A DNA stretch of 64,000 bases from Xanthomarina spongicola (GTDB lineage Bacteria > Bacteroidota > Bacteroidia > Flavobacteriales > Flavobacteriaceae): positions 372,001 through 436,000 of the forward strand of contig NZ_QGGP01000001.1 in assembly GCF_003148645.1 (NCBI RefSeq). Reading direction: 5' to 3'. Shown in pieces: positions 1 through 64,000 of this stretch (its first letter is position 1; the number at the start of each line of letters is the position of its first letter). The notes under the pieces were generated by a model. The model was given only the letters and a program-made list of their open reading frames with translations. It ran no database searches and had not been told where the DNA came from. The position numbers and the translations under genes are program-made.

Positions 1-575
1 ATTACTGTACAATTTGTTTTGCTAATTGAGGCTGTTAGCTTTCTTAAAGCTTGAGACATTAAACGTGCATGTAAACCCATTTTCGAGTCTCCCATTTCGC
101 CTTCAATTTCACTTTTTGGAGTTAAAGCAGCAACAGAATCGATAACTACTATATCTATAGCACCAGATCGAATTAAATTATCTGCAATTTCAAGCGCTTG
201 TTCACCATTATCGGGTTGAGAAATAATTAAATTATCAATATCAACGCCTAATTTTTCGGCATAAAACCTATCGAAAGCGTGTTCAGCATCAATAAATGCT
301 GCTATACCACCAGCTTTTTGAGCTTCGGCAATGGCATGTAAAGTTAATGTAGTTTTTCCTGAGGATTCAGGCCCATAAATTTCTATAACTCTTCCTCTTG
401 GGTAGCCACCAACTCCTAAAGCGATATCTAGACCTAATGAACCAGATGAAATGGCATCAACATCAACTACTGCTTGATCGCTCATTTTCATAACTGTTCC
501 TTTGCCGTATGCTTTATCTAATTTATCTAAAGTAAGTTTAAGTGCTTTTAATTTTGCTTCTTTTTCGTTGCTCAT
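1..575 (-). CDS. recA: RecA recombinase, 5' part (gene runs off the left edge)
   Basis: Reading the minus strand from the ATG at 575 gives about 191 residues of RecA: a short N-terminal helix ([19 protein letters not shown]), the Walker A segment [10 protein letters not shown], the [10 protein letters not shown] segment and the Walker B region [20 protein letters not shown]. RecA forms filaments on single-stranded DNA, drives strand exchange and activates SOS co-proteases. The C-terminal third, with loop L2, lies outside the window. The start fits the family because the core begins about 40 residues later. No LexA-type box is obvious upstream. A TA-rich promoter on the minus strand is expected in 580-660 but is not exact. 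Identification is secure. Confidence 0.97.
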
Positions 576-764
576 TTCTCTATATTTTATCTTGTGAAAG
601 TGATGCTAAAATACTACTTCTTTTTTCACTTTACAATTTTATGACGCAACCTTTTTATACTTTTTGCATCTACTATATAAAGTGGGGAAAATTTAGCTGT
701 GAAAAAGAAAAAAACAACTCACTTTTAAACAAATTAATAGTTTTAACTTAAAAGTGTATAGGCT

Positions 765-851
765 ATGAAATTTTTTAAAAAATGTATTAATGCACTAGGT
801 GTTTCAGTGGCTATATTTATAAATAGCAACTGTAAAGCCGATGGAGGTTAA
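765..851 (+). CDS. possible 28-residue hydrophobic peptide ending in Gly-Gly
   Basis: An ATG at 765 opens 28 codons: a basic start (MKFFKKC), a hydrophobic stretch (ALGVSVAIFINSNC) and the tail KADGG before TAA. The layout is that of a signal peptide or tiny membrane peptide, and the Cys resembles a poor lipobox. A loose promoter-like run, TACTTTTTG, lies at 658-666, and a folded segment and a strong terminator follow, which suggests that the strand is transcribed. There is no family match that I recognise. It could equally be chance coding within a noncoding transcript. Confidence 0.3.
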   Translation: MKFFKKCINALGVSVAIFINSNCKADGG

Positions 852-909
852 CTCGTAAAAATGTTTTTTCGATTTAGAAAATAAATTAAAAAATATTAAT
901 AACGAGTTA
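849..909 (+). other. possible RNA stem-loop before a terminator
   Basis: TAACTCGT at 849-856 pairs with ACGAGTTA at 902-909. Inside it, AATGTTTTTT can pair with AAAAAATATT with one G-U. It overlaps the stop of the small ORF and ends just before the terminator at 918-950. In AT-rich DNA such pairing may be chance, but the outer 8 bp contain GC pairs. Confidence 0.3.
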
Positions 910-917
910 GTCTACTT

Positions 918-950
918 AAAGCACTTTATAAATTTTATAAAGTGCTTTTT
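918..950 (+). terminator. intrinsic terminator
   Basis: AAAGCACTTTATAA pairs with TTATAAAGTGCTTT around a 3-4 nt loop, followed by a T-run. It ends a plus-strand transcript that can only contain the 765-851 region. It also works moderately on the minus strand. The rest of the 465-base gap (576-1040) holds only the recA upstream region and the trhO promoter. Confidence 0.7.
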
Positions 951-984
951 GATTTATACAAATTCATAAACTCATAAAAAACAC

Positions 985-992
985 TACATTTG
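985..992 (+). promoter_or_regulatory. -7 promoter element of the trhO operon
   Basis: TACATTTG matches the Bacteroidota TAnnTTTG -7 consensus exactly, about 48 bases before the trhO start. No clear TTTG sits at the ideal 19-bp distance upstream, so strength is uncertain. Confidence 0.5.
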
Positions 993-1040
993 CATCAAAT
1001 TATATTAGAATAATCTTTAACCTTAAATAATTAGTATAGC

Positions 1041-2114
1041 ATGCAACTGTACAATACCTTAAGCGCTAAAGAAAGAGCAGAACTTATTGAGCAAGCTGGA
1101 AAAGAACGCTTGACCATCTCTTTCTACAAATACGCCAAAATTGACAACCCAGACATTTTTAGAGATCACCTATTTCTTACTTGGGATAAATTTGATGTTT
1201 TAGGCAGAATTTATGTCGCTCACGAAGGCATAAATGCCCAACTTTCTCTGCCTGCAGATAACTTTAATCTGTTTAAAAATCATTTAGACACTATTTCGTT
1301 TTTAGAAAATGTAAGATTAAATATTGCCATTGAACATGATAATTTTTCTTTTTTAAAGCTGAAAGTAAAAGTGCGCGATAAAATTGTAGCTGATGGTTTA
1401 AACGATGACACTTTTGATGTAACCAATAAAGGCATTCATGTAGAAGCTGAACAATTTAATAAGCTTATTGAAGATCCAAATGTGGTTTTGGTAGATATGA
1501 GAAATCATTACGAAAGTGAAATAGGCCATTTTAAAAATGCTGTGACTCCAGATGTGGATACCTTTCGTGAATCTTTAGACATTATTGAAGCCGATTTAAA
1601 AGAACACAAAGAAGATAAAAAACTAGTCATGTACTGCACTGGTGGAATCCGTTGCGAAAAAGCAAGTGCTTACTATAAACATAAAGGATTTAAAAACGTG
1701 TATCAACTTGAAGGAGGTATCATCAATTATGTGAGACAAGTAGAAGCTAAAGGCCTTGAAAATAAATTTATAGGCAAAAATTTTGTGTTCGATGAACGTC
1801 GTTCAGAACGTATTTCCGATGATGTAATTGCACATTGCCATCAATGTGGAGAACCAGCCGATTTGCATACTAATTGTGCAAACGAAGCTTGTCATTTATT
1901 ATTTATTCAATGTGATGCTTGTAAGGAAAAAATGGAGAACTGCTGTTCTACAAATTGTCAAGAAATAACTCATTTATCTTACGAAGAGCAGAAAGCCTTA
2001 CGAAAAGGTCAAGGCAATAGCAACGATATCTTTAAGAAAGGAAGAGCCGATCATTTACCTTATAAAAAGGATTTGCGCAACATCTTTGAAAATTTTAAAA
2101 GCACTAATTCTTAA
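1041..2114 (+). CDS. trhO: tRNA uridine-34 hydroxylase TrhO (rhodanese family)
   Basis: 357 residues of the YceA/TrhO family. An N-terminal acylphosphatase-like half (about 1-140) is followed by a rhodanese domain (about 140-245) with the active loop CTGGIRC, Cys199 being the expected catalytic residue, and then a Cys-rich C-terminal segment (CHQCGEPADLH and further CxxC pairs) of the zinc-binding type. In E. coli TrhO makes 5-hydroxyuridine at tRNA position 34 using oxygen. The neighbour trhP belongs to the family that does the same job by an oxygen-independent, prephenate-dependent route, so both branches sit together. The ATG at 1041 follows an exact -7 promoter element. Length is close to the family norm. 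Confidence 0.93.
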   Translation: MQLYNTLSAKERAELIEQAGKERLTISFYKYAKIDNPDIFRDHLFLTWDKFDVLGRIYVAHEGINAQLSLPADNFNLFKNHLDTISFLENVRLNIAIEHDNFSFLKLKVKVRDKIVADGLNDDTFDVTNKGIHVEAEQFNKLIEDPNVVLVDMRNHYESEIGHFKNAVTPDVDTFRESLDIIEADLKEHKEDKKLVMYCTGGIRCEKASAYYKHKGFKNVYQLEGGIINYVRQVEAKGLENKFIGKNFVFDERRSERISDDVIAHCHQCGEPADLHTNCANEACHLLFIQCDACKEKMENCCSTNCQEITHLSYEEQKALRKGQGNSNDIFKKGRADHLPYKKDLRNIFENFKSTNS

Positions 2115-2125
2115 AAGCCATAGTT

Positions 2126-3370
2126 ATGCAACATATAGAATTAATGGCACCTGCAGGAAATTTCGAATCGCTTCAAGCAGCATTAGATAATGGTGCAAAT
2201 TCCATTTATTTTGGAGTAGAGCAACTAAATATGAGAGCTCGTGCAACCTTAAATTTCACCATTGCCGATTTGCCTGAAATTGCAAGACGCTGTGAAACCA
2301 AAAATGTTAGAACCTATTTAACATTAAATACCATAATTTACGATCACGATTTATCCATTGTAAAAACTTTACTGAAACAAGCCAAGGAAGCTAATATTAC
2401 AGCTGTTATAGCTATGGATCAGGCTGTTATTGCTTCAGCAAGAGAGATTGGTATGGAAGTGCATATTTCTACACAATTAAATATCACGAATATTGAAACG
2501 GTTAAATTTTACGCCATGTTTGCAGACACCATGGTTTTGAGTCGTGAATTGAGTTTAAGACAAGTAAAAAAAATAACCGAACACATAGAAAAAGAGCAAA
2601 TAAAAGGGCCTTCAGGTAGATTGATAGAAATTGAAATCTTTGGTCATGGCGCATTGTGTATGGCAGTTTCTGGGAAGTGTTATATGAGTTTACATTCACA
2701 TAACTCTTCAGCAAATAGAGGTGCTTGTAAACAAAATTGTCGAAAAAAATATACAGTTATCGATCAGGAAACTGGTTTTGAAATGGAGTTGGATAACGAA
2801 TATATTATGTCTCCAAAAGATTTATGTACCATCGATTTTCTAGATGAGATTGTAGATGCAGGAATTAAAGTTTTGAAAATTGAAGGTCGTGGAAGAGCAC
2901 CAGAATATGTAGCTAAAGTAATTAAATGTTATCGCGATGCTATCGATAGTGTTGCAAATGAAACATACAGCAAAGAAAAAGTAATTTCTTGGATGCAAGA
3001 ATTGGAAAAAGTATACAATCGTGGCTTTTGGAGTGGTTATTATTTAGGGCAGAAATTAGGCGAATGGAGTACAGGTTCCGGATCTCATGCCACACAAAAG
3101 AAAGTGTATTTAGGAAAAGGCACACACTTTTATCCAAAAGCAAAAATTGCCGAATTTAAAATTGAAGCCTTCGATATTACTGTTGGAGACACTATTTTAG
3201 TTACTGGTCCAACAACTGGAGCTAAAGAAATGGAAGTGACAGACATGATGGTAAACGATTTGAAATCTGATAAAGGTTCTAAAGGCGATTTGGTAACTAT
3301 CCCAATCGATTTTAGAATAAGACCATCAGATAAATTGTATAAAATTGTTGAAAATAAAGTAGAAGCCTAA
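2126..3370 (+). CDS. trhP: U32-family tRNA hydroxylation protein TrhP (YegQ-like)
   Basis: 414 residues of peptidase family U32. The family signature lies near residues 169-190 (EIFGHGALCMAVSGKCYMS), followed by the Cys cluster NRGACKQNCRKKY. In E. coli TrhP works in the prephenate-dependent, oxygen-independent formation of 5-hydroxyuridine-34 in tRNA and depends on iron-sulfur cluster assembly. The conserved cysteines would suit a cluster. It is slightly shorter than E. coli YegQ. It lies 11 bases after trhO, and its stop overlaps the start of the ferredoxin gene (TAATG at 3368-3372), indicating translational coupling. A protease role is historical and unlikely. Family is secure; substrate is inferred from E. 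coli. Confidence 0.88.
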   Translation: MQHIELMAPAGNFESLQAALDNGANSIYFGVEQLNMRARATLNFTIADLPEIARRCETKNVRTYLTLNTIIYDHDLSIVKTLLKQAKEANITAVIAMDQAVIASAREIGMEVHISTQLNITNIETVKFYAMFADTMVLSRELSLRQVKKITEHIEKEQIKGPSGRLIEIEIFGHGALCMAVSGKCYMSLHSHNSSANRGACKQNCRKKYTVIDQETGFEMELDNEYIMSPKDLCTIDFLDEIVDAGIKVLKIEGRGRAPEYVAKVIKCYRDAIDSVANETYSKEKVISWMQELEKVYNRGFWSGYYLGQKLGEWSTGSGSHATQKKVYLGKGTHFYPKAKIAEFKIEAFDITVGDTILVTGPTTGAKEMEVTDMMVNDLKSDKGSKGDLVTIPIDFRIRPSDKLYKIVENKVEA

Positions 3371-3600
3371 TGGTAATTATTACCTTACAACGCAATAAAT
3401 GTATTGGCTGTAACTACTGCGTGGAAATGGCACCAAGCCAATTCCAGATGTCAAAAAAAGACGGAAAAACGGTTTTGTTACATGGAATTGAGAAGAAAGG
3501 ATTTTTCACTTTAAAATCAAACGATTTTAACATTTTGGAAGCTTGCGAAAATGCTTCAAAAGCCTGTCCAGTGAATATTATTAGTGTTAAAATAAATTGA
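3370..3600 (+). CDS. small ferredoxin, 4Fe-4S type
   Basis: 76 residues with Cys11-x2-Cys14-x2-Cys17 near the start and Cys66-Pro near the end (KACPVNII), the layout of single-cluster 4Fe-4S ferredoxins. Cys59 is extra and may form a disulfide. It starts within the trhP stop codon and is followed 15 bases later by a radical SAM gene, so it probably donates electrons to one or both neighbours. TrhP-type chemistry needs iron-sulfur functions and radical SAM enzymes need a one-electron reductant; which of them it serves is inference. Confidence 0.85.
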   Translation: MVIITLQRNKCIGCNYCVEMAPSQFQMSKKDGKTVLLHGIEKKGFFTLKSNDFNILEACENASKACPVNIISVKIN

Positions 3601-3615
3601 TTAATAAATAATAGA

Positions 3616-4620
3616 ATGAATATTTACAAGTTGTTACAACTTAATAGAAAGATAAAAAGTCATAGAATTAAATTTCTTGGGCTCTATCTGTTGCATAAGT
3701 TTAATCAACGCTATTTAGCTGTAAATATAGATCCAGTAATGGCCTGCAATTTAAGATGTAAAATGTGTTATTTTACAGATGCAGATTATGTTAAAACCCT
3801 AAAAGGCCAATTTAAAGAAGACGAACTAAATCAAGTAGCAAAAACCATTTTTAAACGCGCTTTAAAACTTCAAATTGGTTGTGGTACTGAGCCAACATTA
3901 TATAAAGATTTAGTGAAAGTTGTAGAACTAGGAAAAGCTTATAATGTGCCATATATTTCCATTACTACCAATGCCAATTTATTAGATGAAGAAAAAATTG
4001 AAGCGCTTTTAAAAGCTGGTTTGAATGAGTTCACTATTTCGCTTCATGGAGTTCATAAAGAAAGCTATGAAAATTTCATGCAAAAAGCCAGTTATGAAAA
4101 ATTTCATAATGCTTTTAAAGCCTTTGAAAAATTAAAAAAACAGTACGATTTTAAAGTTCGAATCAATTATACCTTCAACAAAGATAATTTTTACGAACTA
4201 GCTGATTTTTTCAAACATTTTAATGGCGAAAGCTTCGATATTCTTCAAATTCGTCCTATCCAGAAAATAGGTAATACCGAATATAACGATTTTGATTTAG
4301 ATAGTATTCGGGCAGAATATCCTCAATTAATTAAAGACATTAGAACCCAGTGTAAGGAAAATCACATCACCTTATTAGCGCCAAATACTATTCCTAAAGA
4401 CCAAAGTACGAATGCATCTAGTTTAATTTTCGACTATACCTTTTGTTATGTGTCTCCACAAAAATTTTGGAAAGATGGTTTCGATTGGAATAATGAAAGC
4501 TTTAATGTCTATTCCCAAAAAATTGGCTGGGGTAAGTTATTATGGTCGAACATATTTAAATCTGAAAAAGAATTAAAATCCCTCTCAAATAGATTAAATT
4601 ACGAAGTTGAGTTTAATTAA
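3616..4620 (+). CDS. radical SAM protein of unknown substrate
   Basis: 334 residues with the radical SAM cluster motif CNLRCKMC (Cys44, Cys48, Cys51), a GCGTEPTLY segment in the place of the SAM-binding GGE-type motif, and a TIM-barrel-like core to about residue 240. The C-terminal part (240-334) lacks an obvious SPASM Cys cluster. It has no membrane segment. It is the last gene of the trhO-trhP-ferredoxin run. That context suggests tRNA or cofactor modification, but I do not recognise a characterised orthologue and do not assign a reaction. Confidence 0.8.
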   Translation: MNIYKLLQLNRKIKSHRIKFLGLYLLHKFNQRYLAVNIDPVMACNLRCKMCYFTDADYVKTLKGQFKEDELNQVAKTIFKRALKLQIGCGTEPTLYKDLVKVVELGKAYNVPYISITTNANLLDEEKIEALLKAGLNEFTISLHGVHKESYENFMQKASYEKFHNAFKAFEKLKKQYDFKVRINYTFNKDNFYELADFFKHFNGESFDILQIRPIQKIGNTEYNDFDLDSIRAEYPQLIKDIRTQCKENHITLLAPNTIPKDQSTNASSLIFDYTFCYVSPQKFWKDGFDWNNESFNVYSQKIGWGKLLWSNIFKSEKELKSLSNRLNYEVEFN

Positions 4621-4783
4621 AAAAAGCTTATTTTAAAGTCCGTAAATAATCTTACCTTTACAATCCAAAGTATTTACTTTGAGTTGTATTTTCTACAAAT
4701 GTGGAAATTACTTAAACAAAAATATTTTTATTAATTTTCTTCTGTTGTCTAAGGGCTTCAGAATCAATATATACATAAAACTT

Positions 4784-5956
4784 ATGAGTTGTAACAGTTG
4801 CTCAACTGGTAAAGATGGACAACCTAAAGGTTGCAAAAATAATGGCACATGTGGAACAGATAGTTGTAACAAATTAACAGTTTTCGATTGGCTTTCAAAT
4901 ATGTCACTCCCAAATGGTGAAAAACCTTTCGATTGGGTGGAAGTACGTTTTAAAAACGGGAGAAAACACTATTATAAAAACACTGAAAATTTAACGTTAA
5001 GTATTGGAGATATTGTAGCTACTCAAGCTCAATTTGGTCACGATGTTGGCATGGTAACACTTACAGGAGAGCTTGTTAGAGTTCAAATGAAACGTAAAAA
5101 AGTTTCTGAAAATGACGAGGAAATTTTAAAAATCTACAGAAAAGCTACTCAAAAAGATATAGATATTTGGTCTGATTATAGAGACAAAGAGGAGCCAATG
5201 AAAGTTAAAGCTCGTCAATTTGCTATAGATATTAAATTGCAAATGAAAATTTCAGATATCGAATTTCAAGGAGATGGTAGTAAGGCAACTTTTTACTACA
5301 CTGCCGAAGAACGTGTTGATTTTAGAGAGCTTATTAAAATGTATGCTAGAGAGTTTAAAACACGTATAGAAATGAAGCAGGTTGGCTTTCGTCAAGAAGC
5401 TTCAAGACTTGGAGGTATTGGCTCTTGTGGTAGAGAATTATGTTGTTCTACCTGGTTAACAGACTTCAGATCGGTTAGTACTTCGGCTGCACGATACCAG
5501 CAGCTATCTTTAAACCCACAAAAACTAGCAGGACAATGTGGTAAATTAAAATGTTGTTTAAATTATGAATTAGATACGTATTTAGATGCTCTTAAAGATT
5601 TCCCTAAATCAGACATTAAATTATACACTGAAAAAGGGACTGCAGTTTGTCAGAAAACAGATATTTTTAAAGGTCATATGTGGTTTGCTTATGAAGGTGA
5701 ATGGAGTAATTGGCATGTAATTACAAAAGATCAGGCTATAGAAATTTTAGAGTTAAATAAGAATAAACAGAAAGTTGCTAGCTTAGAAGAATATGCTTCA
5801 GAATTAATTGAGAATACTAAAACCGAATTTGAAAACGTTGTAGGACAAGATAGTTTAACAAGATTTGACTCAAAAGCACCAAATAGAAAAAGCAAAAACA
5901 ATAGAAGGAACAAAAGGAAGAGAAATCCACAAAACAGTAAAAAAAATGCGAAATAG
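4784..5956 (+). CDS. ricT: PSP1-domain protein, RicT/YaaT family
   Basis: 390 residues from the ATG at 4784. A TTG 35 codons earlier would add a low-complexity extension unlike the family. The start is Cys-rich (MSCNSCSTGKDGQPKGC), followed by the PSP1 core with GSCGRELCCSTWL and GQCGKLKCCLNYE, cysteines that in Bacillus RicT contribute to [4Fe-4S] binding of the RicAFT complex. The C-terminus (about 340-390) is a basic Lys/Arg/Asn-rich tail. In Bacillus the complex acts in RNA maturation; here the partners are not visible. The ricT-gldH-PBP1A order is common in Bacteroidota. The 3' end overlaps gldH by 11 bases. Confidence 0.87.
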   Translation: MSCNSCSTGKDGQPKGCKNNGTCGTDSCNKLTVFDWLSNMSLPNGEKPFDWVEVRFKNGRKHYYKNTENLTLSIGDIVATQAQFGHDVGMVTLTGELVRVQMKRKKVSENDEEILKIYRKATQKDIDIWSDYRDKEEPMKVKARQFAIDIKLQMKISDIEFQGDGSKATFYYTAEERVDFRELIKMYAREFKTRIEMKQVGFRQEASRLGGIGSCGRELCCSTWLTDFRSVSTSAARYQQLSLNPQKLAGQCGKLKCCLNYELDTYLDALKDFPKSDIKLYTEKGTAVCQKTDIFKGHMWFAYEGEWSNWHVITKDQAIEILELNKNKQKVASLEEYASELIENTKTEFENVVGQDSLTRFDSKAPNRKSKNNRRNKRKRNPQNSKKNAK

Positions 5957-6431
5957 TGTTTTGTTTATCCTTCTTGCAATAATAATAGTCTCTTGCGATT
6001 CTAAACAAGTGTTTGATACCTATAAGTCAGTTCCAAACAAATGGCATAAAGATTCAATTATTAGTTTTAAAATACATCCACCAGACACATTAAATTCGTA
6101 TAACTTATATGTAAACCTTAGAAACAACAACGACTATAAGTATAGTAACTTATTTTTAATTGTTGAGATGAAATTTCCACATGGAAAAACTATTAAAGAC
6201 ACACTGGAATATAGAATGGCCAAACCAAATGGCGAGTTTTTAGGCACAGGATTTGCTGAGGTAAAAGAAAACAAGTTGTGGTACAAAGAAAATGTAGTCT
6301 TTAGTGAATCTGGAGAATACAAAGTAAACATTCAACAAGCCATGAGGGAAAATGGTAAGGTAAATGGTGTTGTTAACCTAGAAGGTATTACAGATATAGG
6401 ATTTAGAATTGAAAAACCAGCTGCAGAATAA
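5946..6431 (+). CDS. gldH: gliding motility lipoprotein GldH
   Basis: 161 residues. The N-terminal signal LLAIIIVSC places a lipobox Cys at residue 17. The mature part shows the GldH pattern (VFDTYKSVPNKWHKDSI, then a beta-rich domain with LGTGFAEVKENKLWYK). GldH is a lipoprotein needed for gliding in Flavobacterium and is linked to the T9SS/gliding apparatus. I chose the ATG at 5946 because it directly precedes the signal; an upstream in-frame ATG at 5865 would bury the signal and lies inside ricT. The overlap with ricT and the 4-base gap to the PBP1A gene suggest one operon. Confidence 0.9.
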   Translation: MRNSVLFILLAIIIVSCDSKQVFDTYKSVPNKWHKDSIISFKIHPPDTLNSYNLYVNLRNNNDYKYSNLFLIVEMKFPHGKTIKDTLEYRMAKPNGEFLGTGFAEVKENKLWYKENVVFSESGEYKVNIQQAMRENGKVNGVVNLEGITDIGFRIEKPAAE

Positions 6432-6435
6432 ATTT

Positions 6436-8778
6436 ATGGCTAAAGTAAAAAAGAAACAAACAAAAAATAATCAAGATTTTTCCAGCTATGTAAGATGGTT
6501 CTGGAAATTATTTATTACAGGCACTCTATTTGTAGCACTGATTTTTTTATTAGCATCATGGGGAGCTTTTGGAGAGCTACCAGATTATACAGTTTTAGAA
6601 AATCCTAAAACAAATCTGGCTACCGAAATTATTTCTTCAGACGGAAAAACTTTAGGAAAATTTTATTTTAACGATAACAGAACACCAGTTGGTTATAACG
6701 ATTTGCCACAACATTTAGTTGATGCTTTAATTGCAACAGAAGATGTTCGTTATTACGAGCATTCTGGTATTGATGCTCGTGGAACTGTTAGAGCATTTGT
6801 GTTTTTAGGAAGTAAAGGTGGAGCTAGTACTATTTCTCAGCAGTTATCAAGACAATTATTTGTTGGTGTAGCATCTACAAGCACATTAAGTAGGATTACC
6901 CAAAAATTAAAAGAGTGGATTATTGCCATTAAATTAGAACGCCAATATACCAAAGAAGAAATTATTGCCATGTATTTTAATATCTACGATTTTGGTAATA
7001 ATGCCGATGGTATCCGTTCGGCAGCTAGTATTTACTTCGATAAAGAGCCTAAAGAGTTAGATATTAAAGAATCTGCTATGCTGGTAGGCATGTTTAAAAA
7101 CTCATCTCTCTATAATCCTAGAGACCATAGAAACCCAGTTGGTACTAAAAACAGACGAAATGTGGTTTTAGACCAAATGGAAAAATATGATTTTATTACT
7201 GAAGAAGTTAAAGATTCACTACAAAAAACAGAATTAGGATTACGGTATTCTCCACAATCGCATCGAGATGGCATAGCAACATATTTTAGAGCTTATTTAG
7301 ATGGCTTTATGAAAGATTGGATAAAGAATAATCCAAAACCAGATGGCGAAAAATATAATTTATATGGAGATGGTTTAAAAGTATTTACAACTATTGATTC
7401 CAGAATGCAACAATATGCCGAAGATGCTGTACAACAACATATGCCAAGGCTTCAAGCAGAATTCAATCATCAAAACACACCAGATAGAAATCCTACAGCA
7501 CCATTTTTAGAATTAGGCCAATCTGAAATAGATGCATTAATGAAACGCTCTATGAAACAGAGCGAGCGTTGGAGGCATATGAAATATGATTTAAAGAAAG
7601 ATGAAGATGAAATAATTGCTTCCTTCAATAAGCCAACACAAATGACACTCTTTTCTTGGAAAGGAGAGATAGACACCATTATGAAACCTATGGATTCTAT
7701 GCGTTATTATAAGGCATTCTTACATACAGGCATGATGTCTATGGATCCACAAACAGGACATGTAAAAGCTTGGGTTGGAGGTGTAAACTACAAACATTTT
7801 CAATACGACCATGTAAAACAAAGTCGCAGACAAGTAGGTTCTACTTTTAAGCCTTTTGTGTATGCAACAGCAATAGACCAATTACATTTATCTCCTTGTG
7901 ATGAGCTACCAAATACGCAAATAACTATAGAAGCTGAGAAATTTGGAAATCCAGAACCTTGGACTCCTAGAAATTCCGATGCTCAATATGGAGGTACACT
8001 AACTTTAAAAAATGCATTAGCTAATTCAGTAAACACAATTACAGCTAGATTAATGGATAAAGTTGGCCCACAACCTGTAGTAGATCTAGCAAAAAAACTA
8101 GGTGTTGAAGCAGAGATTCCAGTTGTGCCCTCTATCGCTTTAGGGACAGCCGATTTAAGCGTGTACGAAATGGTTGCAGCTTATAGCACTTTTGCTAATA
8201 AAGGGGTTTATACAAAACCAGTTATGGTAACTCATATTGAAGATAAAAATGGCACTATTTTATATCAATTTACTCCAGAAGCAAGAGATGTTTTAAGCGA
8301 AGAAGTAGCATATGTAACAGTTAAATTAATGGAAGGTGTAACAGAAGGAGGCTCAGGTGTCAGATTAAGAACAAAAGGAGCAGACGCTTATAGAGCAGAT
8401 TATAGAGAGATAATAACTGGTTATCCATATGAATTTAAAAACCCAATAGCAGGAAAAACTGGTACTACACAAAACCAAAGTGATGGTTGGTTTATGGGTA
8501 TGGTTCCAAATTTAGTTACTGGTGTTTGGGTTGGAGCAGAAGATAGAGCAGCACATTTTAGAACCATTACTTATGGGCAAGGAGCAGCAATGGCTTTACC
8601 AATTTGGGGTTTATATATGAAGAGTTGTTATGAAAATGAAGATTTGGAGATTTCTAAAGCAGATTTCGAGAAACCTTTAGAGCTTTCAATTGAAGTAGAT
8701 TGTGAAAACTACAATCCTGATGAAAATTCCGATCCTAATATGCCTGACGTTGAAGTGCCAGATGAATTGGATTTTTAA
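6436..8778 (+). CDS. class A penicillin-binding protein (PBP1A type)
   Basis: 780 residues from the ATG at 6436 (the earlier in-frame TTG lies inside gldH). One transmembrane helix at about 27-47; GT51 glycosyltransferase domain with catalytic Glu102 in ATEDVRYYEH and the GGASTISQQLSRQLF motif; then a transpeptidase domain with the STFK box (Ser469, Lys472), NSVNT and the KTG box (Lys674). It polymerises and cross-links peptidoglycan at the outer face of the inner membrane. The C-terminus ends in an acidic Pro/Asp tail. It is the last gene of the ricT-gldH unit and is followed by a clear terminator. Confidence 0.95.
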   Translation: MAKVKKKQTKNNQDFSSYVRWFWKLFITGTLFVALIFLLASWGAFGELPDYTVLENPKTNLATEIISSDGKTLGKFYFNDNRTPVGYNDLPQHLVDALIATEDVRYYEHSGIDARGTVRAFVFLGSKGGASTISQQLSRQLFVGVASTSTLSRITQKLKEWIIAIKLERQYTKEEIIAMYFNIYDFGNNADGIRSAASIYFDKEPKELDIKESAMLVGMFKNSSLYNPRDHRNPVGTKNRRNVVLDQMEKYDFITEEVKDSLQKTELGLRYSPQSHRDGIATYFRAYLDGFMKDWIKNNPKPDGEKYNLYGDGLKVFTTIDSRMQQYAEDAVQQHMPRLQAEFNHQNTPDRNPTAPFLELGQSEIDALMKRSMKQSERWRHMKYDLKKDEDEIIASFNKPTQMTLFSWKGEIDTIMKPMDSMRYYKAFLHTGMMSMDPQTGHVKAWVGGVNYKHFQYDHVKQSRRQVGSTFKPFVYATAIDQLHLSPCDELPNTQITIEAEKFGNPEPWTPRNSDAQYGGTLTLKNALANSVNTITARLMDKVGPQPVVDLAKKLGVEAEIPVVPSIALGTADLSVYEMVAAYSTFANKGVYTKPVMVTHIEDKNGTILYQFTPEARDVLSEEVAYVTVKLMEGVTEGGSGVRLRTKGADAYRADYREIITGYPYEFKNPIAGKTGTTQNQSDGWFMGMVPNLVTGVWVGAEDRAAHFRTITYGQGAAMALPIWGLYMKSCYENEDLEISKADFEKPLELSIEVDCENYNPDENSDPNMPDVEVPDELDF

Positions 8779-8786
8779 AAAAAAAC

Positions 8787-8816
8787 AAAAGCCATTCTTT
8801 TTAGAATGGCTTTTTT
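8787..8816 (+). terminator. intrinsic terminator after PBP1A gene
   Basis: GCCATTCT at 8791-8798 pairs with AGAATGGC at 8803-8810 around TTTT, with A-run before and T6 after. It ends the ricT-gldH-PBP1A transcript. Confidence 0.9.
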
Positions 8817-8852
8817 ATTTCGTATTTTTCCACTACAAAAAATGATAGTAAC

Positions 8853-9554
8853 ATGATTAATAAAAAAGTGGCTAATGTTCATGAAGCTCTTCAAGGTGTT
8901 TCAGATAATATGACCTTTATGTTTGGTGGTTTTGGACTTTGTGGTATTCCAGAGAACAGTATTAACGAACTTGTAAAATTAAACCTTAAAGGATTGACTT
9001 GTATTTCAAACAATGCAGGCGTGGACGATTTTGGCTTGGGCTTACTACTTCATAAAAAGCAAATAAAAAAAATGGTTTCTTCTTATGTTGGAGAAAACGA
9101 CGAGTTTGAAAGACAAATGCTGTCTGGAGAATTAGATGTCGAATTGATTCCACAAGGTACTTTAGCAGAACGTTGTCGTGCTGCACAATCTGGTTTTCCA
9201 GCTATTTACACACCAGCAGGTTATGGAACCGAAGTTGCTGAAGGCAAAGAAACCAGAGAATTTGATGGAAAAATGTATGTCTTAGAACATGCCTTTAAAG
9301 CCGACTTTTCTTTTGTAAAAGCCTGGAAAGGCGATGCTGCTGGAAATTTAATCTTTAAAGGAACAGCTAGAAATTTTAATCCTGCCATGTGTGGAGCAGC
9401 AAAAATAACGGTTGCTGAGGTAGAAGAATTGGTTCCTGTTGGAACTCTAGATCCAAATCAAATTCATATTCCAGGAATTTTTGTGCAACGTATTTTTCAA
9501 GGTGAAATTTACGAGAAGAGAATTGAACAACGTACAGTTAGACAAAAAAGTTAA
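8853..9554 (+). CDS. scoA: 3-oxoacid CoA-transferase subunit A
   Basis: 233 residues of the CoA-transferase alpha family: the glycine-rich start [17 protein letters not shown], then [17 protein letters not shown] and [20 protein letters not shown]. With ScoB it moves CoA from succinyl-CoA to 3-oxoacids such as acetoacetate, linking ketone-body or amino-acid breakdown with the TCA cycle. scoB follows after an 87-base gap that contains a dispersed repeat. The catalytic Glu is in ScoB. The gene starts 37 bases after the PBP1A terminator, so it should have its own promoter. Confidence 0.93.
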
Positions 9555-9593
9555 AAATTATAAGTACTTGAAGTGCCTAAAATTAAAATGATA

Positions 9594-9623
9594 TGTCACA
9601 CTGAGCGCAGTCGAAGTGTCTGA
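9594..9623. repeat. dispersed flavobacterial intergenic repeat (GAGCGCAGTCGAAGTG type)
   Basis: The core CACTGAGCGCAGTCGAAGTG lies between scoA and scoB. ACACT and AGTGT form a short inverted repeat. A second, degenerate copy of GAGCGCAGTCGAA is at 42764-42790. Such elements are common in Flavobacteriaceae genomes; their function is unknown. Confidence 0.65.
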
Positions 9624-9641
9624 TTAAAATAAAAATAAATT

Positions 9642-10298
9642 ATGGCTTTAGATAAAACAGGAATAGCAAAACGCATAGCAAAAGAAGTCAAAGACGGCTA
9701 TTACGTAAACCTTGGAATTGGTATTCCAACATTAGTGGCTAATTATGTTAGAGAAGATATAGAAGTCGAATTCCAAAGTGAAAATGGTGTTTTAGGAATG
9801 GGACCATTCCCTTTTGAAGGCGAAGAAGATGCAGATATAATAAATGCAGGAAAACAGACTATAACAACATTACCAGGTGCAAGTTTTTTCGATTCTGCAA
9901 TGAGTTTCTCTATGATTCGTGGTCAACATGTAGACTTAACCATTCTAGGTGCTATGGAAGTTTCTGAAAATGGCGACATAGCCAATTGGAAAATTCCAGG
10001 TAAAATGGTAAAAGGCATGGGAGGAGCAATGGATTTAGTTGCAAGTGCCGAAAACATTATAGTTGCTATGATGCATACAAACAAAGCTGGAGAATCTAAA
10101 TTACTTAAACGTTGTAGTTTACCATTAACAGGAGTTGGTTGTGTAAAAAAGATTGTCACCAATCTTGCAGTACTTGAGGTTACAGATAATGGTTTTAAAT
10201 TATTAGAACGTGCTCCAGGAATATCTGTTGAAGATATTAAGAATACTACGGAAGGAACGTTAATTGTTGAAGGAGATATTCCTGAAATGAGTCTGTGA
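9642..10298 (+). CDS. scoB: 3-oxoacid CoA-transferase subunit B
   Basis: 218 residues. The segment EFQSENGVLGMGP carries the conserved catalytic glutamate (Glu47, which forms the glutamyl-CoA intermediate), followed by DLTILGAMEVSENGDIANW and the glycine-rich GKMVKGMGGAMDL. It forms the heteromeric transferase with ScoA just upstream. Length matches the family. A 15-bp hairpin terminator ends the pair at 10412-10450. Confidence 0.94.
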   Translation: MALDKTGIAKRIAKEVKDGYYVNLGIGIPTLVANYVREDIEVEFQSENGVLGMGPFPFEGEEDADIINAGKQTITTLPGASFFDSAMSFSMIRGQHVDLTILGAMEVSENGDIANWKIPGKMVKGMGGAMDLVASAENIIVAMMHTNKAGESKLLKRCSLPLTGVGCVKKIVTNLAVLEVTDNGFKLLERAPGISVEDIKNTTEGTLIVEGDIPEMSL

Positions 10299-10371
10299 CG
10301 AATTCCATTTGTCGATAATATAAAATAGGAATTTCAAATAATATGAGCTTATAATATAATATTCTTTTTAG

Positions 10372-10395
10372 ATGAAATTCCTAAGCGAATTTCAT
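10372..10395. repeat. 9-bp inverted repeat
   Basis: ATGAAATTC and GAATTTCAT are perfect arms around a 6-base loop between scoB and its terminator. Related GAATTCC/GGAATTTC words recur at 10300-10335. It may be an mRNA 3' structure. Confidence 0.4.
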
Positions 10396-10411
10396 TTAAC
10401 TAAAATTCTTT

Positions 10412-10450
10412 GCCACGAATAACAAATATTTTTGTTATTCGTGGCTTTGT
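10412..10450 (+). terminator. scoAB terminator
   Basis: GCCACGAATAACAAA at 10412-10426 pairs perfectly (15 bp) with 10431-10445 around TATT, followed by a T-rich tail. The 372 bases after it (10451-10822) hold no gene. They contain an imperfect direct repeat (10633-10649 and 10703-10720) and a 7-bp inverted repeat GCAAACT/AGTTTGC (10746-10766). Confidence 0.88.
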
Positions 10451-10811
10451 TTTAACCTAGTGTTAAATTTAAGCATTTAATATTTGTAGGAAAACACCTT
10501 ATATAATATCTTAAATGTTAAAGTTTTATGTATTTCAACGATTTATAATGTATTTTAGCAGAACAACTCAAAAAAAGTTTCATATTAGCAGAACCAAATC
10601 AATTAACCTATTCTTTGAAATGTTGAATTTATAATTTGCCCCAAATCTATTATAAGTTTAATCTTAAAAGAAACCCAAATTTACCATAAAATCCTACTTA
10701 TGAATTTTGCCTCAAATCTACCTGAACAATCTACAAGTTATGAGAGCAAACTTTATTCGAGTTTGCAAAGTACAAGACGCTTTATTAGAAGTTTAATGTA
10801 TTTAACTAAAA

Positions 10812-10852
10812 AAATATTCATGCTATAATCCCTTTGGGATGGCATGAATTAA
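10812..10852 (-). terminator. terminator overlapping the end of the ABC ATPase gene
   Basis: On the minus strand ATTCATGC pairs with GCATGAAT, enclosing an inner ATCCC/GGGAT stem, and a T7 run follows. The hairpin includes the last codons and the stop codon of the ABC gene (stop at 10823-10825). Confidence 0.75.
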
Positions 10853-12514
10853 TTTTTTAGTATAGTCTTTTTTCGGATTCTTGTATATTTCATCAGCATC
10901 ATCCATTTCTTCAATCTCTCCTTGATTCATTACAATTAACTGATCAGACATATATTTTACAACGGCTAAGTCGTGCGAAATAAATATATATGTAAATCCA
11001 AAATTCACTTTCAATTCATTCAATAAATTAAGTACTTGCGCTTGTACAGAAATGTCTAAAGCAGACACAGATTCATCACAAATAATTAATTTAGGTTCAA
11101 GCGAAATAGCTCTAGCTATACCAATACGCTGTCTCTGTCCTCCAGAAAACTCATGTGGATATCTATTAAAAAATGTCTCGTCTAATCCAACCTTTAGCAG
11201 TAAATCTAACACTAAAGTTTTTCTTTCTTTATCCGAATTTCCAATCCCATGAACCTTCATGGGTTCCATAATAGCATTACCTACGGGAATTCTTGGATTT
11301 AATGAAGCATAAGGATCTTGAAAAATTATTTGAATATCTTTTCTTAGTTTTCTAGTCTCAGTTTTTGAGAGTTTAGTAATATCAGTTCCTTGATATAAAA
11401 TTTCACCTGAAGAGGCTTTATCTAATTGTAAAATGGCATTTGCCAAAGTAGACTTTCCACAACCAGACTCACCAACCAACCCTAGAGTTTCACCTTCATA
11501 TAATTTAAAACTAATATTGTTTACAGCTGTAAAAGCTTCAGGTTTAGAAAACCAACCAGATTTTGATAGATAAGTTTTATTTAGATTTACAACTTCCAGA
11601 AGTGGTGCTTTTCCATATATTTTATCATGAAATGCTTTTCTATCTTCATTAGAAACGATGCTACTATCAATCGTTTTATTCATAAAATCCTTAATTGTAG
11701 GCAGCTTATTTAATCTAACGTCAAGAGAAGGCTTTGAGTTTATTAAAGCTTTTGTATATATATGTACAGGATCTTTAAAAACTTTATGTACAGGACCTTG
11801 CTCAACTATTTGCCCTTGATACATTACTAAAATTCTATCTGAAATTTCAGAAACCAAAGACAGATCATGAGAAATGAAAAGAATGCTCATATTTTCTTCA
11901 GCTTGGAGTTGTTTTAGTAGTAGAATAATCTCTTTTTGAACAGTTACATCAAGAGCAGTTGTAGGTTCGTCTGCAATTAATATTTTTGGTTTACAAGCAA
12001 TTGCCATAGCAATCATAACTCGTTGTTTTTGTCCACCTGATATTTCATGAGGATGCGCATTAAAAACACGCTTTGGATTTGGAAGCTTAACCTTCTCAAA
12101 AAGCGTTAAAGTTTCTTCTCTAGCTTCATTTTTAGACAGAGTTGTATGCTGCAATAAAATCTCTTGTACTTGTTTTCCACAAGTCATAGAAGGGTTTAAA
12201 GAGCTCATAGGTTCTTGAAAAATTATTGCAATATCATTGCCTCTTATTTTTTGAAATTCCTTAGAACCAATTTGGGTTAAGTCTAAGTCGTTAAACAAGA
12301 TACTTCCATTAGTGATTTTAGATATATTTTTTGGTAATAAACCAAGTATAGCAAGAGAAGACACAGATTTTCCTGAGCCAGATTCTCCTACAATTCCTAG
12401 AATTTCGTTGGTGTTTAATTGAAAAGAAATATCTTTGATAATTTCCTTTTCAATCTTATTGGAAATAAATGAAATTGAAACGTTTTCTATAGAGAGCAAA
12501 TTTTTACTTGGCAT
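10823..12514 (-). CDS. double-ATPase ABC transporter protein, oligopeptide/YejF type
   Basis: 563 residues with two complete ABC ATPase halves, each of the peptide/nickel-importer family. The first has Walker A GESGSGKS near residue 41, signature ISGGQKQR and Walker B ILIADEPT; the second (after about residue 310) has GESGCGKS, FSGGQRQR and LIICDESVSALD. This equals fused DppD-DppF-like subunits. No permease or binding-protein gene is adjacent, so its membrane partners must be encoded elsewhere. The substrate is not determined. It stands as a single-gene unit with its own terminator. Confidence 0.88.
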   Translation of the reverse strand: MPSKNLLSIENVSISFISNKIEKEIIKDISFQLNTNEILGIVGESGSGKSVSSLAILGLLPKNISKITNGSILFNDLDLTQIGSKEFQKIRGNDIAIIFQEPMSSLNPSMTCGKQVQEILLQHTTLSKNEAREETLTLFEKVKLPNPKRVFNAHPHEISGGQKQRVMIAMAIACKPKILIADEPTTALDVTVQKEIILLLKQLQAEENMSILFISHDLSLVSEISDRILVMYQGQIVEQGPVHKVFKDPVHIYTKALINSKPSLDVRLNKLPTIKDFMNKTIDSSIVSNEDRKAFHDKIYGKAPLLEVVNLNKTYLSKSGWFSKPEAFTAVNNISFKLYEGETLGLVGESGCGKSTLANAILQLDKASSGEILYQGTDITKLSKTETRKLRKDIQIIFQDPYASLNPRIPVGNAIMEPMKVHGIGNSDKERKTLVLDLLLKVGLDETFFNRYPHEFSGGQRQRIGIARAISLEPKLIICDESVSALDISVQAQVLNLLNELKVNFGFTYIFISHDLAVVKYMSDQLIVMNQGEIEEMDDADEIYKNPKKDYTKKLIHAIPKGL

Positions 12515-12696
12515 ATGTAAAAATAACTATTTTCTGTTTTTCAATTACGGTTTACTCTAAATAAATTTAGTTTTTACAGTATTTAATCGAAAAAGGATTC
12601 TTTTAAACTTCTCATTAATTTTATTACTTTATTTTAGCAAAAAATGAGAAAAATTATTTGACATCAAAAAAGTGTCAATAAATTATTAAAAGAGAT
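12515..12696. promoter_or_regulatory. divergent promoter region
   Basis: 182 bases between the ABC gene and the metalloprotease gene. TATTTTAG at 12630-12637 is a one-mismatch -7 element for the plus gene. Downstream, TTGACA and TGTCAA (12658-12678) form an inverted repeat in its leader. Confidence 0.35.
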
Positions 12697-15600
12697 ATGA
12701 AAAAAAATATTTTGTTTTTAGTGAGTGTTGTTATTATGAGTGTTAATGTCTATGCTCAAAATAATTTCTGGACCAATGCTAATACTAACGATTTTAGAAC
12801 TGAATTAAAAGATAGAGTTTCAATTCCTACTTCCTATAGAACAGTTTCATTTAATGCCGAAGCTTTTTTAAATTTTGCTAGTAATGCAAGATCGATGTTT
12901 AGCGAGAGACAAGGCAATACTCTGGAATTAGTATTACCAATGCCTAATGGAGAAAATGAAAGGTTTACTCTTGAAGATTCAGAAATAATGCATCCTGAAT
13001 TAGCTAATAAATTTCCTCAATTAAAAACCTATTCAGGAAAAGGTATAGATGATAAAACAGCAACTATTCGAATAACTTATTCACCATATTTTGGATTTAG
13101 TGGAATGATTCTTTCAGGAAAACATAGTACAGTTTATATTGACCCTATTACTAAGGATAATGTATTTTACATGTCTTATTATAGAAAAGAGTTGGTGCAA
13201 ACTTCAATTGATTTTCAATGTTATACAGATGAAAGTAGTGATGGTTTAATTAATAGAGTTGAAGATGTTCAGCGAGTTGATGCTTTGGGAGACTGTAATT
13301 TAAGACGCTATCGATTGGCTCAATCATGTACTGGTGAATATGCACAATATCACATTGCACAAGCTGGAGGATCAACAGGTAATACTGCTGGTGACAAAGC
13401 GATTGTTCAAGCTGCTATGAATGTTACCATGAATAGAGTAAATGGTATTTACCAAAGAGATCTTGGTATTATTATGCAATTTGTGGCTAATAACGATTTG
13501 GTTATTTATTTAAATGCAGGATCAGATCCGTGGAATGGTGAATATAATACCACGACAGCTCAAACATTAGATTCTCAAATTGGCGTTAATAATTATGATA
13601 TTGGTCATAATTTTAATACGTCTGGTGGAGGAAATGCAGGATGTTTAGATTGCGTATGTTTAGCGGTTAGTCAAAGTGGGACTCATAAAGGTAGAGGTTA
13701 TACAGGACGTGCAGCACCAATTGGAGATCCTTTTGATATAGATTATGTGGCACACGAAATGGGTCATCAATTTGGAGGATACCATACTCAAAGTAATCAG
13801 AGTTGTCGTTCAGGAAGTGGAGCAACAGAAGTAGAGCCTGGTAGTGCAAGTACTATTATGGGATATGCTGGAATATGTTCTGCTAATGTTCAAAATGCAA
13901 GTGATGATTATTTTGCTTATGTAAATATTAGAGATATAGTGACATCAATTAACTTTGGTAATGGAAGTGGTTGCGCAGAGTTGATTGTTTCAAATAATAG
14001 TGGACCAACAGCAGACGCAGGTTTAAATTATTCGATTCCTAGTTCAACTCCTTTTAAATTAGAAGGAATTGGAACTGATGCAGACGATAGTGGATTAACC
14101 TATTGTTGGGAGCAAAATGATCCGGAAAACCCTGGTTCGAATTCAGCACCAACTTCAACAAGAGCTGTTGGACCTATGTTTAGATCGTTATTACCTGTAG
14201 CAGAACCTTATAGATATATGCCGAATATTTCAGCTATAGTTAATAATACAAGCCCAACCTTTGAAGTGTTACCTTCTATCTCCAGAAGTATGGAATTCTC
14301 ATTTATTGTAAGAGACAATAATTCGATGTCTGGTTGTACTGCAAGCGATTTAATGACTGTAAATACAGTTGCTTCAGCAGGACCATTTCTTGTTAGCACG
14401 CCAAATACAAATGTGACTTGGGATACAGGATCTACAGAAACGGTAACCTGGGATGTTGCTGGTACAACTGGAAACGGAATTAATGCTGCAAATGTCGATA
14501 TATTTTTATCAACAGATGGAGGTTTTACATACCCAATCACTTTGGCATTAGCGACACCTAATGATGGTTCACATGATATTAGCGTTCCAAACAATCCAGG
14601 GACTCAAAATCGAATTATGGTAAAAGCATCAAATAATATATTCTTTGATATATCAAACACGAATTTTACAATTAACCTTTCATCACCTACTTTTTTATTG
14701 TCTGCAACACCAGATAACAATGAGTCTTGTACACCAGCAACAGCAGATTATACTATTGATTTAACCTCTTTATTAGGTTTTAACTCACCTGTTACTTTAT
14801 CAACTTCTGGTCTTCCTTCAGGTGCTATAGAAAACTTCTCTGTAAATCCGGTAACTCCAACAAATAGCTCTGTATTAACTTTAGACCCAGGAACTGCAAA
14901 TTTTGGAACTTATATTGTGACCGTTAGTGGAGTTGGAGGTGGAATAACCCAAACATATGATATTAGTTACACAATATCTGCAGGAACACTTAACACCATT
15001 ACATTATTATCACCAACTGATGGTGAGGTTTTTGTAAGTACTTCGCCAACTTTAAGTTGGAATACAGAGGCTAATGCAGATTCTTATGAGATTGATGTTG
15101 CAACAGATGTTGCCTTTTCAAATATTATATTTAATCAAACTGGTGAAACTAATATGTCAACTGTTGCATCAGGATTATCGTATAATACAAATTATTTTTG
15201 GAGAGTTCGAGCTGTAAATAATTGCACAATTGGTAGTTGGTCTACTGCTTGGCAATTTACAACTCAAGATATTCCAGCATGTACAGGAACAATTATTAAT
15301 ACGTTTCCATATTTAGAGACTTTTGATTCAGGTATTGGAGATTGGACACAAGCATCAGGTGATGATGGAAATTGGACTTTAGATGCCAATGGAACTCCTT
15401 CTGGTGGTACTGGGCCTTCAGATGATATTACAGGAGGAGGAAACTATTTCTTTACTGAAGCATCTAGCAACGGTTCACCAGGAGAAGTTGGTGCTAATGC
15501 TACAGTAATTTTAAATAGTCCATGTTATGATTTGTCGGGTCTTACAGAAGCATATTTTTCATTTTATTACCACATGTATGGAGGAGATATTGGAACATTA

Positions 15601-17874
15601 GATTTGGAAATTTCTATTGACGATGGAGCTAATTGGAATAATATCTTTACTGTTAATAGAGATTTAGGGAACCAATGGAATTTTCAAAACATCGATTTAA
15701 ATAGCTATATAGGTGGGAATGTAAAGTTTAGATTTATTGGGTTAACAGGAGATGGATGGGCTAGCGATATAGCGATTGACCATATTGGACTTACAGATAC
15801 ATTTGATCCTATCTATTGTGATTCAAATGGAAATAACACTAACGATGAATATATTGGTCGCGTTCAATTAAATTCCATTGATAATAATAATTTAAACCCT
15901 GGAATTACCAGTCAAGGATATTCTGATTACACAAATTTAAGTACAGATTTATATAGTGGCACACAATATACTATAACGATAACGCCATATTGGACAGGAA
16001 CTGTTTATAATGAAGGATATGCTGTATGGATTGATTATAATCATGATGGTGATTTTGATGATGCTGGCGAACAAGTTTGGACGCAAGTAGCTACACAAAA
16101 CACACCAGTATCAGGAAGCTTTACTGTCCCAGACGATATCGCATTCGAAGAAAGCACTAGAATGAGAGTGTCTTTAAAATGGAATGGTATTCCAACATCC
16201 TGTGAGTCTTTTGGTTATGGCGAAGTTGAAGATTACACCATTAATTTAAAATACAATGGTCTTCTTTATTTAAATAGTTCTTGGATTCCTAATGCACCAT
16301 CAGGAGCTACAGGTAGTGATAATGCATTGGTTTTTAATGGAACCTATAATGTAAATACAGATGTTACTGTAAACAATTTAATAGTAAATTCATCAGCTGC
16401 TATAGAAATTCCTGAAGCACTATCGATGTATGTTAATGGAGATTTAGTGAATAATGGAGATTTGACACTAAATTCGGTTTCAGATCAGTATTCAAGTTTA
16501 ATAGTATTAGGAACTGCAACAGGCGATGTTACATATAATCGACATGTAAATATGAATGCGAGTTCAGGAGGAAACGATTTAATTTCTGCACCTGTAACTG
16601 GACAAACATTTGGTGCTTTTGCAGCAGCTAACCCTAATATTTTTTCTAATCCATCTAATCTTTCAGAAAAAATGTTTGGACCATTTGATAAAGCTTCAGA
16701 ATCATATTTAACTTATGATACAGATATCCCTTCAGAAGCAGCAGTAACTCTAGATTCAGGAATTGGTTATAGAGCAGCAACCTCAGATGATGGCACATTG
16801 ACCTTTAAAGGGAATGTGAATACAGGTGATGTATTTATCAATATATATAATTTAGGGACAATTTATCCAGAATGGAATTTAATAGGAAACCCTTATCCTT
16901 CATATATTAAATTAGCAGATTTCTTAAATCCAACAAATTTGAATCAGCTCTTGAGTACAAGTGCTGCAATATATGGATATAACGATGATACTGTTGTAGG
17001 TGGAAAATGGACGATTTTAAATTTAGCTTATTCCCAAAATAATCCAAATGAAATATTGACACCAGGACAAGGTTTCTTAGTGTCATCAAGAGTAGGAGGA
17101 GGAACTATAACGTTTTCACCAGGATATAGAACTATAGGGTCTAGCGACGATTTTATTATAGGTAGAGAAAACCAAAATAATGATATCGCTTATTTAAGCC
17201 TGCAAATGGCAAGTGCTTCAGACACATATAATACGGATTTTTATTTTACAGATAACGCTTCACGTGGTTTAGACCTTGGCTATGATGCTACAGTATTTAA
17301 TGGTGTTGCTCCTGATTTTGCTATTTATTCTGCTTTAGTTGAAGAGAATGAAGGAGAAGATATGGCTATTCAATCTGTAGGATATAATGAGTTTAGTAGT
17401 GATATAGTTATTCCTTTAGGAATAAATGCAGCTCAAGGACAACAGATAACAATTAGTATTGATAATTCTAGTTTACCAGAAAATGTTGAGGTGTTTCTTG
17501 AAGATAATTTATCTAACACATTTACATTATTGAATAATTCTGATTATGTTTTTACAGCAGACGCAAATTTATCAGGTACTGGACGTTTCTTTTTACGATT
17601 TGAATCTGAAACATTGTCAAGCCCTGAAAATGCTTTAAATTATGTGTCAATATTTACACCAAAAAGCGTTAAATCAATTATAATTAAAGGACAGATTAAT
17701 GAAAATACATCAGCAAAATTATATGATATTCAAGGAAGATTGGTGTACTCTACAACTTTAAAAGAGGGTACGTCTTTAAATGAAATTGATGTTAAAGATT
17801 TTAGTGTAGGTGTTTATGTTATTAAACTGGAGAGTGCTACTCAAGGTAAAACTCAAAAAATTATACTTAAATAA
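12697..17874 (+). CDS. secreted reprolysin-type metalloprotease with T9SS type A tail
   Basis: 1725 residues. Signal peptide 1-20 (ends VYAQ); propeptide-like region; M12B-like protease domain with the zinc motif HEMGHQFGGYH (His353, Glu354, His357, His363) and the Met-turn candidate STIMGYAG. Next come an Ig-like/PKD-like stretch, an fn3-like unit (about 770-865, FWRVRAVNNC), a MAM-like domain (about 875-1035, starting YLETFDSGIGDW), a GEVED domain (about 1045-1185, ending GYGEVEDYTINL), a beta-rich region, and a C-terminal type A sorting domain (about 1645-1725, with KLYDIQGRLVYS and GVYVIKLESATQGKTQKIILK-like end). It is predicted to be exported by Sec, then by T9SS. The natural substrate is unknown. 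Confidence 0.93.
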   Translation: MKKNILFLVSVVIMSVNVYAQNNFWTNANTNDFRTELKDRVSIPTSYRTVSFNAEAFLNFASNARSMFSERQGNTLELVLPMPNGENERFTLEDSEIMHPELANKFPQLKTYSGKGIDDKTATIRITYSPYFGFSGMILSGKHSTVYIDPITKDNVFYMSYYRKELVQTSIDFQCYTDESSDGLINRVEDVQRVDALGDCNLRRYRLAQSCTGEYAQYHIAQAGGSTGNTAGDKAIVQAAMNVTMNRVNGIYQRDLGIIMQFVANNDLVIYLNAGSDPWNGEYNTTTAQTLDSQIGVNNYDIGHNFNTSGGGNAGCLDCVCLAVSQSGTHKGRGYTGRAAPIGDPFDIDYVAHEMGHQFGGYHTQSNQSCRSGSGATEVEPGSASTIMGYAGICSANVQNASDDYFAYVNIRDIVTSINFGNGSGCAELIVSNNSGPTADAGLNYSIPSSTPFKLEGIGTDADDSGLTYCWEQNDPENPGSNSAPTSTRAVGPMFRSLLPVAEPYRYMPNISAIVNNTSPTFEVLPSISRSMEFSFIVRDNNSMSGCTASDLMTVNTVASAGPFLVSTPNTNVTWDTGSTETVTWDVAGTTGNGINAANVDIFLSTDGGFTYPITLALATPNDGSHDISVPNNPGTQNRIMVKASNNIFFDISNTNFTINLSSPTFLLSATPDNNESCTPATADYTIDLTSLLGFNSPVTLSTSGLPSGAIENFSVNPVTPTNSSVLTLDPGTANFGTYIVTVSGVGGGITQTYDISYTISAGTLNTITLLSPTDGEVFVSTSPTLSWNTEANADSYEIDVATDVAFSNIIFNQTGETNMSTVASGLSYNTNYFWRVRAVNNCTIGSWSTAWQFTTQDIPACTGTIINTFPYLETFDSGIGDWTQASGDDGNWTLDANGTPSGGTGPSDDITGGGNYFFTEASSNGSPGEVGANATVILNSPCYDLSGLTEAYFSFYYHMYGGDIGTLDLEISIDDGANWNNIFTVNRDLGNQWNFQNIDLNSYIGGNVKFRFIGLTGDGWASDIAIDHIGLTDTFDPIYCDSNGNNTNDEYIGRVQLNSIDNNNLNPGITSQGYSDYTNLSTDLYSGTQYTITITPYWTGTVYNEGYAVWIDYNHDGDFDDAGEQVWTQVATQNTPVSGSFTVPDDIAFEESTRMRVSLKWNGIPTSCESFGYGEVEDYTINLKYNGLLYLNSSWIPNAPSGATGSDNALVFNGTYNVNTDVTVNNLIVNSSAAIEIPEALSMYVNGDLVNNGDLTLNSVSDQYSSLIVLGTATGDVTYNRHVNMNASSGGNDLISAPVTGQTFGAFAAANPNIFSNPSNLSEKMFGPFDKASESYLTYDTDIPSEAAVTLDSGIGYRAATSDDGTLTFKGNVNTGDVFINIYNLGTIYPEWNLIGNPYPSYIKLADFLNPTNLNQLLSTSAAIYGYNDDTVVGGKWTILNLAYSQNNPNEILTPGQGFLVSSRVGGGTITFSPGYRTIGSSDDFIIGRENQNNDIAYLSLQMASASDTYNTDFYFTDNASRGLDLGYDATVFNGVAPDFAIYSALVEENEGEDMAIQSVGYNEFSSDIVIPLGINAAQGQQITISIDNSSLPENVEVFLEDNLSNTFTLLNNSDYVFTADANLSGTGRFFLRFESETLSSPENALNYVSIFTPKSVKSIIIKGQINENTSAKLYDIQGRLVYSTTLKEGTSLNEIDVKDFSVGVYVIKLESATQGKTQKIILK

Positions 17875-17898
17875 GATATAAATTTTATAATAAACTAA

Positions 17899-17928
17899 AA
17901 GTCCAGAATTTAATTCTGGACTTTTTTA
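17899..17928 (+). terminator. terminator of the metalloprotease gene
   Basis: GTCCAGAATT at 17901-17910 pairs with AATTCTGGAC at 17912-17921, A-run before and T6 after. The end of the minus gene at 17982 is only 54 bases away, so it may serve both strands. Confidence 0.88.
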
Positions 17929-17981
17929 TTTTGTTAGGTTTTTGATTTCTTTCTTTAGTGTAAATAGCTTCAGAATCTACA

Positions 17982-18695
17982 TTATATATGAATAATCTCA
18001 CTATCATGAAGTAGCTCGTCACCACGAAGCCTTAAAAATATTTGTGCCACAGCAATAGTGTCTTTTTCGCAGTAGGTAATAATTCTGTCTATTTGGTTTT
18101 CTTCGTAATAAACTCTATAGACTTCACTACCATCAATATCATCTTTTGGTGAAGGAATCCCTAAAATATTAGTAAGCAATTTTAATGACGTATAATGTTT
18201 GTAATCACCAAATTTCCATAAATCCAAAGTATCTAAATGTGGTACTTCCCAAGGTTTTTTCCCGAAGAGATTCAGTTTGTAAGGTAGTTCTATATTGTGG
18301 ATAATCATGCGTCTGGCTATATAAGGGAAATCGAATTCCTTGCCATTATGAGCACATAATAAATGTTTAGTCTGACTAAAATGAGAAATAATAAGGTTTT
18401 TAAATTCTTTTAAAATTTTAATTTCTTCACCATAAAAAGAGGTCACTCTAAATTTTCTAATATCTCCTTGAAAAGTAAAATAACCAACCGAAATACAAAC
18501 AATTTTTCCAAATTCGGCCCAAATGCCTGCTCTATCGTAAAATTCTTCTGCTGTAAATTCGTCTTTTCTTTGGTATTGAGTTTTATGTTCCCAAAGTGCT
18601 TTTTTGGTTTCATCTAAATCAGAAAAATATTGAGTTTCTGGAACCGTTTCAATGTCTAGGAAGAGAATATTTTCGAGATTTAGCTTGTCAATCAT
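17982..18695 (-). CDS. 3'-5' exonuclease, DnaQ/PolB-exo-like
   Basis: 237 residues of the DNA_pol_B_exo2-like family. Motif I is LDIETVPE (Asp14, Glu16), motif II lies in HNGKEFDFPYIARRM, and motif III is YCEKDTIAVAQIFLR, giving a DEDD(y) active site. No polymerase domain follows. It is a stand-alone nuclease whose role (repair or nucleic-acid turnover) cannot be fixed from sequence. The next minus gene ends 12 bases upstream, so the two may be cotranscribed. Confidence 0.85.
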   Translation of the reverse strand: MIDKLNLENILFLDIETVPETQYFSDLDETKKALWEHKTQYQRKDEFTAEEFYDRAGIWAEFGKIVCISVGYFTFQGDIRKFRVTSFYGEEIKILKEFKNLIISHFSQTKHLLCAHNGKEFDFPYIARRMIIHNIELPYKLNLFGKKPWEVPHLDTLDLWKFGDYKHYTSLKLLTNILGIPSPKDDIDGSEVYRVYYEENQIDRIITYCEKDTIAVAQIFLRLRGDELLHDSEIIHI

Positions 18696-18707
18696 ATTAT
18701 TAAAACT

Positions 18708-19064
18708 TTAGCGTTTCGCTAATAAAGTTACACATTGTTTTCCAAATATTCCAGAAATTCCTGCTGCAATACCACCAATAATTCCAGTCACTAGTGTTAG
18801 AAGATAGCCATTTCCGTTTAAAGGTAAAAGAACAGCAATCTTTTTTGCAAGTATAAAATCGTTGGTATTACTTAGCCAAAAAGCATAAGCTATCCAAAAT
18901 AATGTAATTGCTAAAAAAGGAACTACAAATACAGAAGCACGTTTTAAGCTAATAAAAATACTTGTTGCAAATGCAGCAACCATAATAGACCACCAAGGCA
19001 TAATTTGTGAAAGAAGAAACGCTATGAGTATAGTTGCTATAAAATTGATGCTATTTTTTGTCAT
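18708..19064 (-). CDS. small four-helix membrane protein, unknown function
   Basis: 118 residues with about four hydrophobic segments (near 7-23, 26-42, 46-66, 83-108), the last Gly-rich (LVTGIIGGIAAGISGIFG). There are no recognisable catalytic motifs. It lies 2 bases downstream of the penicillin acylase gene and is likely cotranscribed with it. I cannot name a function. Confidence 0.7.
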   Translation of the reverse strand: MTKNSINFIATILIAFLLSQIMPWWSIMVAAFATSIFISLKRASVFVVPFLAITLFWIAYAFWLSNTNDFILAKKIAVLLPLNGNGYLLTLVTGIIGGIAAGISGIFGKQCVTLLAKR

Positions 19065-19066
19065 GA

Positions 19067-21478
19067 TTATGGAGTTAAGATTTGTGTTGAAATTACACCT
19101 TCCGTTTTATTTGAATCTTGAATAAATAAGGCTTGAAAATAGTCTCCAACTGCCCATTGGTCTATAAAATTATCGTAATATTTACTTCCTGGATTTCCAG
19201 ATTGTCCTCCAGGATAAATTCCTAAAGCTGTTGGTGGAGAAGTCATTTCCACAATCATTCGCCAAGAAGGCCCATGATTTGTGTCGGCTGCATTTACTGT
19301 ATTTCTGTCTCCTCCAATAGGTAAATTAAATCTTGAAAACGCAGGTAATCCTTGTAATAAATGTCCAACATAAGCACCTTTGTAGGCTTGCCAATTATAA
19401 TCACCATGTTCTTTTTTCCATTCGGTGAGTTCTTGTGCAGTTTCTTTAAAAGTAATTAAAAATAAATCTTTTGCAGATTCTTTTTCCGGAGTATCTACAA
19501 TATCCATAAACTCGTTTTCTGGATGATTTTTAAGCATGTAAATAGTTTGATAAATGAAAGGATCCATCAAAGCAGTGTTTTCAAGATCTAATTCATCCCA
19601 TGTTAATGGATACAATTTTTTCCACCATAAATCCCAGATACTTGGAGCTATTTTATCAATATCGCTATTATAGTCCCAAGCTTTAACTAGCTTTAAGATG
19701 TCTTGCTCTTCTTGATTTAAATTAGAAGTATCCATGTTTTCAAGCATGTATGGCATTAATTCTGAAGCTTTTAAATTATAATTATTGTTTTGAAGGTCCT
19801 TAAAATCTTCAATACTGAATGTTTCTTTCGAATTGAAAAAATCGTTAATTACACGATTTCGATAGGTTTCATAACCATCGTTAAACACATAAAATGGATA
19901 CGATGCATCTACAGGATGCTGATTGGCAGAACTAACAAAGCCACGATCTGGATTTTTTGAAAAAGCATTGTTTTCTTTTGGAATAAAGCCTTGCCAGTCG
20001 TGCTCTGGATTGCTTCCATCCATTAAAAATTTGCCTTGTCCTTGCCATTTATTTGGAAATAACCCTTGAATCCAAAGTGCAATATCTCCATTGGTGGATG
20101 CAAAAACAAAATTTTGTGCTGGCGCTATCCAATGTTGCAGAGCTGCTAAATAATCGTCGTAATTTTTAGAGGAATTCAAATCTATTAAGGTTCTCTGATT
20201 ATTTCCTCCTATATGCCCAATCCATTTCATAGCATAACCTTCTTTTTGCCCATTTCCTTTAAATGTATGGTCATAACTTACAGGTCCATGATGTGTGTAT
20301 ATAACAGAATCTAGATAAGTTTCTTTACCTCGTATTTTTATTTCTTCAACTCTAACAGTTGTATTTTTCCAAGTGTTATTGTATCTGTATTGAGTTCTAT
20401 TTTCGTCTTTAAATTCAATTTTGTACCAATCTTTCACATCTCTTGTGGCATTGGTTTCTCCCCAAGCGATATCTGTATTAAACCCAGAGATAACTCCCAT
20501 AGCTCCAGGCAGTGTGGCTCCATATGCATTGTGTTCAGGAGTTGCTAATTGCATAACAAACCAAATAGAAGGTAAGTTGAGTCCTAAATGTGGATCGTTT
20601 GCAAGAATAGGATTTCCTGAATAAGATTTTTCTCCAGAAACAGCCCAATTATTACTACCATTATTGGCATGAGGTTTTTCCATAGTTTCAGAAATAGAGT
20701 CTAGTGGTAGTTCGCTTTGTGGTGTTTTTGTCATGGCTGAATCTATATAACTCCAATCGGTTTCTATTGGAATTATTGGATCATTTACATCAAAAAAATC
20801 TGGATATAATAAATCGAATTTATCTTCGCCTAATAATCTTAGCGCATTAGTGTACTCTAAATCGTGTTCTCTGCTACACAACATGTCTGTCATGTACATC
20901 AATAAATAAGCTGTTTTATCAATTGACCATAATTCAGGCTTATAACCTAATAACTTGTATTCTACCGGATAATCTTTTGGTTTTAAAGATTCAATGAAGC
21001 TATTTACTCCTTCACTGTATGCTTGAAGGAACACTAGTATTTCTGGATCGTCTGCTTCCATTTTAGCAATAGCATTTTCTGCACCAAAACCCATACCTTT
21101 TCTTCGTTGAGCTCTATCATAATCTAGAGCTTTTTCTCCTATTATTTCTGAAAGACGTCCTGCAGCTGCAAAAGTTTGAAATTCCATCTGCCATAATCTA
21201 TGTTTAGCTGTAATATAGCCTTGAGCTTTATATAAATCGGTGTCATTTTGAGCAAATATATGAGGAATAAGATTTTCGTCGTAATGGACTATAACTTTAT
21301 CTGAAAGCCCATTAATTTGAAGATTACCAGTTATAGATTCGGTTTGTTCATTTTGCCAAATGCCTTGAGCAGGATTTAAAAATTCGCCTATAGCTGGCAC
21401 AGAACCAAATTTTGTATTCAATGCATAAAAAACACTAATTAGAAGTATTAGTGAAACAAAAAATTTGAGGTATTTCAT
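19067..21478 (-). CDS. penicillin acylase family Ntn-hydrolase
   Basis: 803 residues. An N-terminal signal or anchor (LKFFVSLILLISVFYAL) is followed by an alpha-chain region containing GYITAKHRLWQMEF and the autocleavage site before Ser275 in NNGSNNWAVSG, the Ntn nucleophile of the beta chain. ILANDPHLGLNLPS follows, typical of the family, and later PGGQSGNPGSKYYDNF. Members hydrolyse amide bonds of beta-lactams, acyl-homoserine lactones or related N-acyl compounds; the substrate here is not determinable. It is predicted to be periplasmic. Length is within the family range. Confidence 0.92.
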   Translation of the reverse strand: MKYLKFFVSLILLISVFYALNTKFGSVPAIGEFLNPAQGIWQNEQTESITGNLQINGLSDKVIVHYDENLIPHIFAQNDTDLYKAQGYITAKHRLWQMEFQTFAAAGRLSEIIGEKALDYDRAQRRKGMGFGAENAIAKMEADDPEILVFLQAYSEGVNSFIESLKPKDYPVEYKLLGYKPELWSIDKTAYLLMYMTDMLCSREHDLEYTNALRLLGEDKFDLLYPDFFDVNDPIIPIETDWSYIDSAMTKTPQSELPLDSISETMEKPHANNGSNNWAVSGEKSYSGNPILANDPHLGLNLPSIWFVMQLATPEHNAYGATLPGAMGVISGFNTDIAWGETNATRDVKDWYKIEFKDENRTQYRYNNTWKNTTVRVEEIKIRGKETYLDSVIYTHHGPVSYDHTFKGNGQKEGYAMKWIGHIGGNNQRTLIDLNSSKNYDDYLAALQHWIAPAQNFVFASTNGDIALWIQGLFPNKWQGQGKFLMDGSNPEHDWQGFIPKENNAFSKNPDRGFVSSANQHPVDASYPFYVFNDGYETYRNRVINDFFNSKETFSIEDFKDLQNNNYNLKASELMPYMLENMDTSNLNQEEQDILKLVKAWDYNSDIDKIAPSIWDLWWKKLYPLTWDELDLENTALMDPFIYQTIYMLKNHPENEFMDIVDTPEKESAKDLFLITFKETAQELTEWKKEHGDYNWQAYKGAYVGHLLQGLPAFSRFNLPIGGDRNTVNAADTNHGPSWRMIVEMTSPPTALGIYPGGQSGNPGSKYYDNFIDQWAVGDYFQALFIQDSNKTEGVISTQILTP

Positions 21479-21551
21479 TTAATAAAAATTTATAGACTAA
21501 AGATATATTTTTTTGTTGAATTTGAACTCTAAAGAGAGTTAGAGCCTTTAA

Positions 21552-22025
21552 TTAAAATAAGGATTGCTGTTTATAAGGACTTTCATGATCTAGCAACCAT
21601 TTTTTTCTGTGTAATCCTCCAGCATAACCTGTTAAACTGCCATCACTGCCAATTACACGATGACAAGGCACGACAATCCACAAGGGATTTTTACCATTGG
21701 CATTGGCAACAGCTCTTATGGCTTTTACGTCGCCTAATTGTTTTGAAAGATCAAGATAAGACACGGTTTTCCCATAAGGAATATTCAATAGAGCATCCCA
21801 AACTTTTCTTTGAAAATCGGTTCCATCTGGATTTAGCTGTAGGTCGAAACTCTTGCGTGTTCCTTCAAAATATTCTTGAAGTTGGTAGACACAATCTTGA
21901 AGACAATCAGGAATAATATCTGTAACTTTTTCTTCAGAATTTAAAACTATAATAGACAAAACACCATCATTATCACCTGTTATTTTAGTAAACCCTAAAA
22001 GTGATTTGATAATACATATCTCCAT
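21552..22025 (-). CDS. ogt: methylated-DNA--protein-cysteine methyltransferase
   Basis: 157 residues. The active-site motif is VVPCHRVIG (Cys121), with the DNA-binding RAVANANGKNP just before it and LTGYAGGLHRKKWLL after. It repairs O6-alkylguanine by irreversible transfer to the Cys. It lacks an Ada N-terminal domain, hence the Ogt type. Its ATG shares a base with the stop of the CNNM/CBS gene (22023-22027), showing translational coupling. Confidence 0.93.
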   Translation of the reverse strand: MEICIIKSLLGFTKITGDNDGVLSIIVLNSEEKVTDIIPDCLQDCVYQLQEYFEGTRKSFDLQLNPDGTDFQRKVWDALLNIPYGKTVSYLDLSKQLGDVKAIRAVANANGKNPLWIVVPCHRVIGSDGSLTGYAGGLHRKKWLLDHESPYKQQSLF

Positions 22026-23110
22026 TAATCTTTTGGTTTAATATCGTCAATTAACCCAAGTCTTTTGGCGCGAGCTTCCCAACTTTTTCTTGCTAAAAGC
22101 TGTAAATCTGGTACATCGTCGTGCTCATCCATAATCTCTAAGCCTAAAAGAGTTTCTATAACATCCTCCATGGTTACTAGACCACTTACAGAACCGTATT
22201 CATCTACAATTAGCGCCATGTGATTTTTGCTTTCTATTAATTGTTCAAACAAACGAGGTATTGGCATACTTCGATTGATGATTATAATGTTTCTCTTAAT
22301 ATTTTTAAGTAATTTTTTCCCATTTCCAAAGGCCATTTCTTTAAACACTTCGTCTTTTAAAACCAGTCCTGTGATATTATCCGGATTTTCGGTAAAAACA
22401 GGAATTCTAGAGAATTTTATATTGGCATTATTTTTAAAAAAAGTTTCAATGGTTTGGTTTTCATCTTCTATAGACATAACCGTTCTAGGTGTCATAACAT
22501 CTTTCGCCAACACCTCTTTAAAAGTTAGCATGTTTTTTATGACCTTACTTTCAGATTCATGAAAAATACCTTCTTCTTCTGCTAAATCTGTCATAGCGTG
22601 AAAATCTTCACGACTTAAAACACTTCCATGTGCATTACCTCCAATTAGCTTGGTTGTAAGTCTTAATAGCCATAAAATGCCTGTATATTTTAGTGGAAAA
22701 ATTAAAATATTAAGAGTAGTTGCTGTAAACCCAACTAAATGTTTCCAATAAGAAGCACCAATAGTTTTTGGAATAATTTCTGAAACTATTAATATAAGCA
22801 ACGTCATGATTGCAGAAATAATTCCAACAGTATTTATACCTAATATTTCTAATTTAAAAGGTAATTTTTCAGCTTCAATACCTACCATCATGGCTCCTAA
22901 AGTATGAGCTATAGTGTTTAAGGTAAGGATTGCAATTAATGGCTGGTCAACATCTGATTTAAGGGCTTCCAGCTTAAAAGCATAGGCTTTACCTTCTTGT
23001 TTTTTAACACTAATAAAAGTTTGTGTTACACTTAACAATACAGCTTCCAAAATGGAACATAAAAACGAAAAGAAAATAGATATAGTGGCCCAAAGAATGA
23101 GTGTGCTCAT
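22025..23110 (-). CDS. CNNM/CBS-domain membrane protein (CorC/HlyC-like)
   Basis: 361 residues. A CNNM transmembrane domain (about 1-180, with AYFILISEIIPKTIGASYW-like EIIPKTIG motif) is followed by a CBS pair (about 190-330; RTVMSIEDENQTIETFF, then SMPIPRLFEQLIESKNHMAL and VDEYGSVSGLVTMEDVIE). The long C-terminal CorC domain of typical HlyC/CorC proteins is short or absent. Relatives take part in Mg2+/Co2+ efflux. GldE is a longer relative, and this gene is not near the other gld genes. Cotranscribed with ogt. Confidence 0.87.
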   Translation of the reverse strand: MSTLILWATISIFFSFLCSILEAVLLSVTQTFISVKKQEGKAYAFKLEALKSDVDQPLIAILTLNTIAHTLGAMMVGIEAEKLPFKLEILGINTVGIISAIMTLLILIVSEIIPKTIGASYWKHLVGFTATTLNILIFPLKYTGILWLLRLTTKLIGGNAHGSVLSREDFHAMTDLAEEEGIFHESESKVIKNMLTFKEVLAKDVMTPRTVMSIEDENQTIETFFKNNANIKFSRIPVFTENPDNITGLVLKDEVFKEMAFGNGKKLLKNIKRNIIIINRSMPIPRLFEQLIESKNHMALIVDEYGSVSGLVTMEDVIETLLGLEIMDEHDDVPDLQLLARKSWEARAKRLGLIDDIKPKD

Positions 23111-23184
23111 TAAAGTGTATTTAATTTTTTGCTAATTTACAAAATCCAATTTATAAATTACTTTAAGTACGATTATGTTTACGC

Positions 23185-25710
23185 TTAACGTTTTAAAGTA
23201 AAATGTGAAGTGAACTCACGATCTACATTATCGTCATCTTTAAATAGAACTTTAAACCAATAGTCTGAACTTGGTAAATTTTCACCTTTAAATGTTCCAT
23301 CCCAACCAGGACTATTTGAGTTTAATTCTTTTAGAAGCTTTCCATGCCTATCGAAAATATATATTTTAGGTTCAATTAATTTTTCTACACCAATTATCTG
23401 CCAAAGATCATTAAAGCCATCATTATTAGGCGTGAAAAATTTTATATAATCTACTAGTGTTTTTCCAACCGTAACTATACCACATCCATTAACATCTCCA
23501 ATATGAAATTCATGATATCCATTTGGGACATTATAAAATATTGAACTTTCTTGATAAGGACTTTCATCAATTCCATACATATAGTTACCATGTCCTATAG
23601 CTATTATTTCTACTATATGATTTTCAGAAAATGGTTCAGAGACAATATTTACTTCAAGTGTTTGAGGTGGTCCAGAAGGAGTAATAACAGCATGTTTTTC
23701 TATAAAACAACCTGTTAAATTATTAGTTACATTAACAGAATAGTTTCCATAATTGGTAACTGTTAAATCGCTTAGAGATTCACCTAGAATTAAAACGCCT
23801 TCAAAATACCATTCAAATGTGTGTAGTGTATTAGATAAACCTGTTGATAATATAGGGAGCTCATAAAAAGTGTTAGGTGTATCATCGCTATTAACACATA
23901 AAAAATCATCATTTAATTCAAATTGTGGAGGGATATTTATTGTTACTGTAAAAGGAATGTAAGTATAACAACCATTACTCAAATCCCTTTTTTTGGCATA
24001 CAAAGTAAAGCTAGGTAAACCAGGTGTTGAATAGTTAGTTTTTGAAACAGCAATATTATTAATAACATCCAATTCAGTTTCATGGTAGGAAATGTCATAA
24101 TCTGCTGGATTATCAGGACCAATAATAAACATATCTGCCCCAGAAAGATCTATAGTTGTTATATAGTCGTAATCTTCATCACAATAAAATTGTTCTGGAA
24201 TAGGGTATGACAATGGTATTGGTGGACCAGTTATTTCTATAATATCATTACTAGCAGTTAAACAGCTATACTGTTCTAATACAAAATTGGAATAAATTCC
24301 TCTATCTAGATTCTCAATAATAATTTCACCATTCGCGTTGGCTTCAATAGTAATTTCATCTATCAATTCTCCGTTATAAGTATATTGGTATGTATAATTT
24401 GTATATGGAGTTAAGCCATGAATTATTATTTCACCATCAATATTATCGCAATCTGTAACATCCTCTTTAGTAATAGTATAGTTAGGCGCTTCTGGGTCTG
24501 TTAGTTCAAAAACGGTATTTATACTGGTGTTACAAGCAGCATAAAATAGATTAATATTAGCATAAGTTCCAGCGTCTAAATTTTCTATAGCTATATTTCC
24601 ATCAACATCTGCAACAAATGTTTCATTAGGAATAAAAACACCATCATCTTCATAGTTGATGGTGTAGGATTCTCCAGGATCTAAACCTGAGAACACAATT
24701 CTTCCATCTAAACCATTACATATTGAAGGGTTTTCTTGAAAAACATTAACAATAAAAGGGATAAAAGATTCGTCAATCTCTTCTAATATATAAAAGTAGG
24801 TAAAACTTACGGTTTGATTTGATTCAATATCTCCAATATTTATTGCTAATGAAATAGCTGCATCAATAAAATTTGTAGTACTACCTTCAGTGCTAAAATG
24901 CGTAGGGGTTGAATTCCAGATATCACTTGCTACTCGATTGTCGAATCCACCATATGATACTCTTATGTTTTCATTTTTTGCATAAAAGCTTACATGCGAT
25001 CCATCCATATCTTGAGGAATTCCAAGCGCTGATTGAGAAGCAGTAACAAGACAAACATCATCTGTAGCAGAACTGGCTTGCGAAATTAAGCTCATATCGG
25101 TCTCATATGAACCACTTAAAGTAATATTATTGTCTGGATCGACATTGTGCATAAAAAACACATCGTTTTTAACAGAATCAGATAAGTTTTTTATTATAGT
25201 TTTCATTTGAATAAATAAACCATCTTGAGTCACACTGTAGTATCGTTTAATGTTTAAGCCAGCAACATTGCCTTCCCAAGTAATTTGTGCTGTATCTTCA
25301 AAACAATCAGATGAAACAACATTAACATTTGTAACTTCTCCAGGTATTTGGAACAAGTAATCAGAATTATTATTGTTATAGTTTATACCACTAATTTCTA
25401 TGGTGAATCCTTCTTCTGGGACTCCAGGTGTAAAAAAATCACCATCATAATCTACCCAGCCATCGGCTAATGGGTTTGCAATAAACCCAAATTTGAAATT
25501 TCCATCAGACTCTCTATTATCATGAAAATTTGGAGGCTTATTATTAGTCTTAGCCCCAAATACTCCTTTTTCATTTATTCCTATTTCTATAAAATCTCCT
25601 TTAGCCCAACCGTCTCCGTCTATTAAATGAGCTTCAAGTTGTGCTTGAACTTGACTAAAAGTTAAAAAAAATAAAAATGAAAAGAGACCGAGTTTACGTG
25701 AGGTATTCAT
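23185..25710 (-). CDS. secreted surface protein with T9SS type B sorting domain
   Basis: 841 residues. Signal peptide (SFLFFLTFSQVQAQ), then a beta-rich region to about 310, repeated Ig-like/PKD-like units, and a C-terminal type B (gliding-associated CHU-like) sorting domain starting YIKFFTPNNDGFNDLW and ending FTSHFTLKR. Two internal units share the pattern YTINYEDDG / YTYQYTYNGE followed by GNIAIENLDAGTYANI or GEIIIENLDRGIYSNF, indicating duplication (about residues 330-490). It is probably an adhesin or gliding-related surface protein; no enzyme motif is seen. Confidence 0.9.
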   Translation of the reverse strand: MNTSRKLGLFSFLFFLTFSQVQAQLEAHLIDGDGWAKGDFIEIGINEKGVFGAKTNNKPPNFHDNRESDGNFKFGFIANPLADGWVDYDGDFFTPGVPEEGFTIEISGINYNNNNSDYLFQIPGEVTNVNVVSSDCFEDTAQITWEGNVAGLNIKRYYSVTQDGLFIQMKTIIKNLSDSVKNDVFFMHNVDPDNNITLSGSYETDMSLISQASSATDDVCLVTASQSALGIPQDMDGSHVSFYAKNENIRVSYGGFDNRVASDIWNSTPTHFSTEGSTTNFIDAAISLAINIGDIESNQTVSFTYFYILEEIDESFIPFIVNVFQENPSICNGLDGRIVFSGLDPGESYTINYEDDGVFIPNETFVADVDGNIAIENLDAGTYANINLFYAACNTSINTVFELTDPEAPNYTITKEDVTDCDNIDGEIIIHGLTPYTNYTYQYTYNGELIDEITIEANANGEIIIENLDRGIYSNFVLEQYSCLTASNDIIEITGPPIPLSYPIPEQFYCDEDYDYITTIDLSGADMFIIGPDNPADYDISYHETELDVINNIAVSKTNYSTPGLPSFTLYAKKRDLSNGCYTYIPFTVTINIPPQFELNDDFLCVNSDDTPNTFYELPILSTGLSNTLHTFEWYFEGVLILGESLSDLTVTNYGNYSVNVTNNLTGCFIEKHAVITPSGPPQTLEVNIVSEPFSENHIVEIIAIGHGNYMYGIDESPYQESSIFYNVPNGYHEFHIGDVNGCGIVTVGKTLVDYIKFFTPNNDGFNDLWQIIGVEKLIEPKIYIFDRHGKLLKELNSNSPGWDGTFKGENLPSSDYWFKVLFKDDDNVDREFTSHFTLKR

Positions 25711-25803
25711 TAATTGAAATGGGTTTTTTAGCTATAGAAGTAGGATTTATTAATTTAAGATAGTTAAATATAATTTTTTAATTAATAATATGTGCGTTAA
25801 ATA

Positions 25804-26796
25804 TTACTTATTTAATAATTTAACAACATCTTTTGCGAAATAGCTAGCTATAATATCTGCTCCAGCACGTTTTATGGCAGTAATTTGCTCCATCATTACA
25901 GCATCGTGGTCTAGCCAACCTTTTTCTGCAGCAGCTTTAAGCATAGCATATTCTCCAGAAACCTGATAGACAGCAACTGGCACATCGACTTCGTTTTTAA
26001 TTTCTCTAACAATATCTAAATAACACAAGCCTGGTTTTACCATCACAATATCTGCACCTTCATCTATATCCATTTCGGTTTCACGAAGTGCTTCAAAACG
26101 GTTGGCATAATCCATTTGATAGGTTTTTTTATCTTTTGGAATATTTTTTAAATCTACAGGTGCTGAATCTAAAGCATCACGAAAAGGACCATAAAAAGCA
26201 GAAGCATATTTGGCCGAATAACTCATAATACCTGTATTGACAAATCCTTCATCTTCTAATGCCTCACGAATAGTTAAAATTCTACCATCCATCATATCGC
26301 TTGGAGCTACAAAATCTGCTCCAGTTTTGGCATGAGAGATACTCATTTCAGCTAAAACATCGGCAGTTTCATCATTTAGTATTAGACCATTTTCTATTAT
26401 ACCATCATGCCCATAAATAGAGTATGGATCTAAAGCAACATCTGTCATGACTAACATATCTGGACAAGCATTTTTTACGGTTTTAATAGCTCGTTGCATG
26501 AGTCCTTTTTTGTTTAATGCTTCTTTACCAGTATTGTCTTTTAGCTTGTCGGGTACTTTTACAAATAGTAACACAGATTTTAAACCCAGTTTCCAAAGAT
26601 CTTTAACCTCTTTTTCAAGTAAATCTAAACTGTAACGATAGTAATTAGGCATAGAAGCAATTTCTTCTTTAATACCTTTTCCCTCAACGACAAAAAGAGG
26701 GACCAGAAAATCGTTTGGTGAGATAATGGTTTCACGAACTAAAGAACGAATGGCTTCGTTGGTTCTTAGTCTTCTATTTCTTCTTATTGGGTACAT
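25804..26796 (-). CDS. hemB: porphobilinogen synthase
   Basis: 330 residues of delta-aminolevulinic acid dehydratase. The region DVALDPYSIYGHDG has the Asp/Ala form instead of the Cys-rich zinc site, pointing to the Mg-dependent class. The Schiff-base lysines lie in MVKPGL and the region before it. It condenses two 5-aminolevulinate molecules to porphobilinogen, step two of the heme pathway. It is the last gene of the minus-strand heme run. Confidence 0.96.
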   Translation of the reverse strand: MYPIRRNRRLRTNEAIRSLVRETIISPNDFLVPLFVVEGKGIKEEIASMPNYYRYSLDLLEKEVKDLWKLGLKSVLLFVKVPDKLKDNTGKEALNKKGLMQRAIKTVKNACPDMLVMTDVALDPYSIYGHDGIIENGLILNDETADVLAEMSISHAKTGADFVAPSDMMDGRILTIREALEDEGFVNTGIMSYSAKYASAFYGPFRDALDSAPVDLKNIPKDKKTYQMDYANRFEALRETEMDIDEGADIVMVKPGLCYLDIVREIKNEVDVPVAVYQVSGEYAMLKAAAEKGWLDHDAVMMEQITAIKRAGADIIASYFAKDVVKLLNK

Positions 26797-26806
26797 AACT
26801 TATTAT

Positions 26807-27763
26807 TTAAAAACCGTATTTTTCATTAAACTTGTCTGCAAAATTAATCCATTTTTTTGGAGCCTTGAAACGATATCCAATATAAAACTCTAGATAAGTA
26901 ATTTCATCATCCAATCTTGTAGTTTTATCTGCATTTTGCTTTAGAATTATAATGTTCGAATTAATTCCACCAAAAAATGAATCGGAATTATAGCTTAAAA
27001 CAGCTCTTCCGGTAAATTCGTATAAAGCAGATGTTATGTTTTCTGAACCTAGATTATTACTATGATTAACTCCAATTCCTGCAGAACCACCTAATGAGAA
27101 AAGCAGATTTTTTGTTACTACCAAATTATAATAATACGAAGGTGCAATGGCAATATTATAAGTATATGCTTTTTCACTAATTTCATCCTCTTCAAGTTTA
27201 TATTTTGTATAGTAATAATAAAGTCTTGGAATAAAACTTCCAGCACTTTTTAATTGCCACTCATTTTGAAATCCAATAGCTCTAAAGGAGAAATTTTTAT
27301 TAAATATATAGGAAGTAGAGCCTCCTATTTTCAAGGTTTTTACTCCAGGCAATTCAAAAGTATTGCTATTACCTTTAATGTAAAACCCTTTTTGATTGTA
27401 AAAATCTATGGTTTGCATCCATTGATTATAAAACATTCTAAAGTTTAGTGTAAATAATCTTGAATCTTTATTGTCTTTATTTGCAGACAGAAAATTAGGC
27501 GAAAAACCATAATCAATTTCTAAAGAACGAAAAAGTACTGAAAAACCTAAATAATTTGTTTTATTGGGTTCTAATTTAAAATGCTCTTCATTGTTTTTAT
27601 CATATATATAAAAACTATTAGATGTGTTAATTAAAGAAATTCTTGTAGAAATTTTATCTTGAAATGCTTTAATATACGTGCTTTTGGTGAGGCTATCGTT
27701 TTGTGAATATGCTGAATAATAGAATGTAACTAAGACGAAATATTTAATTAATTTTAGACCCAT
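26807..27763 (-). CDS. outer-membrane beta-barrel-like protein, probably DUF4421
   Basis: 318 residues. A short signal (LIKYFVLVTFYYSAYSQ) is followed by alternating aromatic beta-strand-like segments (YLGFSVLFRSLEIDYGF, LNFRMFYNQWMQTIDFYNQKGF) and an end on ...FADKFNEKYGF, a pattern I associate with DUF4421 proteins of Bacteroidota. It overlaps the hemF 3' end by 10 bases and sits 10 bases before hemB, so it travels with the heme genes. No link to heme chemistry is known to me; the family assignment is from memory. Confidence 0.6.
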   Translation of the reverse strand: MGLKLIKYFVLVTFYYSAYSQNDSLTKSTYIKAFQDKISTRISLINTSNSFYIYDKNNEEHFKLEPNKTNYLGFSVLFRSLEIDYGFSPNFLSANKDNKDSRLFTLNFRMFYNQWMQTIDFYNQKGFYIKGNSNTFELPGVKTLKIGGSTSYIFNKNFSFRAIGFQNEWQLKSAGSFIPRLYYYYTKYKLEEDEISEKAYTYNIAIAPSYYYNLVVTKNLLFSLGGSAGIGVNHSNNLGSENITSALYEFTGRAVLSYNSDSFFGGINSNIIILKQNADKTTRLDDEITYLEFYIGYRFKAPKKWINFADKFNEKYGF

Positions 27764-28656
27764 TGTAAAGGGTGTTTTAAGACACTTAATAATTTTTCTT
27801 CAGCACTTTCAGGTTCAGGTTGATGATCATAAACCCATTGCACATGAGGAGGTAAACTCATTAAAATACTTTCTATTCTTCCGTTAGTTTTTAATCCAAA
27901 AAGTGTTCCTTTATCATGTACCAAATTAAATTCAACATAACGACCACGACGGATTTCTTGCCATGTACGTTGTGAATCAGTATATGCTAATTCCTTGCGT
28001 TTTTCAACTATAGGCACATAAGCTTCTAAAAAGCTATTGCCAACTTCTGTAACAAAGCTAAACCAATTTTCCATACTCATACTGTCTGTCGCTTTGCAAT
28101 AATCGAAAAACAAACCTCCTATTCCTCTAGCTTCATTTCTATGTGAATTGTAAAAATACTCGTCGCAACGTTCTTTATATTTTGGATAGAAATCAGGATT
28201 GTGTTTGTCGCAAGCTGTTTTACAGGTTTGGTGAAAATGTATGGCATCTTCTTCAAATAAATAGTAAGGTGTTAAATCTTGTCCACCACCAAACCATTGA
28301 TCTACTATTTGCCCTTCTTGATTATACATTTCAAAATAACGCCAATTAGCATGAACAGTAGGAACCATTGGGTTTTTAGGATGTAAAACTAAACTCAAAC
28401 CACAAGCAAAAAACTGAGCATCTTTTACGCCAAAATGGCTACGCATAGTTTCAGGAAGCTCTCCATGGACAGCAGAAATATTAACACCTCCTTTTTCGAA
28501 AACCCGACCATTTTCAATTACACGAGTTCGTCCTCCACCACCTTCTGGACGAATCCAGATGTCCTCTTGAAATTTAGACTTGCCATCCACAGCCTCTAGT
28601 TTAGAGGTTATAGAGTCTTGTAAATTTTGTATGTAATGGTAGAATTTATTTTTCAT
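27754..28656 (-). CDS. hemF: oxygen-dependent coproporphyrinogen III oxidase
   Basis: 300 residues from the ATG at 28656 (MKNKFYHYIQNLQDS, the usual family start; ATGs at 28668 and 28659 are alternatives). Signature motifs: GGGGRTRVIENGRVFEKGGVN, WFGGGQDLTPYY and RRGRYVEFNLVHDKGTLFGL. It converts coproporphyrinogen III to protoporphyrinogen IX using oxygen, in the cytoplasm. Start and stop overlap both neighbours, so this is a tightly packed operon. Confidence 0.96.
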   Translation of the reverse strand: MKNKFYHYIQNLQDSITSKLEAVDGKSKFQEDIWIRPEGGGGRTRVIENGRVFEKGGVNISAVHGELPETMRSHFGVKDAQFFACGLSLVLHPKNPMVPTVHANWRYFEMYNQEGQIVDQWFGGGQDLTPYYLFEEDAIHFHQTCKTACDKHNPDFYPKYKERCDEYFYNSHRNEARGIGGLFFDYCKATDSMSMENWFSFVTEVGNSFLEAYVPIVEKRKELAYTDSQRTWQEIRRGRYVEFNLVHDKGTLFGLKTNGRIESILMSLPPHVQWVYDHQPEPESAEEKLLSVLKHPLQWV

Positions 28657-29185
28657 CATGTAATTCATAAAGTTCCATGTCTATTGGGTTTCTTCCGGAA
28701 GGTTTAAATTCATTTGTAAGTGTTTTAGACCACTTAAAACCACAACGCTCAGCTACATTAATACTACTAGCGTTTGTTTTATGAATAATAATTTGCAGCG
28801 TTTTTATACCTAAGTCTCTAAAAGCAAATTTGGTAAAAGCTTTAATGCTTTGTGTAATCCATCCTTTTCCAGAAAATTTTCTCCCAATACAATAAGCAAA
28901 TTCTCCTTGATTAATCTGGTAATCCAAATTTTTTAAAATCACTAAACCTGCTACCTTATTTGTGTCAATATCTTTTATAGCAAAAGTAAATTCTGTTTGA
29001 TCTTTTAGGGCTTTATTTTTTTTTAAAATATAATTTTCAGAATCTATTTCAGATAGATTTTGAGCTAAGGTTTTAGGTAAATACTCTTGAAAACTTTTAC
29101 CGTTATTTATCATTAAAGCACTTAAACTTGAAGCATCTTCGAGTTTAAGTGCTTCAAGTTTAAATGTTTCGGTAGAAAAAGTCAT
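28646..29185 (-). CDS. GNAT-family N-acetyltransferase (RimJ/RimL-like)
   Basis: 179 residues. GNAT fold with motif A YCIGRKFSGKGWITQSIKAF (acetyl-CoA binding, RxxGxG-like) and the typical C-terminal INVAERCGFKWSKTL. The family acetylates ribosomal-protein N-termini or small molecules; the substrate is not inferable. It lies between hemE (2-base gap) and hemF (overlap), an insertion common in flavobacterial hem operons. Confidence 0.85.
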   Translation of the reverse strand: MTFSTETFKLEALKLEDASSLSALMINNGKSFQEYLPKTLAQNLSEIDSENYILKKNKALKDQTEFTFAIKDIDTNKVAGLVILKNLDYQINQGEFAYCIGRKFSGKGWITQSIKAFTKFAFRDLGIKTLQIIIHKTNASSINVAERCGFKWSKTLTNEFKPSGRNPIDMELYELHDEK

Positions 29186-29187
29186 TT

Positions 29188-30213
29188 TTATACTTTGTAT
29201 TCTTTTACAGCATCTATAAATGCTTTGGCATTATCTAAAGGAATGTTTGGCAAAATACCATGACCTAAATTTACGATATATTTATCTTTTCCGAAATCGT
29301 TAATCATTTGATGTACCATTTTCTTAATTTCAGAAGGAGGAGAAAATAATCTTGTAGGATCAAAATTCCCTTGTAACGTGATGTTTCCACCAGTTAGATA
29401 ACGAGCATTTTGAGCCGAACAGGTCCAATCAACACCTAATGCAGAAGCACCAGATTTCGCCATTTCTCCAAGAGCAAACCAACACCCTTTTCCAAAAGCA
29501 ATTACAGGAGTTTCATCTTTTAAAGCATCAATAATTTGTTGGATATATTGCCAAGAAAACTCTTGATAATCTACAGGAGATAACATGCCTCCCCAAGAAT
29601 CGAAAACCTGAACAGCATTACAACCAGCTTTTACTTTTTCTTTTAAATAAGCGATGGTTGTATCTGTTATTTTTTGAAGTAACTGATGTGCAGCTATTGG
29701 GTTTGTAAAACAAAACTCTTTGGCTTTGTCGAAATTTTTACTGCCTTGACCTTGTACGCAATAGCATAGAATAGTCCATGGTGAACCTGCAAAACCAATA
29801 AGTGGAATTTCGTTGTTTAGTTTTTCTTTAGTTGCTTTTATAGCTTGATATACATAATCTAATTCTATAGTAACATCTGGTACTACAACATTATCTACAT
29901 CTTTTTGATTGCGAATAGGATTTGGCAAATAAGGCCCGAAATTTGGTTTCATTTGCACTTCTATATTCATTGCCTGAGGAATTACTAAAATGTCGCTAAA
30001 CAATATAGCTGCATCCATTCCGTATCTTCTAATTGGTTGAACTGTAATTTCACTAGCTAATTCAGGTGTCTGACAACGAGTAAAGAAATCGTATTTTTCT
30101 TTGATAGCCATAAATTCTGGCAAGTAACGTCCAGCTTGACGCATCATCCAAACTGGTGGACGATCTACCGTTTCTCCTTTTAAAGCTCTTAAAAATAAAT
30201 CGTTTTTAATCAT
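29188..30213 (-). CDS. hemE: uroporphyrinogen decarboxylase
   Basis: 341 residues. The N-terminal signature [16 protein letters not shown] is followed by [14 protein letters not shown] (catalytic Asp) and [13 protein letters not shown], and ends [11 protein letters not shown]. It removes four carboxyl groups from uroporphyrinogen III to give coproporphyrinogen III. Separated from hemCD by 103 bases that carry a hairpin and a dispersed repeat. Confidence 0.97.
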
Positions 30214-30282
30214 AATTTTTATTATTCTTCTTTCTCCTAAGGAGAAAAAACAGGAATTTGTTTAATCTAACTACTTAAAAAT

Positions 30283-30310
30283 TGAGATGCTTAGACAAGC
30301 TAAGCATGAC
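30283..30310. repeat. palindromic intergenic repeat between hemCD and hemE
   Basis: ATGCTTAG (30287-30294) and CTAAGCAT (30300-30307) form an 8-bp inverted repeat inside GAGATGCTTAGACAAGC and what follows, a form of a common flavobacterial intergenic element. A small TTCTCC/GGAGAA hairpin lies just left of it. It may lower hemE expression relative to hemCD. Confidence 0.5.
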
Positions 30311-30316
30311 AATGGT

Positions 30317-31897
30317 TTATATATAATGTTCGTTCACTAACTCTATAACGCTTTCAACCGTTGGGACCTTTGCAACTCTAACATCTTTAAAATGTTTTTT
30401 TGCTTCTAAGGCTGTTGTTTCTCCAATACAAAAAGCAATACCAATTCCATGGTTCTTCTTAATAAAGCTTTGTACTGTTGAAGGACTGTAAAACATAATA
30501 CCTTCAATATTTTTATCTATTTCAAAGGCATCATACTTGGTTTGATAGGCTTCAATTTCGTTGACTTTTATTTTGTTTTCATTTAAAATAATAGGAATAT
30601 AATCTAATCTTAAATCGCTACAAAAATAAGTAACTTCTGTACCATCTATATATTCAACTAAATAGTTAGCTAAATCTTTAGCATTATTTTCTGAATGGGT
30701 TACTTTACCAATTCGTTTTTCGACCATACGTTTGGTTCTACGACCAACACAATAAATGTTTTCGAATTGTATTTCTTCTGCAGGACAATTGGTTAAAATT
30801 GCTTCTACGGCATTTTTACTAGTAATAATAGCGTTCTTTATTGGTGCTTTTAAAACAGCTAGCGAAATTCTATTTAAACTTATTTTTACAGCATCATTAC
30901 TTGTTGCAGAAATTCCATCGTTAAATAATTGTGTTTGCCCTTCTGTTAAAGATTTTGTAGAGTAAATATTGGTTTTTTTATTTTGGTTTTTAATACTATC
31001 CATTAAGGTTTTTCCACCTCTTTCAATAATGTAATTAGAACAGAATTGCGCAATATTATGATGTCCACCAAGCTTTTCAGTTTTAGTTACTTCAATTTTC
31101 TTAGAACCATCTGGACTTAATAAAACACCTTTAAAAACAACTTCTTCGTTTTTATTAATATAGGCCAAAGCACCAATTGGTGCAGAACATCCACCTTCAA
31201 GTAAATTTAAAAACTTACGTTCTATGGTAGTACAGATTTCGGTTTCTTCATCATTAATTTCGGCACAAATGGCTCTTATATCTTCATCTTCTTTTAAAGC
31301 AGTAACCATGATGGCGCCTTGTGCTGGAGCAGGAATCATCCAATCTAAATTTATAGATTCTTCGGGTCTAATATCTAACCTACCTAATCCTGCAGCAGCA
31401 AAAATGGCTCCATTCCAATTCTTATTATCTTCTAGTTTTTGCAATCTTAAATTAACATTACCTCTTAAACCTACTACTGTATGAGTTGGATACCTGTTTA
31501 ACCATTGCGCACGACGACGAAGACTTCCAGTTGCAATTATAGCCTCTTTATGCGATAAAAATTCTTCATTATTTTTAAAAACCAGCGTGTCTTTAATATT
31601 CCCACGTTTTATTACTGCAGCTTGTACAATACCAATAGGTAAAATTGTAGGGACATCTTTTAAAGAATGAACAGCGATATCAATATCGTTGTTTAGCATA
31701 GCAATATCCAGAGTTTTTGTAAAAGCACCTGTTATACCAAGTTCATGTAAGGGTCTGTCTAAAACTAAATCGCCAGTAGATTTTACTGGAACGAGCTCTG
31801 TTTTATGACCTAATTTTTCTAATATATTTTGTACTGTTTTGGCTTGCCATAGTGCTAATTGACTATCTCGAGTACCAATTCTAATTGTTTTAGACAT
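30317..31897 (-). CDS. hemC: HemC-HemD fusion: hydroxymethylbilane synthase / uroporphyrinogen-III synthase
   Basis: 526 residues. Residues 1-305 are HemC: IRIGTRDSQLALWQA, TGAFTKTLDIAML, HSLKDVPT, and the dipyrromethane-binding Cys237 in LLEGGCSAPIGA. Residues about 315-526 match the HemD fold (NAIITSKNAVEAI, YCVGRRTKRMVE, GIMFYSPSTVQSF, AFCIGETTALEAKKH). One chain would thus link four porphobilinogens and close the ring as uroporphyrinogen III. The fusion explains the missing separate hemD and is seen in other Flavobacteriaceae. It lies 83 bases after hemA. Confidence 0.94.
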   Translation of the reverse strand: MSKTIRIGTRDSQLALWQAKTVQNILEKLGHKTELVPVKSTGDLVLDRPLHELGITGAFTKTLDIAMLNNDIDIAVHSLKDVPTILPIGIVQAAVIKRGNIKDTLVFKNNEEFLSHKEAIIATGSLRRRAQWLNRYPTHTVVGLRGNVNLRLQKLEDNKNWNGAIFAAAGLGRLDIRPEESINLDWMIPAPAQGAIMVTALKEDEDIRAICAEINDEETEICTTIERKFLNLLEGGCSAPIGALAYINKNEEVVFKGVLLSPDGSKKIEVTKTEKLGGHHNIAQFCSNYIIERGGKTLMDSIKNQNKKTNIYSTKSLTEGQTQLFNDGISATSNDAVKISLNRISLAVLKAPIKNAIITSKNAVEAILTNCPAEEIQFENIYCVGRRTKRMVEKRIGKVTHSENNAKDLANYLVEYIDGTEVTYFCSDLRLDYIPIILNENKIKVNEIEAYQTKYDAFEIDKNIEGIMFYSPSTVQSFIKKNHGIGIAFCIGETTALEAKKHFKDVRVAKVPTVESVIELVNEHYI

Positions 31898-31980
31898 GTT
31901 TTATAGTTTCATCTGAAAGATGATTTTTATTAAGATAACAAAGGTAACAACTTTTAAAGATTCTAACTTCAACGCCATGA

Positions 31981-33240
31981 TTATATAGTTGCAGTTGCAT
32001 CTAACTGAAATACCTTCTTAATTAATTCAAGGCTTTCGTCTGTAGGAATTGCATCATCTTTTAAATGATGCGCAAAATGATTGGTTATTTTTTGTATGAT
32101 ATTATTGCTGATTAATTCTGCTTGTTCTTCGTTAAAACCAGAAAGTTTTTTACGTTGTGTGTCTAATTCAGCTATTTTGAAATCGTTTAATTTTAATTTT
32201 AAAGCTTTAATGGTTGGAGCAAATTTTCTGGTTTCTAACCAAGAATTAAACTCAGCTTCAACTTCTTGTATAATTTGTTTAGCAAGAGGAATTTGTGCTT
32301 TACGTTTTTCTAAAGTGTCGTCTGTAATTTGAGATAAATCGTCTAAATGAATTAAACTTACTTGCTCTAAATCTGTGACATTTAGATGCACATTTCTTGG
32401 AATGGATAAGTCTAATATCAATAAAGGTTTTTTAGATTGAATCAAGTGTTTGTCAACCGTTGGATTTTGAGCTCCAGTGGCAACTATTAAAACATCTGTC
32501 TGATTGATTTCTTCTTGTAAATTAGCATAATCTTTAACTAATAAATTGAACTTTCCAGCTACTTCTTCGGCTTTGTTTTTTGTTCTATTAATTAAAGTTA
32601 TATGTTTGTTTTTGGTGTGCTTTACTAAGTTTTCGCAGGTATTCCTTCCAATTTTTCCAGTCCCAAAAAGCAAGATGTTTTTATCTGTTACATTCTCTAT
32701 ATTACTCATAATATATTGAACCGAAGCAAATGATACCGAAGTAGCTCCAGAAGAAATATTTGTTTCTGTTTTTATGCGTTTACTAGCTTGAATAACAGCA
32801 TTAATTAAACGCTCCATAAAGGCATTTAATAAGTTTTCTTTTTTCGAGTTTCTAGTACTTGTTTTAAGTTGACTAATTATTTCGAAATCGCCAAGAATTT
32901 GACTATCCAATCCAGAACCAACTTTAAACATATGCGAAACAGCCTCTTTGCCTTTATAGATATAAGCTACATTTTGAAACTCATCAACTGTTCCTTTTGT
33001 GTTTTCACATAATAATTTAATAAGTTGATAAGGATGTTCTGCAAAACCATAAATTTCGGTTCTGTTGCAAGTAGACGTTACAATTAAACTTTCAAGACCA
33101 GCTTCTTTAGCTTGTTGTAATAAATTAGCTTTGGCTTGTTCGTCTAAACTAAAATGACCTCTAATTTCGGCATCAGCTTTTTTATAACTTAAACCAATGG
33201 CGTAGAAGTATGTTGTTTTGGATGTGTTCATATATTCCAT
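31981..33240 (-). CDS. hemA: glutamyl-tRNA reductase
   Basis: 419 residues. Catalytic Cys58 in TSTCNRTEIYGF, then KEAVSHMFKVGSGLDSQILGD, the NADPH-binding LLFGTGKIGRN, and a C-terminal dimerisation helix region. It reduces glutamyl-tRNA to glutamate-1-semialdehyde, the committed and usually regulated step of C5-pathway heme synthesis. A second ATG three codons in (33231) is an alternative start. An exact -7 element lies at 33263-33270. It heads the minus-strand heme operon and is divergent from an AraC-type regulator. Confidence 0.96.
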   Translation of the reverse strand: MEYMNTSKTTYFYAIGLSYKKADAEIRGHFSLDEQAKANLLQQAKEAGLESLIVTSTCNRTEIYGFAEHPYQLIKLLCENTKGTVDEFQNVAYIYKGKEAVSHMFKVGSGLDSQILGDFEIISQLKTSTRNSKKENLLNAFMERLINAVIQASKRIKTETNISSGATSVSFASVQYIMSNIENVTDKNILLFGTGKIGRNTCENLVKHTKNKHITLINRTKNKAEEVAGKFNLLVKDYANLQEEINQTDVLIVATGAQNPTVDKHLIQSKKPLLILDLSIPRNVHLNVTDLEQVSLIHLDDLSQITDDTLEKRKAQIPLAKQIIQEVEAEFNSWLETRKFAPTIKALKLKLNDFKIAELDTQRKKLSGFNEEQAELISNNIIQKITNHFAHHLKDDAIPTDESLELIKKVFQLDATATI

Positions 33241-33262
33241 ACCTGACTTGGGAATTATGAAG

Positions 33263-33270
33263 CAAATGTA
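33263..33270 (-). promoter_or_regulatory. -7 element of the hemA operon
   Basis: CAAATGTA on plus is TACATTTG on minus, an exact TAnnTTTG match. The expected transcript start is about 15-20 bases before the hemA ATG. Confidence 0.6.
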
Positions 33271-33349
33271 AATTTATGTTTAGATAAAAAGTAACGCTCA
33301 AAGAACATTTAGTATCGCTACTCGATTTTTAACTTTATTTTTTAAGATA

Positions 33350-33372
33350 ATATGATAAATGTCATATTTTTG
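33350..33372 (+). promoter_or_regulatory. palindrome overlapping the AraC-gene -7 element
   Basis: ATATGATAAATGTCATAT at 33350-33367 is an 18-bp palindrome (ATATGA-N6-TCATAT) holding an FNR/Crp-like TGAT-N4-GTCA core. It overlaps the exact -7 element TATTTTTG at 33365-33372, so a bound protein would more likely repress the AraC gene. It lies 85 bases beyond the hemA -7 element. Confidence 0.45.
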
Positions 33373-33428
33373 CCCTTATATCAATACTTTTAAACGATTT
33401 AGTTTAGAATGAATCTAAATAAATAAAA

Positions 33429-34337
33429 ATGAATCCAAGTTTTAATGTAGATAAAAATATCGCTAAAGGTGCTTTTGATGAAGTAGAAATAGACAAAGAT
33501 TTTTTTGTTTTAACTTATCAAAATGAAAGTGGTGTTTTAGAAACTCTTGAGCGCGAGATAGATAGTAGTTTTATTCAATTTCATTATTGCGTAAAAGGTT
33601 CTAGTAAATTTATTTTTAATGATGGACGTTATGCCTTGGATATACAAGATGAGAATTCGCTATTGCTTTATAATCCACAACGCGATTTGCCTATACATTT
33701 AGTTGTAAATCCAAATTCTTGGTTGGTTTCGGTATTGATTTCAATAAAAAAGTTTCACAGTTTATTTTCTCAAGAAGCAGATTATATCACGTTTTTAAGT
33801 GATGACAATAAGGATAAGAAATATTATAAAGACGGAAAAATATCGCCATCTATGGCAATTGTTTTAAATCAGTTGATAAATTTCAATTTAAACACGTCCA
33901 TTAAAAACTTATATTTTAAAGGAAAAGCCTACGAACTATTGAGTTTATATTTTAATAGAAGTGAAGATGCTAACGTTGAACAATGCCCTTTTTTAGTAGA
34001 TGAAACCAATGTAATAAAAATTAGAAAAGCTAAAGAAATTATTATTTCTAGAATGGCAGAACCTCCATCACTTCAGGAGTTAGCAGATGAAATTCAAATA
34101 AGTTTAAAAAAATTAAAAGAAGGTTTTAAAGAAATTTATGGCGATTCTGTTTTTAGCTTTTTATTCGATTATAAAATGGAATTTGCTAGAAAGCTCTTAG
34201 AATCTGGTGGTTATAATGTAAACGAAGTTGGATTAAAAGTTGGTTATAGTACATCCAGCCATTTTATTTCTGCCTTTAAAAAGAAATATGGAACAACTCC
34301 AAAAAAATATATAATGTCGGTATCTTCGCAGGCGTAA
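33429..34337 (+). CDS. AraC-family transcriptional regulator
   Basis: 302 residues. An N-terminal sensor-like beta domain (about 1-170) with no recognised ligand motif is followed by a C-terminal double HTH (about 200-300): SLQELADEIQISLKKLKEGF and VNEVGLKVGYSTSSHFISAF, ending YGTTPKKY. It sits between hemA (divergent) and hemH (same strand, 46 bases downstream), so control of heme synthesis is a reasonable inference. Similar AraC genes often lie beside hemA/hemH in Flavobacteriaceae. Confidence 0.88.
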   Translation: MNPSFNVDKNIAKGAFDEVEIDKDFFVLTYQNESGVLETLEREIDSSFIQFHYCVKGSSKFIFNDGRYALDIQDENSLLLYNPQRDLPIHLVVNPNSWLVSVLISIKKFHSLFSQEADYITFLSDDNKDKKYYKDGKISPSMAIVLNQLINFNLNTSIKNLYFKGKAYELLSLYFNRSEDANVEQCPFLVDETNVIKIRKAKEIIISRMAEPPSLQELADEIQISLKKLKEGFKEIYGDSVFSFLFDYKMEFARKLLESGGYNVNEVGLKVGYSTSSHFISAFKKKYGTTPKKYIMSVSSQA

Positions 34338-34361
34338 TTTTTTAGTTAGTAAATTAAGAAA

Positions 34362-34375
34362 TCCACTTTAGTGGA
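34362..34375 (+). other. small hairpin just before hemH
   Basis: TCCACT and AGTGGA pair around TT, 9 bases before the hemH ATG at 34384. It could affect ribosome access or be a weak 3' structure of the AraC mRNA. Confidence 0.3.
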
Positions 34376-34383
34376 ACATGTAT

Positions 34384-35415
34384 ATGAAAGGAATATTATT
34401 TGTAAATCTTGGTTCTCCAGAAAGCCCTAATCCAAAAGATGTAAAAAAATATTTGGGAGAGTTTTTAATGGACGAACGTGTTATTGATGTCCCACTTTGG
34501 GCAAGAACACTTCTTGTAAAAGGAATTATTTTAAACACAAGACCAAAAGCTTCTGCTGCTGCCTATCAAAAAATATGGTGGGAAGAAGGTTCTCCATTAA
34601 TTGTAATTTCTGAAAGATTACAGAAGAAGGTTCAAAAGAGAATTATGTATCCTGTAGCTTTAGCTATGCGTTATGGAAGTATGACCATAAAAAAAGGATT
34701 GCAAGAATTAGTTGATAAAGGTGTAGATGAGGTATTACTTATTCCTTTATATCCACAGTTTGCCATGGCAACAACCGAAACTATTTTAGTATTAACCGAA
34801 GAAATAAGGAAAGCTGATTTTCCAAATTTGAAAATTACAGATCTTCCTGCTTTTTATAACAATAAAGAATATATTGAGGTGCTTTCTGAAAGCATTTCGA
34901 AACATTTAGAAGGAAAAACACCAGAACACTTATTATTTTCTTATCATGGTGTTCCAGAACGACATATTTTTAAAAGCGATGTTACTAATTCTCATTGTAA
35001 AATAGATAAAAGTTGTTGTACAAAACCCTCAAGTGCTCATGAGTTTTGTTACAGACATCAATGTCTAGAAGTTACTAGACTAGTTGCAAAAAAATTAAAC
35101 TTAAAACCAAATACATTTTCAACTAGTTTTCAATCTAGATTAGGATTTGATCCATGGTTGCAGCCATATACAGATAGAACTATTGAACGTTTAGGCAAAC
35201 AAGGCATAAAAAATATGGCTATTGTTACTCCAGCTTTTGTTAGCGATTGCTTAGAAACTCTTGAAGAAATAGCCATGGAAGGACAAGAGATATTTCATGA
35301 AATTGGAGGTGAAGAATTTACAACCGTTCCTTGTTTAAACGATGATGATCCATGGATAGATTTACTTACTAAATGGATATTAAATTGGGCAGAACCTGAA
35401 AACCTACCAGTTTAA
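34384..35415 (+). CDS. hemH: ferrochelatase
   Basis: 343 residues from the ATG at 34384 (one two codons earlier is possible). Motifs: GILFVNLGSPESPN, LLFSYHGVPERH with the metal-site His, and TPAFVSDCLETLEEI. A segment between about 200 and 225 carries five cysteines (SHCKIDKSCC, FCYRHQC), as in bacterial ferrochelatases with an internal [2Fe-2S] cluster; that the cluster exists here is inference. It inserts Fe2+ into the porphyrin ring. Its stop overlaps the MATE start (TAATG at 35413-35417). Confidence 0.95.
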   Translation: MKGILFVNLGSPESPNPKDVKKYLGEFLMDERVIDVPLWARTLLVKGIILNTRPKASAAAYQKIWWEEGSPLIVISERLQKKVQKRIMYPVALAMRYGSMTIKKGLQELVDKGVDEVLLIPLYPQFAMATTETILVLTEEIRKADFPNLKITDLPAFYNNKEYIEVLSESISKHLEGKTPEHLLFSYHGVPERHIFKSDVTNSHCKIDKSCCTKPSSAHEFCYRHQCLEVTRLVAKKLNLKPNTFSTSFQSRLGFDPWLQPYTDRTIERLGKQGIKNMAIVTPAFVSDCLETLEEIAMEGQEIFHEIGGEEFTTVPCLNDDDPWIDLLTKWILNWAEPENLPV

Positions 35416-36776
35416 TGGCTAAAGTATCTTCACAAGATTTAGGCACACAACCCATTGGAAAACTACTTGTAAAACAAGCCGTTCCAGCTTCTATAGGTAT
35501 TTTAGTGATGTCGTTAAATATTCTTGTGGATACCATTTTTGTTGGAAATTGGATTGGATCTACAGCTATAGCTGCTATAAATGTGGTATTACCTGTTTCC
35601 TTTTTTATTGCTGCATTAGGAATGTCTATTGGTATTGGAGGTTCTTCTATTATTTCTAGAGCTCTTGGTGGAGACAAACCCGAAAAAGCATTAAAAACCT
35701 TTGGTAATCAAATAACCTTAACGCTTTTGTTTACGGTTACTCTAGTTGTTTTTGGACTGTATTATGTAGATTCAATTATCCCAGCATTTGGAGGAAAAGG
35801 AGCCATTTTCGAACCTGCAAAAATATATTATACAATTGTACTTTATGGTGTGCCTTTTCTAGCCTTGTGCATGATGGGAAATACCGTAATTAGAGCCGAA
35901 GGCAAACCAAAATTCGCCATGTATGCTATGATGATTCCTTCGGTTGGGAACTTAATTCTCGATTACTTATTTATCAATGTATTAGACTTTGGTATGGAAG
36001 GTGCAGCTTGGGCTACTACAGCTTCCTATTTGTTATGCTTTGCATTTATTTTCTGGTATTTCCTTTCAAAAAATTCAGAATTAAAAATTAAGTTTTCACA
36101 TTTTGGTCTTCAAAAAAGTATAGTTAAAGAAATTGGTTCTTTAGGATTTGTAACACTTGCAAGACAAGCTGTTGTTAGTATTACCTATCTGTTTATGAAC
36201 AATATTCTCTACGATTTAGGTGGAGAATCTTCAGTAACTGCTTATGCTATTGTTGGAAGAATGCTCATGTTTGCCTTATTTCCAGTGTTTGGTATTACAC
36301 AAGGGTTTTTGCCAATAGCTGGTTTTAACTATGGAGCTGCTAAATATTCAAGAGTTAGAGAATCTATTAATACTGCTATAAAATATGCTGTATTTTTAGC
36401 AACGGTTATATTCATACTTCTTATGATTTTTCCTGAAGCAATAACAAGGCTATTTACTAATGATGCTGAGGTGATTAAAGAAACACCAAGTGCTATGAGA
36501 TGGGTTTTTGCAGCTACGCCAATTATTGCTATTCAACTTATTGGAGCAGCTTATTTTCAAGCTATTGGCAAAGCCATTCCAGCTCTTTTATTAACATTAA
36601 CCAGACAAGGCTTTTTCTTTATTCCTTTAATTTTAATTCTGCCTATGTTTTATGGCGAATTAGGTGTTTGGATGTCCTTTCCAATTTCAGATATATTAGC
36701 AACTATAGTCACAGCATATTATTTAAATAAGGAAGTAAAATCTACCTTATTAAATAAACTAGTTGAAAAAGAATAA
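35415..36776 (+). CDS. MATE-family efflux transporter
   Basis: 453 residues with about 12 hydrophobic segments in two similar halves, starting with LLVKQAVPASIGILVMSLN, a typical MATE start, and GGSSIISRALGG. The second half has GITQGFLPIAGFNYGA. MATE proteins export cationic compounds using Na+ or H+. Translational coupling to hemH raises the idea of porphyrin or heme-intermediate export, but no evidence in sequence shows this. Confidence 0.9.
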   Translation: MAKVSSQDLGTQPIGKLLVKQAVPASIGILVMSLNILVDTIFVGNWIGSTAIAAINVVLPVSFFIAALGMSIGIGGSSIISRALGGDKPEKALKTFGNQITLTLLFTVTLVVFGLYYVDSIIPAFGGKGAIFEPAKIYYTIVLYGVPFLALCMMGNTVIRAEGKPKFAMYAMMIPSVGNLILDYLFINVLDFGMEGAAWATTASYLLCFAFIFWYFLSKNSELKIKFSHFGLQKSIVKEIGSLGFVTLARQAVVSITYLFMNNILYDLGGESSVTAYAIVGRMLMFALFPVFGITQGFLPIAGFNYGAAKYSRVRESINTAIKYAVFLATVIFILLMIFPEAITRLFTNDAEVIKETPSAMRWVFAATPIIAIQLIGAAYFQAIGKAIPALLLTLTRQGFFFIPLILILPMFYGELGVWMSFPISDILATIVTAYYLNKEVKSTLLNKLVEKE

Positions 36777-36789
36777 TTACATTTAAACA

Positions 36790-37338
36790 GTGGAATACTA
36801 TAACTACATAAAATCGCTTCATCTTATTTTTGTCATAACATGGTTTGCAGGCTTGTTCTACATTCCAAGATTATTTGTTTATCAAATTGAAGCTTTCCAT
36901 AAACCATCACCAGAAAAAGAAATACTTGGAAAGCAACTAAAACTTATGGCAAAAAGACTGTGGCATATTATTACCTGGCCTTCAGCAATATTAGCGACCA
37001 TTTTTGCAGTTTGGTTGTTAATTTTACAACCACAATGGTTACAACAACCTTGGATGCTTGTAAAATTAGGGTTTGTTTTGCTTTTATTCATCTATCATTT
37101 TATAACACATATTTATTATAAGCAATTGCAAAAAGACGATGTTAGAAAATCTTCTAATTACATGAGACTATGGAACGAAGGAGCCACATTTATTCTATTT
37201 GCAGTCATCTTTTTAGTTATTTTAAAAAGTGCCATAAACTGGGTATTTGGCGTTGTTGGAATTTTTGTTTTAGGCATTTTACTAATGTTGGGTTTTAAAC
37301 TTTATAAAAACATACGTTCTAAAAATCCAGATGTATAA
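36790..37338 (+). CDS. hemJ: protoporphyrinogen oxidase HemJ
   Basis: 182 residues from a GTG start (36790); no earlier ATG keeps the family start YIKSLHLIFVITWFAGLFYI with its conserved His. Four to five membrane helices; conserved LGKQLKLMAKRLWHIITWP and WMLVKLGFVLLLFIYH with the Lys and His of the family. HemJ oxidises protoporphyrinogen IX to protoporphyrin IX in the membrane, so with HemF and HemH it completes the late steps encoded here. It lies 13 bases after the MATE gene. Confidence 0.9.
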   Translation: MEYYNYIKSLHLIFVITWFAGLFYIPRLFVYQIEAFHKPSPEKEILGKQLKLMAKRLWHIITWPSAILATIFAVWLLILQPQWLQQPWMLVKLGFVLLLFIYHFITHIYYKQLQKDDVRKSSNYMRLWNEGATFILFAVIFLVILKSAINWVFGVVGIFVLGILLMLGFKLYKNIRSKNPDV

Positions 37339-37476
37339 TTCTAAACTGAAAACATCAAATTTCAAACATTAAATACTATAACTTAATCCTTAGATTTTAA
37401 AAAATGATTTTTTGAGAACAGCTCGAAGGGTATTTGGAGCGATTATTGTTATATTTATCGAAGCACAAATTTAACT

Positions 37477-38931
37477 ATGTACTTAGGAAAACTTTCTTTA
37501 CGTCTTCGCATATTTATAGCCATGATTCTTTTGGTTTTATTAGCATCCATACTAATTGCAGCAGTTACTATATATCAATATAATGAAGAAGCTAAAGACT
37601 ATCATCGAGAAAGGTTAGAACGTAAAGAAGAAAATATTAAGGAGAGTATAGAATATGCCATTAAGAAGACAACATATCCAGTTACTACCGAAAATATGGC
37701 TCTTATTTTTAAAGATGAAATTTACGAAATTGCAGCCATCCATAAACTTCAGATTAATCTTTACGATTTAGATGGTGGCCTTATAAAATCTTCCAGAGCA
37801 ACTTTTGAAACCGACTCGCTTACAAAATGCTTAAGTGCTGAAGTTTTAAATACGTTATCCAATACAGTGGAACATAGATATGTTAATAAAACAGAAGAAA
37901 ATGGTGAAACATTCCTTTCATCTTACACATATATCACAGATCAAAAATTTAAACCCTTAGCTATTTTAAATTTACCTTATTTAGAGAATGATGATTTTTT
38001 AAATAAAGAACTCAACGAATTTTTAGAGCGTTTAAGTTATGCCTATTTTTTAATGCTAATTATTGCCATTGTTTTAGCATATTTTCTTTCAAAGTATATT
38101 ACAAAATCGCTTAAAACCATAAGTGATAAAATGAATGAAACCAGACTTGAAAAGCGCAATAAGAAAATAGAAATTGAGTCTACAAGTGAAGAAATTGCAG
38201 CATTGGTTAATTCTTATAATCGCATGATTGATGAATTAGAAGAAAGTGCAGTTAAATTAGCCACCAGCGAACGTGAACAAGCTTGGAGGGAAATGGCAAA
38301 ACAAGTTGCACACGAAATAAAGAATCCGTTAACTCCAATGCGTTTAAGTGTACAGAGTTTTCAACGAAAATTCGATCCAAACGACGAAAATATTTATCAA
38401 AAAGTAGATGAATATTCAAAAACACTTATTCAACAAATAGACACCATGAGTTCTATAGCTTCGGCATTTTCTAATTTTGCTAAAATGCCAGCACAACAAA
38501 ACGAAATGTTGAATGTGGTTGAAATTACACGTTTAGCATTAGATATTTTTAGTGAAGATTATATAGAATTTCAAAGCGAAAAAGAAAAAATTATGGCTAA
38601 GTTAGATAGAACTCAGCTAATAAGAGTTATCACTAATTTAGTAAAAAATGGCATTCAAGCCATTCCAGACGAAAAAGTAGACAAAAAGATTATTGTAAAA
38701 GTTTTTGAAGAATATAACACAATAAATATCAGTATTTCAGATAATGGAATTGGTGTTTTAGATGAAAATGCTTCAAAAATATTCGAACCCAAATTCACCA
38801 CAAAATCAAGTGGAATGGGACTTGGTCTTGCTATGGTAAAAAACATTGTGGAAACTTATAATGGAAGTATTACCTTTATAACCCAAAAAAATATAGGCAC
38901 TACTTTTAAAGTGTCATTCCCTAAAGAATAA
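37477..38931 (+). CDS. membrane sensor histidine kinase
   Basis: 484 residues. Transmembrane helices at about 12-32 and 187-207 flank an extracytoplasmic sensor domain; a HAMP-like region follows (208-260), then a HisKA domain with His279 in AREMAKQVAHEIKNPLTP-like context, and a HATPase domain with N, G1 (SDNGIGVL) and G2 (GMGLGLAMVKNI) boxes. The LTPMRLSVQ run resembles NtrY-type kinases. No response regulator lies nearby, so the partner is unknown. Confidence 0.9.
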   Translation: MYLGKLSLRLRIFIAMILLVLLASILIAAVTIYQYNEEAKDYHRERLERKEENIKESIEYAIKKTTYPVTTENMALIFKDEIYEIAAIHKLQINLYDLDGGLIKSSRATFETDSLTKCLSAEVLNTLSNTVEHRYVNKTEENGETFLSSYTYITDQKFKPLAILNLPYLENDDFLNKELNEFLERLSYAYFLMLIIAIVLAYFLSKYITKSLKTISDKMNETRLEKRNKKIEIESTSEEIAALVNSYNRMIDELEESAVKLATSEREQAWREMAKQVAHEIKNPLTPMRLSVQSFQRKFDPNDENIYQKVDEYSKTLIQQIDTMSSIASAFSNFAKMPAQQNEMLNVVEITRLALDIFSEDYIEFQSEKEKIMAKLDRTQLIRVITNLVKNGIQAIPDEKVDKKIIVKVFEEYNTINISISDNGIGVLDENASKIFEPKFTTKSSGMGLGLAMVKNIVETYNGSITFITQKNIGTTFKVSFPKE

Positions 38932-38947
38932 TCTAAAAAGATATTAA

Positions 38948-39379
38948 ATGAAACATCTATTATTAATATTATTTACGACATTCAATCTAAGCTTATTTGC
39001 GCAAACAGAGAAGCCAGTTGGTACATATGAAAAAGTTTTTAATGCCAATAATGGAGATGTCATGACTTGGACCATAACATTAAATCCAGATGGGACTTTT
39101 TTGTATCGTTTTTATAGAAATTTTCAAAATGGTATTCCACCAGAAGAAAATTTTTACAGCAAGGGAAGGTGGAGATCTCAAAAACATTTAGTCTTTTTTT
39201 CTACTACCGAAAATGATTTAGACGACACGCATACCATGAATTTTACCAATACCAGAGCAAGAATAAATAGTAAATCTCCAAGAGATAAATCAGATAGAAT
39301 TATTAAAACTTCAATTGTTTTTTACGATTCTGAAATTTCAGAAGTAAAAGGACTAGAACTTTTTAAGGAGACTAATTAA
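38948..39379 (+). CDS. small secreted protein, unknown function
   Basis: 143 residues. Signal peptide (LLLILFTTFNLSLFAQ) and a beta-rich lipocalin-like pattern (PVGTYEKVF, MTWTITLNPDGTFLYRFY, SKGRWRS). It lies 16 bases after the kinase gene and 16 before enoyl-CoA hydratase, so it may be cotranscribed. I recognise no named family. Confidence 0.7.
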   Translation: MKHLLLILFTTFNLSLFAQTEKPVGTYEKVFNANNGDVMTWTITLNPDGTFLYRFYRNFQNGIPPEENFYSKGRWRSQKHLVFFSTTENDLDDTHTMNFTNTRARINSKSPRDKSDRIIKTSIVFYDSEISEVKGLELFKETN

Positions 39380-39395
39380 AATAAAACAATTTACA

Positions 39396-40178
39396 ATGAC
39401 TTACGAAACTATCATAGCAGATTTCCAAAACGGAATTACAACCATAACTATTAACAGACCAAGTAAACTTAATGCATTAAATAAGTCAACCATTCAAGAA
39501 TTACATGATGCTTTAGATGCAGCAAATAAAGATGTCAATACCAAAGTGATTATTGTAACAGGAAGTGGCGAAAAAGCTTTTGTTGCTGGAGCAGATATTA
39601 GCGAGTTTGCACACTTTGATGTTGCAAATGGTGGAAAGTTAGCAGCTAAAGGGCAAGAATTACTATTCGATTTTGTTGAAAATTTATCAACTCCAGTAAT
39701 TGCAGCCGTTAATGGTTTTGCACTTGGTGGAGGTTTGGAATTAGCTATGGCTTGTCATTTTAGAGTAGCTAGCGATAATGCTAAAATGGGACTTCCAGAA
39801 ACATCTTTAGGTGTTATTCCTGGTTATGGTGGTACACAACGTTTACCACAATTGGTTGGGAAAGGTCGTGCTATGGAAATGGTTATGACAGCTGGAATGA
39901 TTGACACTAACCAAGCACTTGCTTATGGATTGGTAAACCATGTAACTACCCAAGAAGAACTGTTACCACTTGCTGAAAAAATTGCCAGTAAAATTATGCG
40001 AAATTCCTCAGTTGCCATTAAAGGCGCAATTAAAGCTGTGAATGCAAATTTTAAAGATGGCGTAGATGGTTATCAAGTAGAAATTGAGGAATTTGGAAAG
40101 TGTTTTGGAACTGAAGATTTTACCGAAGGCACCACTGCTTTTCTAGAAAAACGTAAAGCTGATTTTCCTGGGAAATAA
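39396..40178 (+). CDS. enoyl-CoA hydratase/isomerase family protein
   Basis: 260 residues of the crotonase fold: the oxyanion-hole segments KAFVAGADISEF and NGFALGGGLELAMACH, the Glu-bearing GLPETSLGVIPGYGGTQRLPQ (two catalytic Glu positions), and the C-terminal FTEGTTAFLEKRKADF. It hydrates 2-enoyl-CoA, probably short chains as in crotonase-type enzymes; fatty-acid or amino-acid degradation is the likely setting. Confidence 0.93.
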   Translation: MTYETIIADFQNGITTITINRPSKLNALNKSTIQELHDALDAANKDVNTKVIIVTGSGEKAFVAGADISEFAHFDVANGGKLAAKGQELLFDFVENLSTPVIAAVNGFALGGGLELAMACHFRVASDNAKMGLPETSLGVIPGYGGTQRLPQLVGKGRAMEMVMTAGMIDTNQALAYGLVNHVTTQEELLPLAEKIASKIMRNSSVAIKGAIKAVNANFKDGVDGYQVEIEEFGKCFGTEDFTEGTTAFLEKRKADFPGK

Positions 40179-40332
40179 AAGATTATTTTACAGATTTAAT
40201 TAGAATTTCATTTACGTGTTTGTGTACGATTTGTGGCGTGTTTAAGTACCTAATTTAGCTAATAAAAACCGAATAGAAAATCCGTGAGGATTTTCGTAAG
40301 TAGGCTAGAACTAGCAATTAATTTTATACGGT

Positions 40333-40892
40333 GTTAGCTGCTGGAATTTTGTATTTTAATGAAGACTAATGACTCTCGTCACAGTCCAATTTTCATCCGT
40401 TTTTTTCCAAATCATAACGAATCTACTTGCTTGTGTTTTATTTTCTGGTGTTTCTTTGTTATTAAAAGTATGATAACCCATAATAACAGCTCCATAATCC
40501 TTTATAGGGTAAACCTCTAAACTACCATCAATTAAGGTTCTTGAAACTTTATTGCAAATATTGTTTTCCAGTGCAGTTAGAACTTGTTTTTTTGAGGTAG
40601 ATAGGCCTCCTTCATCGTGAAAAAATTCCAAATCTTCCGAATAAAGAGCGGTTTGCACATCCATATCACAGGAATTATAAGCATCAAATAATTTTTTATC
40701 CAACGATACAATAGTTTCATACAATTCTTGATTGGCAGGCACATAAGTTCTTCCTAAAATATCTTCATATGTTTCTTGTGAATAGGATAATGAGGCTTGT
40801 AATAGAATAATTGAAATAAAAAGCAATCTTATTTTTTGAAAAATCATATCATTTTTAATTTAGGTTAATCGTTTCTTATTCTTGCAGCTAAC
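40333..40892. repeat. inverted 9-mer pair flanking the DUF4440-like gene
   Basis: GTTAGCTGC at 40333-40341 and its complement GCAGCTAAC at 40884-40892 bracket the gene at 40356-40847. Small palindromes lie outside both: AAAATCC/GGATTTT and GCTAG/CTAGC on the left, CTGATAT/ATATCAG and CCTGCCTG/CAGGCAGG (40934-40953) on the right. It may be a cassette-like insert bounded by repeats; no recombinase is present. Confidence 0.4.
40356..40847 (-). CDS. secreted SnoaL/DUF4440-like protein
   Basis: 163 residues. Signal peptide (FISIILLQASLSYSQE) followed by an NTF2-like fold: LDKKLFDAYNSCDMDVQTALYSEDLEFFHDEGG, then a C-terminal SRFVMIWKKTDENWTVTRVISLH. Such domains bind small ligands or act as hydrolases or cyclases, and no catalytic set is evident. 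It is isolated and flanked by inverted 9-mers (40333 and 40884). Confidence 0.75.
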   Translation of the reverse strand: MIFQKIRLLFISIILLQASLSYSQETYEDILGRTYVPANQELYETIVSLDKKLFDAYNSCDMDVQTALYSEDLEFFHDEGGLSTSKKQVLTALENNICNKVSRTLIDGSLEVYPIKDYGAVIMGYHTFNNKETPENKTQASRFVMIWKKTDENWTVTRVISLH

Positions 40893-40933
40893 GGTCTGAT
40901 ATGAAATCGTTTTAATGTTTTATATCAGCTGTA

Positions 40934-40953
40934 CCTGCCTGACGGCAGGCAGG
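40934..40953. repeat. CCTGCCTGACGGCAGGCAGG palindromic repeat
   Basis: A perfect 8-bp inverted repeat with a 4-base loop, GC-rich against the AT-rich background and followed by AACGAAGTTCGT. Similar elements are scattered in Flavobacteriaceae. It could also terminate either neighbouring minus-strand transcript. Confidence 0.6.
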
Positions 40954-41001
40954 AACGAAGTTCGTCTTTTTTTTGCACAAAGTCAAGATTAAGAGATTTT
41001 G

Positions 41002-41928
41002 TTAATTGCCAAATTCAAGTTGTCGGTTATATTCTTTGTCATCAAAATAACCTTTAGATTCTTGGATTAATCCATCTTCACTTAAAGTCCATTCTTCAAA
41101 ACCACTAATTTGTACTTTATTACCTGTTCCATTAGGTCCAGTGTTTGTTCCAATTAAAGTCCAATGGAATTCTGTGCTATTTGATTTTGGGACAAGGCTA
41201 TCAAAACGTACAATCATATCTGGAAAAGCAGTCATAAATCCTTGTGCAACGTTTGATATAGCATCTCTGCCAATGGCAGGATCTCCATCATTTACTTGCA
41301 ATGAGCCATCTTCTTCAAAGAACATAGAAACAAATTCCGGTCGCACACCACTCCACACTTGCGCGTAGCTTTTAGCAAAAATCTCCATATCGAATTTTCT
41401 CAACTCTTCTGGTAAGCGTGTATTTGTGAATGAGATGTTAATAAACTTCCATTTACCATCTTCCTTGATTAGGGTAAAATTGTCGATGTTATTTGTCCGT
41501 GGAACACCAAAACTATGTAAGGTAGCATCAGCCCAAACAAAAGCAATTTGCCCTTTATTTATAAGGATTTTGTATTCATTTACTGGCTCATAAAAGGGCT
41601 TCCGTTCACGATTTTTTTGTGACTCAAAATATTCACTAATTGTGATGACGGAATTTTTCGAAGCTCCATCTCGAATTATGGCACTTGCCAAGTTTGCCTT
41701 GTTTGAAACTATGGAATCCAAAGCCTGCCAATTAGAATTGCCTACATTAAATAATAGTTTTTCTACAAGGGCTTTTAATTCTTCTTCCTCTGGATTTGGA
41801 GTTTTTTCTTTTTGTTCTGTAAGAACTTCTTCAATGACATCTGGTTTGTCTTGTTTTGATTGACAACTAATAATAAAGATGGAAAAAACGAAGATGAAAA
41901 CGCTTGGAATTTTTAATGGATTAGTCAT
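41002..41928 (-). CDS. lipoprotein with two SnoaL-like domains
   Basis: 308 residues. Lipoprotein signal IFVFSIFIISC (Cys at about 22), an acidic linker, then an NTF2-like domain (about 50-175) and a second one (about 185-305) with MIVRFDSLVPKSNSTEFHWTLIGTNTGPNG-type SnoaL/ester cyclase features, ending NRQLEFGN. Domain duplication is clear from the repeated strand pattern (KWKFINISFTN; EWTLSEDGLIQE). Function unknown. Confidence 0.75.
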   Translation of the reverse strand: MTNPLKIPSVFIFVFSIFIISCQSKQDKPDVIEEVLTEQKEKTPNPEEEELKALVEKLLFNVGNSNWQALDSIVSNKANLASAIIRDGASKNSVITISEYFESQKNRERKPFYEPVNEYKILINKGQIAFVWADATLHSFGVPRTNNIDNFTLIKEDGKWKFINISFTNTRLPEELRKFDMEIFAKSYAQVWSGVRPEFVSMFFEEDGSLQVNDGDPAIGRDAISNVAQGFMTAFPDMIVRFDSLVPKSNSTEFHWTLIGTNTGPNGTGNKVQISGFEEWTLSEDGLIQESKGYFDDKEYNRQLEFGN

Positions 41929-42041
41929 AATGAGTACGTTTTATGGTTACAAATTATTGTTTTGAATCGCTATTTTCATTTTAGGTAGAGAGGAACTAAG
42001 ATATCATTTATTTCTAACTAAATTAATTAAGCAAAACTATA

Positions 42042-42083
42042 AAGATTCTTCGGTCGTCCTTTGGGACTCTCTCTGAATGACAT
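42042..42083. repeat. dispersed repeat fragment (CTGAATGACA type)
   Basis: ATTCTTCGGTCGTCCTTTGG followed by CTCTCTCTGAATGACAT just downstream of the HD-domain gene is a recognisable member of the scattered flavobacterial intergenic elements. Confidence 0.5.
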
Positions 42084-42088
42084 AGAAA

Positions 42089-42745
42089 CTATTTTTCACC
42101 TTCCCATTCAGCATAAAACTGCTCAAGATATTTCACCATAAATTCATGGCGTTTTTCAGCCATTTGTTTCCCTGTTTTGGTATTCATTAGGTCTTTTAGC
42201 AATAATAATTTTTCGTAAAAATGATTGATGGTAGGAGCTGCTGAGGCTTTATATGCTTCTTTGCTCATGTTGAGGTCAGGAAGAATATCTGGATTATAAA
42301 TTGCTCTGTTTTTAAAGCCTCCATAATTAAAGGTTCTGGCAATACCAATGGCTCCAAGTGCATCTAATCTGTCTGCATCCTGGATAACATCCAATTCAGG
42401 AGATTTAAATGTTTTTGAAGAATCTAAAGTAGAGTTATAAGATATGTTTTCAATAATGTTGATGACATGCTCAATAACATCTTTTTCAACTTGAATGCTA
42501 TTTAAAAAATCACGAGCTAATTTAGGCCCAACTGTTTCATCTCCATGATGGAATTTACTGTCTGCAATATCATGCAATAAAGCTCCAAGTTTTACCACAA
42601 AGGCGTCCACTACTTCTTTTTCAGAGATGAGAGAGCAATTATTAAAAACTCTTAGAATATGAAACCAGTCGTGACCTCCTTCAGCATTTTTAAGGGTTTC
42701 TTTTACAAAAACTTTGGTTTTTTCTATCTGTACTTCCTGAGTCAC
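42089..42745 (-). CDS. HD-domain phosphohydrolase
   Basis: 218 residues. The HD signature: HDWFHILRVFNNC (first His) and LGALLHDIADSKFHHGDE (His-Asp), then VIQDADRLDALGAIGIART, as in the YedJ-like group. HD proteins hydrolyse phosphate esters such as nucleotides; the substrate is unknown. A repeat copy (42764-42790) lies at its promoter side. Confidence 0.88.
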   Translation of the reverse strand: MTQEVQIEKTKVFVKETLKNAEGGHDWFHILRVFNNCSLISEKEVVDAFVVKLGALLHDIADSKFHHGDETVGPKLARDFLNSIQVEKDVIEHVINIIENISYNSTLDSSKTFKSPELDVIQDADRLDALGAIGIARTFNYGGFKNRAIYNPDILPDLNMSKEAYKASAAPTINHFYEKLLLLKDLMNTKTGKQMAEKRHEFMVKYLEQFYAEWEGEK

Positions 42746-42763
42746 TAAATTAGGATTCTATTA

Positions 42764-42790
42764 TGTCTGGTTGAGCGCAGTCGAAACCTC
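42764..42790. repeat. second copy of the GAGCGCAGTCGAA repeat
   Basis: GGTTGAGCGCAGTCGAAACC shares GAGCGCAGTCGAA with 9594-9623; the ends here are GGTT/AACC rather than CACT/AGTG, so the palindromic arms changed together. Confidence 0.6.
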
Positions 42791-42832
42791 TTTAAAAATT
42801 CCTTTTATCGCTTAAACAAACTATTTATAATA

Positions 42833-43816
42833 TTAAACTATTGGTTCAACCCATTTAAATTGATGTGAATTTTGTGGAATTTTCATACGTTCCGACAATC
42901 TGATTAATCGTGAAGGAAGTTTCATTAAATAATCGCGAGCTTTTTCAGCTTCGTCAGACAAGTTTGTGATTTTGTCAATTTCCCAGCGTTTCAGCAGCTT
43001 GTCTAAAATGTCCACATAATCGTTTGAGGTGTAAACACCAATACGTTGTGCTGTATTTGAAAATTCTTCGAAAGCAGAACCAATTTTACCACCAGATTCT
43101 CTTAAAAAATGTGCTGGCATCGTAATTTTTAACTTCATCATTTGCTGAAAAGCCATCATCATTTGGTTTGGATCTACTTTAAAAATACGTTCCACAAATT
43201 CACAATAAGCATGATGGTGTCTCATTTCGTCTCCAGAAATAATCTTACACATTTTACTTAATTGCTTATTGCCTTTGTCTTTAGCAAGTTTGGCTACTCG
43301 ATTGTGAGAAATATAAGTTGCTAATTCTTGAAAACTGGTATACAGAAAGTTTTTATATGGATCTTGGTCTGTGCCAATATCAAAACCATCAGCAATAAGA
43401 TGCTGTGTGGTTTTTTCTATTTCTTTCATATTTACTCTCCCAGAAAGATATAAGTATTTGTTTAAAACGTCTCCATGTCTGTTTTCTTCTGCTGTCCAAT
43501 GTCTTACCCATTTTCCCCAAGAATTTCTACCACCTTGATCGACACCTTCAACATCCATTAACCAAGATTCGTATGTTGGTAAAGCTTCTTCAGTAATCAT
43601 ATCTCCAACTAAAACCACCCAAAAATCGTAAGGTAGCTCTTTAGAAAGCTCTCTAATTTCTTTCACTTCTTCCATGAAGTTTTCACCTTCAGAATTAGGT
43701 AAAAAATCTGTTGGTTGCCAAATACTATCTACAGGAATAAGATATTTCTCAATCAATGCATCGACATCCTTTTCTAAGTGTTTCATTACTTCCAATCTAA
43801 CATTTTTCAACGACAT
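42833..43816 (-). CDS. acyl-ACP desaturase
   Basis: 327 residues of the ferritin-like soluble desaturase family. Two di-iron motifs, EENRHG (residues near 131) and DEMRHH (near 218), with the other Glu ligands in the surrounding helices. It would introduce a double bond into acyl-ACP with oxygen and ferredoxin. It sits 11 bases after plsC, which fits membrane-lipid synthesis. Confidence 0.93.
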   Translation of the reverse strand: MSLKNVRLEVMKHLEKDVDALIEKYLIPVDSIWQPTDFLPNSEGENFMEEVKEIRELSKELPYDFWVVLVGDMITEEALPTYESWLMDVEGVDQGGRNSWGKWVRHWTAEENRHGDVLNKYLYLSGRVNMKEIEKTTQHLIADGFDIGTDQDPYKNFLYTSFQELATYISHNRVAKLAKDKGNKQLSKMCKIISGDEMRHHHAYCEFVERIFKVDPNQMMMAFQQMMKLKITMPAHFLRESGGKIGSAFEEFSNTAQRIGVYTSNDYVDILDKLLKRWEIDKITNLSDEAEKARDYLMKLPSRLIRLSERMKIPQNSHQFKWVEPIV

Positions 43817-43827
43817 AATTTAGAGTT

Positions 43828-44565
43828 TTAAGGGTTTATACCAGAGCTAATGGTCCTTTCTATTTGTTTAATTAACTCTTGCTTATCTTCAAAGTTAGTT
43901 AATTTTAGAGGTTCGTGAACCGTTAATTGAATATGATTTCCAATTCCCATAGGAAATTTGCCATAACGTAACATTTTCCAAGAATTATTTATAGTAATAG
44001 GAACAATCAAAGCTGAGGGAATTTTCTTAAATAGCATTTCAAGACCTTTGGTTTGAAAAGGATTTGGATGTCCATTTTTACTTCGCGTACCTTCAGGAAA
44101 AATAACGGCAGTACGTTTAGTTTTCTCTATGTATTCTCCAAATTTTAAGATAGCTGGTAAAGATTGTCTTGGGTTTTTTCTATCTATTAATACAGAGCCA
44201 CCATGACGTAAATTATAAGAAACACTAGGAATTCCTTTTCCTAATTCCTGTTTGCTAATAAATTTTGGATGATGTTTGCGCATATACCAAATAATACAAG
44301 GAATATCGTACATACTTTGATGATTAGCTACAATAATTAAGGGTTGGTCTGAAGATATTTTATATGCATTTTTAAAGGTATAACGTGTTCCTAAAATATT
44401 AGTGCAACGCATAATAAAAAACTGAAGCCAATCGACACTTTTTTTATGTGCTTGATATCCTAGTACATTAAAACAAAACCATTGAATAGGATGAAAGATT
44501 ACTAAAGTTAGTAAAAAGACTACTGCGTAAATGGACGTTAAGATATAAGCTAATAATTTTTGCAT
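43828..44565 (-). CDS. plsC: 1-acyl-glycerol-3-phosphate acyltransferase (PlsC family)
   Basis: 245 residues. One N-terminal membrane segment, the NHQSMYDIP motif (HX4D) and FPEGTRSKNG, the two PlsC catalytic and substrate motifs, then IVPITINNSWKML. It acylates lysophosphatidate or similar acceptors at the inner membrane. It precedes the desaturase in one transcript. Confidence 0.92.
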   Translation of the reverse strand: MQKLLAYILTSIYAVVFLLTLVIFHPIQWFCFNVLGYQAHKKSVDWLQFFIMRCTNILGTRYTFKNAYKISSDQPLIIVANHQSMYDIPCIIWYMRKHHPKFISKQELGKGIPSVSYNLRHGGSVLIDRKNPRQSLPAILKFGEYIEKTKRTAVIFPEGTRSKNGHPNPFQTKGLEMLFKKIPSALIVPITINNSWKMLRYGKFPMGIGNHIQLTVHEPLKLTNFEDKQELIKQIERTISSGINP

Positions 44566-44601
44566 GTTACAAAATTAAGAAAATATAAAAGCTTACAAAC
44601 A

Positions 44602-45003
44602 TTAATAGATAGGAATGCAGATATTATCTACACAGTCGAAACCTATTGGAGGTGAAGGGATATCGCAAGTCGACATTCCACCACAACCCTCTTGATTAAA
44701 AGACGCTTCAAGAGTATTGAAATCAGCAACCCAATTAGTCAGTTCTAAAGTGTCAATGGAAGTGGTATAAATTAAGAATTCCCATGGACCACCACATGGT
44801 TTGCTTCCGAAAGCTATAAAACGACATTCAAAATCGTCACTACAGATGGAAGTTTCAGCAAAAGCTCGAATTTGTTCTCTTTGTTCGGCTATAAACGATT
44901 TTTGGTCGGCACATGAAACGGGTTCATCATCATCCGAGCAACTAAAGGCTGCTAAAAAAAGCATTTGAGATATGATTAAGCTAATAATAAACGATGTTTT
45001 CAT
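44602..45003 (-). CDS. small Cys-rich lipoprotein, unknown function
   Basis: 133 residues. Lipobox FLAAFSC with Cys at about 22, followed by an acidic SDDDEP stretch and about eight further cysteines in spaced pairs (SICSDDFECRF, KPCGGPWEF, GCGGMSTCDIP, CVDNICIPIY), suggesting a disulfide-rich outer-membrane or periplasmic domain. I do not recognise the family. Confidence 0.72.
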   Translation of the reverse strand: MKTSFIISLIISQMLFLAAFSCSDDDEPVSCADQKSFIAEQREQIRAFAETSICSDDFECRFIAFGSKPCGGPWEFLIYTTSIDTLELTNWVADFNTLEASFNQEGCGGMSTCDIPSPPIGFDCVDNICIPIY

Positions 45004-45049
45004 CCCTGTTTTTTTGAAATACGATATTACTAAATGCTTGTGAGATCAC

Positions 45050-45082
45050 ATAAAAAAACCACGACAAAAATCGTGGTTTATA
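45050..45082 (-). terminator. terminator of the bacilliredoxin gene
   Basis: AAACCACGA (45056-45064) pairs with TCGTGGTTT (45071-45079); on the minus strand the T7 tail follows the hairpin. The plus side also has T-rich sequence. Confidence 0.85.
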
Positions 45083-45103
45083 TTTTTTATTTTCATTGCA
45101 ATA

Positions 45104-45514
45104 TTAGCAATACTCATTATAAGCATCAACTAAATTTTCTGCAATAATTTCTGCTGGACGACCTTCAATATGATGACGTTCTAACATATGAACCAATTCA
45201 CCATCTTTAAATAAAGCCATGCAAGGTGAACTTGGAGGAAACGGAATCATGTGTTCTCTTGCCTTGTCAACAGCTTCTTTATCTACTCCTGCAAAAACGG
45301 TTACTAAATTTGTAGGACGTTTTGCATTTTGGATACTCATTCTTGCTCCTGGACGTGCATTTGCTGCTGCACAACCACAAACAGAGTTAACAACTATTAA
45401 AGTTGTACCAGGTTTAGCTAAAGCAGTTTCAACAGCTTCGGCAGTATGCAATTCTTCAAAACCAACTTTAGTTAAATCTTCACGCATTGGTTTTACTAAT
45501 TCTGCTGGATACAT
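45104..45514 (-). CDS. BrxA/BrxB family bacilliredoxin
   Basis: 136 residues. The start MYPAELVKPMREDL and the CGC active motif in VVNSVCGCAAANARPGA identify the YphP/YqiW family, with a further conserved Cys in PPSSPCMALFKDGELVHM. In Bacillus these remove bacillithiol from oxidised proteins; whether this organism makes bacillithiol is not visible here. It is a single-gene unit. Confidence 0.93.
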   Translation of the reverse strand: MYPAELVKPMREDLTKVGFEELHTAEAVETALAKPGTTLIVVNSVCGCAAANARPGARMSIQNAKRPTNLVTVFAGVDKEAVDKAREHMIPFPPSSPCMALFKDGELVHMLERHHIEGRPAEIIAENLVDAYNEYC

Positions 45515-45631
45515 ATCTTTTAATTTTTAAAATTATTATTTAGACTGCAAAGATACCAATTGTGTAACAAAGTATATAAACAAACTACTAACAAATAGTA
45601 TATTTACCCATAATTAAAATTTATAGTTAGG

Positions 45632-46369
45632 ATGAGTTTTTCAAAATGGATTGGCGCGGCTTTAGGATGGTCGATTGGAGGTCCAATAGGTGCCATATTA
45701 GGCATGGCTTTAGGAAGTGTTGTTGATGGGTTTTCCAATGGAAATATTAAGGTAGAAACACAACATCCTTATGGAAGAAAAAGGCGTACTCAATCTGGAG
45801 ATTTTGAAATTAGCCTATTAGTTCTTTCTTCAGTAGTTATTAAAGCAGATGGCAAACAAGACCAAAGAGAGTTAGATTTTGTTCGTCAGCAATTTGTTGG
45901 TATGTATGGAAAAGAAAGAGCCAATCATGCTTTTAAGTTATTTAAAGGAATCAATAAACAAGAAATACCAACACGTCAGGTTTGTTTGCAGATTAGACAA
46001 ATGATGGATCATCCATCACGATTACAACTCCTTCATTTTTTATTTGGAATAGCAAAAGCCGATGGTATTGTGGTTGAAAGTGAAGTGAGTATCATTCAAA
46101 CCATAGCCAATTATTTAGGAATTAGTCATCAAGATTTTGAAAGTATTAAAGCCATGTTTTACAACAGTAGCGACAATGCTTATAAAATTCTTGAGATAAC
46201 AAAAGAAGCTACAGTTACAGAAATTAAAGCTGCCTATAGAAAAATGGCAAAAAAATACCATCCAGATAAAGTAATACACTTAGGAAAAGAGCATCAACAA
46301 GGAGCTGAGGAAAAGTTTAGACAAGTTCAAGATGCTTATGAGCAGATACAAAAGGAAAGAGGGTTTTAA
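45632..46369 (+). CDS. TerB/DnaJ-domain protein (DjlA-like)
   Basis: 245 residues. A short glycine-rich hydrophobic N-terminus (GAALGWSIGGPIGAILGMALG), a TerB-like helical domain (about 60-170) and a C-terminal J domain with the HPD motif in MAKKYHPDKV. Probably a membrane-associated co-chaperone of DnaK. It converges with the metal permease gene; the two stop codons overlap (46366-46369). Confidence 0.88.
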   Translation: MSFSKWIGAALGWSIGGPIGAILGMALGSVVDGFSNGNIKVETQHPYGRKRRTQSGDFEISLLVLSSVVIKADGKQDQRELDFVRQQFVGMYGKERANHAFKLFKGINKQEIPTRQVCLQIRQMMDHPSRLQLLHFLFGIAKADGIVVESEVSIIQTIANYLGISHQDFESIKAMFYNSSDNAYKILEITKEATVTEIKAAYRKMAKKYHPDKVIHLGKEHQQGAEEKFRQVQDAYEQIQKERGF

Positions 46370-47526
46370 CCTCTAAACAAAAAGAAATCGTCTTTCATGT
46401 CTTCAATTTGCGCATCTTCATTAGTAATAATATAATCGATGGCTAAAGAGGTAAACTCATCACCTTTTTCAGTTAGAGAAACAATTTTTTTATCAATAAC
46501 AATCATGTTGTTTTTTAGAGCCAGATCTAAAACCGTTTTAGCTCTAACTTTTTGCCAATTAATATGCTCTTGTAAATGATTGACATGTCGTTCTCTTTCT
46601 TCAGAATGATTTTTTAAGTGAAGTAAAAAAGTAAGCAATGACACTTCTGTTCGTTGTTGTTTTTCACGATACATAACTGCAATTAGTCCTTTACTAGGCG
46701 CAAATAAATAGATTACTAAAAATAACAATCCTAAAATAGTTGTTATAGAACCAGCAATAGAAGCATCTAACCAATGTGCTAGCCAATAACCTGAAATGGC
46801 ACTAAACACACCAAAAACAATAGCTAACCCAAGCATTTTCTTTAAATCTGTAGTCAGTAAGTAAGCGCTTGCAGCAGGAGCAATCATTAATGCGACGACC
46901 AGAATAGCTCCAACAGCATCGAAAGCTCCAACCGTTGTTACTGAAGCAACTGTCATTAATCCATAATGGATTAATGCTGGCGAGAATCCTAAAGAGGCTG
47001 CTAAGCCAACATCAAAGGTGCTAATTTTTAGCTCTTTAAAAAAGGCAATTAATAAGCCAATTGTAGCCATTAAAATAGATCCAATAATCCATAAAGATTT
47101 TGGACCTACATCTATTCCAGAAATAATAAGTCTATCGAAAGGAGCAAAGGCTAATTCACCTAACAATACAGCATCTACATCAAGATGTATATCGTTGGCA
47201 TTTTTGGCAATCATAATCACACCAATACTAAATAGTGCAGGAAATACTAAACCAATAGCAGTATCTTCTTTTACTAAGCCTGTTTTTTGAATACGCTCTA
47301 CCAGAACAACAGTAATTACTCCTGTTAAAGCAGCTAATAAGATTAATAATGGCGAGTTGAGGTCTTGAGTTATAAAAAAACCAATGACAATTCCAGGTAA
47401 AATAGAATGACTAATAGCATCGCTAATCATGGCCATTTTTCTTAGTACCAAAAATGTTCCAGGAATGGCACATGCAATAGCTACCAGACTAGCAATTAAT
47501 TGTATTTCTATTTGTGCACTATTCAT
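46366..47526 (-). CDS. metal ABC transporter permease with C-terminal winged-helix extension
   Basis: 386 residues. About eight or nine membrane helices (1-275) of the ZnuB/MntB family, starting AQIEIQLIASLVAIACAIPGTFLVLRKMAMISDA-like with the ISDAISHSILPGI motif. The extra about 100 residues after 285 (LLTFLLHLKNHSEERERH, then KNNMIVIDKKIVSLTEKGDEF) look like a DtxR-type winged helix. Typical permeases are about 280 residues. It is the last gene of the DtxR-led operon and overlaps the other permease by 8 bases. Confidence 0.88.
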   Translation of the reverse strand: MNSAQIEIQLIASLVAIACAIPGTFLVLRKMAMISDAISHSILPGIVIGFFITQDLNSPLLILLAALTGVITVVLVERIQKTGLVKEDTAIGLVFPALFSIGVIMIAKNANDIHLDVDAVLLGELAFAPFDRLIISGIDVGPKSLWIIGSILMATIGLLIAFFKELKISTFDVGLAASLGFSPALIHYGLMTVASVTTVGAFDAVGAILVVALMIAPAASAYLLTTDLKKMLGLAIVFGVFSAISGYWLAHWLDASIAGSITTILGLLFLVIYLFAPSKGLIAVMYREKQQRTEVSLLTFLLHLKNHSEERERHVNHLQEHINWQKVRAKTVLDLALKNNMIVIDKKIVSLTEKGDEFTSLAIDYIITNEDAQIEDMKDDFFLFRG

Positions 47527-48646
47527 CGTTTATAGCTTGTTGATTGTATAAATTGGAAGCTGTTTCGAATCCTTTTTCTGTTAAACTCCACATGGTTCCA
47601 TCTAATGTTACATAGTTTTTATCTACTAATTTCTGAAGAGTTTTACGTGTAAATCCTTGAAAGTTATTTAAGATTTTTATAGCATGAGGATGAGAAATAT
47701 TTTCGTGTGTTTCTGCTATACGATACATAAAGGCCAACGTTTTTTGTAATTCTAAATCACGTCTGTTAGCTATGAATCTAATTTGACGGAAAAGCAAGCC
47801 TCTATTTGGTGAAAATATAAATGAAAAAATAACAAATACTGAAGCTACAATTACAATAACTGGACCTGTAGATAGATTATTCTGACTGGCACTTATAGCA
47901 GTACCAAAAACACCAGAAAAAGCTCCGAAAATAGCTGCTAAAAACACCATTTTACTTAAGCTATTAGTCCATTGTCTAGCAGCTGCAGCAGGAGCTAATA
48001 GCATAGCACTCATAAGAACAACACCTACTGTTTGCAGACCTAAAACAATAGCTAAAACAATAAAACTTGTAATTAATATGTCTATAGATTTGGTGTTGAA
48101 ACCAAGTGTTTTAGCGTAGTCTTTATCAAATAATAGTATTTTAAATTCTTTCCAGAATAGCAGTAATACAAATAAGCAAATACCAGTTACTATAGCCATT
48201 AGCCACACATCACTTTCAACCAAAGTGGCAGCTTGACCAAATAAATATTTGTCTAATCCAGCTTGATTTGCATTAGGTTGTTTTTGAATAAACGTAAGTA
48301 GCAACATACCAAATCCAAAAAACAGAGAAAGTATTAATCCTAATGCTGTGTCAGATTTTAGATGCGTTTTATTAACAATACCTCTTATCCAAAACGTACC
48401 AATTAAACCACTAACTAAAGCTCCAATAAGTAAGGTGTTGCTATCTTTTGCTCCAGTAATTAAAAATGCAATGGCAATTCCAGGAAGTGCTGCATGAGAA
48501 ATGGCATCTCCAAGTAAACTTTGTTTTCTAAGAACAGCAAAACTTCCAAGCATTCCTGTTACTGCACCAAGAATGGCTGTTCCTAGTGTTATGGTTCGTA
48601 ACGTGTAATCGCTAAAAACTAAAGAAAAATACTCTTGAATATCCAT
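47519..48646 (-). CDS. metal ABC transporter permease with C-terminal winged-helix extension
   Basis: 375 residues. The same plan as its neighbour: membrane domain 1-275 with SLLGDAISHAALPGIAIAF, then a cytosolic extension (LEKTLAF-like start, FTRKTLQKLVDKNYVTLD, WSLTEKGFETASNLY) similar to a DtxR/winged-helix fold. Its start touches the ATPase stop at 48646. Two different permeases suggest a heterodimer. Confidence 0.88.
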   Translation of the reverse strand: MDIQEYFSLVFSDYTLRTITLGTAILGAVTGMLGSFAVLRKQSLLGDAISHAALPGIAIAFLITGAKDSNTLLIGALVSGLIGTFWIRGIVNKTHLKSDTALGLILSLFFGFGMLLLTFIQKQPNANQAGLDKYLFGQAATLVESDVWLMAIVTGICLFVLLLFWKEFKILLFDKDYAKTLGFNTKSIDILITSFIVLAIVLGLQTVGVVLMSAMLLAPAAAARQWTNSLSKMVFLAAIFGAFSGVFGTAISASQNNLSTGPVIVIVASVFVIFSFIFSPNRGLLFRQIRFIANRRDLELQKTLAFMYRIAETHENISHPHAIKILNNFQGFTRKTLQKLVDKNYVTLDGTMWSLTEKGFETASNLYNQQAINDE

Positions 48647-49383
48647 TATTCTTGAATGCTTACTTTATAATTAATTCCGTAAGTTTTTGTTAGATTATCA
48701 TCATTAAAAATATCTTTAACAGGTCCTGTCGCAATTTTTTTCACATTTAAAAAGGTTACCCAATCAAAGTATTCTGGAACCGTTTGTAAATCGTGATGAA
48801 CCACGATAACCGTCTTACCTGCTTTTCGTAATTCTTTTAAAATATTAATAATGGCAATTTCTGTAGTAGCGTCTACACCTTGGAATGGTTCGTCCATAAA
48901 ATAGATGGAAGCATCTTGGACTAATGCTCGAGCCAAAAAGATACGCTGTTGTTGTCCTCCAGATAATTGACTTATTTGCCTGTCTTTAAAAGGGAGCATT
49001 CCAACTTTTTCTAGTGCTTCGAGTGCTGCTTTTTTTTCTTTTAATCCAGGACGTTTAATCCAACCCAAACTACCATAAGTTCCCATTAAAACAACATCTA
49101 AAGCTGTAGTTGGAAAATCCCAATCTACACTTCCTTTTTGAGGCACGTAAGCCACAAGAGATCGTTGTTTGTTGTAAGGTTTGCCATAGATACTTACACT
49201 GCCTGCAATTGGTTTAAGGATTCCTAAAGTTGCTTTAATTAAGGTTGATTTTCCTGCGCCATTTGGTCCAACAATAGCCATAAGAACACCTTCGGGAATT
49301 TCTAAATCAATATCCCAAAGTACAGGTTTGTAATTGTATGCAACGGTTAAATCGTCTATTTGAACTGCTAGTTTTTTGTCCAT
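48646..49383 (-). CDS. metal ABC transporter ATPase
   Basis: 245 residues. Walker [10 protein letters not shown], signature [15 protein letters not shown], Walker [13 protein letters not shown] and the H-loop VVHHDL; the family matches ZnuC/MntC-type ATPases. It energises import with the two permeases downstream. It shares single bases with both neighbouring genes, evidence of one operon. Confidence 0.94.
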
Positions 49384-50294
49384 TATCTTAAAGCATTTAC
49401 AATCGTATTCACATTATATTCAAACATACCAATATAAGTTCCTTCAATAGTTCCAGCGTTTCCTAAAGCATCAGAAAACAACGTACCTCCAATAATAACT
49501 TCATGACCTTTAGATTTAACAGCAGCTTGTAAAGCTTCAATTGTTCGTTTTGGAACTGAACTTTCAACAAAAATGGCTTTTACTTTCTTATCAATAATAA
49601 AAGCAGCTAGTTTTTGAACATCTTGAACGCCAGCTTCTGTAGCTGTTGAAAGCCCTTGTAAACCAACAACCTCAAAGGCATAATTTTTACCAAAGTAATT
49701 AAAAGCATCATGTGCAGTAACTAAAATACGTTTTTCTTGAGGAAGCGTTTCAATAGTAGCTTTAATGTTTTCTTGTAAAGCATCTAGCTTTATTAAATAT
49801 TGTTTCTCATTTTCTGAATAATTCTCTGCATTTTTTGGATCTTTTTCAGATAGAACTTGTGTTACTTTTTTAGCAAATTGTTTAAAATATGCAATATTGA
49901 ACCATACATGAGGATCGTAATTAAAAGCAAAATAATCTGAGCCTATTAATGTGCTTTTGTCAATTTCTTCAGCTAATGCTATAGGTGTTTTAGTTTGGCT
50001 CTCCATTTTTTCAAAAACTTCTACAAGTTTTCCTTCAAGATGGAGTCCATTATAAAAAATAATATCAGCATTTACAAGTTTAGTCACATCGCCTTCACTA
50101 GCTTTATATAAGTGAGGGTCGACTCCAGAACCCATTAACCCTTGAAGATTAATATGGTCTCCACCAATGTTTTTTACCAAATCGGTAATCATTGTTGTAG
50201 TAGTAACAATATTAAGTTTTCCATTTTCTTGATTCTCTTTTTTACAGCTAGAAATAGCTAGAAAAACAATTGATAGAAGAATGATTTTTTTCAT
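49383..50294 (-). CDS. metal ABC transporter substrate-binding lipoprotein (Mn/Fe type)
   Basis: 303 residues. Lipobox [10 protein letters not shown], then cluster A-I features: [12 protein letters not shown] and NYDPHVWFN (His ligands), [24 protein letters not shown] (Glu) and LFSDALG (Asp). The His-His-Glu-Asp set without a His-rich loop is typical of Mn2+/Fe2+-binding MntA/PsaA-like proteins rather than ZnuA. The DtxR-family gene in the same operon agrees with this. Metal choice is inferred. Confidence 0.9.
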
Positions 50295-50296
50295 TT

Positions 50297-51103
50297 TTAG
50301 TTGTTTTTTGAAGGAATTCTATAGCTTAGACCTGCACTTATCATTAAGTCTTGACCTTTAGTAATGCTAGTCCCAAAAGTTGCATCTAATTGTAAATTGT
50401 TTGTAATTAAATAGGTTATGCCTGCGTCACAAAGATGATTGGCTTTGCTGTTTTCTGGAAAATCCCCATATATTTCTGCATAACCACAGATTTTTTCTGT
50501 TAATTTATAACCATAAGCAATTGTGTAAAGATAAGAAGCTTCTGGAGAGTCATTTCCCCAAGCAACTCCAAGATTGTATGAAAGACTTGATTTTTCACTT
50601 AAGCTATTTGCAAAAGCAAATCTAAAATCAACTCCAGTGCTATCGGGTTTATAATCTGAACCTGCTGTAAAAGGTAAGTATATGTGTCCTAATAATCCTA
50701 TCTCAGGAAGCCAGTTGTTTTCTTTTGATACACTTATTTTTATACCTAGCATTAAAGGGCTAAATCCACTATTTATGTTGCTTATAGGATTGTTATAGAT
50801 TTCTGTTTTATTTTCAACAAAATCCCAACCTAATCGTAATTCTAAATTGTTAAGCAATCCAAAACGAACCAAAGAAGTGTTATAAGTGGTGGTTTCAATT
50901 TTAATATTATTATTTTTAAAAGCTTCATAAGCAGCTCCAGTTTCAATTTGTATGTATCCTTTTGAAACAACGTTTGGAGACTCTGTCTGGTCTGGCCTGT
51001 CTGTTATAAGAGGTTCTATTGTTCTTTTTTCTTGAGCGTAAGTCATTGTTTTTGCAGTAAATAAAGTTAAACACAAAATCGTATTCTTAATAGTTTGTTT
51101 CAT
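50297..51103 (-). CDS. outer-membrane transporter-like protein (PF13557 type)
   Basis: About 268 residues from the ATG at 51103, which directly precedes a signal peptide (TILCLTLFTAKTMTYAQ). An ATG at 51133 would put ten residues before it. The mature part has ITDRPDQTESPNVVSKGYIQIE and many amphipathic strands, typical of the phenol-degradation MetA-type barrel family. Set between regulator and binding protein, it may carry the metal across the outer membrane; that is inference. Confidence 0.78.
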   Translation of the reverse strand: MKQTIKNTILCLTLFTAKTMTYAQEKRTIEPLITDRPDQTESPNVVSKGYIQIETGAAYEAFKNNNIKIETTTYNTSLVRFGLLNNLELRLGWDFVENKTEIYNNPISNINSGFSPLMLGIKISVSKENNWLPEIGLLGHIYLPFTAGSDYKPDSTGVDFRFAFANSLSEKSSLSYNLGVAWGNDSPEASYLYTIAYGYKLTEKICGYAEIYGDFPENSKANHLCDAGITYLITNNLQLDATFGTSITKGQDLMISAGLSYRIPSKNN

Positions 51104-51749
51104 TAACATATATAATATTTGTAAAATCTTCATTAAGAATAATGTTGTTATTATTAATGGTTATTTGGGTCATTTTGTTTTTATTAAATTGCTTAGTAAC
51201 TATTATAGAGTTGCCATATTTCAATCCGTTTAAAGCACAGAAATCAAAAAATTCTTTATCATCACTCATTAATCGAGAAATGATATAAGTTTTCCCTTCT
51301 TGTGTATTAGAAAGAGCGATCGATGTATCAATTGTAGTAATTTCTCCATTAGCATTTGGAATTGGATCTCCATGAGGATCAAATTTAGGATTGCCTAAAT
51401 ATTCACTAATTCTATCTGCTAAAAAATTGGAAGTTTCATGCTCTAAAAGTTCTGCTTCACGATGGATTTCATGAAGAGACATGTCAAATAACTTAAACAA
51501 TAAGGCTTCCCAAAGACGATGTTTTCTAATAACATTCAAAGCCATTTTAGTGCCTTCGTCTGTAAGTTGAAGTGCCTGATATTTCTCGTATTGTAAGAGG
51601 TTTCTTGAGGCTAATTTTTTAGCCATATCTGTTGCAGCTGCATTAGATATACCTAGTTTTTTTGCAATATTTCCAGGCTTTGTATCGTTTGAGTCGTTTG
51701 TGTCGTTTTTGTAGATTGTTTTTACAAAATTTTCTATGGCTACAGACAT
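51087..51749 (-). CDS. DtxR/MntR-family metal-dependent regulator
   Basis: 220 residues. N-terminal winged helix (IAKKLGISNAAATDMAKKL, LQLTDEGTKMALNVIRKHRLWE), dimerisation and metal region (LHEIHREAELLEHETS, then NPKFDPHGDPIPNANGE), and a C-terminal FeoA/SH3-like domain (about 150-220). The metal ligand set H-E-E-H is present. A short tandem repeat near residues 14-23 (NDTNDSNDTK) is coded by 9-base repeats. It is the first gene of its operon, with a promoter and palindrome at 51769-51823 suited to self-control. Confidence 0.92.
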   Translation of the reverse strand: MSVAIENFVKTIYKNDTNDSNDTKPGNIAKKLGISNAAATDMAKKLASRNLLQYEKYQALQLTDEGTKMALNVIRKHRLWEALLFKLFDMSLHEIHREAELLEHETSNFLADRISEYLGNPKFDPHGDPIPNANGEITTIDTSIALSNTQEGKTYIISRLMSDDKEFFDFCALNGLKYGNSIIVTKQFNKNKMTQITINNNNIILNEDFTNIIYVNETNY

Positions 51750-51768
51750 AATAAGTGCTTTAAATTAA

Positions 51769-51786
51769 ATTTAAGTAAGCTTAAAT
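51769..51786 (-). promoter_or_regulatory. DtxR-type operator candidate
   Basis: ATTTAAGTAAGCTTAAAT is a palindrome (7-bp arms, 4-bp centre) sitting over the expected transcript start of the DtxR-family gene, just past the -7 box. TTTAAG-N4-CTTAAA resembles operators of the DtxR/MntR family in form, but not in exact consensus. Confidence 0.6.
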
Positions 51787-51792
51787 ATTTTT

Positions 51793-51823
51793 CAAAGGTA
51801 GCTAAAATAATAGAATTCGCAAA
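51793..51823 (-). promoter_or_regulatory. promoter of the DtxR-led metal operon
   Basis: On the minus strand TTTG (51820-51823), a 19-bp spacer and TACCTTTG (51793-51800) match the Bacteroidota TTTG-N19-TAnnTTTG consensus exactly. Confidence 0.75.
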
Positions 51824-51865
51824 AGAATTTGTACATTGACGACTCTAAGATTTAAAAAGCGAAAA

Positions 51866-52285
51866 ATGAAGACTTATATACTATTATTGGTGGTTTTTGT
51901 GTCAGGAAATTTGGTAGCTCAAGATTCAACAAGCATTGAAGTTGAAACACCTAAAATTATTTCAAAATTACAATTAGGTAAAACATATAGTTTAGATACA
52001 GTTCAAATTAAATTTGTTGATGTTTTATCTGATTCTAGATGCCCTTCAGATGTTACTTGTGTTTGGGCAGGACAAGTTATTGCATTAGTTGAAGTATATG
52101 AGAACAAGACATTAATTGAGAAGAAAGAATTGGTTTTTGAGTCAGGAAAAAATATAAATAATGAATTAATGACCTTGTTTACTTCTGAAAAGTCAATAAT
52201 TATTGCAAATAATGTTTTGCCTTATCCAAAATCAAGAGAAAAAATAAAAAAGGAAGATTATTACTTACAGTTGGAAGTTAAATAG
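51866..52285 (+). CDS. secreted protein, unknown function
   Basis: 139 residues from the ATG at 51866 (an upstream TTG is less likely because it would displace the signal peptide). Signal MKTYILLLVVFVSGNLVAQ, then a domain with CPSDVTCVWAGQ, a recurring motif of small Bacteroidota secreted or lipo-proteins. It is divergent from the DtxR operon across 116 bases. No function can be given. Confidence 0.75.
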   Translation: MKTYILLLVVFVSGNLVAQDSTSIEVETPKIISKLQLGKTYSLDTVQIKFVDVLSDSRCPSDVTCVWAGQVIALVEVYENKTLIEKKELVFESGKNINNELMTLFTSEKSIIIANNVLPYPKSREKIKKEDYYLQLEVK

Positions 52286-52314
52286 TATAGAAATACTTCT
52301 TTTTCATACTATTA

Positions 52315-52452
52315 CTAATGGCAATTATCACAATCATGTTTCCCTAAACCTTTCTTAGGTTTAGAGTTTTTCCAAAAGAATTTCTTCACTAGAAACCCTA
52401 GTGCTAAAAAAAGCAAAGTAAAAGCTAGAATATTTTGTAGAAAATCGTTCAT
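52315..52452 (-). CDS. FeoB-associated Cys-rich membrane protein
   Basis: 45 residues: one membrane helix (LQNILAFTLLFLALGFLVKK) followed by a basic stretch and the C-terminal HDCDNCH. This is the form of the small FeoB-associated proteins coded after feoB. It lies 30 bases downstream of feoB on the same strand. The Cys pair may bind iron or aid assembly of the FeoB pore; its exact role is unknown. Confidence 0.85.
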   Translation of the reverse strand: MNDFLQNILAFTLLFLALGFLVKKFFWKNSKPKKGLGKHDCDNCH

Positions 52453-52482
52453 ATTAGATTAGACGAATTTATTTCTAAAAGC

Positions 52483-54582
52483 TTAAATTAAAATTTGATA
52501 GGCAATAAATGCGACAACATAAGCAAAGGCACTCATCAAAACCAATTGTAAAACAGGCCATTTCCAACTATTTGTTTCACGTTTTACAATTGCAAGCGTA
52601 CTCATACATTGCATAGCAAATGCATAAAAAAGCAATAATGAGATTCCTGAAGCAAAATTAAAAAGTGGACCACCTAAAATGGGGTTAACTTCGCCAGCCA
52701 TTCTATTTTTAATAGTTTCTTCTTCTTCACTACCAACACTATAAATAGTTGCTAATGTTCCTACAAACACCTCTCTGGCAGCAAACGAACTTACAATAGC
52801 AATACCAATCTTCCAATCGTAACCTAATGGTCTTATAGCAGGTTCTATAGCTCTTCCAGTTATACCAATAAATGAGTATTCCAGTTTTTGAGATGCAATT
52901 TTTTTCTGTAGTTCTTCTTCAGATAAATTTTCTGAAGCAAATTTTTCAGTTACAATTTCTTCAGCATTGTTAAATTCTTCACCTGGACCATAAGAGGCTA
53001 AAAACCATAATACAATGGAAATAGCTAATATTATTTTACCAGCACCAAACACAAAAGATTTCGTTTTTTCTACAACAGTTAAAGCGACGTTTTTTATTAA
53101 AGGAAGCTTGTAATTAGGCATTTCGACTACAAAAAACGATTTGCTTTTAATTTTTAAAACTTTATTTAAAATCATAGCAGAAATTAAAGCAGCACCAAAA
53201 CCTATTAAATAAAGCAACATTAAAGTTAATGCCTGATAACCTAAACCAAGAAAACGACCTTCTGGAATAACTAACGAAATAATTATTAAATACACAGGAA
53301 GTCTTGCCGAACAGGTTGTAAAAGGCGTTACCAAAATGGTAATTAATCTTTCTTTCCAGCTTTCAATATTTCTGGTTGCCATAATGGCTGGAATAGCACA
53401 AGCAGTTCCTGAGATTAATGGCACAACACTTTTTCCACTTAGTCCAAAACGACGCATGCCTCGATCCATTAAGAATACTACACGACTCATATAACCACTC
53501 TCTTCAAGTACAGAAATAAACAAGAACAAGAAGGCTATCTGTGGAATAAATATAACAATTCCTCCAAGTCCTGGAATTATACCTTCAGCTAACAAACTAG
53601 TAAATGCACCTTCAGGAAGCGAATTTTTTGTCCATTCACTCAAAGAAGCAAAAGAGCTGTCAATAAAATCCATTGGTATGGCAGACCAATCGTAAATGGC
53701 TTGAAAAATAGTAAGTAGAATGACCAAGAAAATAGCATAACCCCAAATTTTATGGGTTAAAATTCTATCTAATTTAATACGTATATCTTTAGCTGTACTT
53801 AAATCAATGGTTTGCCCTTTTTTAAGCGTATTATTTATAAATTGATAGCGTTTTACAGTTTCTTTTTGTTGTAAACGCTTTAAATCTGCTTTGGTTTTAG
53901 TTTTAAAATCTGCAACAGCATCAATTACGTTTCTATCTGTTTTTCCAAAATTTACATCTTGAGTAATTACTAACCAAAGTTTGTATAATAACTGGTTTGG
54001 AAATGCTTTACGAAGATTATCGAAGTAATTTCTATCTATATCAGAAGCATTTAAACAAGGTGAAATTGAAAGGTCTTTATAATTAAAAATTAAGTCTTTT
54101 AAATTATCTATCCCTTCATTTTTTCTTGTACTTATTAGCGCAATTTTAGTTTTAAGTTCTGATTCTAAATATGGAATATCTAAAGAAATACCTTTATATT
54201 TCATTCTGTCAGACATATTAATGACAAGAATGGTGGGAATCTCTAAGTCTTTAATTTGAGTGAATAAAAGTAAGTTTCGTTTTAAGTTTTCAACATCACT
54301 TACTACCACTGCAACATCTGGAAAATCTTTATCGTTTTTATTTAAAAGTAATTCTATAACCACATTTTCATCTAGAGAAGATGCGTTTAAGCTATAAGTT
54401 CCTGGTAAATCTATAATATGTGCTTTAACTCCTCTAGGTAGTTTGCAAATACCTTCCTTTTTTTCGACAGTAATACCTGGATAATTTCCAACTTTTTGAT
54501 TTAATCCTGTTAAGGAATTAAAAACAGATGTTTTTCCAGTGTTTGGATTTCCTATTAAGGCAACATTAATCTGCTTACTCAT
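52483..54582 (-). CDS. feoB: ferrous iron transporter FeoB
   Basis: 699 residues. N-terminal G domain with G1 GNPNTGKTS (11-19), G3 DLPGTYSL, G4 VINMSDRMKY-like, then a membrane domain with two Gate motifs (VPLISGTACAIPAIMATRN; FTTCSARLPVY) and about nine to ten helices. It imports Fe2+ using GTP. It overlaps the feoA 3' end by 8 bases. Confidence 0.96.
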   Translation of the reverse strand: MSKQINVALIGNPNTGKTSVFNSLTGLNQKVGNYPGITVEKKEGICKLPRGVKAHIIDLPGTYSLNASSLDENVVIELLLNKNDKDFPDVAVVVSDVENLKRNLLLFTQIKDLEIPTILVINMSDRMKYKGISLDIPYLESELKTKIALISTRKNEGIDNLKDLIFNYKDLSISPCLNASDIDRNYFDNLRKAFPNQLLYKLWLVITQDVNFGKTDRNVIDAVADFKTKTKADLKRLQQKETVKRYQFINNTLKKGQTIDLSTAKDIRIKLDRILTHKIWGYAIFLVILLTIFQAIYDWSAIPMDFIDSSFASLSEWTKNSLPEGAFTSLLAEGIIPGLGGIVIFIPQIAFLFLFISVLEESGYMSRVVFLMDRGMRRFGLSGKSVVPLISGTACAIPAIMATRNIESWKERLITILVTPFTTCSARLPVYLIIISLVIPEGRFLGLGYQALTLMLLYLIGFGAALISAMILNKVLKIKSKSFFVVEMPNYKLPLIKNVALTVVEKTKSFVFGAGKIILAISIVLWFLASYGPGEEFNNAEEIVTEKFASENLSEEELQKKIASQKLEYSFIGITGRAIEPAIRPLGYDWKIGIAIVSSFAAREVFVGTLATIYSVGSEEEETIKNRMAGEVNPILGGPLFNFASGISLLLFYAFAMQCMSTLAIVKRETNSWKWPVLQLVLMSAFAYVVAFIAYQILI

Positions 54583-54808
54583 TGGTTATTTCAATTATAA
54601 TATGAATGGCAGTTTCTTTTCTAATAGCTAAATGCGTTCCGTTTATGTTAAGATATATTGGATCTGAAAAAGGAGCTACCTGTACAAGTTCTACTGCATT
54701 ACCTGGTAAACAACCCATTTCCAGAAGTTTTAACGGAATGTTTATTGAAGAAACATCAGTAATAATGGCCTTTTCTCCTCGTTTAAGATGTGCTAAAGTA
54801 ACTTGCAA
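54575..54808 (-). CDS. feoA: ferrous iron transport protein FeoA
   Basis: 77 residues with an SH3-like fold (LKRGEKAIITDVS, LLEMGCLPGNAVELVQVAPFSDPIYLNING). It is the cytosolic partner of FeoB. The ATG at 54808 follows an exact -7 element (54835-54842). Confidence 0.93.
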   Translation of the reverse strand: MQVTLAHLKRGEKAIITDVSSINIPLKLLEMGCLPGNAVELVQVAPFSDPIYLNINGTHLAIRKETAIHIIIEITNE

Positions 54809-54813
54809 GCTTA

Positions 54814-54863
54814 TTTAGATTGATTTTAAAGAAGCAAAAATAAGGTAAAAAAATCAGTCTAAA
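54814..54863 (-). promoter_or_regulatory. feo promoter flanked by a 14-bp inverted repeat
   Basis: The -7 box TATTTTTG is at 54835-54842 (minus). TTTAGATTGATTTT (54814-54827) and AAAATCAGTCTAAA (54850-54863) form an inverted repeat with one mismatch around it. This could be a two-site operator for an iron-sensing regulator. Confidence 0.45.
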
Positions 54864-54881
54864 AAAATTGTGAACCAAAAA

Positions 54882-55553
54882 CTATTTATATTCTTCTTTT
54901 AAGATTTTTAAGTCTTCAAGTAAACGAGAAATATCTTCAGGGTTTGTACCATCGTAGTAACCTCTAATTTGTCGTTTTTTATCAATTAACATAAAGTTTT
55001 CTGTATGAATCATATCGTATTCATCTCCAGTTCCATCTGTTTTAACAGCTAAATAGCTTTTTCTAGCTAACGTGTAAATTTGTTTTTTATCTCCTGTTAC
55101 TAAATTCCACTTACTGTCATTTACACCTTTTTTAATAGCATATTTTTTAAGTTGTGCTACACTATCAATTTTAGGAGTTACCGAATGAGATAATAACATG
55201 ACATCTGCTTCATCTATTATTTCTTTTTGTATCAAGGCCATATGGTCTGTCATGATTGGACAAATAGTTTGGCAGGTTGTAAAAAAGAAATCGGCTACAT
55301 AGATTTTGTCTTTATAAGAATCTTGAGTTATAGTTTCTCCATTTTGATTGATTAGACTAAAATCAGCTATTTTATGGTACTTTTTTTTGTATTGAATTGT
55401 ACTATCTACCATTTCAGTATTTACCATAGCTGGCTGATAAATTGGAAGCGGTTTATAAACATCAAATATGTTATAAATAATAGAAATAATTATTAATGAG
55501 AGAATTGCAAAAACAATTGCAAAGTATTTGTAATCTTTAAAAAATGATAGCAT
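54882..55553 (-). CDS. SCO1/SenC family protein
   Basis: 223 residues. One N-terminal membrane anchor (FAIVFAILSLIIISIIYNIF), then a thioredoxin-like domain with the copper-binding motif FFFTTCQTICP (Cys94, Cys98) and the later His in MIHTENFMLIDK. Sco proteins deliver or redox-prepare copper for the CuA site of cytochrome oxidase. An exact minus -7 element (TATTTTTG) lies at 55589-55596. It is adjacent to feoAB but separately promoted. Confidence 0.92.
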   Translation of the reverse strand: MLSFFKDYKYFAIVFAILSLIIISIIYNIFDVYKPLPIYQPAMVNTEMVDSTIQYKKKYHKIADFSLINQNGETITQDSYKDKIYVADFFFTTCQTICPIMTDHMALIQKEIIDEADVMLLSHSVTPKIDSVAQLKKYAIKKGVNDSKWNLVTGDKKQIYTLARKSYLAVKTDGTGDEYDMIHTENFMLIDKKRQIRGYYDGTNPEDISRLLEDLKILKEEYK

Positions 55554-55588
55554 TTACTTTTATTTGATAATTAAGTAAGTTTTATTCG

Positions 55589-55596
55589 CAAAAATA
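55589..55596 (-). promoter_or_regulatory. -7 element of the Sco gene
   Basis: CAAAAATA on plus, TATTTTTG on minus, an exact TAnnTTTG match 36 bases before the start. Confidence 0.5.
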
Positions 55597-55646
55597 CGAC
55601 AGATAAGTGTTTAATTCGGTATTTTTAACATGCTAAATAAAATGTT

Positions 55647-57584
55647 GTGAAAGAAATTTTAAAATATATATTTATTCTTATGCCATTGTTTTTTTATGGA
55701 CAAGATATTTCGGAGTCGATGGACATGATTAGAGAAGCTGAAACAAAAGCTGCATTAAACAAAATGTTTCATCGAGTTAATATGAATACTGGAAATTACG
55801 ATGTAAAATACCATCGATTAGAGTTTGATGTCAACCCAAATCAAGCCTTTATTTCTGGAGATGTAACAACCTATTTTGAGGCAAAAGAAAATCTATCTGA
55901 AGTCACATTCGAGTTAACACAAAATATGATTGTTTCTCAAGTATTACAACGAGGTAATTCGCTTTCATATACTCAAAATACCGACGATGAATTAGTAATT
56001 ACTTTAGATCAAGTTCAAAATATTGGTGTTTTAGATTCTTTAACTATAAGCTATTCTGGAAACCCAATAAGTTCTGGGTTTGGTTCTTTTGAGCAAACCA
56101 CACATAGTGGCGATCCCATAATCTGGACACTTTCTGAACCTTATGGAGCAAAGGGTTGGTGGCCTTGTAAACAAGATTTAATTGACAAAGCAGATTCTTT
56201 AGATGTATATATTACCACACCAACATTAAACCCTTCAAACGAAGAATATATAGCAGTCTCAAATGGATTAGAACAAAGTCAAATAGTAAATGGGAGTTTT
56301 AAAACCACCAGATTTAAGCATGTTTATCCAATTCCTGCTTATTTAGTTGCCATTGCTGTTACAAATTACGAGGTTTATTCTCATACAGTTGAAAACAATG
56401 GAAATCCGTTTGAAATTGTAAATTATGTTTACCCAGAAAATTTAACTTCAGCTCAAGCAAGTACACCTGTTACAGTAGATATAATGAATTTATATTCTAA
56501 TTTGTTTGAAGAATACCCATATGCAAACGAAAAATATGGTCATGCTCAATTTGGTTGGGGAGGAGGCATGGAACACACAACGGTTTCTTTTATGGGTAGT
56601 TTTGGACGAAATTTAATAGCACACGAATTAGCACATCAATGGTTTGGAAATAAAGTAACTTGTGGAAGCTGGAAAGACATTTGGTTAAACGAAGGTTTTG
56701 CTACTTATTTATCTGGCTTGGTTATTGAAAACTTAGATGGAAATTCTTCTTTTATTAATTGGAAACAAAGTTTAAATAATTCCATAACCTCTCAACCAGG
56801 AGGTGCTGTATATTTATCAGACACAGACACTTTAAGTGTAGGTAGAATTTTTAGTGGCAGATTAAGTTATAATAAAGGAGCTATGGTAACACATATGCTT
56901 AGAAAAAAGCTTAGTGATGTGTCTTTTTTTCAAGGCATGCAAGATTACCTAGACCATGTAAATCTATCTTATGGCTATGCTAAAACGGAAGATTATAAAC
57001 AAGTAATGGAAACTGTAAGTGGGCAAAATTTAACAGAATTTTTTAACGATTGGATTTATAATCAAGGTTACCCAAGTTATGCAGTAGAATGGAGTCAACC
57101 TAATTCGAGTCAAGTAAGAATTACCCTTGCACAAACCCAAAGTCACGCATCAGTTTCTTATTTTGAAGCTCCTGTGCCTTTACGACTTATTGGAACTTCT
57201 GGCGAAATACTTGATGTTGTTTTAGACAACACAACTAATAATGAAACATTTTTTAGAAATGTAACATTCCCAGTCAGTAATATACTTTTTGATCCTGAAG
57301 TAGATTTAATATCTAAAAATAATTCGGTTACTTTAAGTATAGATAGTGTAGAATTGGAAAAACAATTACTTCTTTACCCAAATCCAACAACTCATTCTAT
57401 AACAATTCAAAAACCCAAAAGCATTGAGGTTGAGGAAATTAAAATTTATAATTCTTTAGGGCAAATTTTACTAATAACAAATTGGAAACCTAATATAGAC
57501 CTATCAACATTATCTTCAGGATTATTTATTGTTCAATTTCAAACAAATCAAGGAGTAATTAATAAAATGGTGTTAAAAAACTAG
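55647..57584 (+). CDS. M1-family aminopeptidase with T9SS type A tail
   Basis: 645 residues from a GTG. Signal peptide (YIFILMPLFFYGQ), M1 N-terminal beta domain, substrate loop GGGMEH (residues 305-310), zinc motif HELAH (His326, Glu327, His330) with Glu349 in NEGFATYLS. The usual M1 C-terminal helical domain is replaced by a beta-rich part and a type A sorting domain (about 565-645, LYPNPTTHSITIQ, ending GVINKMVLKN). Predicted to be secreted or surface-bound. Peptide range unknown. Confidence 0.92.
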   Translation: MKEILKYIFILMPLFFYGQDISESMDMIREAETKAALNKMFHRVNMNTGNYDVKYHRLEFDVNPNQAFISGDVTTYFEAKENLSEVTFELTQNMIVSQVLQRGNSLSYTQNTDDELVITLDQVQNIGVLDSLTISYSGNPISSGFGSFEQTTHSGDPIIWTLSEPYGAKGWWPCKQDLIDKADSLDVYITTPTLNPSNEEYIAVSNGLEQSQIVNGSFKTTRFKHVYPIPAYLVAIAVTNYEVYSHTVENNGNPFEIVNYVYPENLTSAQASTPVTVDIMNLYSNLFEEYPYANEKYGHAQFGWGGGMEHTTVSFMGSFGRNLIAHELAHQWFGNKVTCGSWKDIWLNEGFATYLSGLVIENLDGNSSFINWKQSLNNSITSQPGGAVYLSDTDTLSVGRIFSGRLSYNKGAMVTHMLRKKLSDVSFFQGMQDYLDHVNLSYGYAKTEDYKQVMETVSGQNLTEFFNDWIYNQGYPSYAVEWSQPNSSQVRITLAQTQSHASVSYFEAPVPLRLIGTSGEILDVVLDNTTNNETFFRNVTFPVSNILFDPEVDLISKNNSVTLSIDSVELEKQLLLYPNPTTHSITIQKPKSIEVEEIKIYNSLGQILLITNWKPNIDLSTLSSGLFIVQFQTNQGVINKMVLKN

Positions 57585-57625
57585 CTAATACTCCTGTATT
57601 TATTTTCTAAATGAGGCTAAAACAT

Positions 57626-57633
57626 TACTTTTG
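57626..57633 (+). promoter_or_regulatory. -7 element of rseP
   Basis: TACTTTTG is an exact TAnnTTTG match 31 bases before the rseP start; the sequence 19 bp upstream is TTTT, one change from TTTG. Confidence 0.5.
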
Positions 57634-57663
57634 CAAATTAATTTACATTAGACACGCATATAC

Positions 57664-59010
57664 ATGGAGTTTGTTATAAAAATATCTCAATTTTTATTGA
57701 GCCTTTCATTACTAATCGTATTACACGAATTAGGTCATTTTATTCCTGCAAAACTATTTAAAACTAGAGTTGAAAAGTTTTACCTATTCTTTGATGTAAA
57801 GTTTTCTTTATTCAAAAAGAAGATTGGAGATACAGTTTATGGTATTGGCTGGCTGCCACTTGGAGGATATGTTAAAATATCAGGAATGATAGACGAAAGC
57901 ATGGATAAAGAGCAAATGGCTCTACCACCAAAACCTTGGGAATTTAGATCTAAACCAGCTTGGCAAAGATTAATTATTATGCTTGGTGGTGTAACTGTTA
58001 ATTTTCTATTAGCTATTCTAATTTATATTGGAATGAGTTATTATTATGGAGATAGAATATTACCAAATGAAAATATTAAAGATGGACTTTTAATAGAAAG
58101 TACTGTTGTTAACAATGCAGGATTATTTACAGGAGATAAAATTATTTCGGTTGATGGGGAAGAAATTGAGCATTTTTCACAAATTTCTGAAAAAGTTCTT
58201 TTTGGAAAAGAAATCACCATTGAAAGAAATGGACAACAGTCTACTGTTGTTTTACCTGAAGATTTTTTAGCACAATTAATTGATTCTAAAGAAAAGAAGT
58301 TTATAGATTTACGCATGCCATTTGTAATTGCTGAAGTGCCAGACACTTCATTTAATAAGGGAAGTGGTATAATAAAAGGTGATATAATTACAGGGTTTAA
58401 TAATCAAGAAACTAAATATATTGACGAAGTTTTACCTGCATTAGAATCTCTAAAAGGACAAGTTGTACAAGCAACTATTTTAAGAGATAATAGCAATATA
58501 CAAATCCCTTTAACAATTAATGATGAAGGAAAATTAGGATTAGTTTATGCAACAGGAGCAACACCTGAAACATTAGAAGCATTAGGTTACTATACTTTTG
58601 AAACTCAAAAATATGGATTCTTTGAAGCCATTCCAGTAGGGATTATTAAATCTAAAGACAAGCTATCTTCTTATATAACTCAAGTTAAGGCCATTTTTAC
58701 TCCAAGTACAGGTGCTTATAAAGGAGTTGGAGGCTTTAAAGCTATTTACGACATATTTCCAGACTTCTGGAGCTGGCAAGTATTTTGGAATATTACAGCA
58801 TTTTTATCTATTATGCTTGGGTTCTTAAATCTATTGCCAATACCAGCTTTAGACGGTGGACATGTTATGTTTTTGCTTTACGAAATGATTTCTGGCAGAA
58901 AGCCTAGCGATAAATTTTTAGAGTATGCACAAATGGTTGGATTTATTCTTTTAATTGCTTTAGTATTGTTTGCAAATGGTAATGATATTTTTAAAGCTAT
59001 TTTTAATTAA
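57664..59010 (+). CDS. rseP: RseP-type site-2 intramembrane protease
   Basis: 448 residues. HELGH zinc site (His21, Glu22, His25) in the first helix, two PDZ-like domains (about 125-205 and 215-290), and the third zinc ligand in PIPALDGGHVMF. It cleaves membrane-bound regulators (anti-sigma factors) within the membrane after a first cut. Its substrate here is unknown. Length is as expected. Confidence 0.95.
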   Translation: MEFVIKISQFLLSLSLLIVLHELGHFIPAKLFKTRVEKFYLFFDVKFSLFKKKIGDTVYGIGWLPLGGYVKISGMIDESMDKEQMALPPKPWEFRSKPAWQRLIIMLGGVTVNFLLAILIYIGMSYYYGDRILPNENIKDGLLIESTVVNNAGLFTGDKIISVDGEEIEHFSQISEKVLFGKEITIERNGQQSTVVLPEDFLAQLIDSKEKKFIDLRMPFVIAEVPDTSFNKGSGIIKGDIITGFNNQETKYIDEVLPALESLKGQVVQATILRDNSNIQIPLTINDEGKLGLVYATGATPETLEALGYYTFETQKYGFFEAIPVGIIKSKDKLSSYITQVKAIFTPSTGAYKGVGGFKAIYDIFPDFWSWQVFWNITAFLSIMLGFLNLLPIPALDGGHVMFLLYEMISGRKPSDKFLEYAQMVGFILLIALVLFANGNDIFKAIFN

Positions 59011-59026
59011 ATTTTTTAAAATATAA

Positions 59027-59057
59027 TTTGTAGTAATTAATAATTAAATTATATTTG
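59027..59057 (+). promoter_or_regulatory. promoter of tRNA-Asn
   Basis: TTTG (59027-59030), exactly 19 bp, then TATATTTG (59050-59057): a full match to the Bacteroidota housekeeping promoter. The leader to the tRNA contains a hairpin ACACTCT/AGAGTGT (about 59089-59109). Confidence 0.8.
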
Positions 59058-59132
59058 CCCTCGCAAAAGCGAAAAAAACACTCTTTTTAAACAGAGTGTA
59101 AGTCAGAAAAAAGACTTTAAAAGACAACATAC

Positions 59133-59209
59133 TCCTCCTTAGCTCAGTTGGTTAGAGCATCTGACTGTTAATCAGAGGGTCCTTAGTTCGAGCCTAAGAG
59201 GAGGAGCCA
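59133..59209 (+). tRNA. tRNA-Asn (GTT)
   Basis: 77 bases. Acceptor TCCTCCT pairs with AGGAGGA; D arm with AGCTCAGTTGGTTAGAGC; anticodon stem CTGAC / GTCAG-like with loop CTGTTAA (anticodon GTT); T arm around TTCGAGC; discriminator G and an encoded CCA (59207-59209). A clean tRNA with no intron. Confidence 0.96.
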
Positions 59210-59215
59210 AATGGG

Positions 59216-59252
59216 AAAAGCCTTTACAGAAATGTAGAGGCTTTTGTTTTTT
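59216..59252 (+). terminator. terminator after tRNA-Asn
   Basis: AAAAGCCTTTACA pairs with TGTAGAGGCTTTT (one T-G) around a GAAA loop and is followed by a T-rich run. Confidence 0.85.
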
Positions 59253-59390
59253 GTATGGGTGAAACATAGGTTAAACAAATAAATAAAAAAGAAAACTGCA
59301 TTTTAGGCGCAAAATTATTGAGCTAGAAGATTTAATTCTAGACTTTATATTCAATTAATATGACAATTTGAGAGGAATAAAATATTTAAA

Positions 59391-59430
59391 AAAGAAGAAG
59401 CATTCAATTTAATAAATGCTTCTTCTTTTT
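59391..59430. terminator. isolated hairpin with terminator form
   Basis: AAAGAAGAAGCATT (59391-59404) and AATGCTTCTTCTTT (59415-59428) pair perfectly (14 bp) around a 10-base loop, and a TT tail follows. No gene lies between it and the tRNA terminator (59253-59390 shows nothing), so it may be the end of a small untranslated transcript or a backup terminator. Confidence 0.55.
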
Positions 59431-59465
59431 ATTACCAACCATCTTTAGTTAAAAGATATTCTTAT

Positions 59466-59504
59466 AAAAGCAGAAAGTAATTAGTGGGATTACTTTCTGC
59501 TTCT
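59466..59504 (-). terminator. terminator of hsp20
   Basis: AAGCAGAAAGTAAT (59468-59481) and ATTACTTTCTGCTT (59489-59502) form a perfect 14-bp stem with a 7-base loop; on the minus strand TTTTAT follows. It resembles the hairpin family at 62153-62943. Confidence 0.85.
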
Positions 59505-59510
59505 TAAATA

Positions 59511-60008
59511 TTAGGTAATTTTTACTACTTTTTTTGTAGATAATTTTTTGGCTTCTGGCTTTTTTTCTAAATCTATTTTTAAAATACCATCTTTATAAGC
59601 CGCTTTTACTTCTTGATTTAAATCAATTGAGTCTGGTAATGTTGAAGATCTTTTAAAAGATTTATAACTAAACTCTTTACAAGTATAGTTGTCTTCTTCC
59701 CCTTCTGTTTTTTCACTTTTTTTACCTTCAACATTCAGTACATTACCATCTATGGTAACTTCAAAATCTTTCTTATTAAAACCAGGTGCTGCAAATTCAA
59801 TTTCAAAATTGTTCTTTTGCTCTTTCACATTCATTGATGGCATAAGGCTATCTTCTTCCAAAAAATCACCATTAAATGCATCATCGAATTTAAAGAAATT
59901 TTGAAGTTCATTTAGGCTAGATGGAAATAGTCTATCTTCCCAAGGTGACAATAATCTGTTTCTAAATGGAGATAATTGTCTGTTTCTGCGTTTTACAAGT
60001 GTTGTCAT
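59511..60008 (-). CDS. Hsp20/alpha-crystallin small heat-shock protein
   Basis: 165 residues. An N-terminal basic start, then a crystallin domain (about 50-155) with EQKNNFEIEFAAPGFNKKDFEV and DGILKIDLEKKPEAKKL; the C-terminal KVVKIT replaces the usual IxI. It is an ATP-independent holdase. The upstream FNR-like box (60077-60088) and -7 element suggest control by oxygen or stress signals rather than heat alone. Confidence 0.93.
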   Translation of the reverse strand: MTTLVKRRNRQLSPFRNRLLSPWEDRLFPSSLNELQNFFKFDDAFNGDFLEEDSLMPSMNVKEQKNNFEIEFAAPGFNKKDFEVTIDGNVLNVEGKKSEKTEGEEDNYTCKEFSYKSFKRSSTLPDSIDLNQEVKAAYKDGILKIDLEKKPEAKKLSTKKVVKIT

Positions 60009-60045
60009 AATATATATTTTTTGGATTAAACATTAATTAATGTTG

Positions 60046-60053
60046 CTAAATTA
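60046..60053 (-). promoter_or_regulatory. -7 element of hsp20
   Basis: TAATTTAG on the minus strand (one mismatch to TAnnTTTG), centred exactly 33 bp from the palindrome at 60077-60088. The expected start site is near 60041, within a 14-bp palindrome (60030-60043). Confidence 0.55.
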
Positions 60054-60076
60054 ATTATCAAATATATTTTCTAAAA

Positions 60077-60088
60077 TGATATATATCA
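60077..60088 (-). promoter_or_regulatory. FNR/Crp-type box upstream of hsp20
   Basis: TGATATATATCA (TGAT-N4-ATCA), followed by GTT, the same form as the boxes at 61790, 62887 and 63037. The remainder of the 458-base gap (60089-60403) shows no gene or clear structure. Confidence 0.65.
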
Positions 60089-60403
60089 GTTTGTTAGGGT
60101 AGTTATTAACTTAGTATCTAATGTTTAATTACACTTTGTAAGTATTGAAACATTTGTAACTTAAAACCTGTAAACTCTAAAATTAATTTATAAATTTTGA
60201 GTTCTAAATCGCCATGCTCTATTAATAAAATAGATATCAAAAGCTAAATCTTTACATTCAATTTTATTAATTTGATGTGTTATTTTATAAACTAGCATGC
60301 TCAATAGCTTTATTATAATTCAATTATAGAAATTGAAATATTTTCTTTAGTGATAATATAGAATGTAGAGTTGAGATATTTCAGCTTCTAATTTTATTTA
60401 AAA

Positions 60404-60437
60404 GAAAACTGCCAAAAAAAATATTTTGACAGTTTTC
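60404..60437 (-). terminator. terminator of the usp-BaeRF unit
   Basis: GAAAACTGCCAAAA and TTTTGACAGTTTTC pair with one mismatch on plus that becomes a G-U pair on minus, so it folds best in the minus-strand RNA; a T-run follows. Confidence 0.8.
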
Positions 60438-60466
60438 AACCAACCAACTAATAAATAGACAAATAT

Positions 60467-60874
60467 TTAATTTGACTTAAAGAAGTCTCTTACCCAAGCC
60501 TTTACTTGGTTTTCGGTCATGCTGTCTGCTTTTTTAACAGCTTTTATTTTAGTAATCAAAGGTTTATAATTGTTATGCAATTCTTCATTAAATTTTTTAT
60601 TAGTTTCGGCTGGACCAAATATTACTAATGCATCTGTATCTTTAATTTCTGAAGCGAGAGACTTAAAATACTTTTTAAGTTGTTGTTTTTCACGATCTAG
60701 GTATTTACTATCTTGAACAACATCTTGTGGACCACCTTTAAATCGAGTTCCAGAACCACCATGAATGCGATAATGATCGACATTTGATGTAATTGTGTGT
60801 AACGTCTCAACACCATTTTCTATAGTGACAATGTGTGCTTTGTTTTTATCTAACCAAATACCTGTATTTTTCAT
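60467..60874 (-). CDS. BaeRF/eRF1-domain-related small protein
   Basis: 135 residues. The start GIWLDKNKAHIVTI, a HxxHGG-like stretch (DHYRIHGGSG), then LKKYFKSLASEIKDTDALVIFGPAETNKKF and a C-terminal MTENQVKAWVRDFF match the small eRF1-like translation-associated family often linked to stress loci. The family is known from its similarity to eRF1 domains; its function is not established. It lies 12 bases after the usp gene and shares its promoter. Confidence 0.72.
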   Translation of the reverse strand: MKNTGIWLDKNKAHIVTIENGVETLHTITSNVDHYRIHGGSGTRFKGGPQDVVQDSKYLDREKQQLKKYFKSLASEIKDTDALVIFGPAETNKKFNEELHNNYKPLITKIKAVKKADSMTENQVKAWVRDFFKSN

Positions 60875-60886
60875 TTTTATATTTTT

Positions 60887-61741
60887 TTAATTTCTTAAAT
60901 CATGCATTACTAAAATTGGTACTTTAGAATGAAATGCTATTCCTTTTACCATTGGCTTAGTTAAAATGCTTCCAAAAAAATTATGCTTTTTATTAATAAA
61001 TGCTACCATATCGCTATCTCTACTTTCTACAAATATGTTTACAGCAGACTCTACAGTATCATGTGATATGGAATGAAATGTATACTTAACACCTTCAAAA
61101 ATTTCTTGGAGCAATTGTTTACGTTCTTTTTGGTTTTCATTTAATTCATTCTCTTCAGAAACATGTAGTATTGCTATAGTTGCATCACATTTTTTACTTA
61201 TGTCTGTTAAATAACTTAATTCTCGTCTTTTGTAATGTGTTTCATAGCTTGTAGGGAATACAATTTCTTTAGGTAAACTCTGTTTAGCATTTTCTGGAAC
61301 AACAATAACAGGACAGTTGCGAACTTTTTCCATTGCATTAACAGCAACACTACCAAATACAGTGCTTTTATCACTTGATTTGCCTTTAGTGCCCATAATA
61401 ACTATTTCAATATCTTTCTGTTCCACAATATCTTTAATCGCATCTATTGGATTATTGAAGACAGAAATAGTTTTAAAAGTATGTTTAGGGTCACCATGTT
61501 CTTTTATAATAAGTTTATCTAGTAGTTTAGATAAATTATCTTGAGACTCAGTTTTTGCCTCTTCAAAAAACTCACTATCTGTCCCTAAATTCATGATATT
61601 TTCTATAAGACTGTTAGTACCCAAGAAGGCGTTAAGTAAATAAAAATCACAAGTTTCATTCTTATATAATTGTAAGGCATAATTAATTGCCAACCAGGAG
61701 TTATTGGAAAAATCGGTAGGAAGTAGAATTTTACGTTTCAT
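60887..61741 (-). CDS. tandem-domain universal stress protein
   Basis: 284 residues with two Usp domains. The first ends with the ATP-binding motif GTKGKSSDKSTVFGS (G-2x-G-9x-G-S) and VIVVPENAK; the second (about 150-284) lacks the full motif and ends PILVMHDL. UspA proteins act in stress tolerance, often in low oxygen or stationary phase. Upstream box 61790-61801 and -7 element 61759-61766 suggest an FNR-like activator. A paralogue lies at 63253. Confidence 0.92.
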   Translation of the reverse strand: MKRKILLPTDFSNNSWLAINYALQLYKNETCDFYLLNAFLGTNSLIENIMNLGTDSEFFEEAKTESQDNLSKLLDKLIIKEHGDPKHTFKTISVFNNPIDAIKDIVEQKDIEIVIMGTKGKSSDKSTVFGSVAVNAMEKVRNCPVIVVPENAKQSLPKEIVFPTSYETHYKRRELSYLTDISKKCDATIAILHVSEENELNENQKERKQLLQEIFEGVKYTFHSISHDTVESAVNIFVESRDSDMVAFINKKHNFFGSILTKPMVKGIAFHSKVPILVMHDLRN

Positions 61742-61758
61742 TGCTTCAATTATTTAAA

Positions 61759-61766
61759 TAAAGATA
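61759..61766 (-). promoter_or_regulatory. -7 element of the usp operon
   Basis: TATCTTTA on the minus strand, one mismatch to TAnnTTTG, centred 33 bp from the box at 61790-61801. Confidence 0.55.
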
Positions 61767-61789
61767 AGTTGTAACTAGTTGGTAATAAA

Positions 61790-61801
61790 TGATATATATC
61801 A
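61790..61801 (-). promoter_or_regulatory. FNR/Crp-type box upstream of usp
   Basis: TGATATATATCA followed by GTTT, identical in its core to the hsp20 box and 49 bases before the usp start. Confidence 0.65.
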
Positions 61802-61865
61802 GTTTAAGATCTATTTTTTTGAAGGAATGACCATAAAAGGAATATTTAATTGGAAACCAATTTGA

Positions 61866-62132
61866 TTAATAGTCGATTTAAAAAACAAATTTTCAAAAAC
61901 AAGTAAAACTTTGGAAAACGTCTATATTGCTTTAAAGAAGCATGGTACTCCAAAACTAATACACATTGTTTCGGTTATTGGTTCAAAAACTGGAGTGGGA
62001 TATGTTAAAAAGATTTTTCCAGAAGACACACATTTATGGATAGCCACAATCGACGATACCTTAAGTAGTAAGGGTTATATAATTCCTGGACTTGGTGATG
62101 CTGGAGATCTATCATTTGGTCTAAAACTCTAG
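61866..62132 (+). pseudogene. upp: C-terminal remnant of uracil phosphoribosyltransferase
   Basis: The frame from 61866 to 62132 encodes about 88 residues, of which the last 70 match the end of UPRT: LENVYIALKKHGTPKLIHIV, then HLWIATIDDTLSSKGYIIPG and the uracil-binding end GLGDAGDLSFG. The N-terminal two thirds, including the PRPP-binding region, is missing and the upstream sequence has stops. The only starts (TTG at 61911) give a protein without the active site. It is therefore a broken copy, probably left after deletion or rearrangement. Confidence 0.85.
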
Positions 62133-62149
62133 ACAAATTCTTGTATAAA

Positions 62150-62175
62150 AAAAACGGGAAGCGTAACTTCCCGTT
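62150..62175 (-). terminator. hairpin H1, terminator on minus strand
   Basis: AACGGGAAG (62153-62161) pairs with CTTCCCGTT (62167-62175); on the minus strand eight T follow at once. It is the clearest terminator of the H1-H5 series, but no ordinary gene lies upstream of it on that strand for 1.1 kb. Confidence 0.85.
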
Positions 62176-62220
62176 CCAGAAGAGATTAAATTGTTAGAAA
62201 ACCTAATGGTTTAATAACAC

Positions 62221-62310
62221 TTAAAACTCTTCATGACCTCCTAAATTACCAAAATTGGCAATTAAGGCGTGTACTTTAAAGAAACAGGAAGTAGAAACTT
62301 CCTGTTTCAT
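62221..62310 (-). CDS. possible 29-residue peptide overlapping hairpin H2
   Basis: The ATG at 62310 opens 29 codons: KQEVSTSC (coded by H2) then FFKVHALIANFGNLGGHEEF. No Shine-Dalgarno or -7 element is evident. Related but frame-broken copies lie at 62389-62500 (RKQEVPASCF and, in +1 frame, IIANAKAYYGDFEAIF) and near 62560-62670 (RKQEVSTFCFL and, in +1 frame, THRLNIEKCLICNEEF). The relation suggests a tandem family of tiny genes or of noncoding units. Coding is uncertain. Confidence 0.35.
   Translation of the reverse strand: MKQEVSTSCFFKVHALIANFGNLGGHEEF
62281..62308 (-). terminator. hairpin H2
   Basis: GAAACAGGAAGT and ACTTCCTGTTTC pair perfectly (12 bp) around a 4-base loop. In minus-strand RNA the loop is UUCU and a moderately T-rich run follows. 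Confidence 0.6.
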
Positions 62311-62388
62311 CTGAAGATTTTAATGATATTGATTAACTTTTTCTAATCGCTAATATGCAATCATTACTGATTAAAATTAGCTTTTTAG

Positions 62389-62500
62389 TTAAAAAATAGC
62401 TTCAAAATCTCCATAGTAGGCTTTAGCATTTGCAATAATAAAACCTATATGTTTTTTAAAAGCAGGAAGCCGGAACCTCCTGCTTTCTTGAAAAGTTCAA
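62389..62500 (-). pseudogene. frame-broken paralogue of the 29-codon ORF
   Basis: From TTG at 62500 the frame reads KQEVPASCF and stops (62456-62458). Skipping one T at TTTTAAA brings the frame into KKHIGFIIANAKAYYGDFEAIF, similar to the end of the peptide at 62221-62310. A one-base slip or a decayed copy would both explain this; decay or noncoding descent is the simpler reading. Confidence 0.3.
62456..62487 (-). terminator. hairpin H3
   Basis: AAAGCAGGAAG (62459-62469) pairs with CCTCCTGCTTT (62476-62486). The single mismatch on plus becomes a G-U pair on minus. On the minus strand TTTTAAAAAA follows. Confidence 0.6.
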
Positions 62501-62631
62501 TTATATTATTTCTCCTATAGCACTTCCAATAACTCTTTATTACTAAAAAACCATTAGAACTATAAGCCAAATTATAGCATTTGAACTCTTCATTACAGAT
62601 TAAGCATTTTTCAATGTTTAACCTGTGTGTT

Positions 62632-62852
62632 TTATAAGAAACAGAAAGTCGAAACTTCCTGTTTCCTGTTTAGAGTCTAAATATTATCATCTAATTCAAA
62701 TAAACTTCAATGCATCTTTATTTCTAAATAAATTCTAAAAGTCTAATAAATTAAATAATAGTTTTAAACTCAATATATAGTCTATAAGGTCTTACGATTT
62801 ATAGACTTGTATTTTAAAGTTCATCAATGATTCAAAGAGCGTTTTAATTATA
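62632..62852 (-). ncRNA. candidate small RNA from FNR-like box at 62887 to hairpin H4
   Basis: The box (62887-62898) and -7 element TATATTAG (62856-62863) predict a minus-strand start near 62852. Transcription to H4 would give about 210 bases. Within it AGTCTATAA pairs with TTATAGACT (about 62787-62815). Only ORFs of ten codons or less are seen, for example MNFKIQVYKS. No known RNA family is recognised. Confidence 0.4.
62638..62665 (-). terminator. hairpin H4
   Basis: GAAACAGAAAGT and ACTTCCTGTTTC around CGAA. In minus-strand RNA the loop is UUCG and the mismatch becomes a G-U pair, so it folds as minus RNA. T-rich sequence follows. Confidence 0.6.
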
Positions 62853-62855
62853 ATA

Positions 62856-62863
62856 CTAATATA
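62856..62863 (-). promoter_or_regulatory. -7 element of the candidate RNA 62632-62852
   Basis: TATATTAG on minus, centred 33 bp from the box at 62887-62898, the same spacing as at hsp20 and usp. Confidence 0.5.
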
Positions 62864-62882
62864 GAGGATATTACTTTTATTT

Positions 62883-62902
62883 AAACTGATATATATCAGT
62901 TT
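62883..62902 (-). promoter_or_regulatory. FNR/Crp-type box, 20-bp perfect palindrome
   Basis: AAACTGATATATATCAGTTT is perfect over 20 bp, the best of the four boxes. No protein gene lies on either side within 700 bases, apart from the small structures described. Confidence 0.65.
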
Positions 62903-62904
62903 TA

Positions 62905-63002
62905 AGAAAAAAGAAAGTCAAACTTTCGAATGACTTTCTTTTTGATTAATAGCATATTACTAATTGAGAATCCCCCAATTCTCAAGTCAAAATTAAATGA
63001 CT
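62905..63002 (-). ncRNA. candidate small RNA from FNR-like box at 63037 to hairpin H5
   Basis: Box 63037-63048 and the -7 element TATATTTA (63006-63013) predict a start near 63002; H5 ends it after about 95 bases. Near its middle, TTGAGAAT pairs with ATTCTCAA (62964-62985), exposing the loop TGGGGG on the RNA, a possible base-pairing site. The size and layout match FNR-controlled small RNAs. No start codon with a good ORF is present. Confidence 0.5.
62908..62943 (-). terminator. hairpin H5
   Basis: AAAAAGAAAGTCA (62908-62920) and TGACTTTCTTTTT (62931-62943) pair perfectly over 13 bp with a 10-base loop. It works on both strands; on minus it ends the candidate RNA. Confidence 0.75.
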
Positions 63003-63005
63003 ATG

Positions 63006-63013
63006 TAAATATA
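63006..63013 (-). promoter_or_regulatory. -7 element of the candidate RNA 62905-63002
   Basis: TATATTTA on minus, centred 33 bp from the box at 63037-63048. Confidence 0.5.
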
Positions 63014-63036
63014 TTTATATGCTATAAATTAGTAAA

Positions 63037-63048
63037 TGATATCCATCA
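63037..63048 (-). promoter_or_regulatory. FNR/Crp-type box
   Basis: TGATATCCATCA followed by GTT. The centre differs from the other boxes (ATCC, not ATAT) while both half-sites are kept, as expected under selection. The 200 bases to its right (63049-63252) hold no gene that I can support. Confidence 0.6.
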
Positions 63049-63252
63049 GTTCTGAAAAAATATGGAGATAATATTATAAGCTGTATTCAATAATAAAACA
63101 GTAGTATGTATTTAATCTGAATCAGTTTAACCTTAATAAACTTTAGTCATGAAACGGTTTGTTTTGGGAAAACGAATAATGTTAGTCCTATAAAAAGAAA
63201 ATGATAAGAAATCGTCCTCAGAATTTTGCTAAAAAAAATGAATTATCTATGG

Positions 63253-64000
63253 TTAATTTTGTTGTTCGTGTAGAACTAGAAAAGGTACATCGGTTTGGTA
63301 GCTTATATTTTTAATTGTCGGCAAAAATAAAATTTGCTGAAAATAATTTAAGTTTTTTGCAACCATTACTATCAAGTCTATATTTCTGCTTTCTACGAAA
63401 CATTGCACAGCATCTTCTATTTTATCATTGGTTAAAAAATGAAAACTATTTTTATAACCATTAAAATAATCTTCCAATAGCTCTTTATATTTTTGTTGGT
63501 CTCTATTTAAATTTTCTTTCTTTTTGTTGATATGCAGAATTCTTAAAAAAGAATTAAACTTGTCTAAAACCTCAGAAATGGGTTGTAAAGTTTGAATGTG
63601 ATAAGACAAAGCCAAGTCTGTTGGGAAAGCAATTTCAGTTATACTGTTAAACTTAGCATTTTCAGGAACTACAAGTGTTGTACAATGTACTTTGGTTATA
63701 ACATCACTTGTATTGCTACCAACAATAAATTTTTTTAGTCCAGAAGCGCCTTTGGTTCCCATAACAATCATATCTATTTTTCTTTCTTCTACATGATTTT
63801 TAATTGATTCAATAAAAAAATTATAATCTGTAAGTGAATAAAATCTATGATTTTTATTATGTGGTAATTCTTGTGAAATTCGCTTTAAAAATTGGCGTAA
63901 TTGTTTTTTAGCAAATCTAGTTTGTATTTCCTCAGGAGTAGTTATATAAGACGTATCTAAAGATGTTAAATTACTTAAGCTATTAACATGCAATAGGTAA
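63253..64000 (-). CDS. universal stress protein, tandem domain (start beyond right edge)
   Basis: At least 248 residues are visible; the frame stays open through 64000 (YLLHVNSLSNL), so the TTG at 63993 is not the real start and the N-terminal strand lies outside. ATP-binding motif GTKGASGLKKFIVGS in the first domain (G-2x-G-9x-G-S), then LVVPENAKFNSITEIAFPTD and a second domain ending PFLVLHEQQN. It resembles the usp at 60887 along its length and was probably duplicated from it. Its promoter is outside the window. Confidence 0.9.
   Translation of the reverse strand, partial: YLLHVNSLSNLTSLDTSYITTPEEIQTRFAKKQLRQFLKRISQELPHNKNHRFYSLTDYNFFIESIKNHVEERKIDMIVMGTKGASGLKKFIVGSNTSDVITKVHCTTLVVPENAKFNSITEIAFPTDLALSYHIQTLQPISEVLDKFNSFLRILHINKKKENLNRDQQKYKELLEDYFNGYKNSFHFLTNDKIEDAVQCFVESRNIDLIVMVAKNLNYFQQILFLPTIKNISYQTDVPFLVLHEQQN

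Follow-up and report, generated by a model that had tools for sequence, protein, structure and literature searches.

Four sites towards the end of a 64,000-nucleotide stretch of the Xanthomarina spongicola genome (hereafter the window) probably represent class II activator promoters of a single kinase/response-regulator regulon that also makes two predicted noncoding RNAs, RNA A and RNA B, a reading to which we assign a probability of roughly 70%. What can be seen in the sequence is an exact and conserved spacing between box and core promoter, a kinase and a regulator encoded next to the boxes, a conserved RNA structure, and RNA arrays lying beneath the box. The Bacteroidetes family would thereby gain a class II promoter code concrete enough to be put to the test (a box at -41.5 plus an unusual -7 element), with a candidate reader encoded beside the boxes and a structured RNA family within the same regulon.

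All four sites read on the minus strand. Box 1 (TGATATATATCA, 60077..60088) lies 5' of hsp20 with the -7 element TAATTTAG (60046..60053; predicted +1 at 60041), and box 2 (TGATATATATCA, 61790..61801) lies 5' of usp with TATCTTTA (61759..61766; predicted +1 at 61754). Box 3 (62887..62898), in which TGATATATATCA is embedded in the full palindrome AACTGATATATATCAGTT, precedes RNA A with TATATTAG (62856..62863; predicted +1 at 62851), and box 4 (63037..63048, plus-strand letters TGATATCCATCA) precedes RNA B with TATATTTA (63006..63013; predicted +1 at 63001). The boxes and 8-mers listed in a preliminary description of this DNA are thus all in place, and their centres are 33.0 apart in 4/4 pairs, at a 23-nt gap. 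The half-sites are palindromic and of Crp/Fnr type, and none of the four -7 elements has the full consensus TAnnTTTG. TGAT-N4-ATCA occurs six times in the window against a mean of 2.04 in shuffles (0/100 reach six); the remaining copies (16032 and 59614) have no -7 element 23 nt away, whichever way they are read. In another species the -7 element sits at -12 to -5 (PMC9723704), and the predicted +1 positions derive from this rule. Combined with the fixed spacing, this other-species rule would put the box centre at -41.5, the class II position, in agreement with the location near -41 originally proposed.

The pairs might be regarded as accidents of AT-rich DNA, since TGAT-N4-ATCA alone is barely enriched across the genome (105 sites versus 86 for the reversed pattern); most of its genomic copies are probably due to chance, and we rejected the 12-mer by itself as a genome-wide marker. 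Against this stands the behaviour of the pair in related loci, which were collected from the best 80 of 552 relatives via the neighbouring regulator gene and not via the box. There, TAnnTTwR follows TGAT-N4-ATCA at a 23-nt gap in 214 of 622 orientations, every other gap from 0 to 59 yields 0-10 of 622, and five control palindromes give no pair at gap 23. The stricter combination of (A/C)TGAY-N4-RTCAT with TAnnTTTG gives 112/604 at gap 23 and a mean of 0.24 at the remaining gaps. Locally, the chance of 4/4 at one common gap is ~4e-8 after 120 tries, for an element picked post hoc. The pairing at constant spacing is therefore real and far above chance: a single sharp peak in loci gathered independently of the box speaks against a chance origin, which we rejected as extremely improbable.

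In E. coli, class II promoters dependent on FNR or CRP carry a palindromic box of the TGA-N6-TCA type centred at about -41.5. The sites described here are alike in box type and centre, and differ in having a Bacteroidetes -7 element of the TAnnTTTG type instead of a sigma-70 -10 element, and in that the adjoining regulator is a response regulator.

The palindrome AACTGATATATATCAGTT is found, at up to three mismatches, in 10 genomic places versus 2 for the control. Six of these, with best or equal-best scores, cluster within 17 kb (boxes 1-4 and two past the window), and four further places, with 3 mismatches each, are on other contigs. Past the window end, boxes at window-equivalent positions 68107(+), 74526(+) and 76605(-) have TACTTTAG, TAATTTTA and TATCTTAA, respectively, at the 23-nt gap; two other TGAT-N4-ATCA copies in the 20 kb past the window (67037 and 71695) have no -7 element there. 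The 20-kb island of this genome holds ten composite sites (box plus -7 element); it makes up 0.6% of the genome yet contains 8 of the 27 strict-box matches found genome-wide.

Boxes 1 and 2 do precede hsp20 (165 aa; 59511..60008, minus strand; Pfam HSP20, E 1e-22) and usp (284 aa; 60887..61741, minus strand; Pfam Usp, E 2.1e-21), as first described. The inclusion of Usp/BaeRF in the regulon holds for its Usp part; the BaeRF label, given to a 135-aa ORF 3' of usp (60467..60874, minus strand), is weak, with matches to eRF1_2 (E 0.0035) and baeRF_family5 (E 0.0043) both below curated cut-offs. A second usp (280 aa; 63253..64000, on to window-equivalent 64095, minus strand) is likewise preceded by a box with a -7 element, which fall outside the window at window-equivalent 64147. 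Further 5' come the response regulator (64184-65236) and then the kinase (65236-67116, window-equivalent coordinates). Spacing, box clustering and arrays under the box agree in supporting the original proposal that one Crp/Fnr-type class II regulon would unite hsp20, usp and noncoding RNAs, and the chance test set out with that proposal left it standing.

The regulator fuses a receiver domain (Response_reg, E 9.4e-27), a cNMP-binding domain and a Crp-type HTH in one protein, and is matched by a FixK-like profile. Its neighbour is a PAS histidine kinase with HisKA and HATPase_c, the two thus having the make-up of a two-component system, and a kinase-length ORF lies immediately 5' of the regulator in 79/81 loci. 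We infer that this response regulator with Crp-type output, rather than FNR proper, is the leading candidate for reader of the box: the N-terminal cysteine cluster of FNR is absent from it, its N-terminus being the receiver domain. The arrangement recalls the FixL-FixJ-FixK cascade, in which a PAS kinase, a receiver domain and a Crp-type HTH act in one pathway; it shares these parts as well as the FixK-like profile match, whereas here receiver and Crp-type output are fused and some members of the lineage carry a LOV-like domain in the kinase.

Another Crp/Fnr protein is a possible reader. Promoters and RNAs would be unchanged if the box were read by a stand-alone FNR-like protein encoded on contig 6 of the same genome, which by eye has a Cys pair at its N-terminus and a recognition helix similar to that of the response regulator, or if several Crp/Fnr proteins shared it. 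Even where the response regulator is missing, box counts run above the control (mean 6.8 versus 2.7), and in one genome (G138) an RNA A array lies under a box in the absence of a full-length regulator and alongside three other Crp/Fnr-type matches, so that we rejected a requirement for this regulator in every genome. Together with a genome in which RNA A and regulator are 480 kb apart (G125) and the lack of a full -7 consensus at boxes 1-4, these points weaken the response-regulator reading. Yet box number doubles where the regulator is present (mean 14.1 per genome; control 2.6), the boxes cluster around its gene, and RNA A lies at most 15 kb from a regulator gene in 22/27 genomes, which leaves the FNR-like or a shared reader rather unlikely. 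The response regulator is favoured by this doubling, the adjoining kinase and the clustering of sites in the island.

As for the signal, PAS1 His 64 is kept in 76/79 kinases; we take it to resemble the haem-ligand position of FixL, although non-haem PAS domains may share such a His. The X. spongicola kinase also has the flavin-reactive Cys of a LOV domain, in an NCRFLQ motif, and the solved chains closest to it include LOV proteins. NCR(F/I)LQ is found in 26/79 kinases, and a LOV-like domain as a general kinase feature was accordingly rejected; in the part of the lineage that has it, light and oxygen or redox may feed into one regulon.

According to the response-regulator reading, the PAS kinase, sensing low oxygen or redox and perhaps light in part of the lineage, would phosphorylate the adjoining regulator, which would bind (A/C)TGAY-N4-RTCAT centred at -41.5 and bring in sigma-A polymerase at a weak -7 element. 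The output would comprise Usp proteins and Hsp20, genes such as cbb3 oxidase in relatives, the ~97-nt RNA B and the ~700-nt RNA A (read through its repeated units to a final terminator), both RNAs presumably being transcribed as predicted and acting post-transcriptionally.

Boxes 3 and 4 precede no ordinary gene, as had been noticed, and predicted noncoding RNAs A and B lie there instead. The small RNAs originally proposed are thus the predicted ~97-nt RNA B and RNA A, a predicted ~707-nt array of four tandem structured units (62145..62851, minus strand; z -14.1, 20 shuffles). From this window only unit 1 (core 62634..62776; 97.3 bits) was part of the training set of model R1, which then recovered, outside training, unit 2 (62455..62593; E 7.2e-17), unit 3 (62277..62414; E 2e-18) and the short, terminator-bearing unit 4 (62147..62234; E 6e-8), all on the minus strand. 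No RNA A match reached an Rfam gathering score, the only hit at that level being tRNA in the window and none in the loci of seven relatives; matches were weak and sub-threshold, and RNA A was rejected as a known Rfam family. A covariance model of the unit matches 27/199 Flavobacteriaceae genomes, 25 of which also have the response regulator. Model R2 matched 8/296 genomes in an order sample and 5/247 in a phylum sample (the two overlap and are rich in the own family), all within that family bar one borderline match (E 8e-4).

Units are arrayed at ~183-nt spacing. Our set of 39 arrays excludes weak matches (L036, L061, L106, L123, L139, L143), L142 (DNA identical to L097), training loci L058 and L083 (no plus-strand matches under default filters) and minus-strand matches mirroring the palindromic hairpin; weak units were retained if the same array has stronger ones. 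Among the 26 arrays outside training, L137 shares its DNA with L041, a training locus, and L048 is almost identical with L049. A separate count of boxed arrays, three weak matches included, gave 19/23, with G143 and G088 among the positives and G051, G036, G181 (weak matches) and G037 (contig edge) as misses.

RNA A might consist of terminator-like or repeat elements in a run without function of their own, given that hairpin 3 is terminator-like and 11/39 arrays have a single unit. However, a strong T run follows the last hairpin only, those within arrays having none, and 38/39 arrays have a composite box directly 5'. Moreover, compensatory changes amount to 104 double-change cells against a shuffled mean of 26.3 (0/500 reach 104) and at most 24 for slid versions of the structure, as counted on 32 units outside training that were collected with a structure-aware model, so that pair counts lean towards its structure. 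They affect helices 1 and 2 as well as the hairpin, pointing to a structured noncoding RNA and making a functionless run very unlikely.

We would suggest for RNA A a role as a sRNA cluster or multivalent decoy. CsrB-type decoy RNAs repeat hairpins on a single transcript; RNA A does so on one predicted transcript and might be a multivalent decoy, its units differing in being ~180-nt modules with no known binding protein. The FNR-controlled sRNAs of Proteobacteria, FnrS among them, are noncoding RNAs from Fnr-type promoters, a likeness drawn at the promoter; here, by contrast, the units are in tandem and no match to Hfq (PF17209) was found in the genome (99.95% complete), so that an Hfq-dependent sRNA is not indicated. 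Little is understood of how sRNAs act in bacteria that lack Hfq, and a modular repeated RNA under one predicted switch would offer a direct entry to it. At somewhat less than even odds, RNA A could be a new regulatory RNA class: one transcript of up to four ~180-nt three-hairpin modules, inherited together with a kinase-driven Crp-type response regulator that controls it. It would offer an RNA-binding protein a multivalent decoy or scaffold, or would act as a group of sibling sRNAs, and would form, in a lineage without Hfq, the post-transcriptional arm of this stress regulon.

Predicted RNA B (62905..63001, minus strand; ~97 nt, z -5.58) contains GCTATTAATC, the stretch GCUAUUAAUC and an intrinsic terminator abutting box 3. 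Its mark CTATTAATC has a composite box 5' in 10/52 places, whereas scrambled 9-mers average 1.2. This control was unclean, one scramble (ATTAATTCC) reaching 14/83, and the RNA B call thus rests jointly on GCTATTAATC, terminator and box. The three occur together in X. spongicola and in L036, L043, L053, L088, L097 (same DNA as L142) and L133; the terminator is not a good one in L062 and was not found in L077.

The Rfp RNAs of Flavobacterium psychrophilum are independent flavobacterial transcripts, many of them structured (PMC9723704); the predicted RNAs A and B are comparable by description, and either may be identical with one of them. Of 16 first units inspected, 14 carry a GUUCUUU-like stretch near the 5' end of RNA A.

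Within the window, boxes of the form TGAT-N4-ATCA at 60077, 61790, 62887 and 63037 precede, all on the minus strand, hsp20, usp and two predicted RNAs: RNA A, of about 707 nt in four tandem structured units (62145..62851), and RNA B, of about 97 nt (62905..63001). As the preliminary description reported, each box is paired with a minus-strand -7 element fitting TAnnTT(T/A)(A/G), and the distance between the two centres is exactly 33 bp in all four cases. The 12-mer occurs six times in the window against a shuffled mean of 2.04 (six or more in 0/100 shuffles), and only the four reported copies, all on the minus strand, have a -7 match at a gap of 23 nt. By itself, the 12-mer is weak evidence genome-wide, with 105 sites versus 86 for the reversed pattern. 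The extended palindrome AACTGATATATATCAGTT, allowing up to three mismatches, is found in 10 places in the genome versus 2 for the control, and a single 17-kb stretch contains every place with at most two mismatches, plus two of the six that have three, corresponding to our four boxes plus two further ones beyond the window end. Five TGAT-N4-ATCA lie from the window end to 449 kb of the contig: three are paired with a matching -7 element across an identical gap, and the two unpaired ones are intragenic.

The constant spacing also holds in related genomes. We analyzed the best 80 of 552 Flavobacteriaceae loci (1.6 Mb), retrieved via the neighbouring regulator protein and not through the box itself. 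These best 80 loci contain 312 TGAT-N4-ATCA, where 4-mer counts predict 57. TAnnTTwR lies at gap 23 in 214/622 orientations, with 0-10 matches at each of 59 other gaps and none at gap 23 for five control palindromes. A logo of 378 sites, preselected with a looser form of the composite, reads (A/C)TGAYnWAtRTCAT, 22 nt, TAnnTTwR. For the box form (A/C)TGAY-N4-RTCAT, TAnnTTwR is at gap 23 in 334/604 sites versus a mean of 3.9 at other gaps, and TAnnTTTG in 112 of the 604 versus a mean of 0.24 elsewhere; the loosest element, TAnnTT, gives an additional trivial peak at gap 0 (69), produced by the last T of the box. Class II activators have their box centred at -41.5. PMC9723704 places the -7 box of Flavobacterium psychrophilum at -12 to -5, which would put the centre of our box at precisely this class II position.

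Concerning the genes under this composite, an ORF (at least 70 aa, or interrupted by a contig end) starts within 300 nt of 347/378 matches in the 81 listed loci, a number that includes chance matches. The assignment of boxes to hsp20 and usp genes extends to these loci, where the Usp cluster follows 164 composite matches (79 of the 81 loci) and Hsp20 follows 20. Other downstream ORFs in the same 81 loci code for a 138-aa family (35 matches), a WG-repeat protein (21), the histidine kinase described below (8) and, labelled by eye, a CcoN-like oxidase (16, about 216 nt from the box with a small ORF between), a PNPOx-like protein (14), a DnaJ-like protein (9) and an HPF-like protein (5). According to PMC9723704, cbb3 is strongly induced in F. 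psychrophilum under oxygen limitation, and its main text mentions neither Crp nor Fnr; low oxygen might be the signal of the X. spongicola regulon. More boxed genes are present in this genome at window-equivalent 67218-77277 (8218-18277 of its own locus, L029), coding for the 138-aa family with a DUF302 protein, a WG-repeat protein with M50 protease and ABC genes, a PepSY-like protein, and a C_GCAxxG_C_C redox protein.

The genome encodes three HTH_Crp_2 genes. One, whose 3' end lies 184 bp beyond the window end, codes for a protein of 350 aa that combines receiver, cNMP-binding and Crp-type HTH domains. This gene overlaps that of a histidine kinase (626 aa) bearing PAS domains; a kinase-length ORF is immediately upstream of the regulator in 79/81 listed loci, both misses being contig ends. 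The regulator is present in 86/199 family genomes (E <= 1e-40). Strict boxes average 14.1 per genome in this group (n=86) versus 6.8 in genomes lacking it (n=113), and control counts are equal in both groups (2.6 and 2.7, respectively). Hence, this response regulator is the leading candidate for reading the box. However, genomes without it still have boxes above control (6.8 vs 2.7), and X. spongicola also encodes a stand-alone FNR-like protein with a recognition helix that is similar when compared by eye, so that the box may have another reader or several. Across the family, box variants such as ATGACATATGTCAT also exceed the control where this regulator is missing, and may point to a further, broader Crp/Fnr regulon that uses a sister box.

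The box at 62887 had been described as preceding no ordinary gene, and in the relatives listed, boxes at the equivalent position downstream of the second usp are indeed followed by a conserved sequence without an ORF. Alignment and folding give each RNA A unit a basal stem, an inner stem and a hairpin. A covariance model built from 15 sequences, including only unit 1 from the window, recovers three more units there (E 2e-18, 7e-17 and 6e-8). Thirty-two units outside training, collected with the structure-bearing model and aligned without structure, fold de novo into the same structure, with 95.6% paired cells and 104 double-change cells versus 26.3 shuffled (at most 24 for slid structures). 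The predicted 707-nt RNA has a folding z of -14.1 (20 shuffles). At 61911-62132 on the plus strand, convergent with the RNA A end, lies a 73-aa C-terminal fragment of a uracil phosphoribosyltransferase-like gene; in the related locus L031, the equivalent position is occupied by a 217-aa ORF of this type.

The 39 RNA A arrays have 1-4 units (two or more in 28/39), at a median spacing of 183 nt (172-190 nt in 35/41 spacings). Internal hairpins are followed by few T (mean 2.59/9) and last ones by many (5.15/9; p 7e-10), which suggests a single read-through transcript ending in a terminator. A composite box is upstream of 38/39 arrays, including 25/26 outside training and 13/13 training arrays, which had been chosen by the box; its median distance to the first core is 116 nt. 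By comparison, 12% of 520-nt windows placed at random in these loci contain a composite box. RNA A matches, some weak, occur in 27/199 family genomes; the regulator co-occurs in 25 of these (Fisher p 1.2e-8), in 22 of them no more than 15 kb from the array. Distances are larger in G120 (38 kb) and G125 (480 kb), the weak match of G036 is on a different contig from the regulator, and a full-length regulator was not found in G051 and G138. Outside Flavobacteriaceae, samples rich in that family gave only one borderline match. One genome, G061, has two arrays (L128, L129), each adjoining a different one of three regulator copies, with 44% and 66% identity to the query.

The box at 63037, likewise described as lacking an ordinary gene, is followed by the predicted 97-nt RNA B, whose intrinsic terminator abuts the box at 62887 (folding z -5.58). 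Seven separate loci (own, L036, L043, L053, L088, L097, L133) contain GCTATTAATC just ahead of a terminator and 84-162 nt downstream of a composite box. The control with scrambled motifs is imperfect because one of them outscored the real motif, and RNA B is thus less certain than RNA A. In L036, L043 and L053, a diverged RNA A-like sequence with a different hairpin (GCGAGAAAG...CTTTCTCGC) lies downstream of RNA B and a second box; the covariance model reaches only that of L036 (E 0.025).

Most likely, the response regulator would, once phosphorylated, activate promoters with a weak -7 element in class II fashion, yielding Usp, Hsp20 and other stress proteins together with two regulatory RNAs. 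A search of this genome gave no Hfq gene, and PMC7366714 describes Bacteroides as without obvious Hfq and ProQ homologues. The repeated RNA A module may suggest multivalent binding or sibling sRNAs. We found no description of the regulon or RNA in titles or abstract openings of the open literature, nor in the accessible parts of PMC9723704, PMC2864571 and PMC7366714; the RNA could match an entry of some published Flavobacterium transcript list. The kind of promoter is already known; the architecture of the candidate reader and the tandem RNA distinguish this variant.

The X. spongicola kinase (L029:6236-8116, window-equivalent 65236-67116) carries a LOV-like domain with an NCRFLQ motif between two PAS domains. 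NCR(F/I)LQ is present in only 26/79 kinases of the listed loci and is absent from the shorter kinases (about 414 aa).
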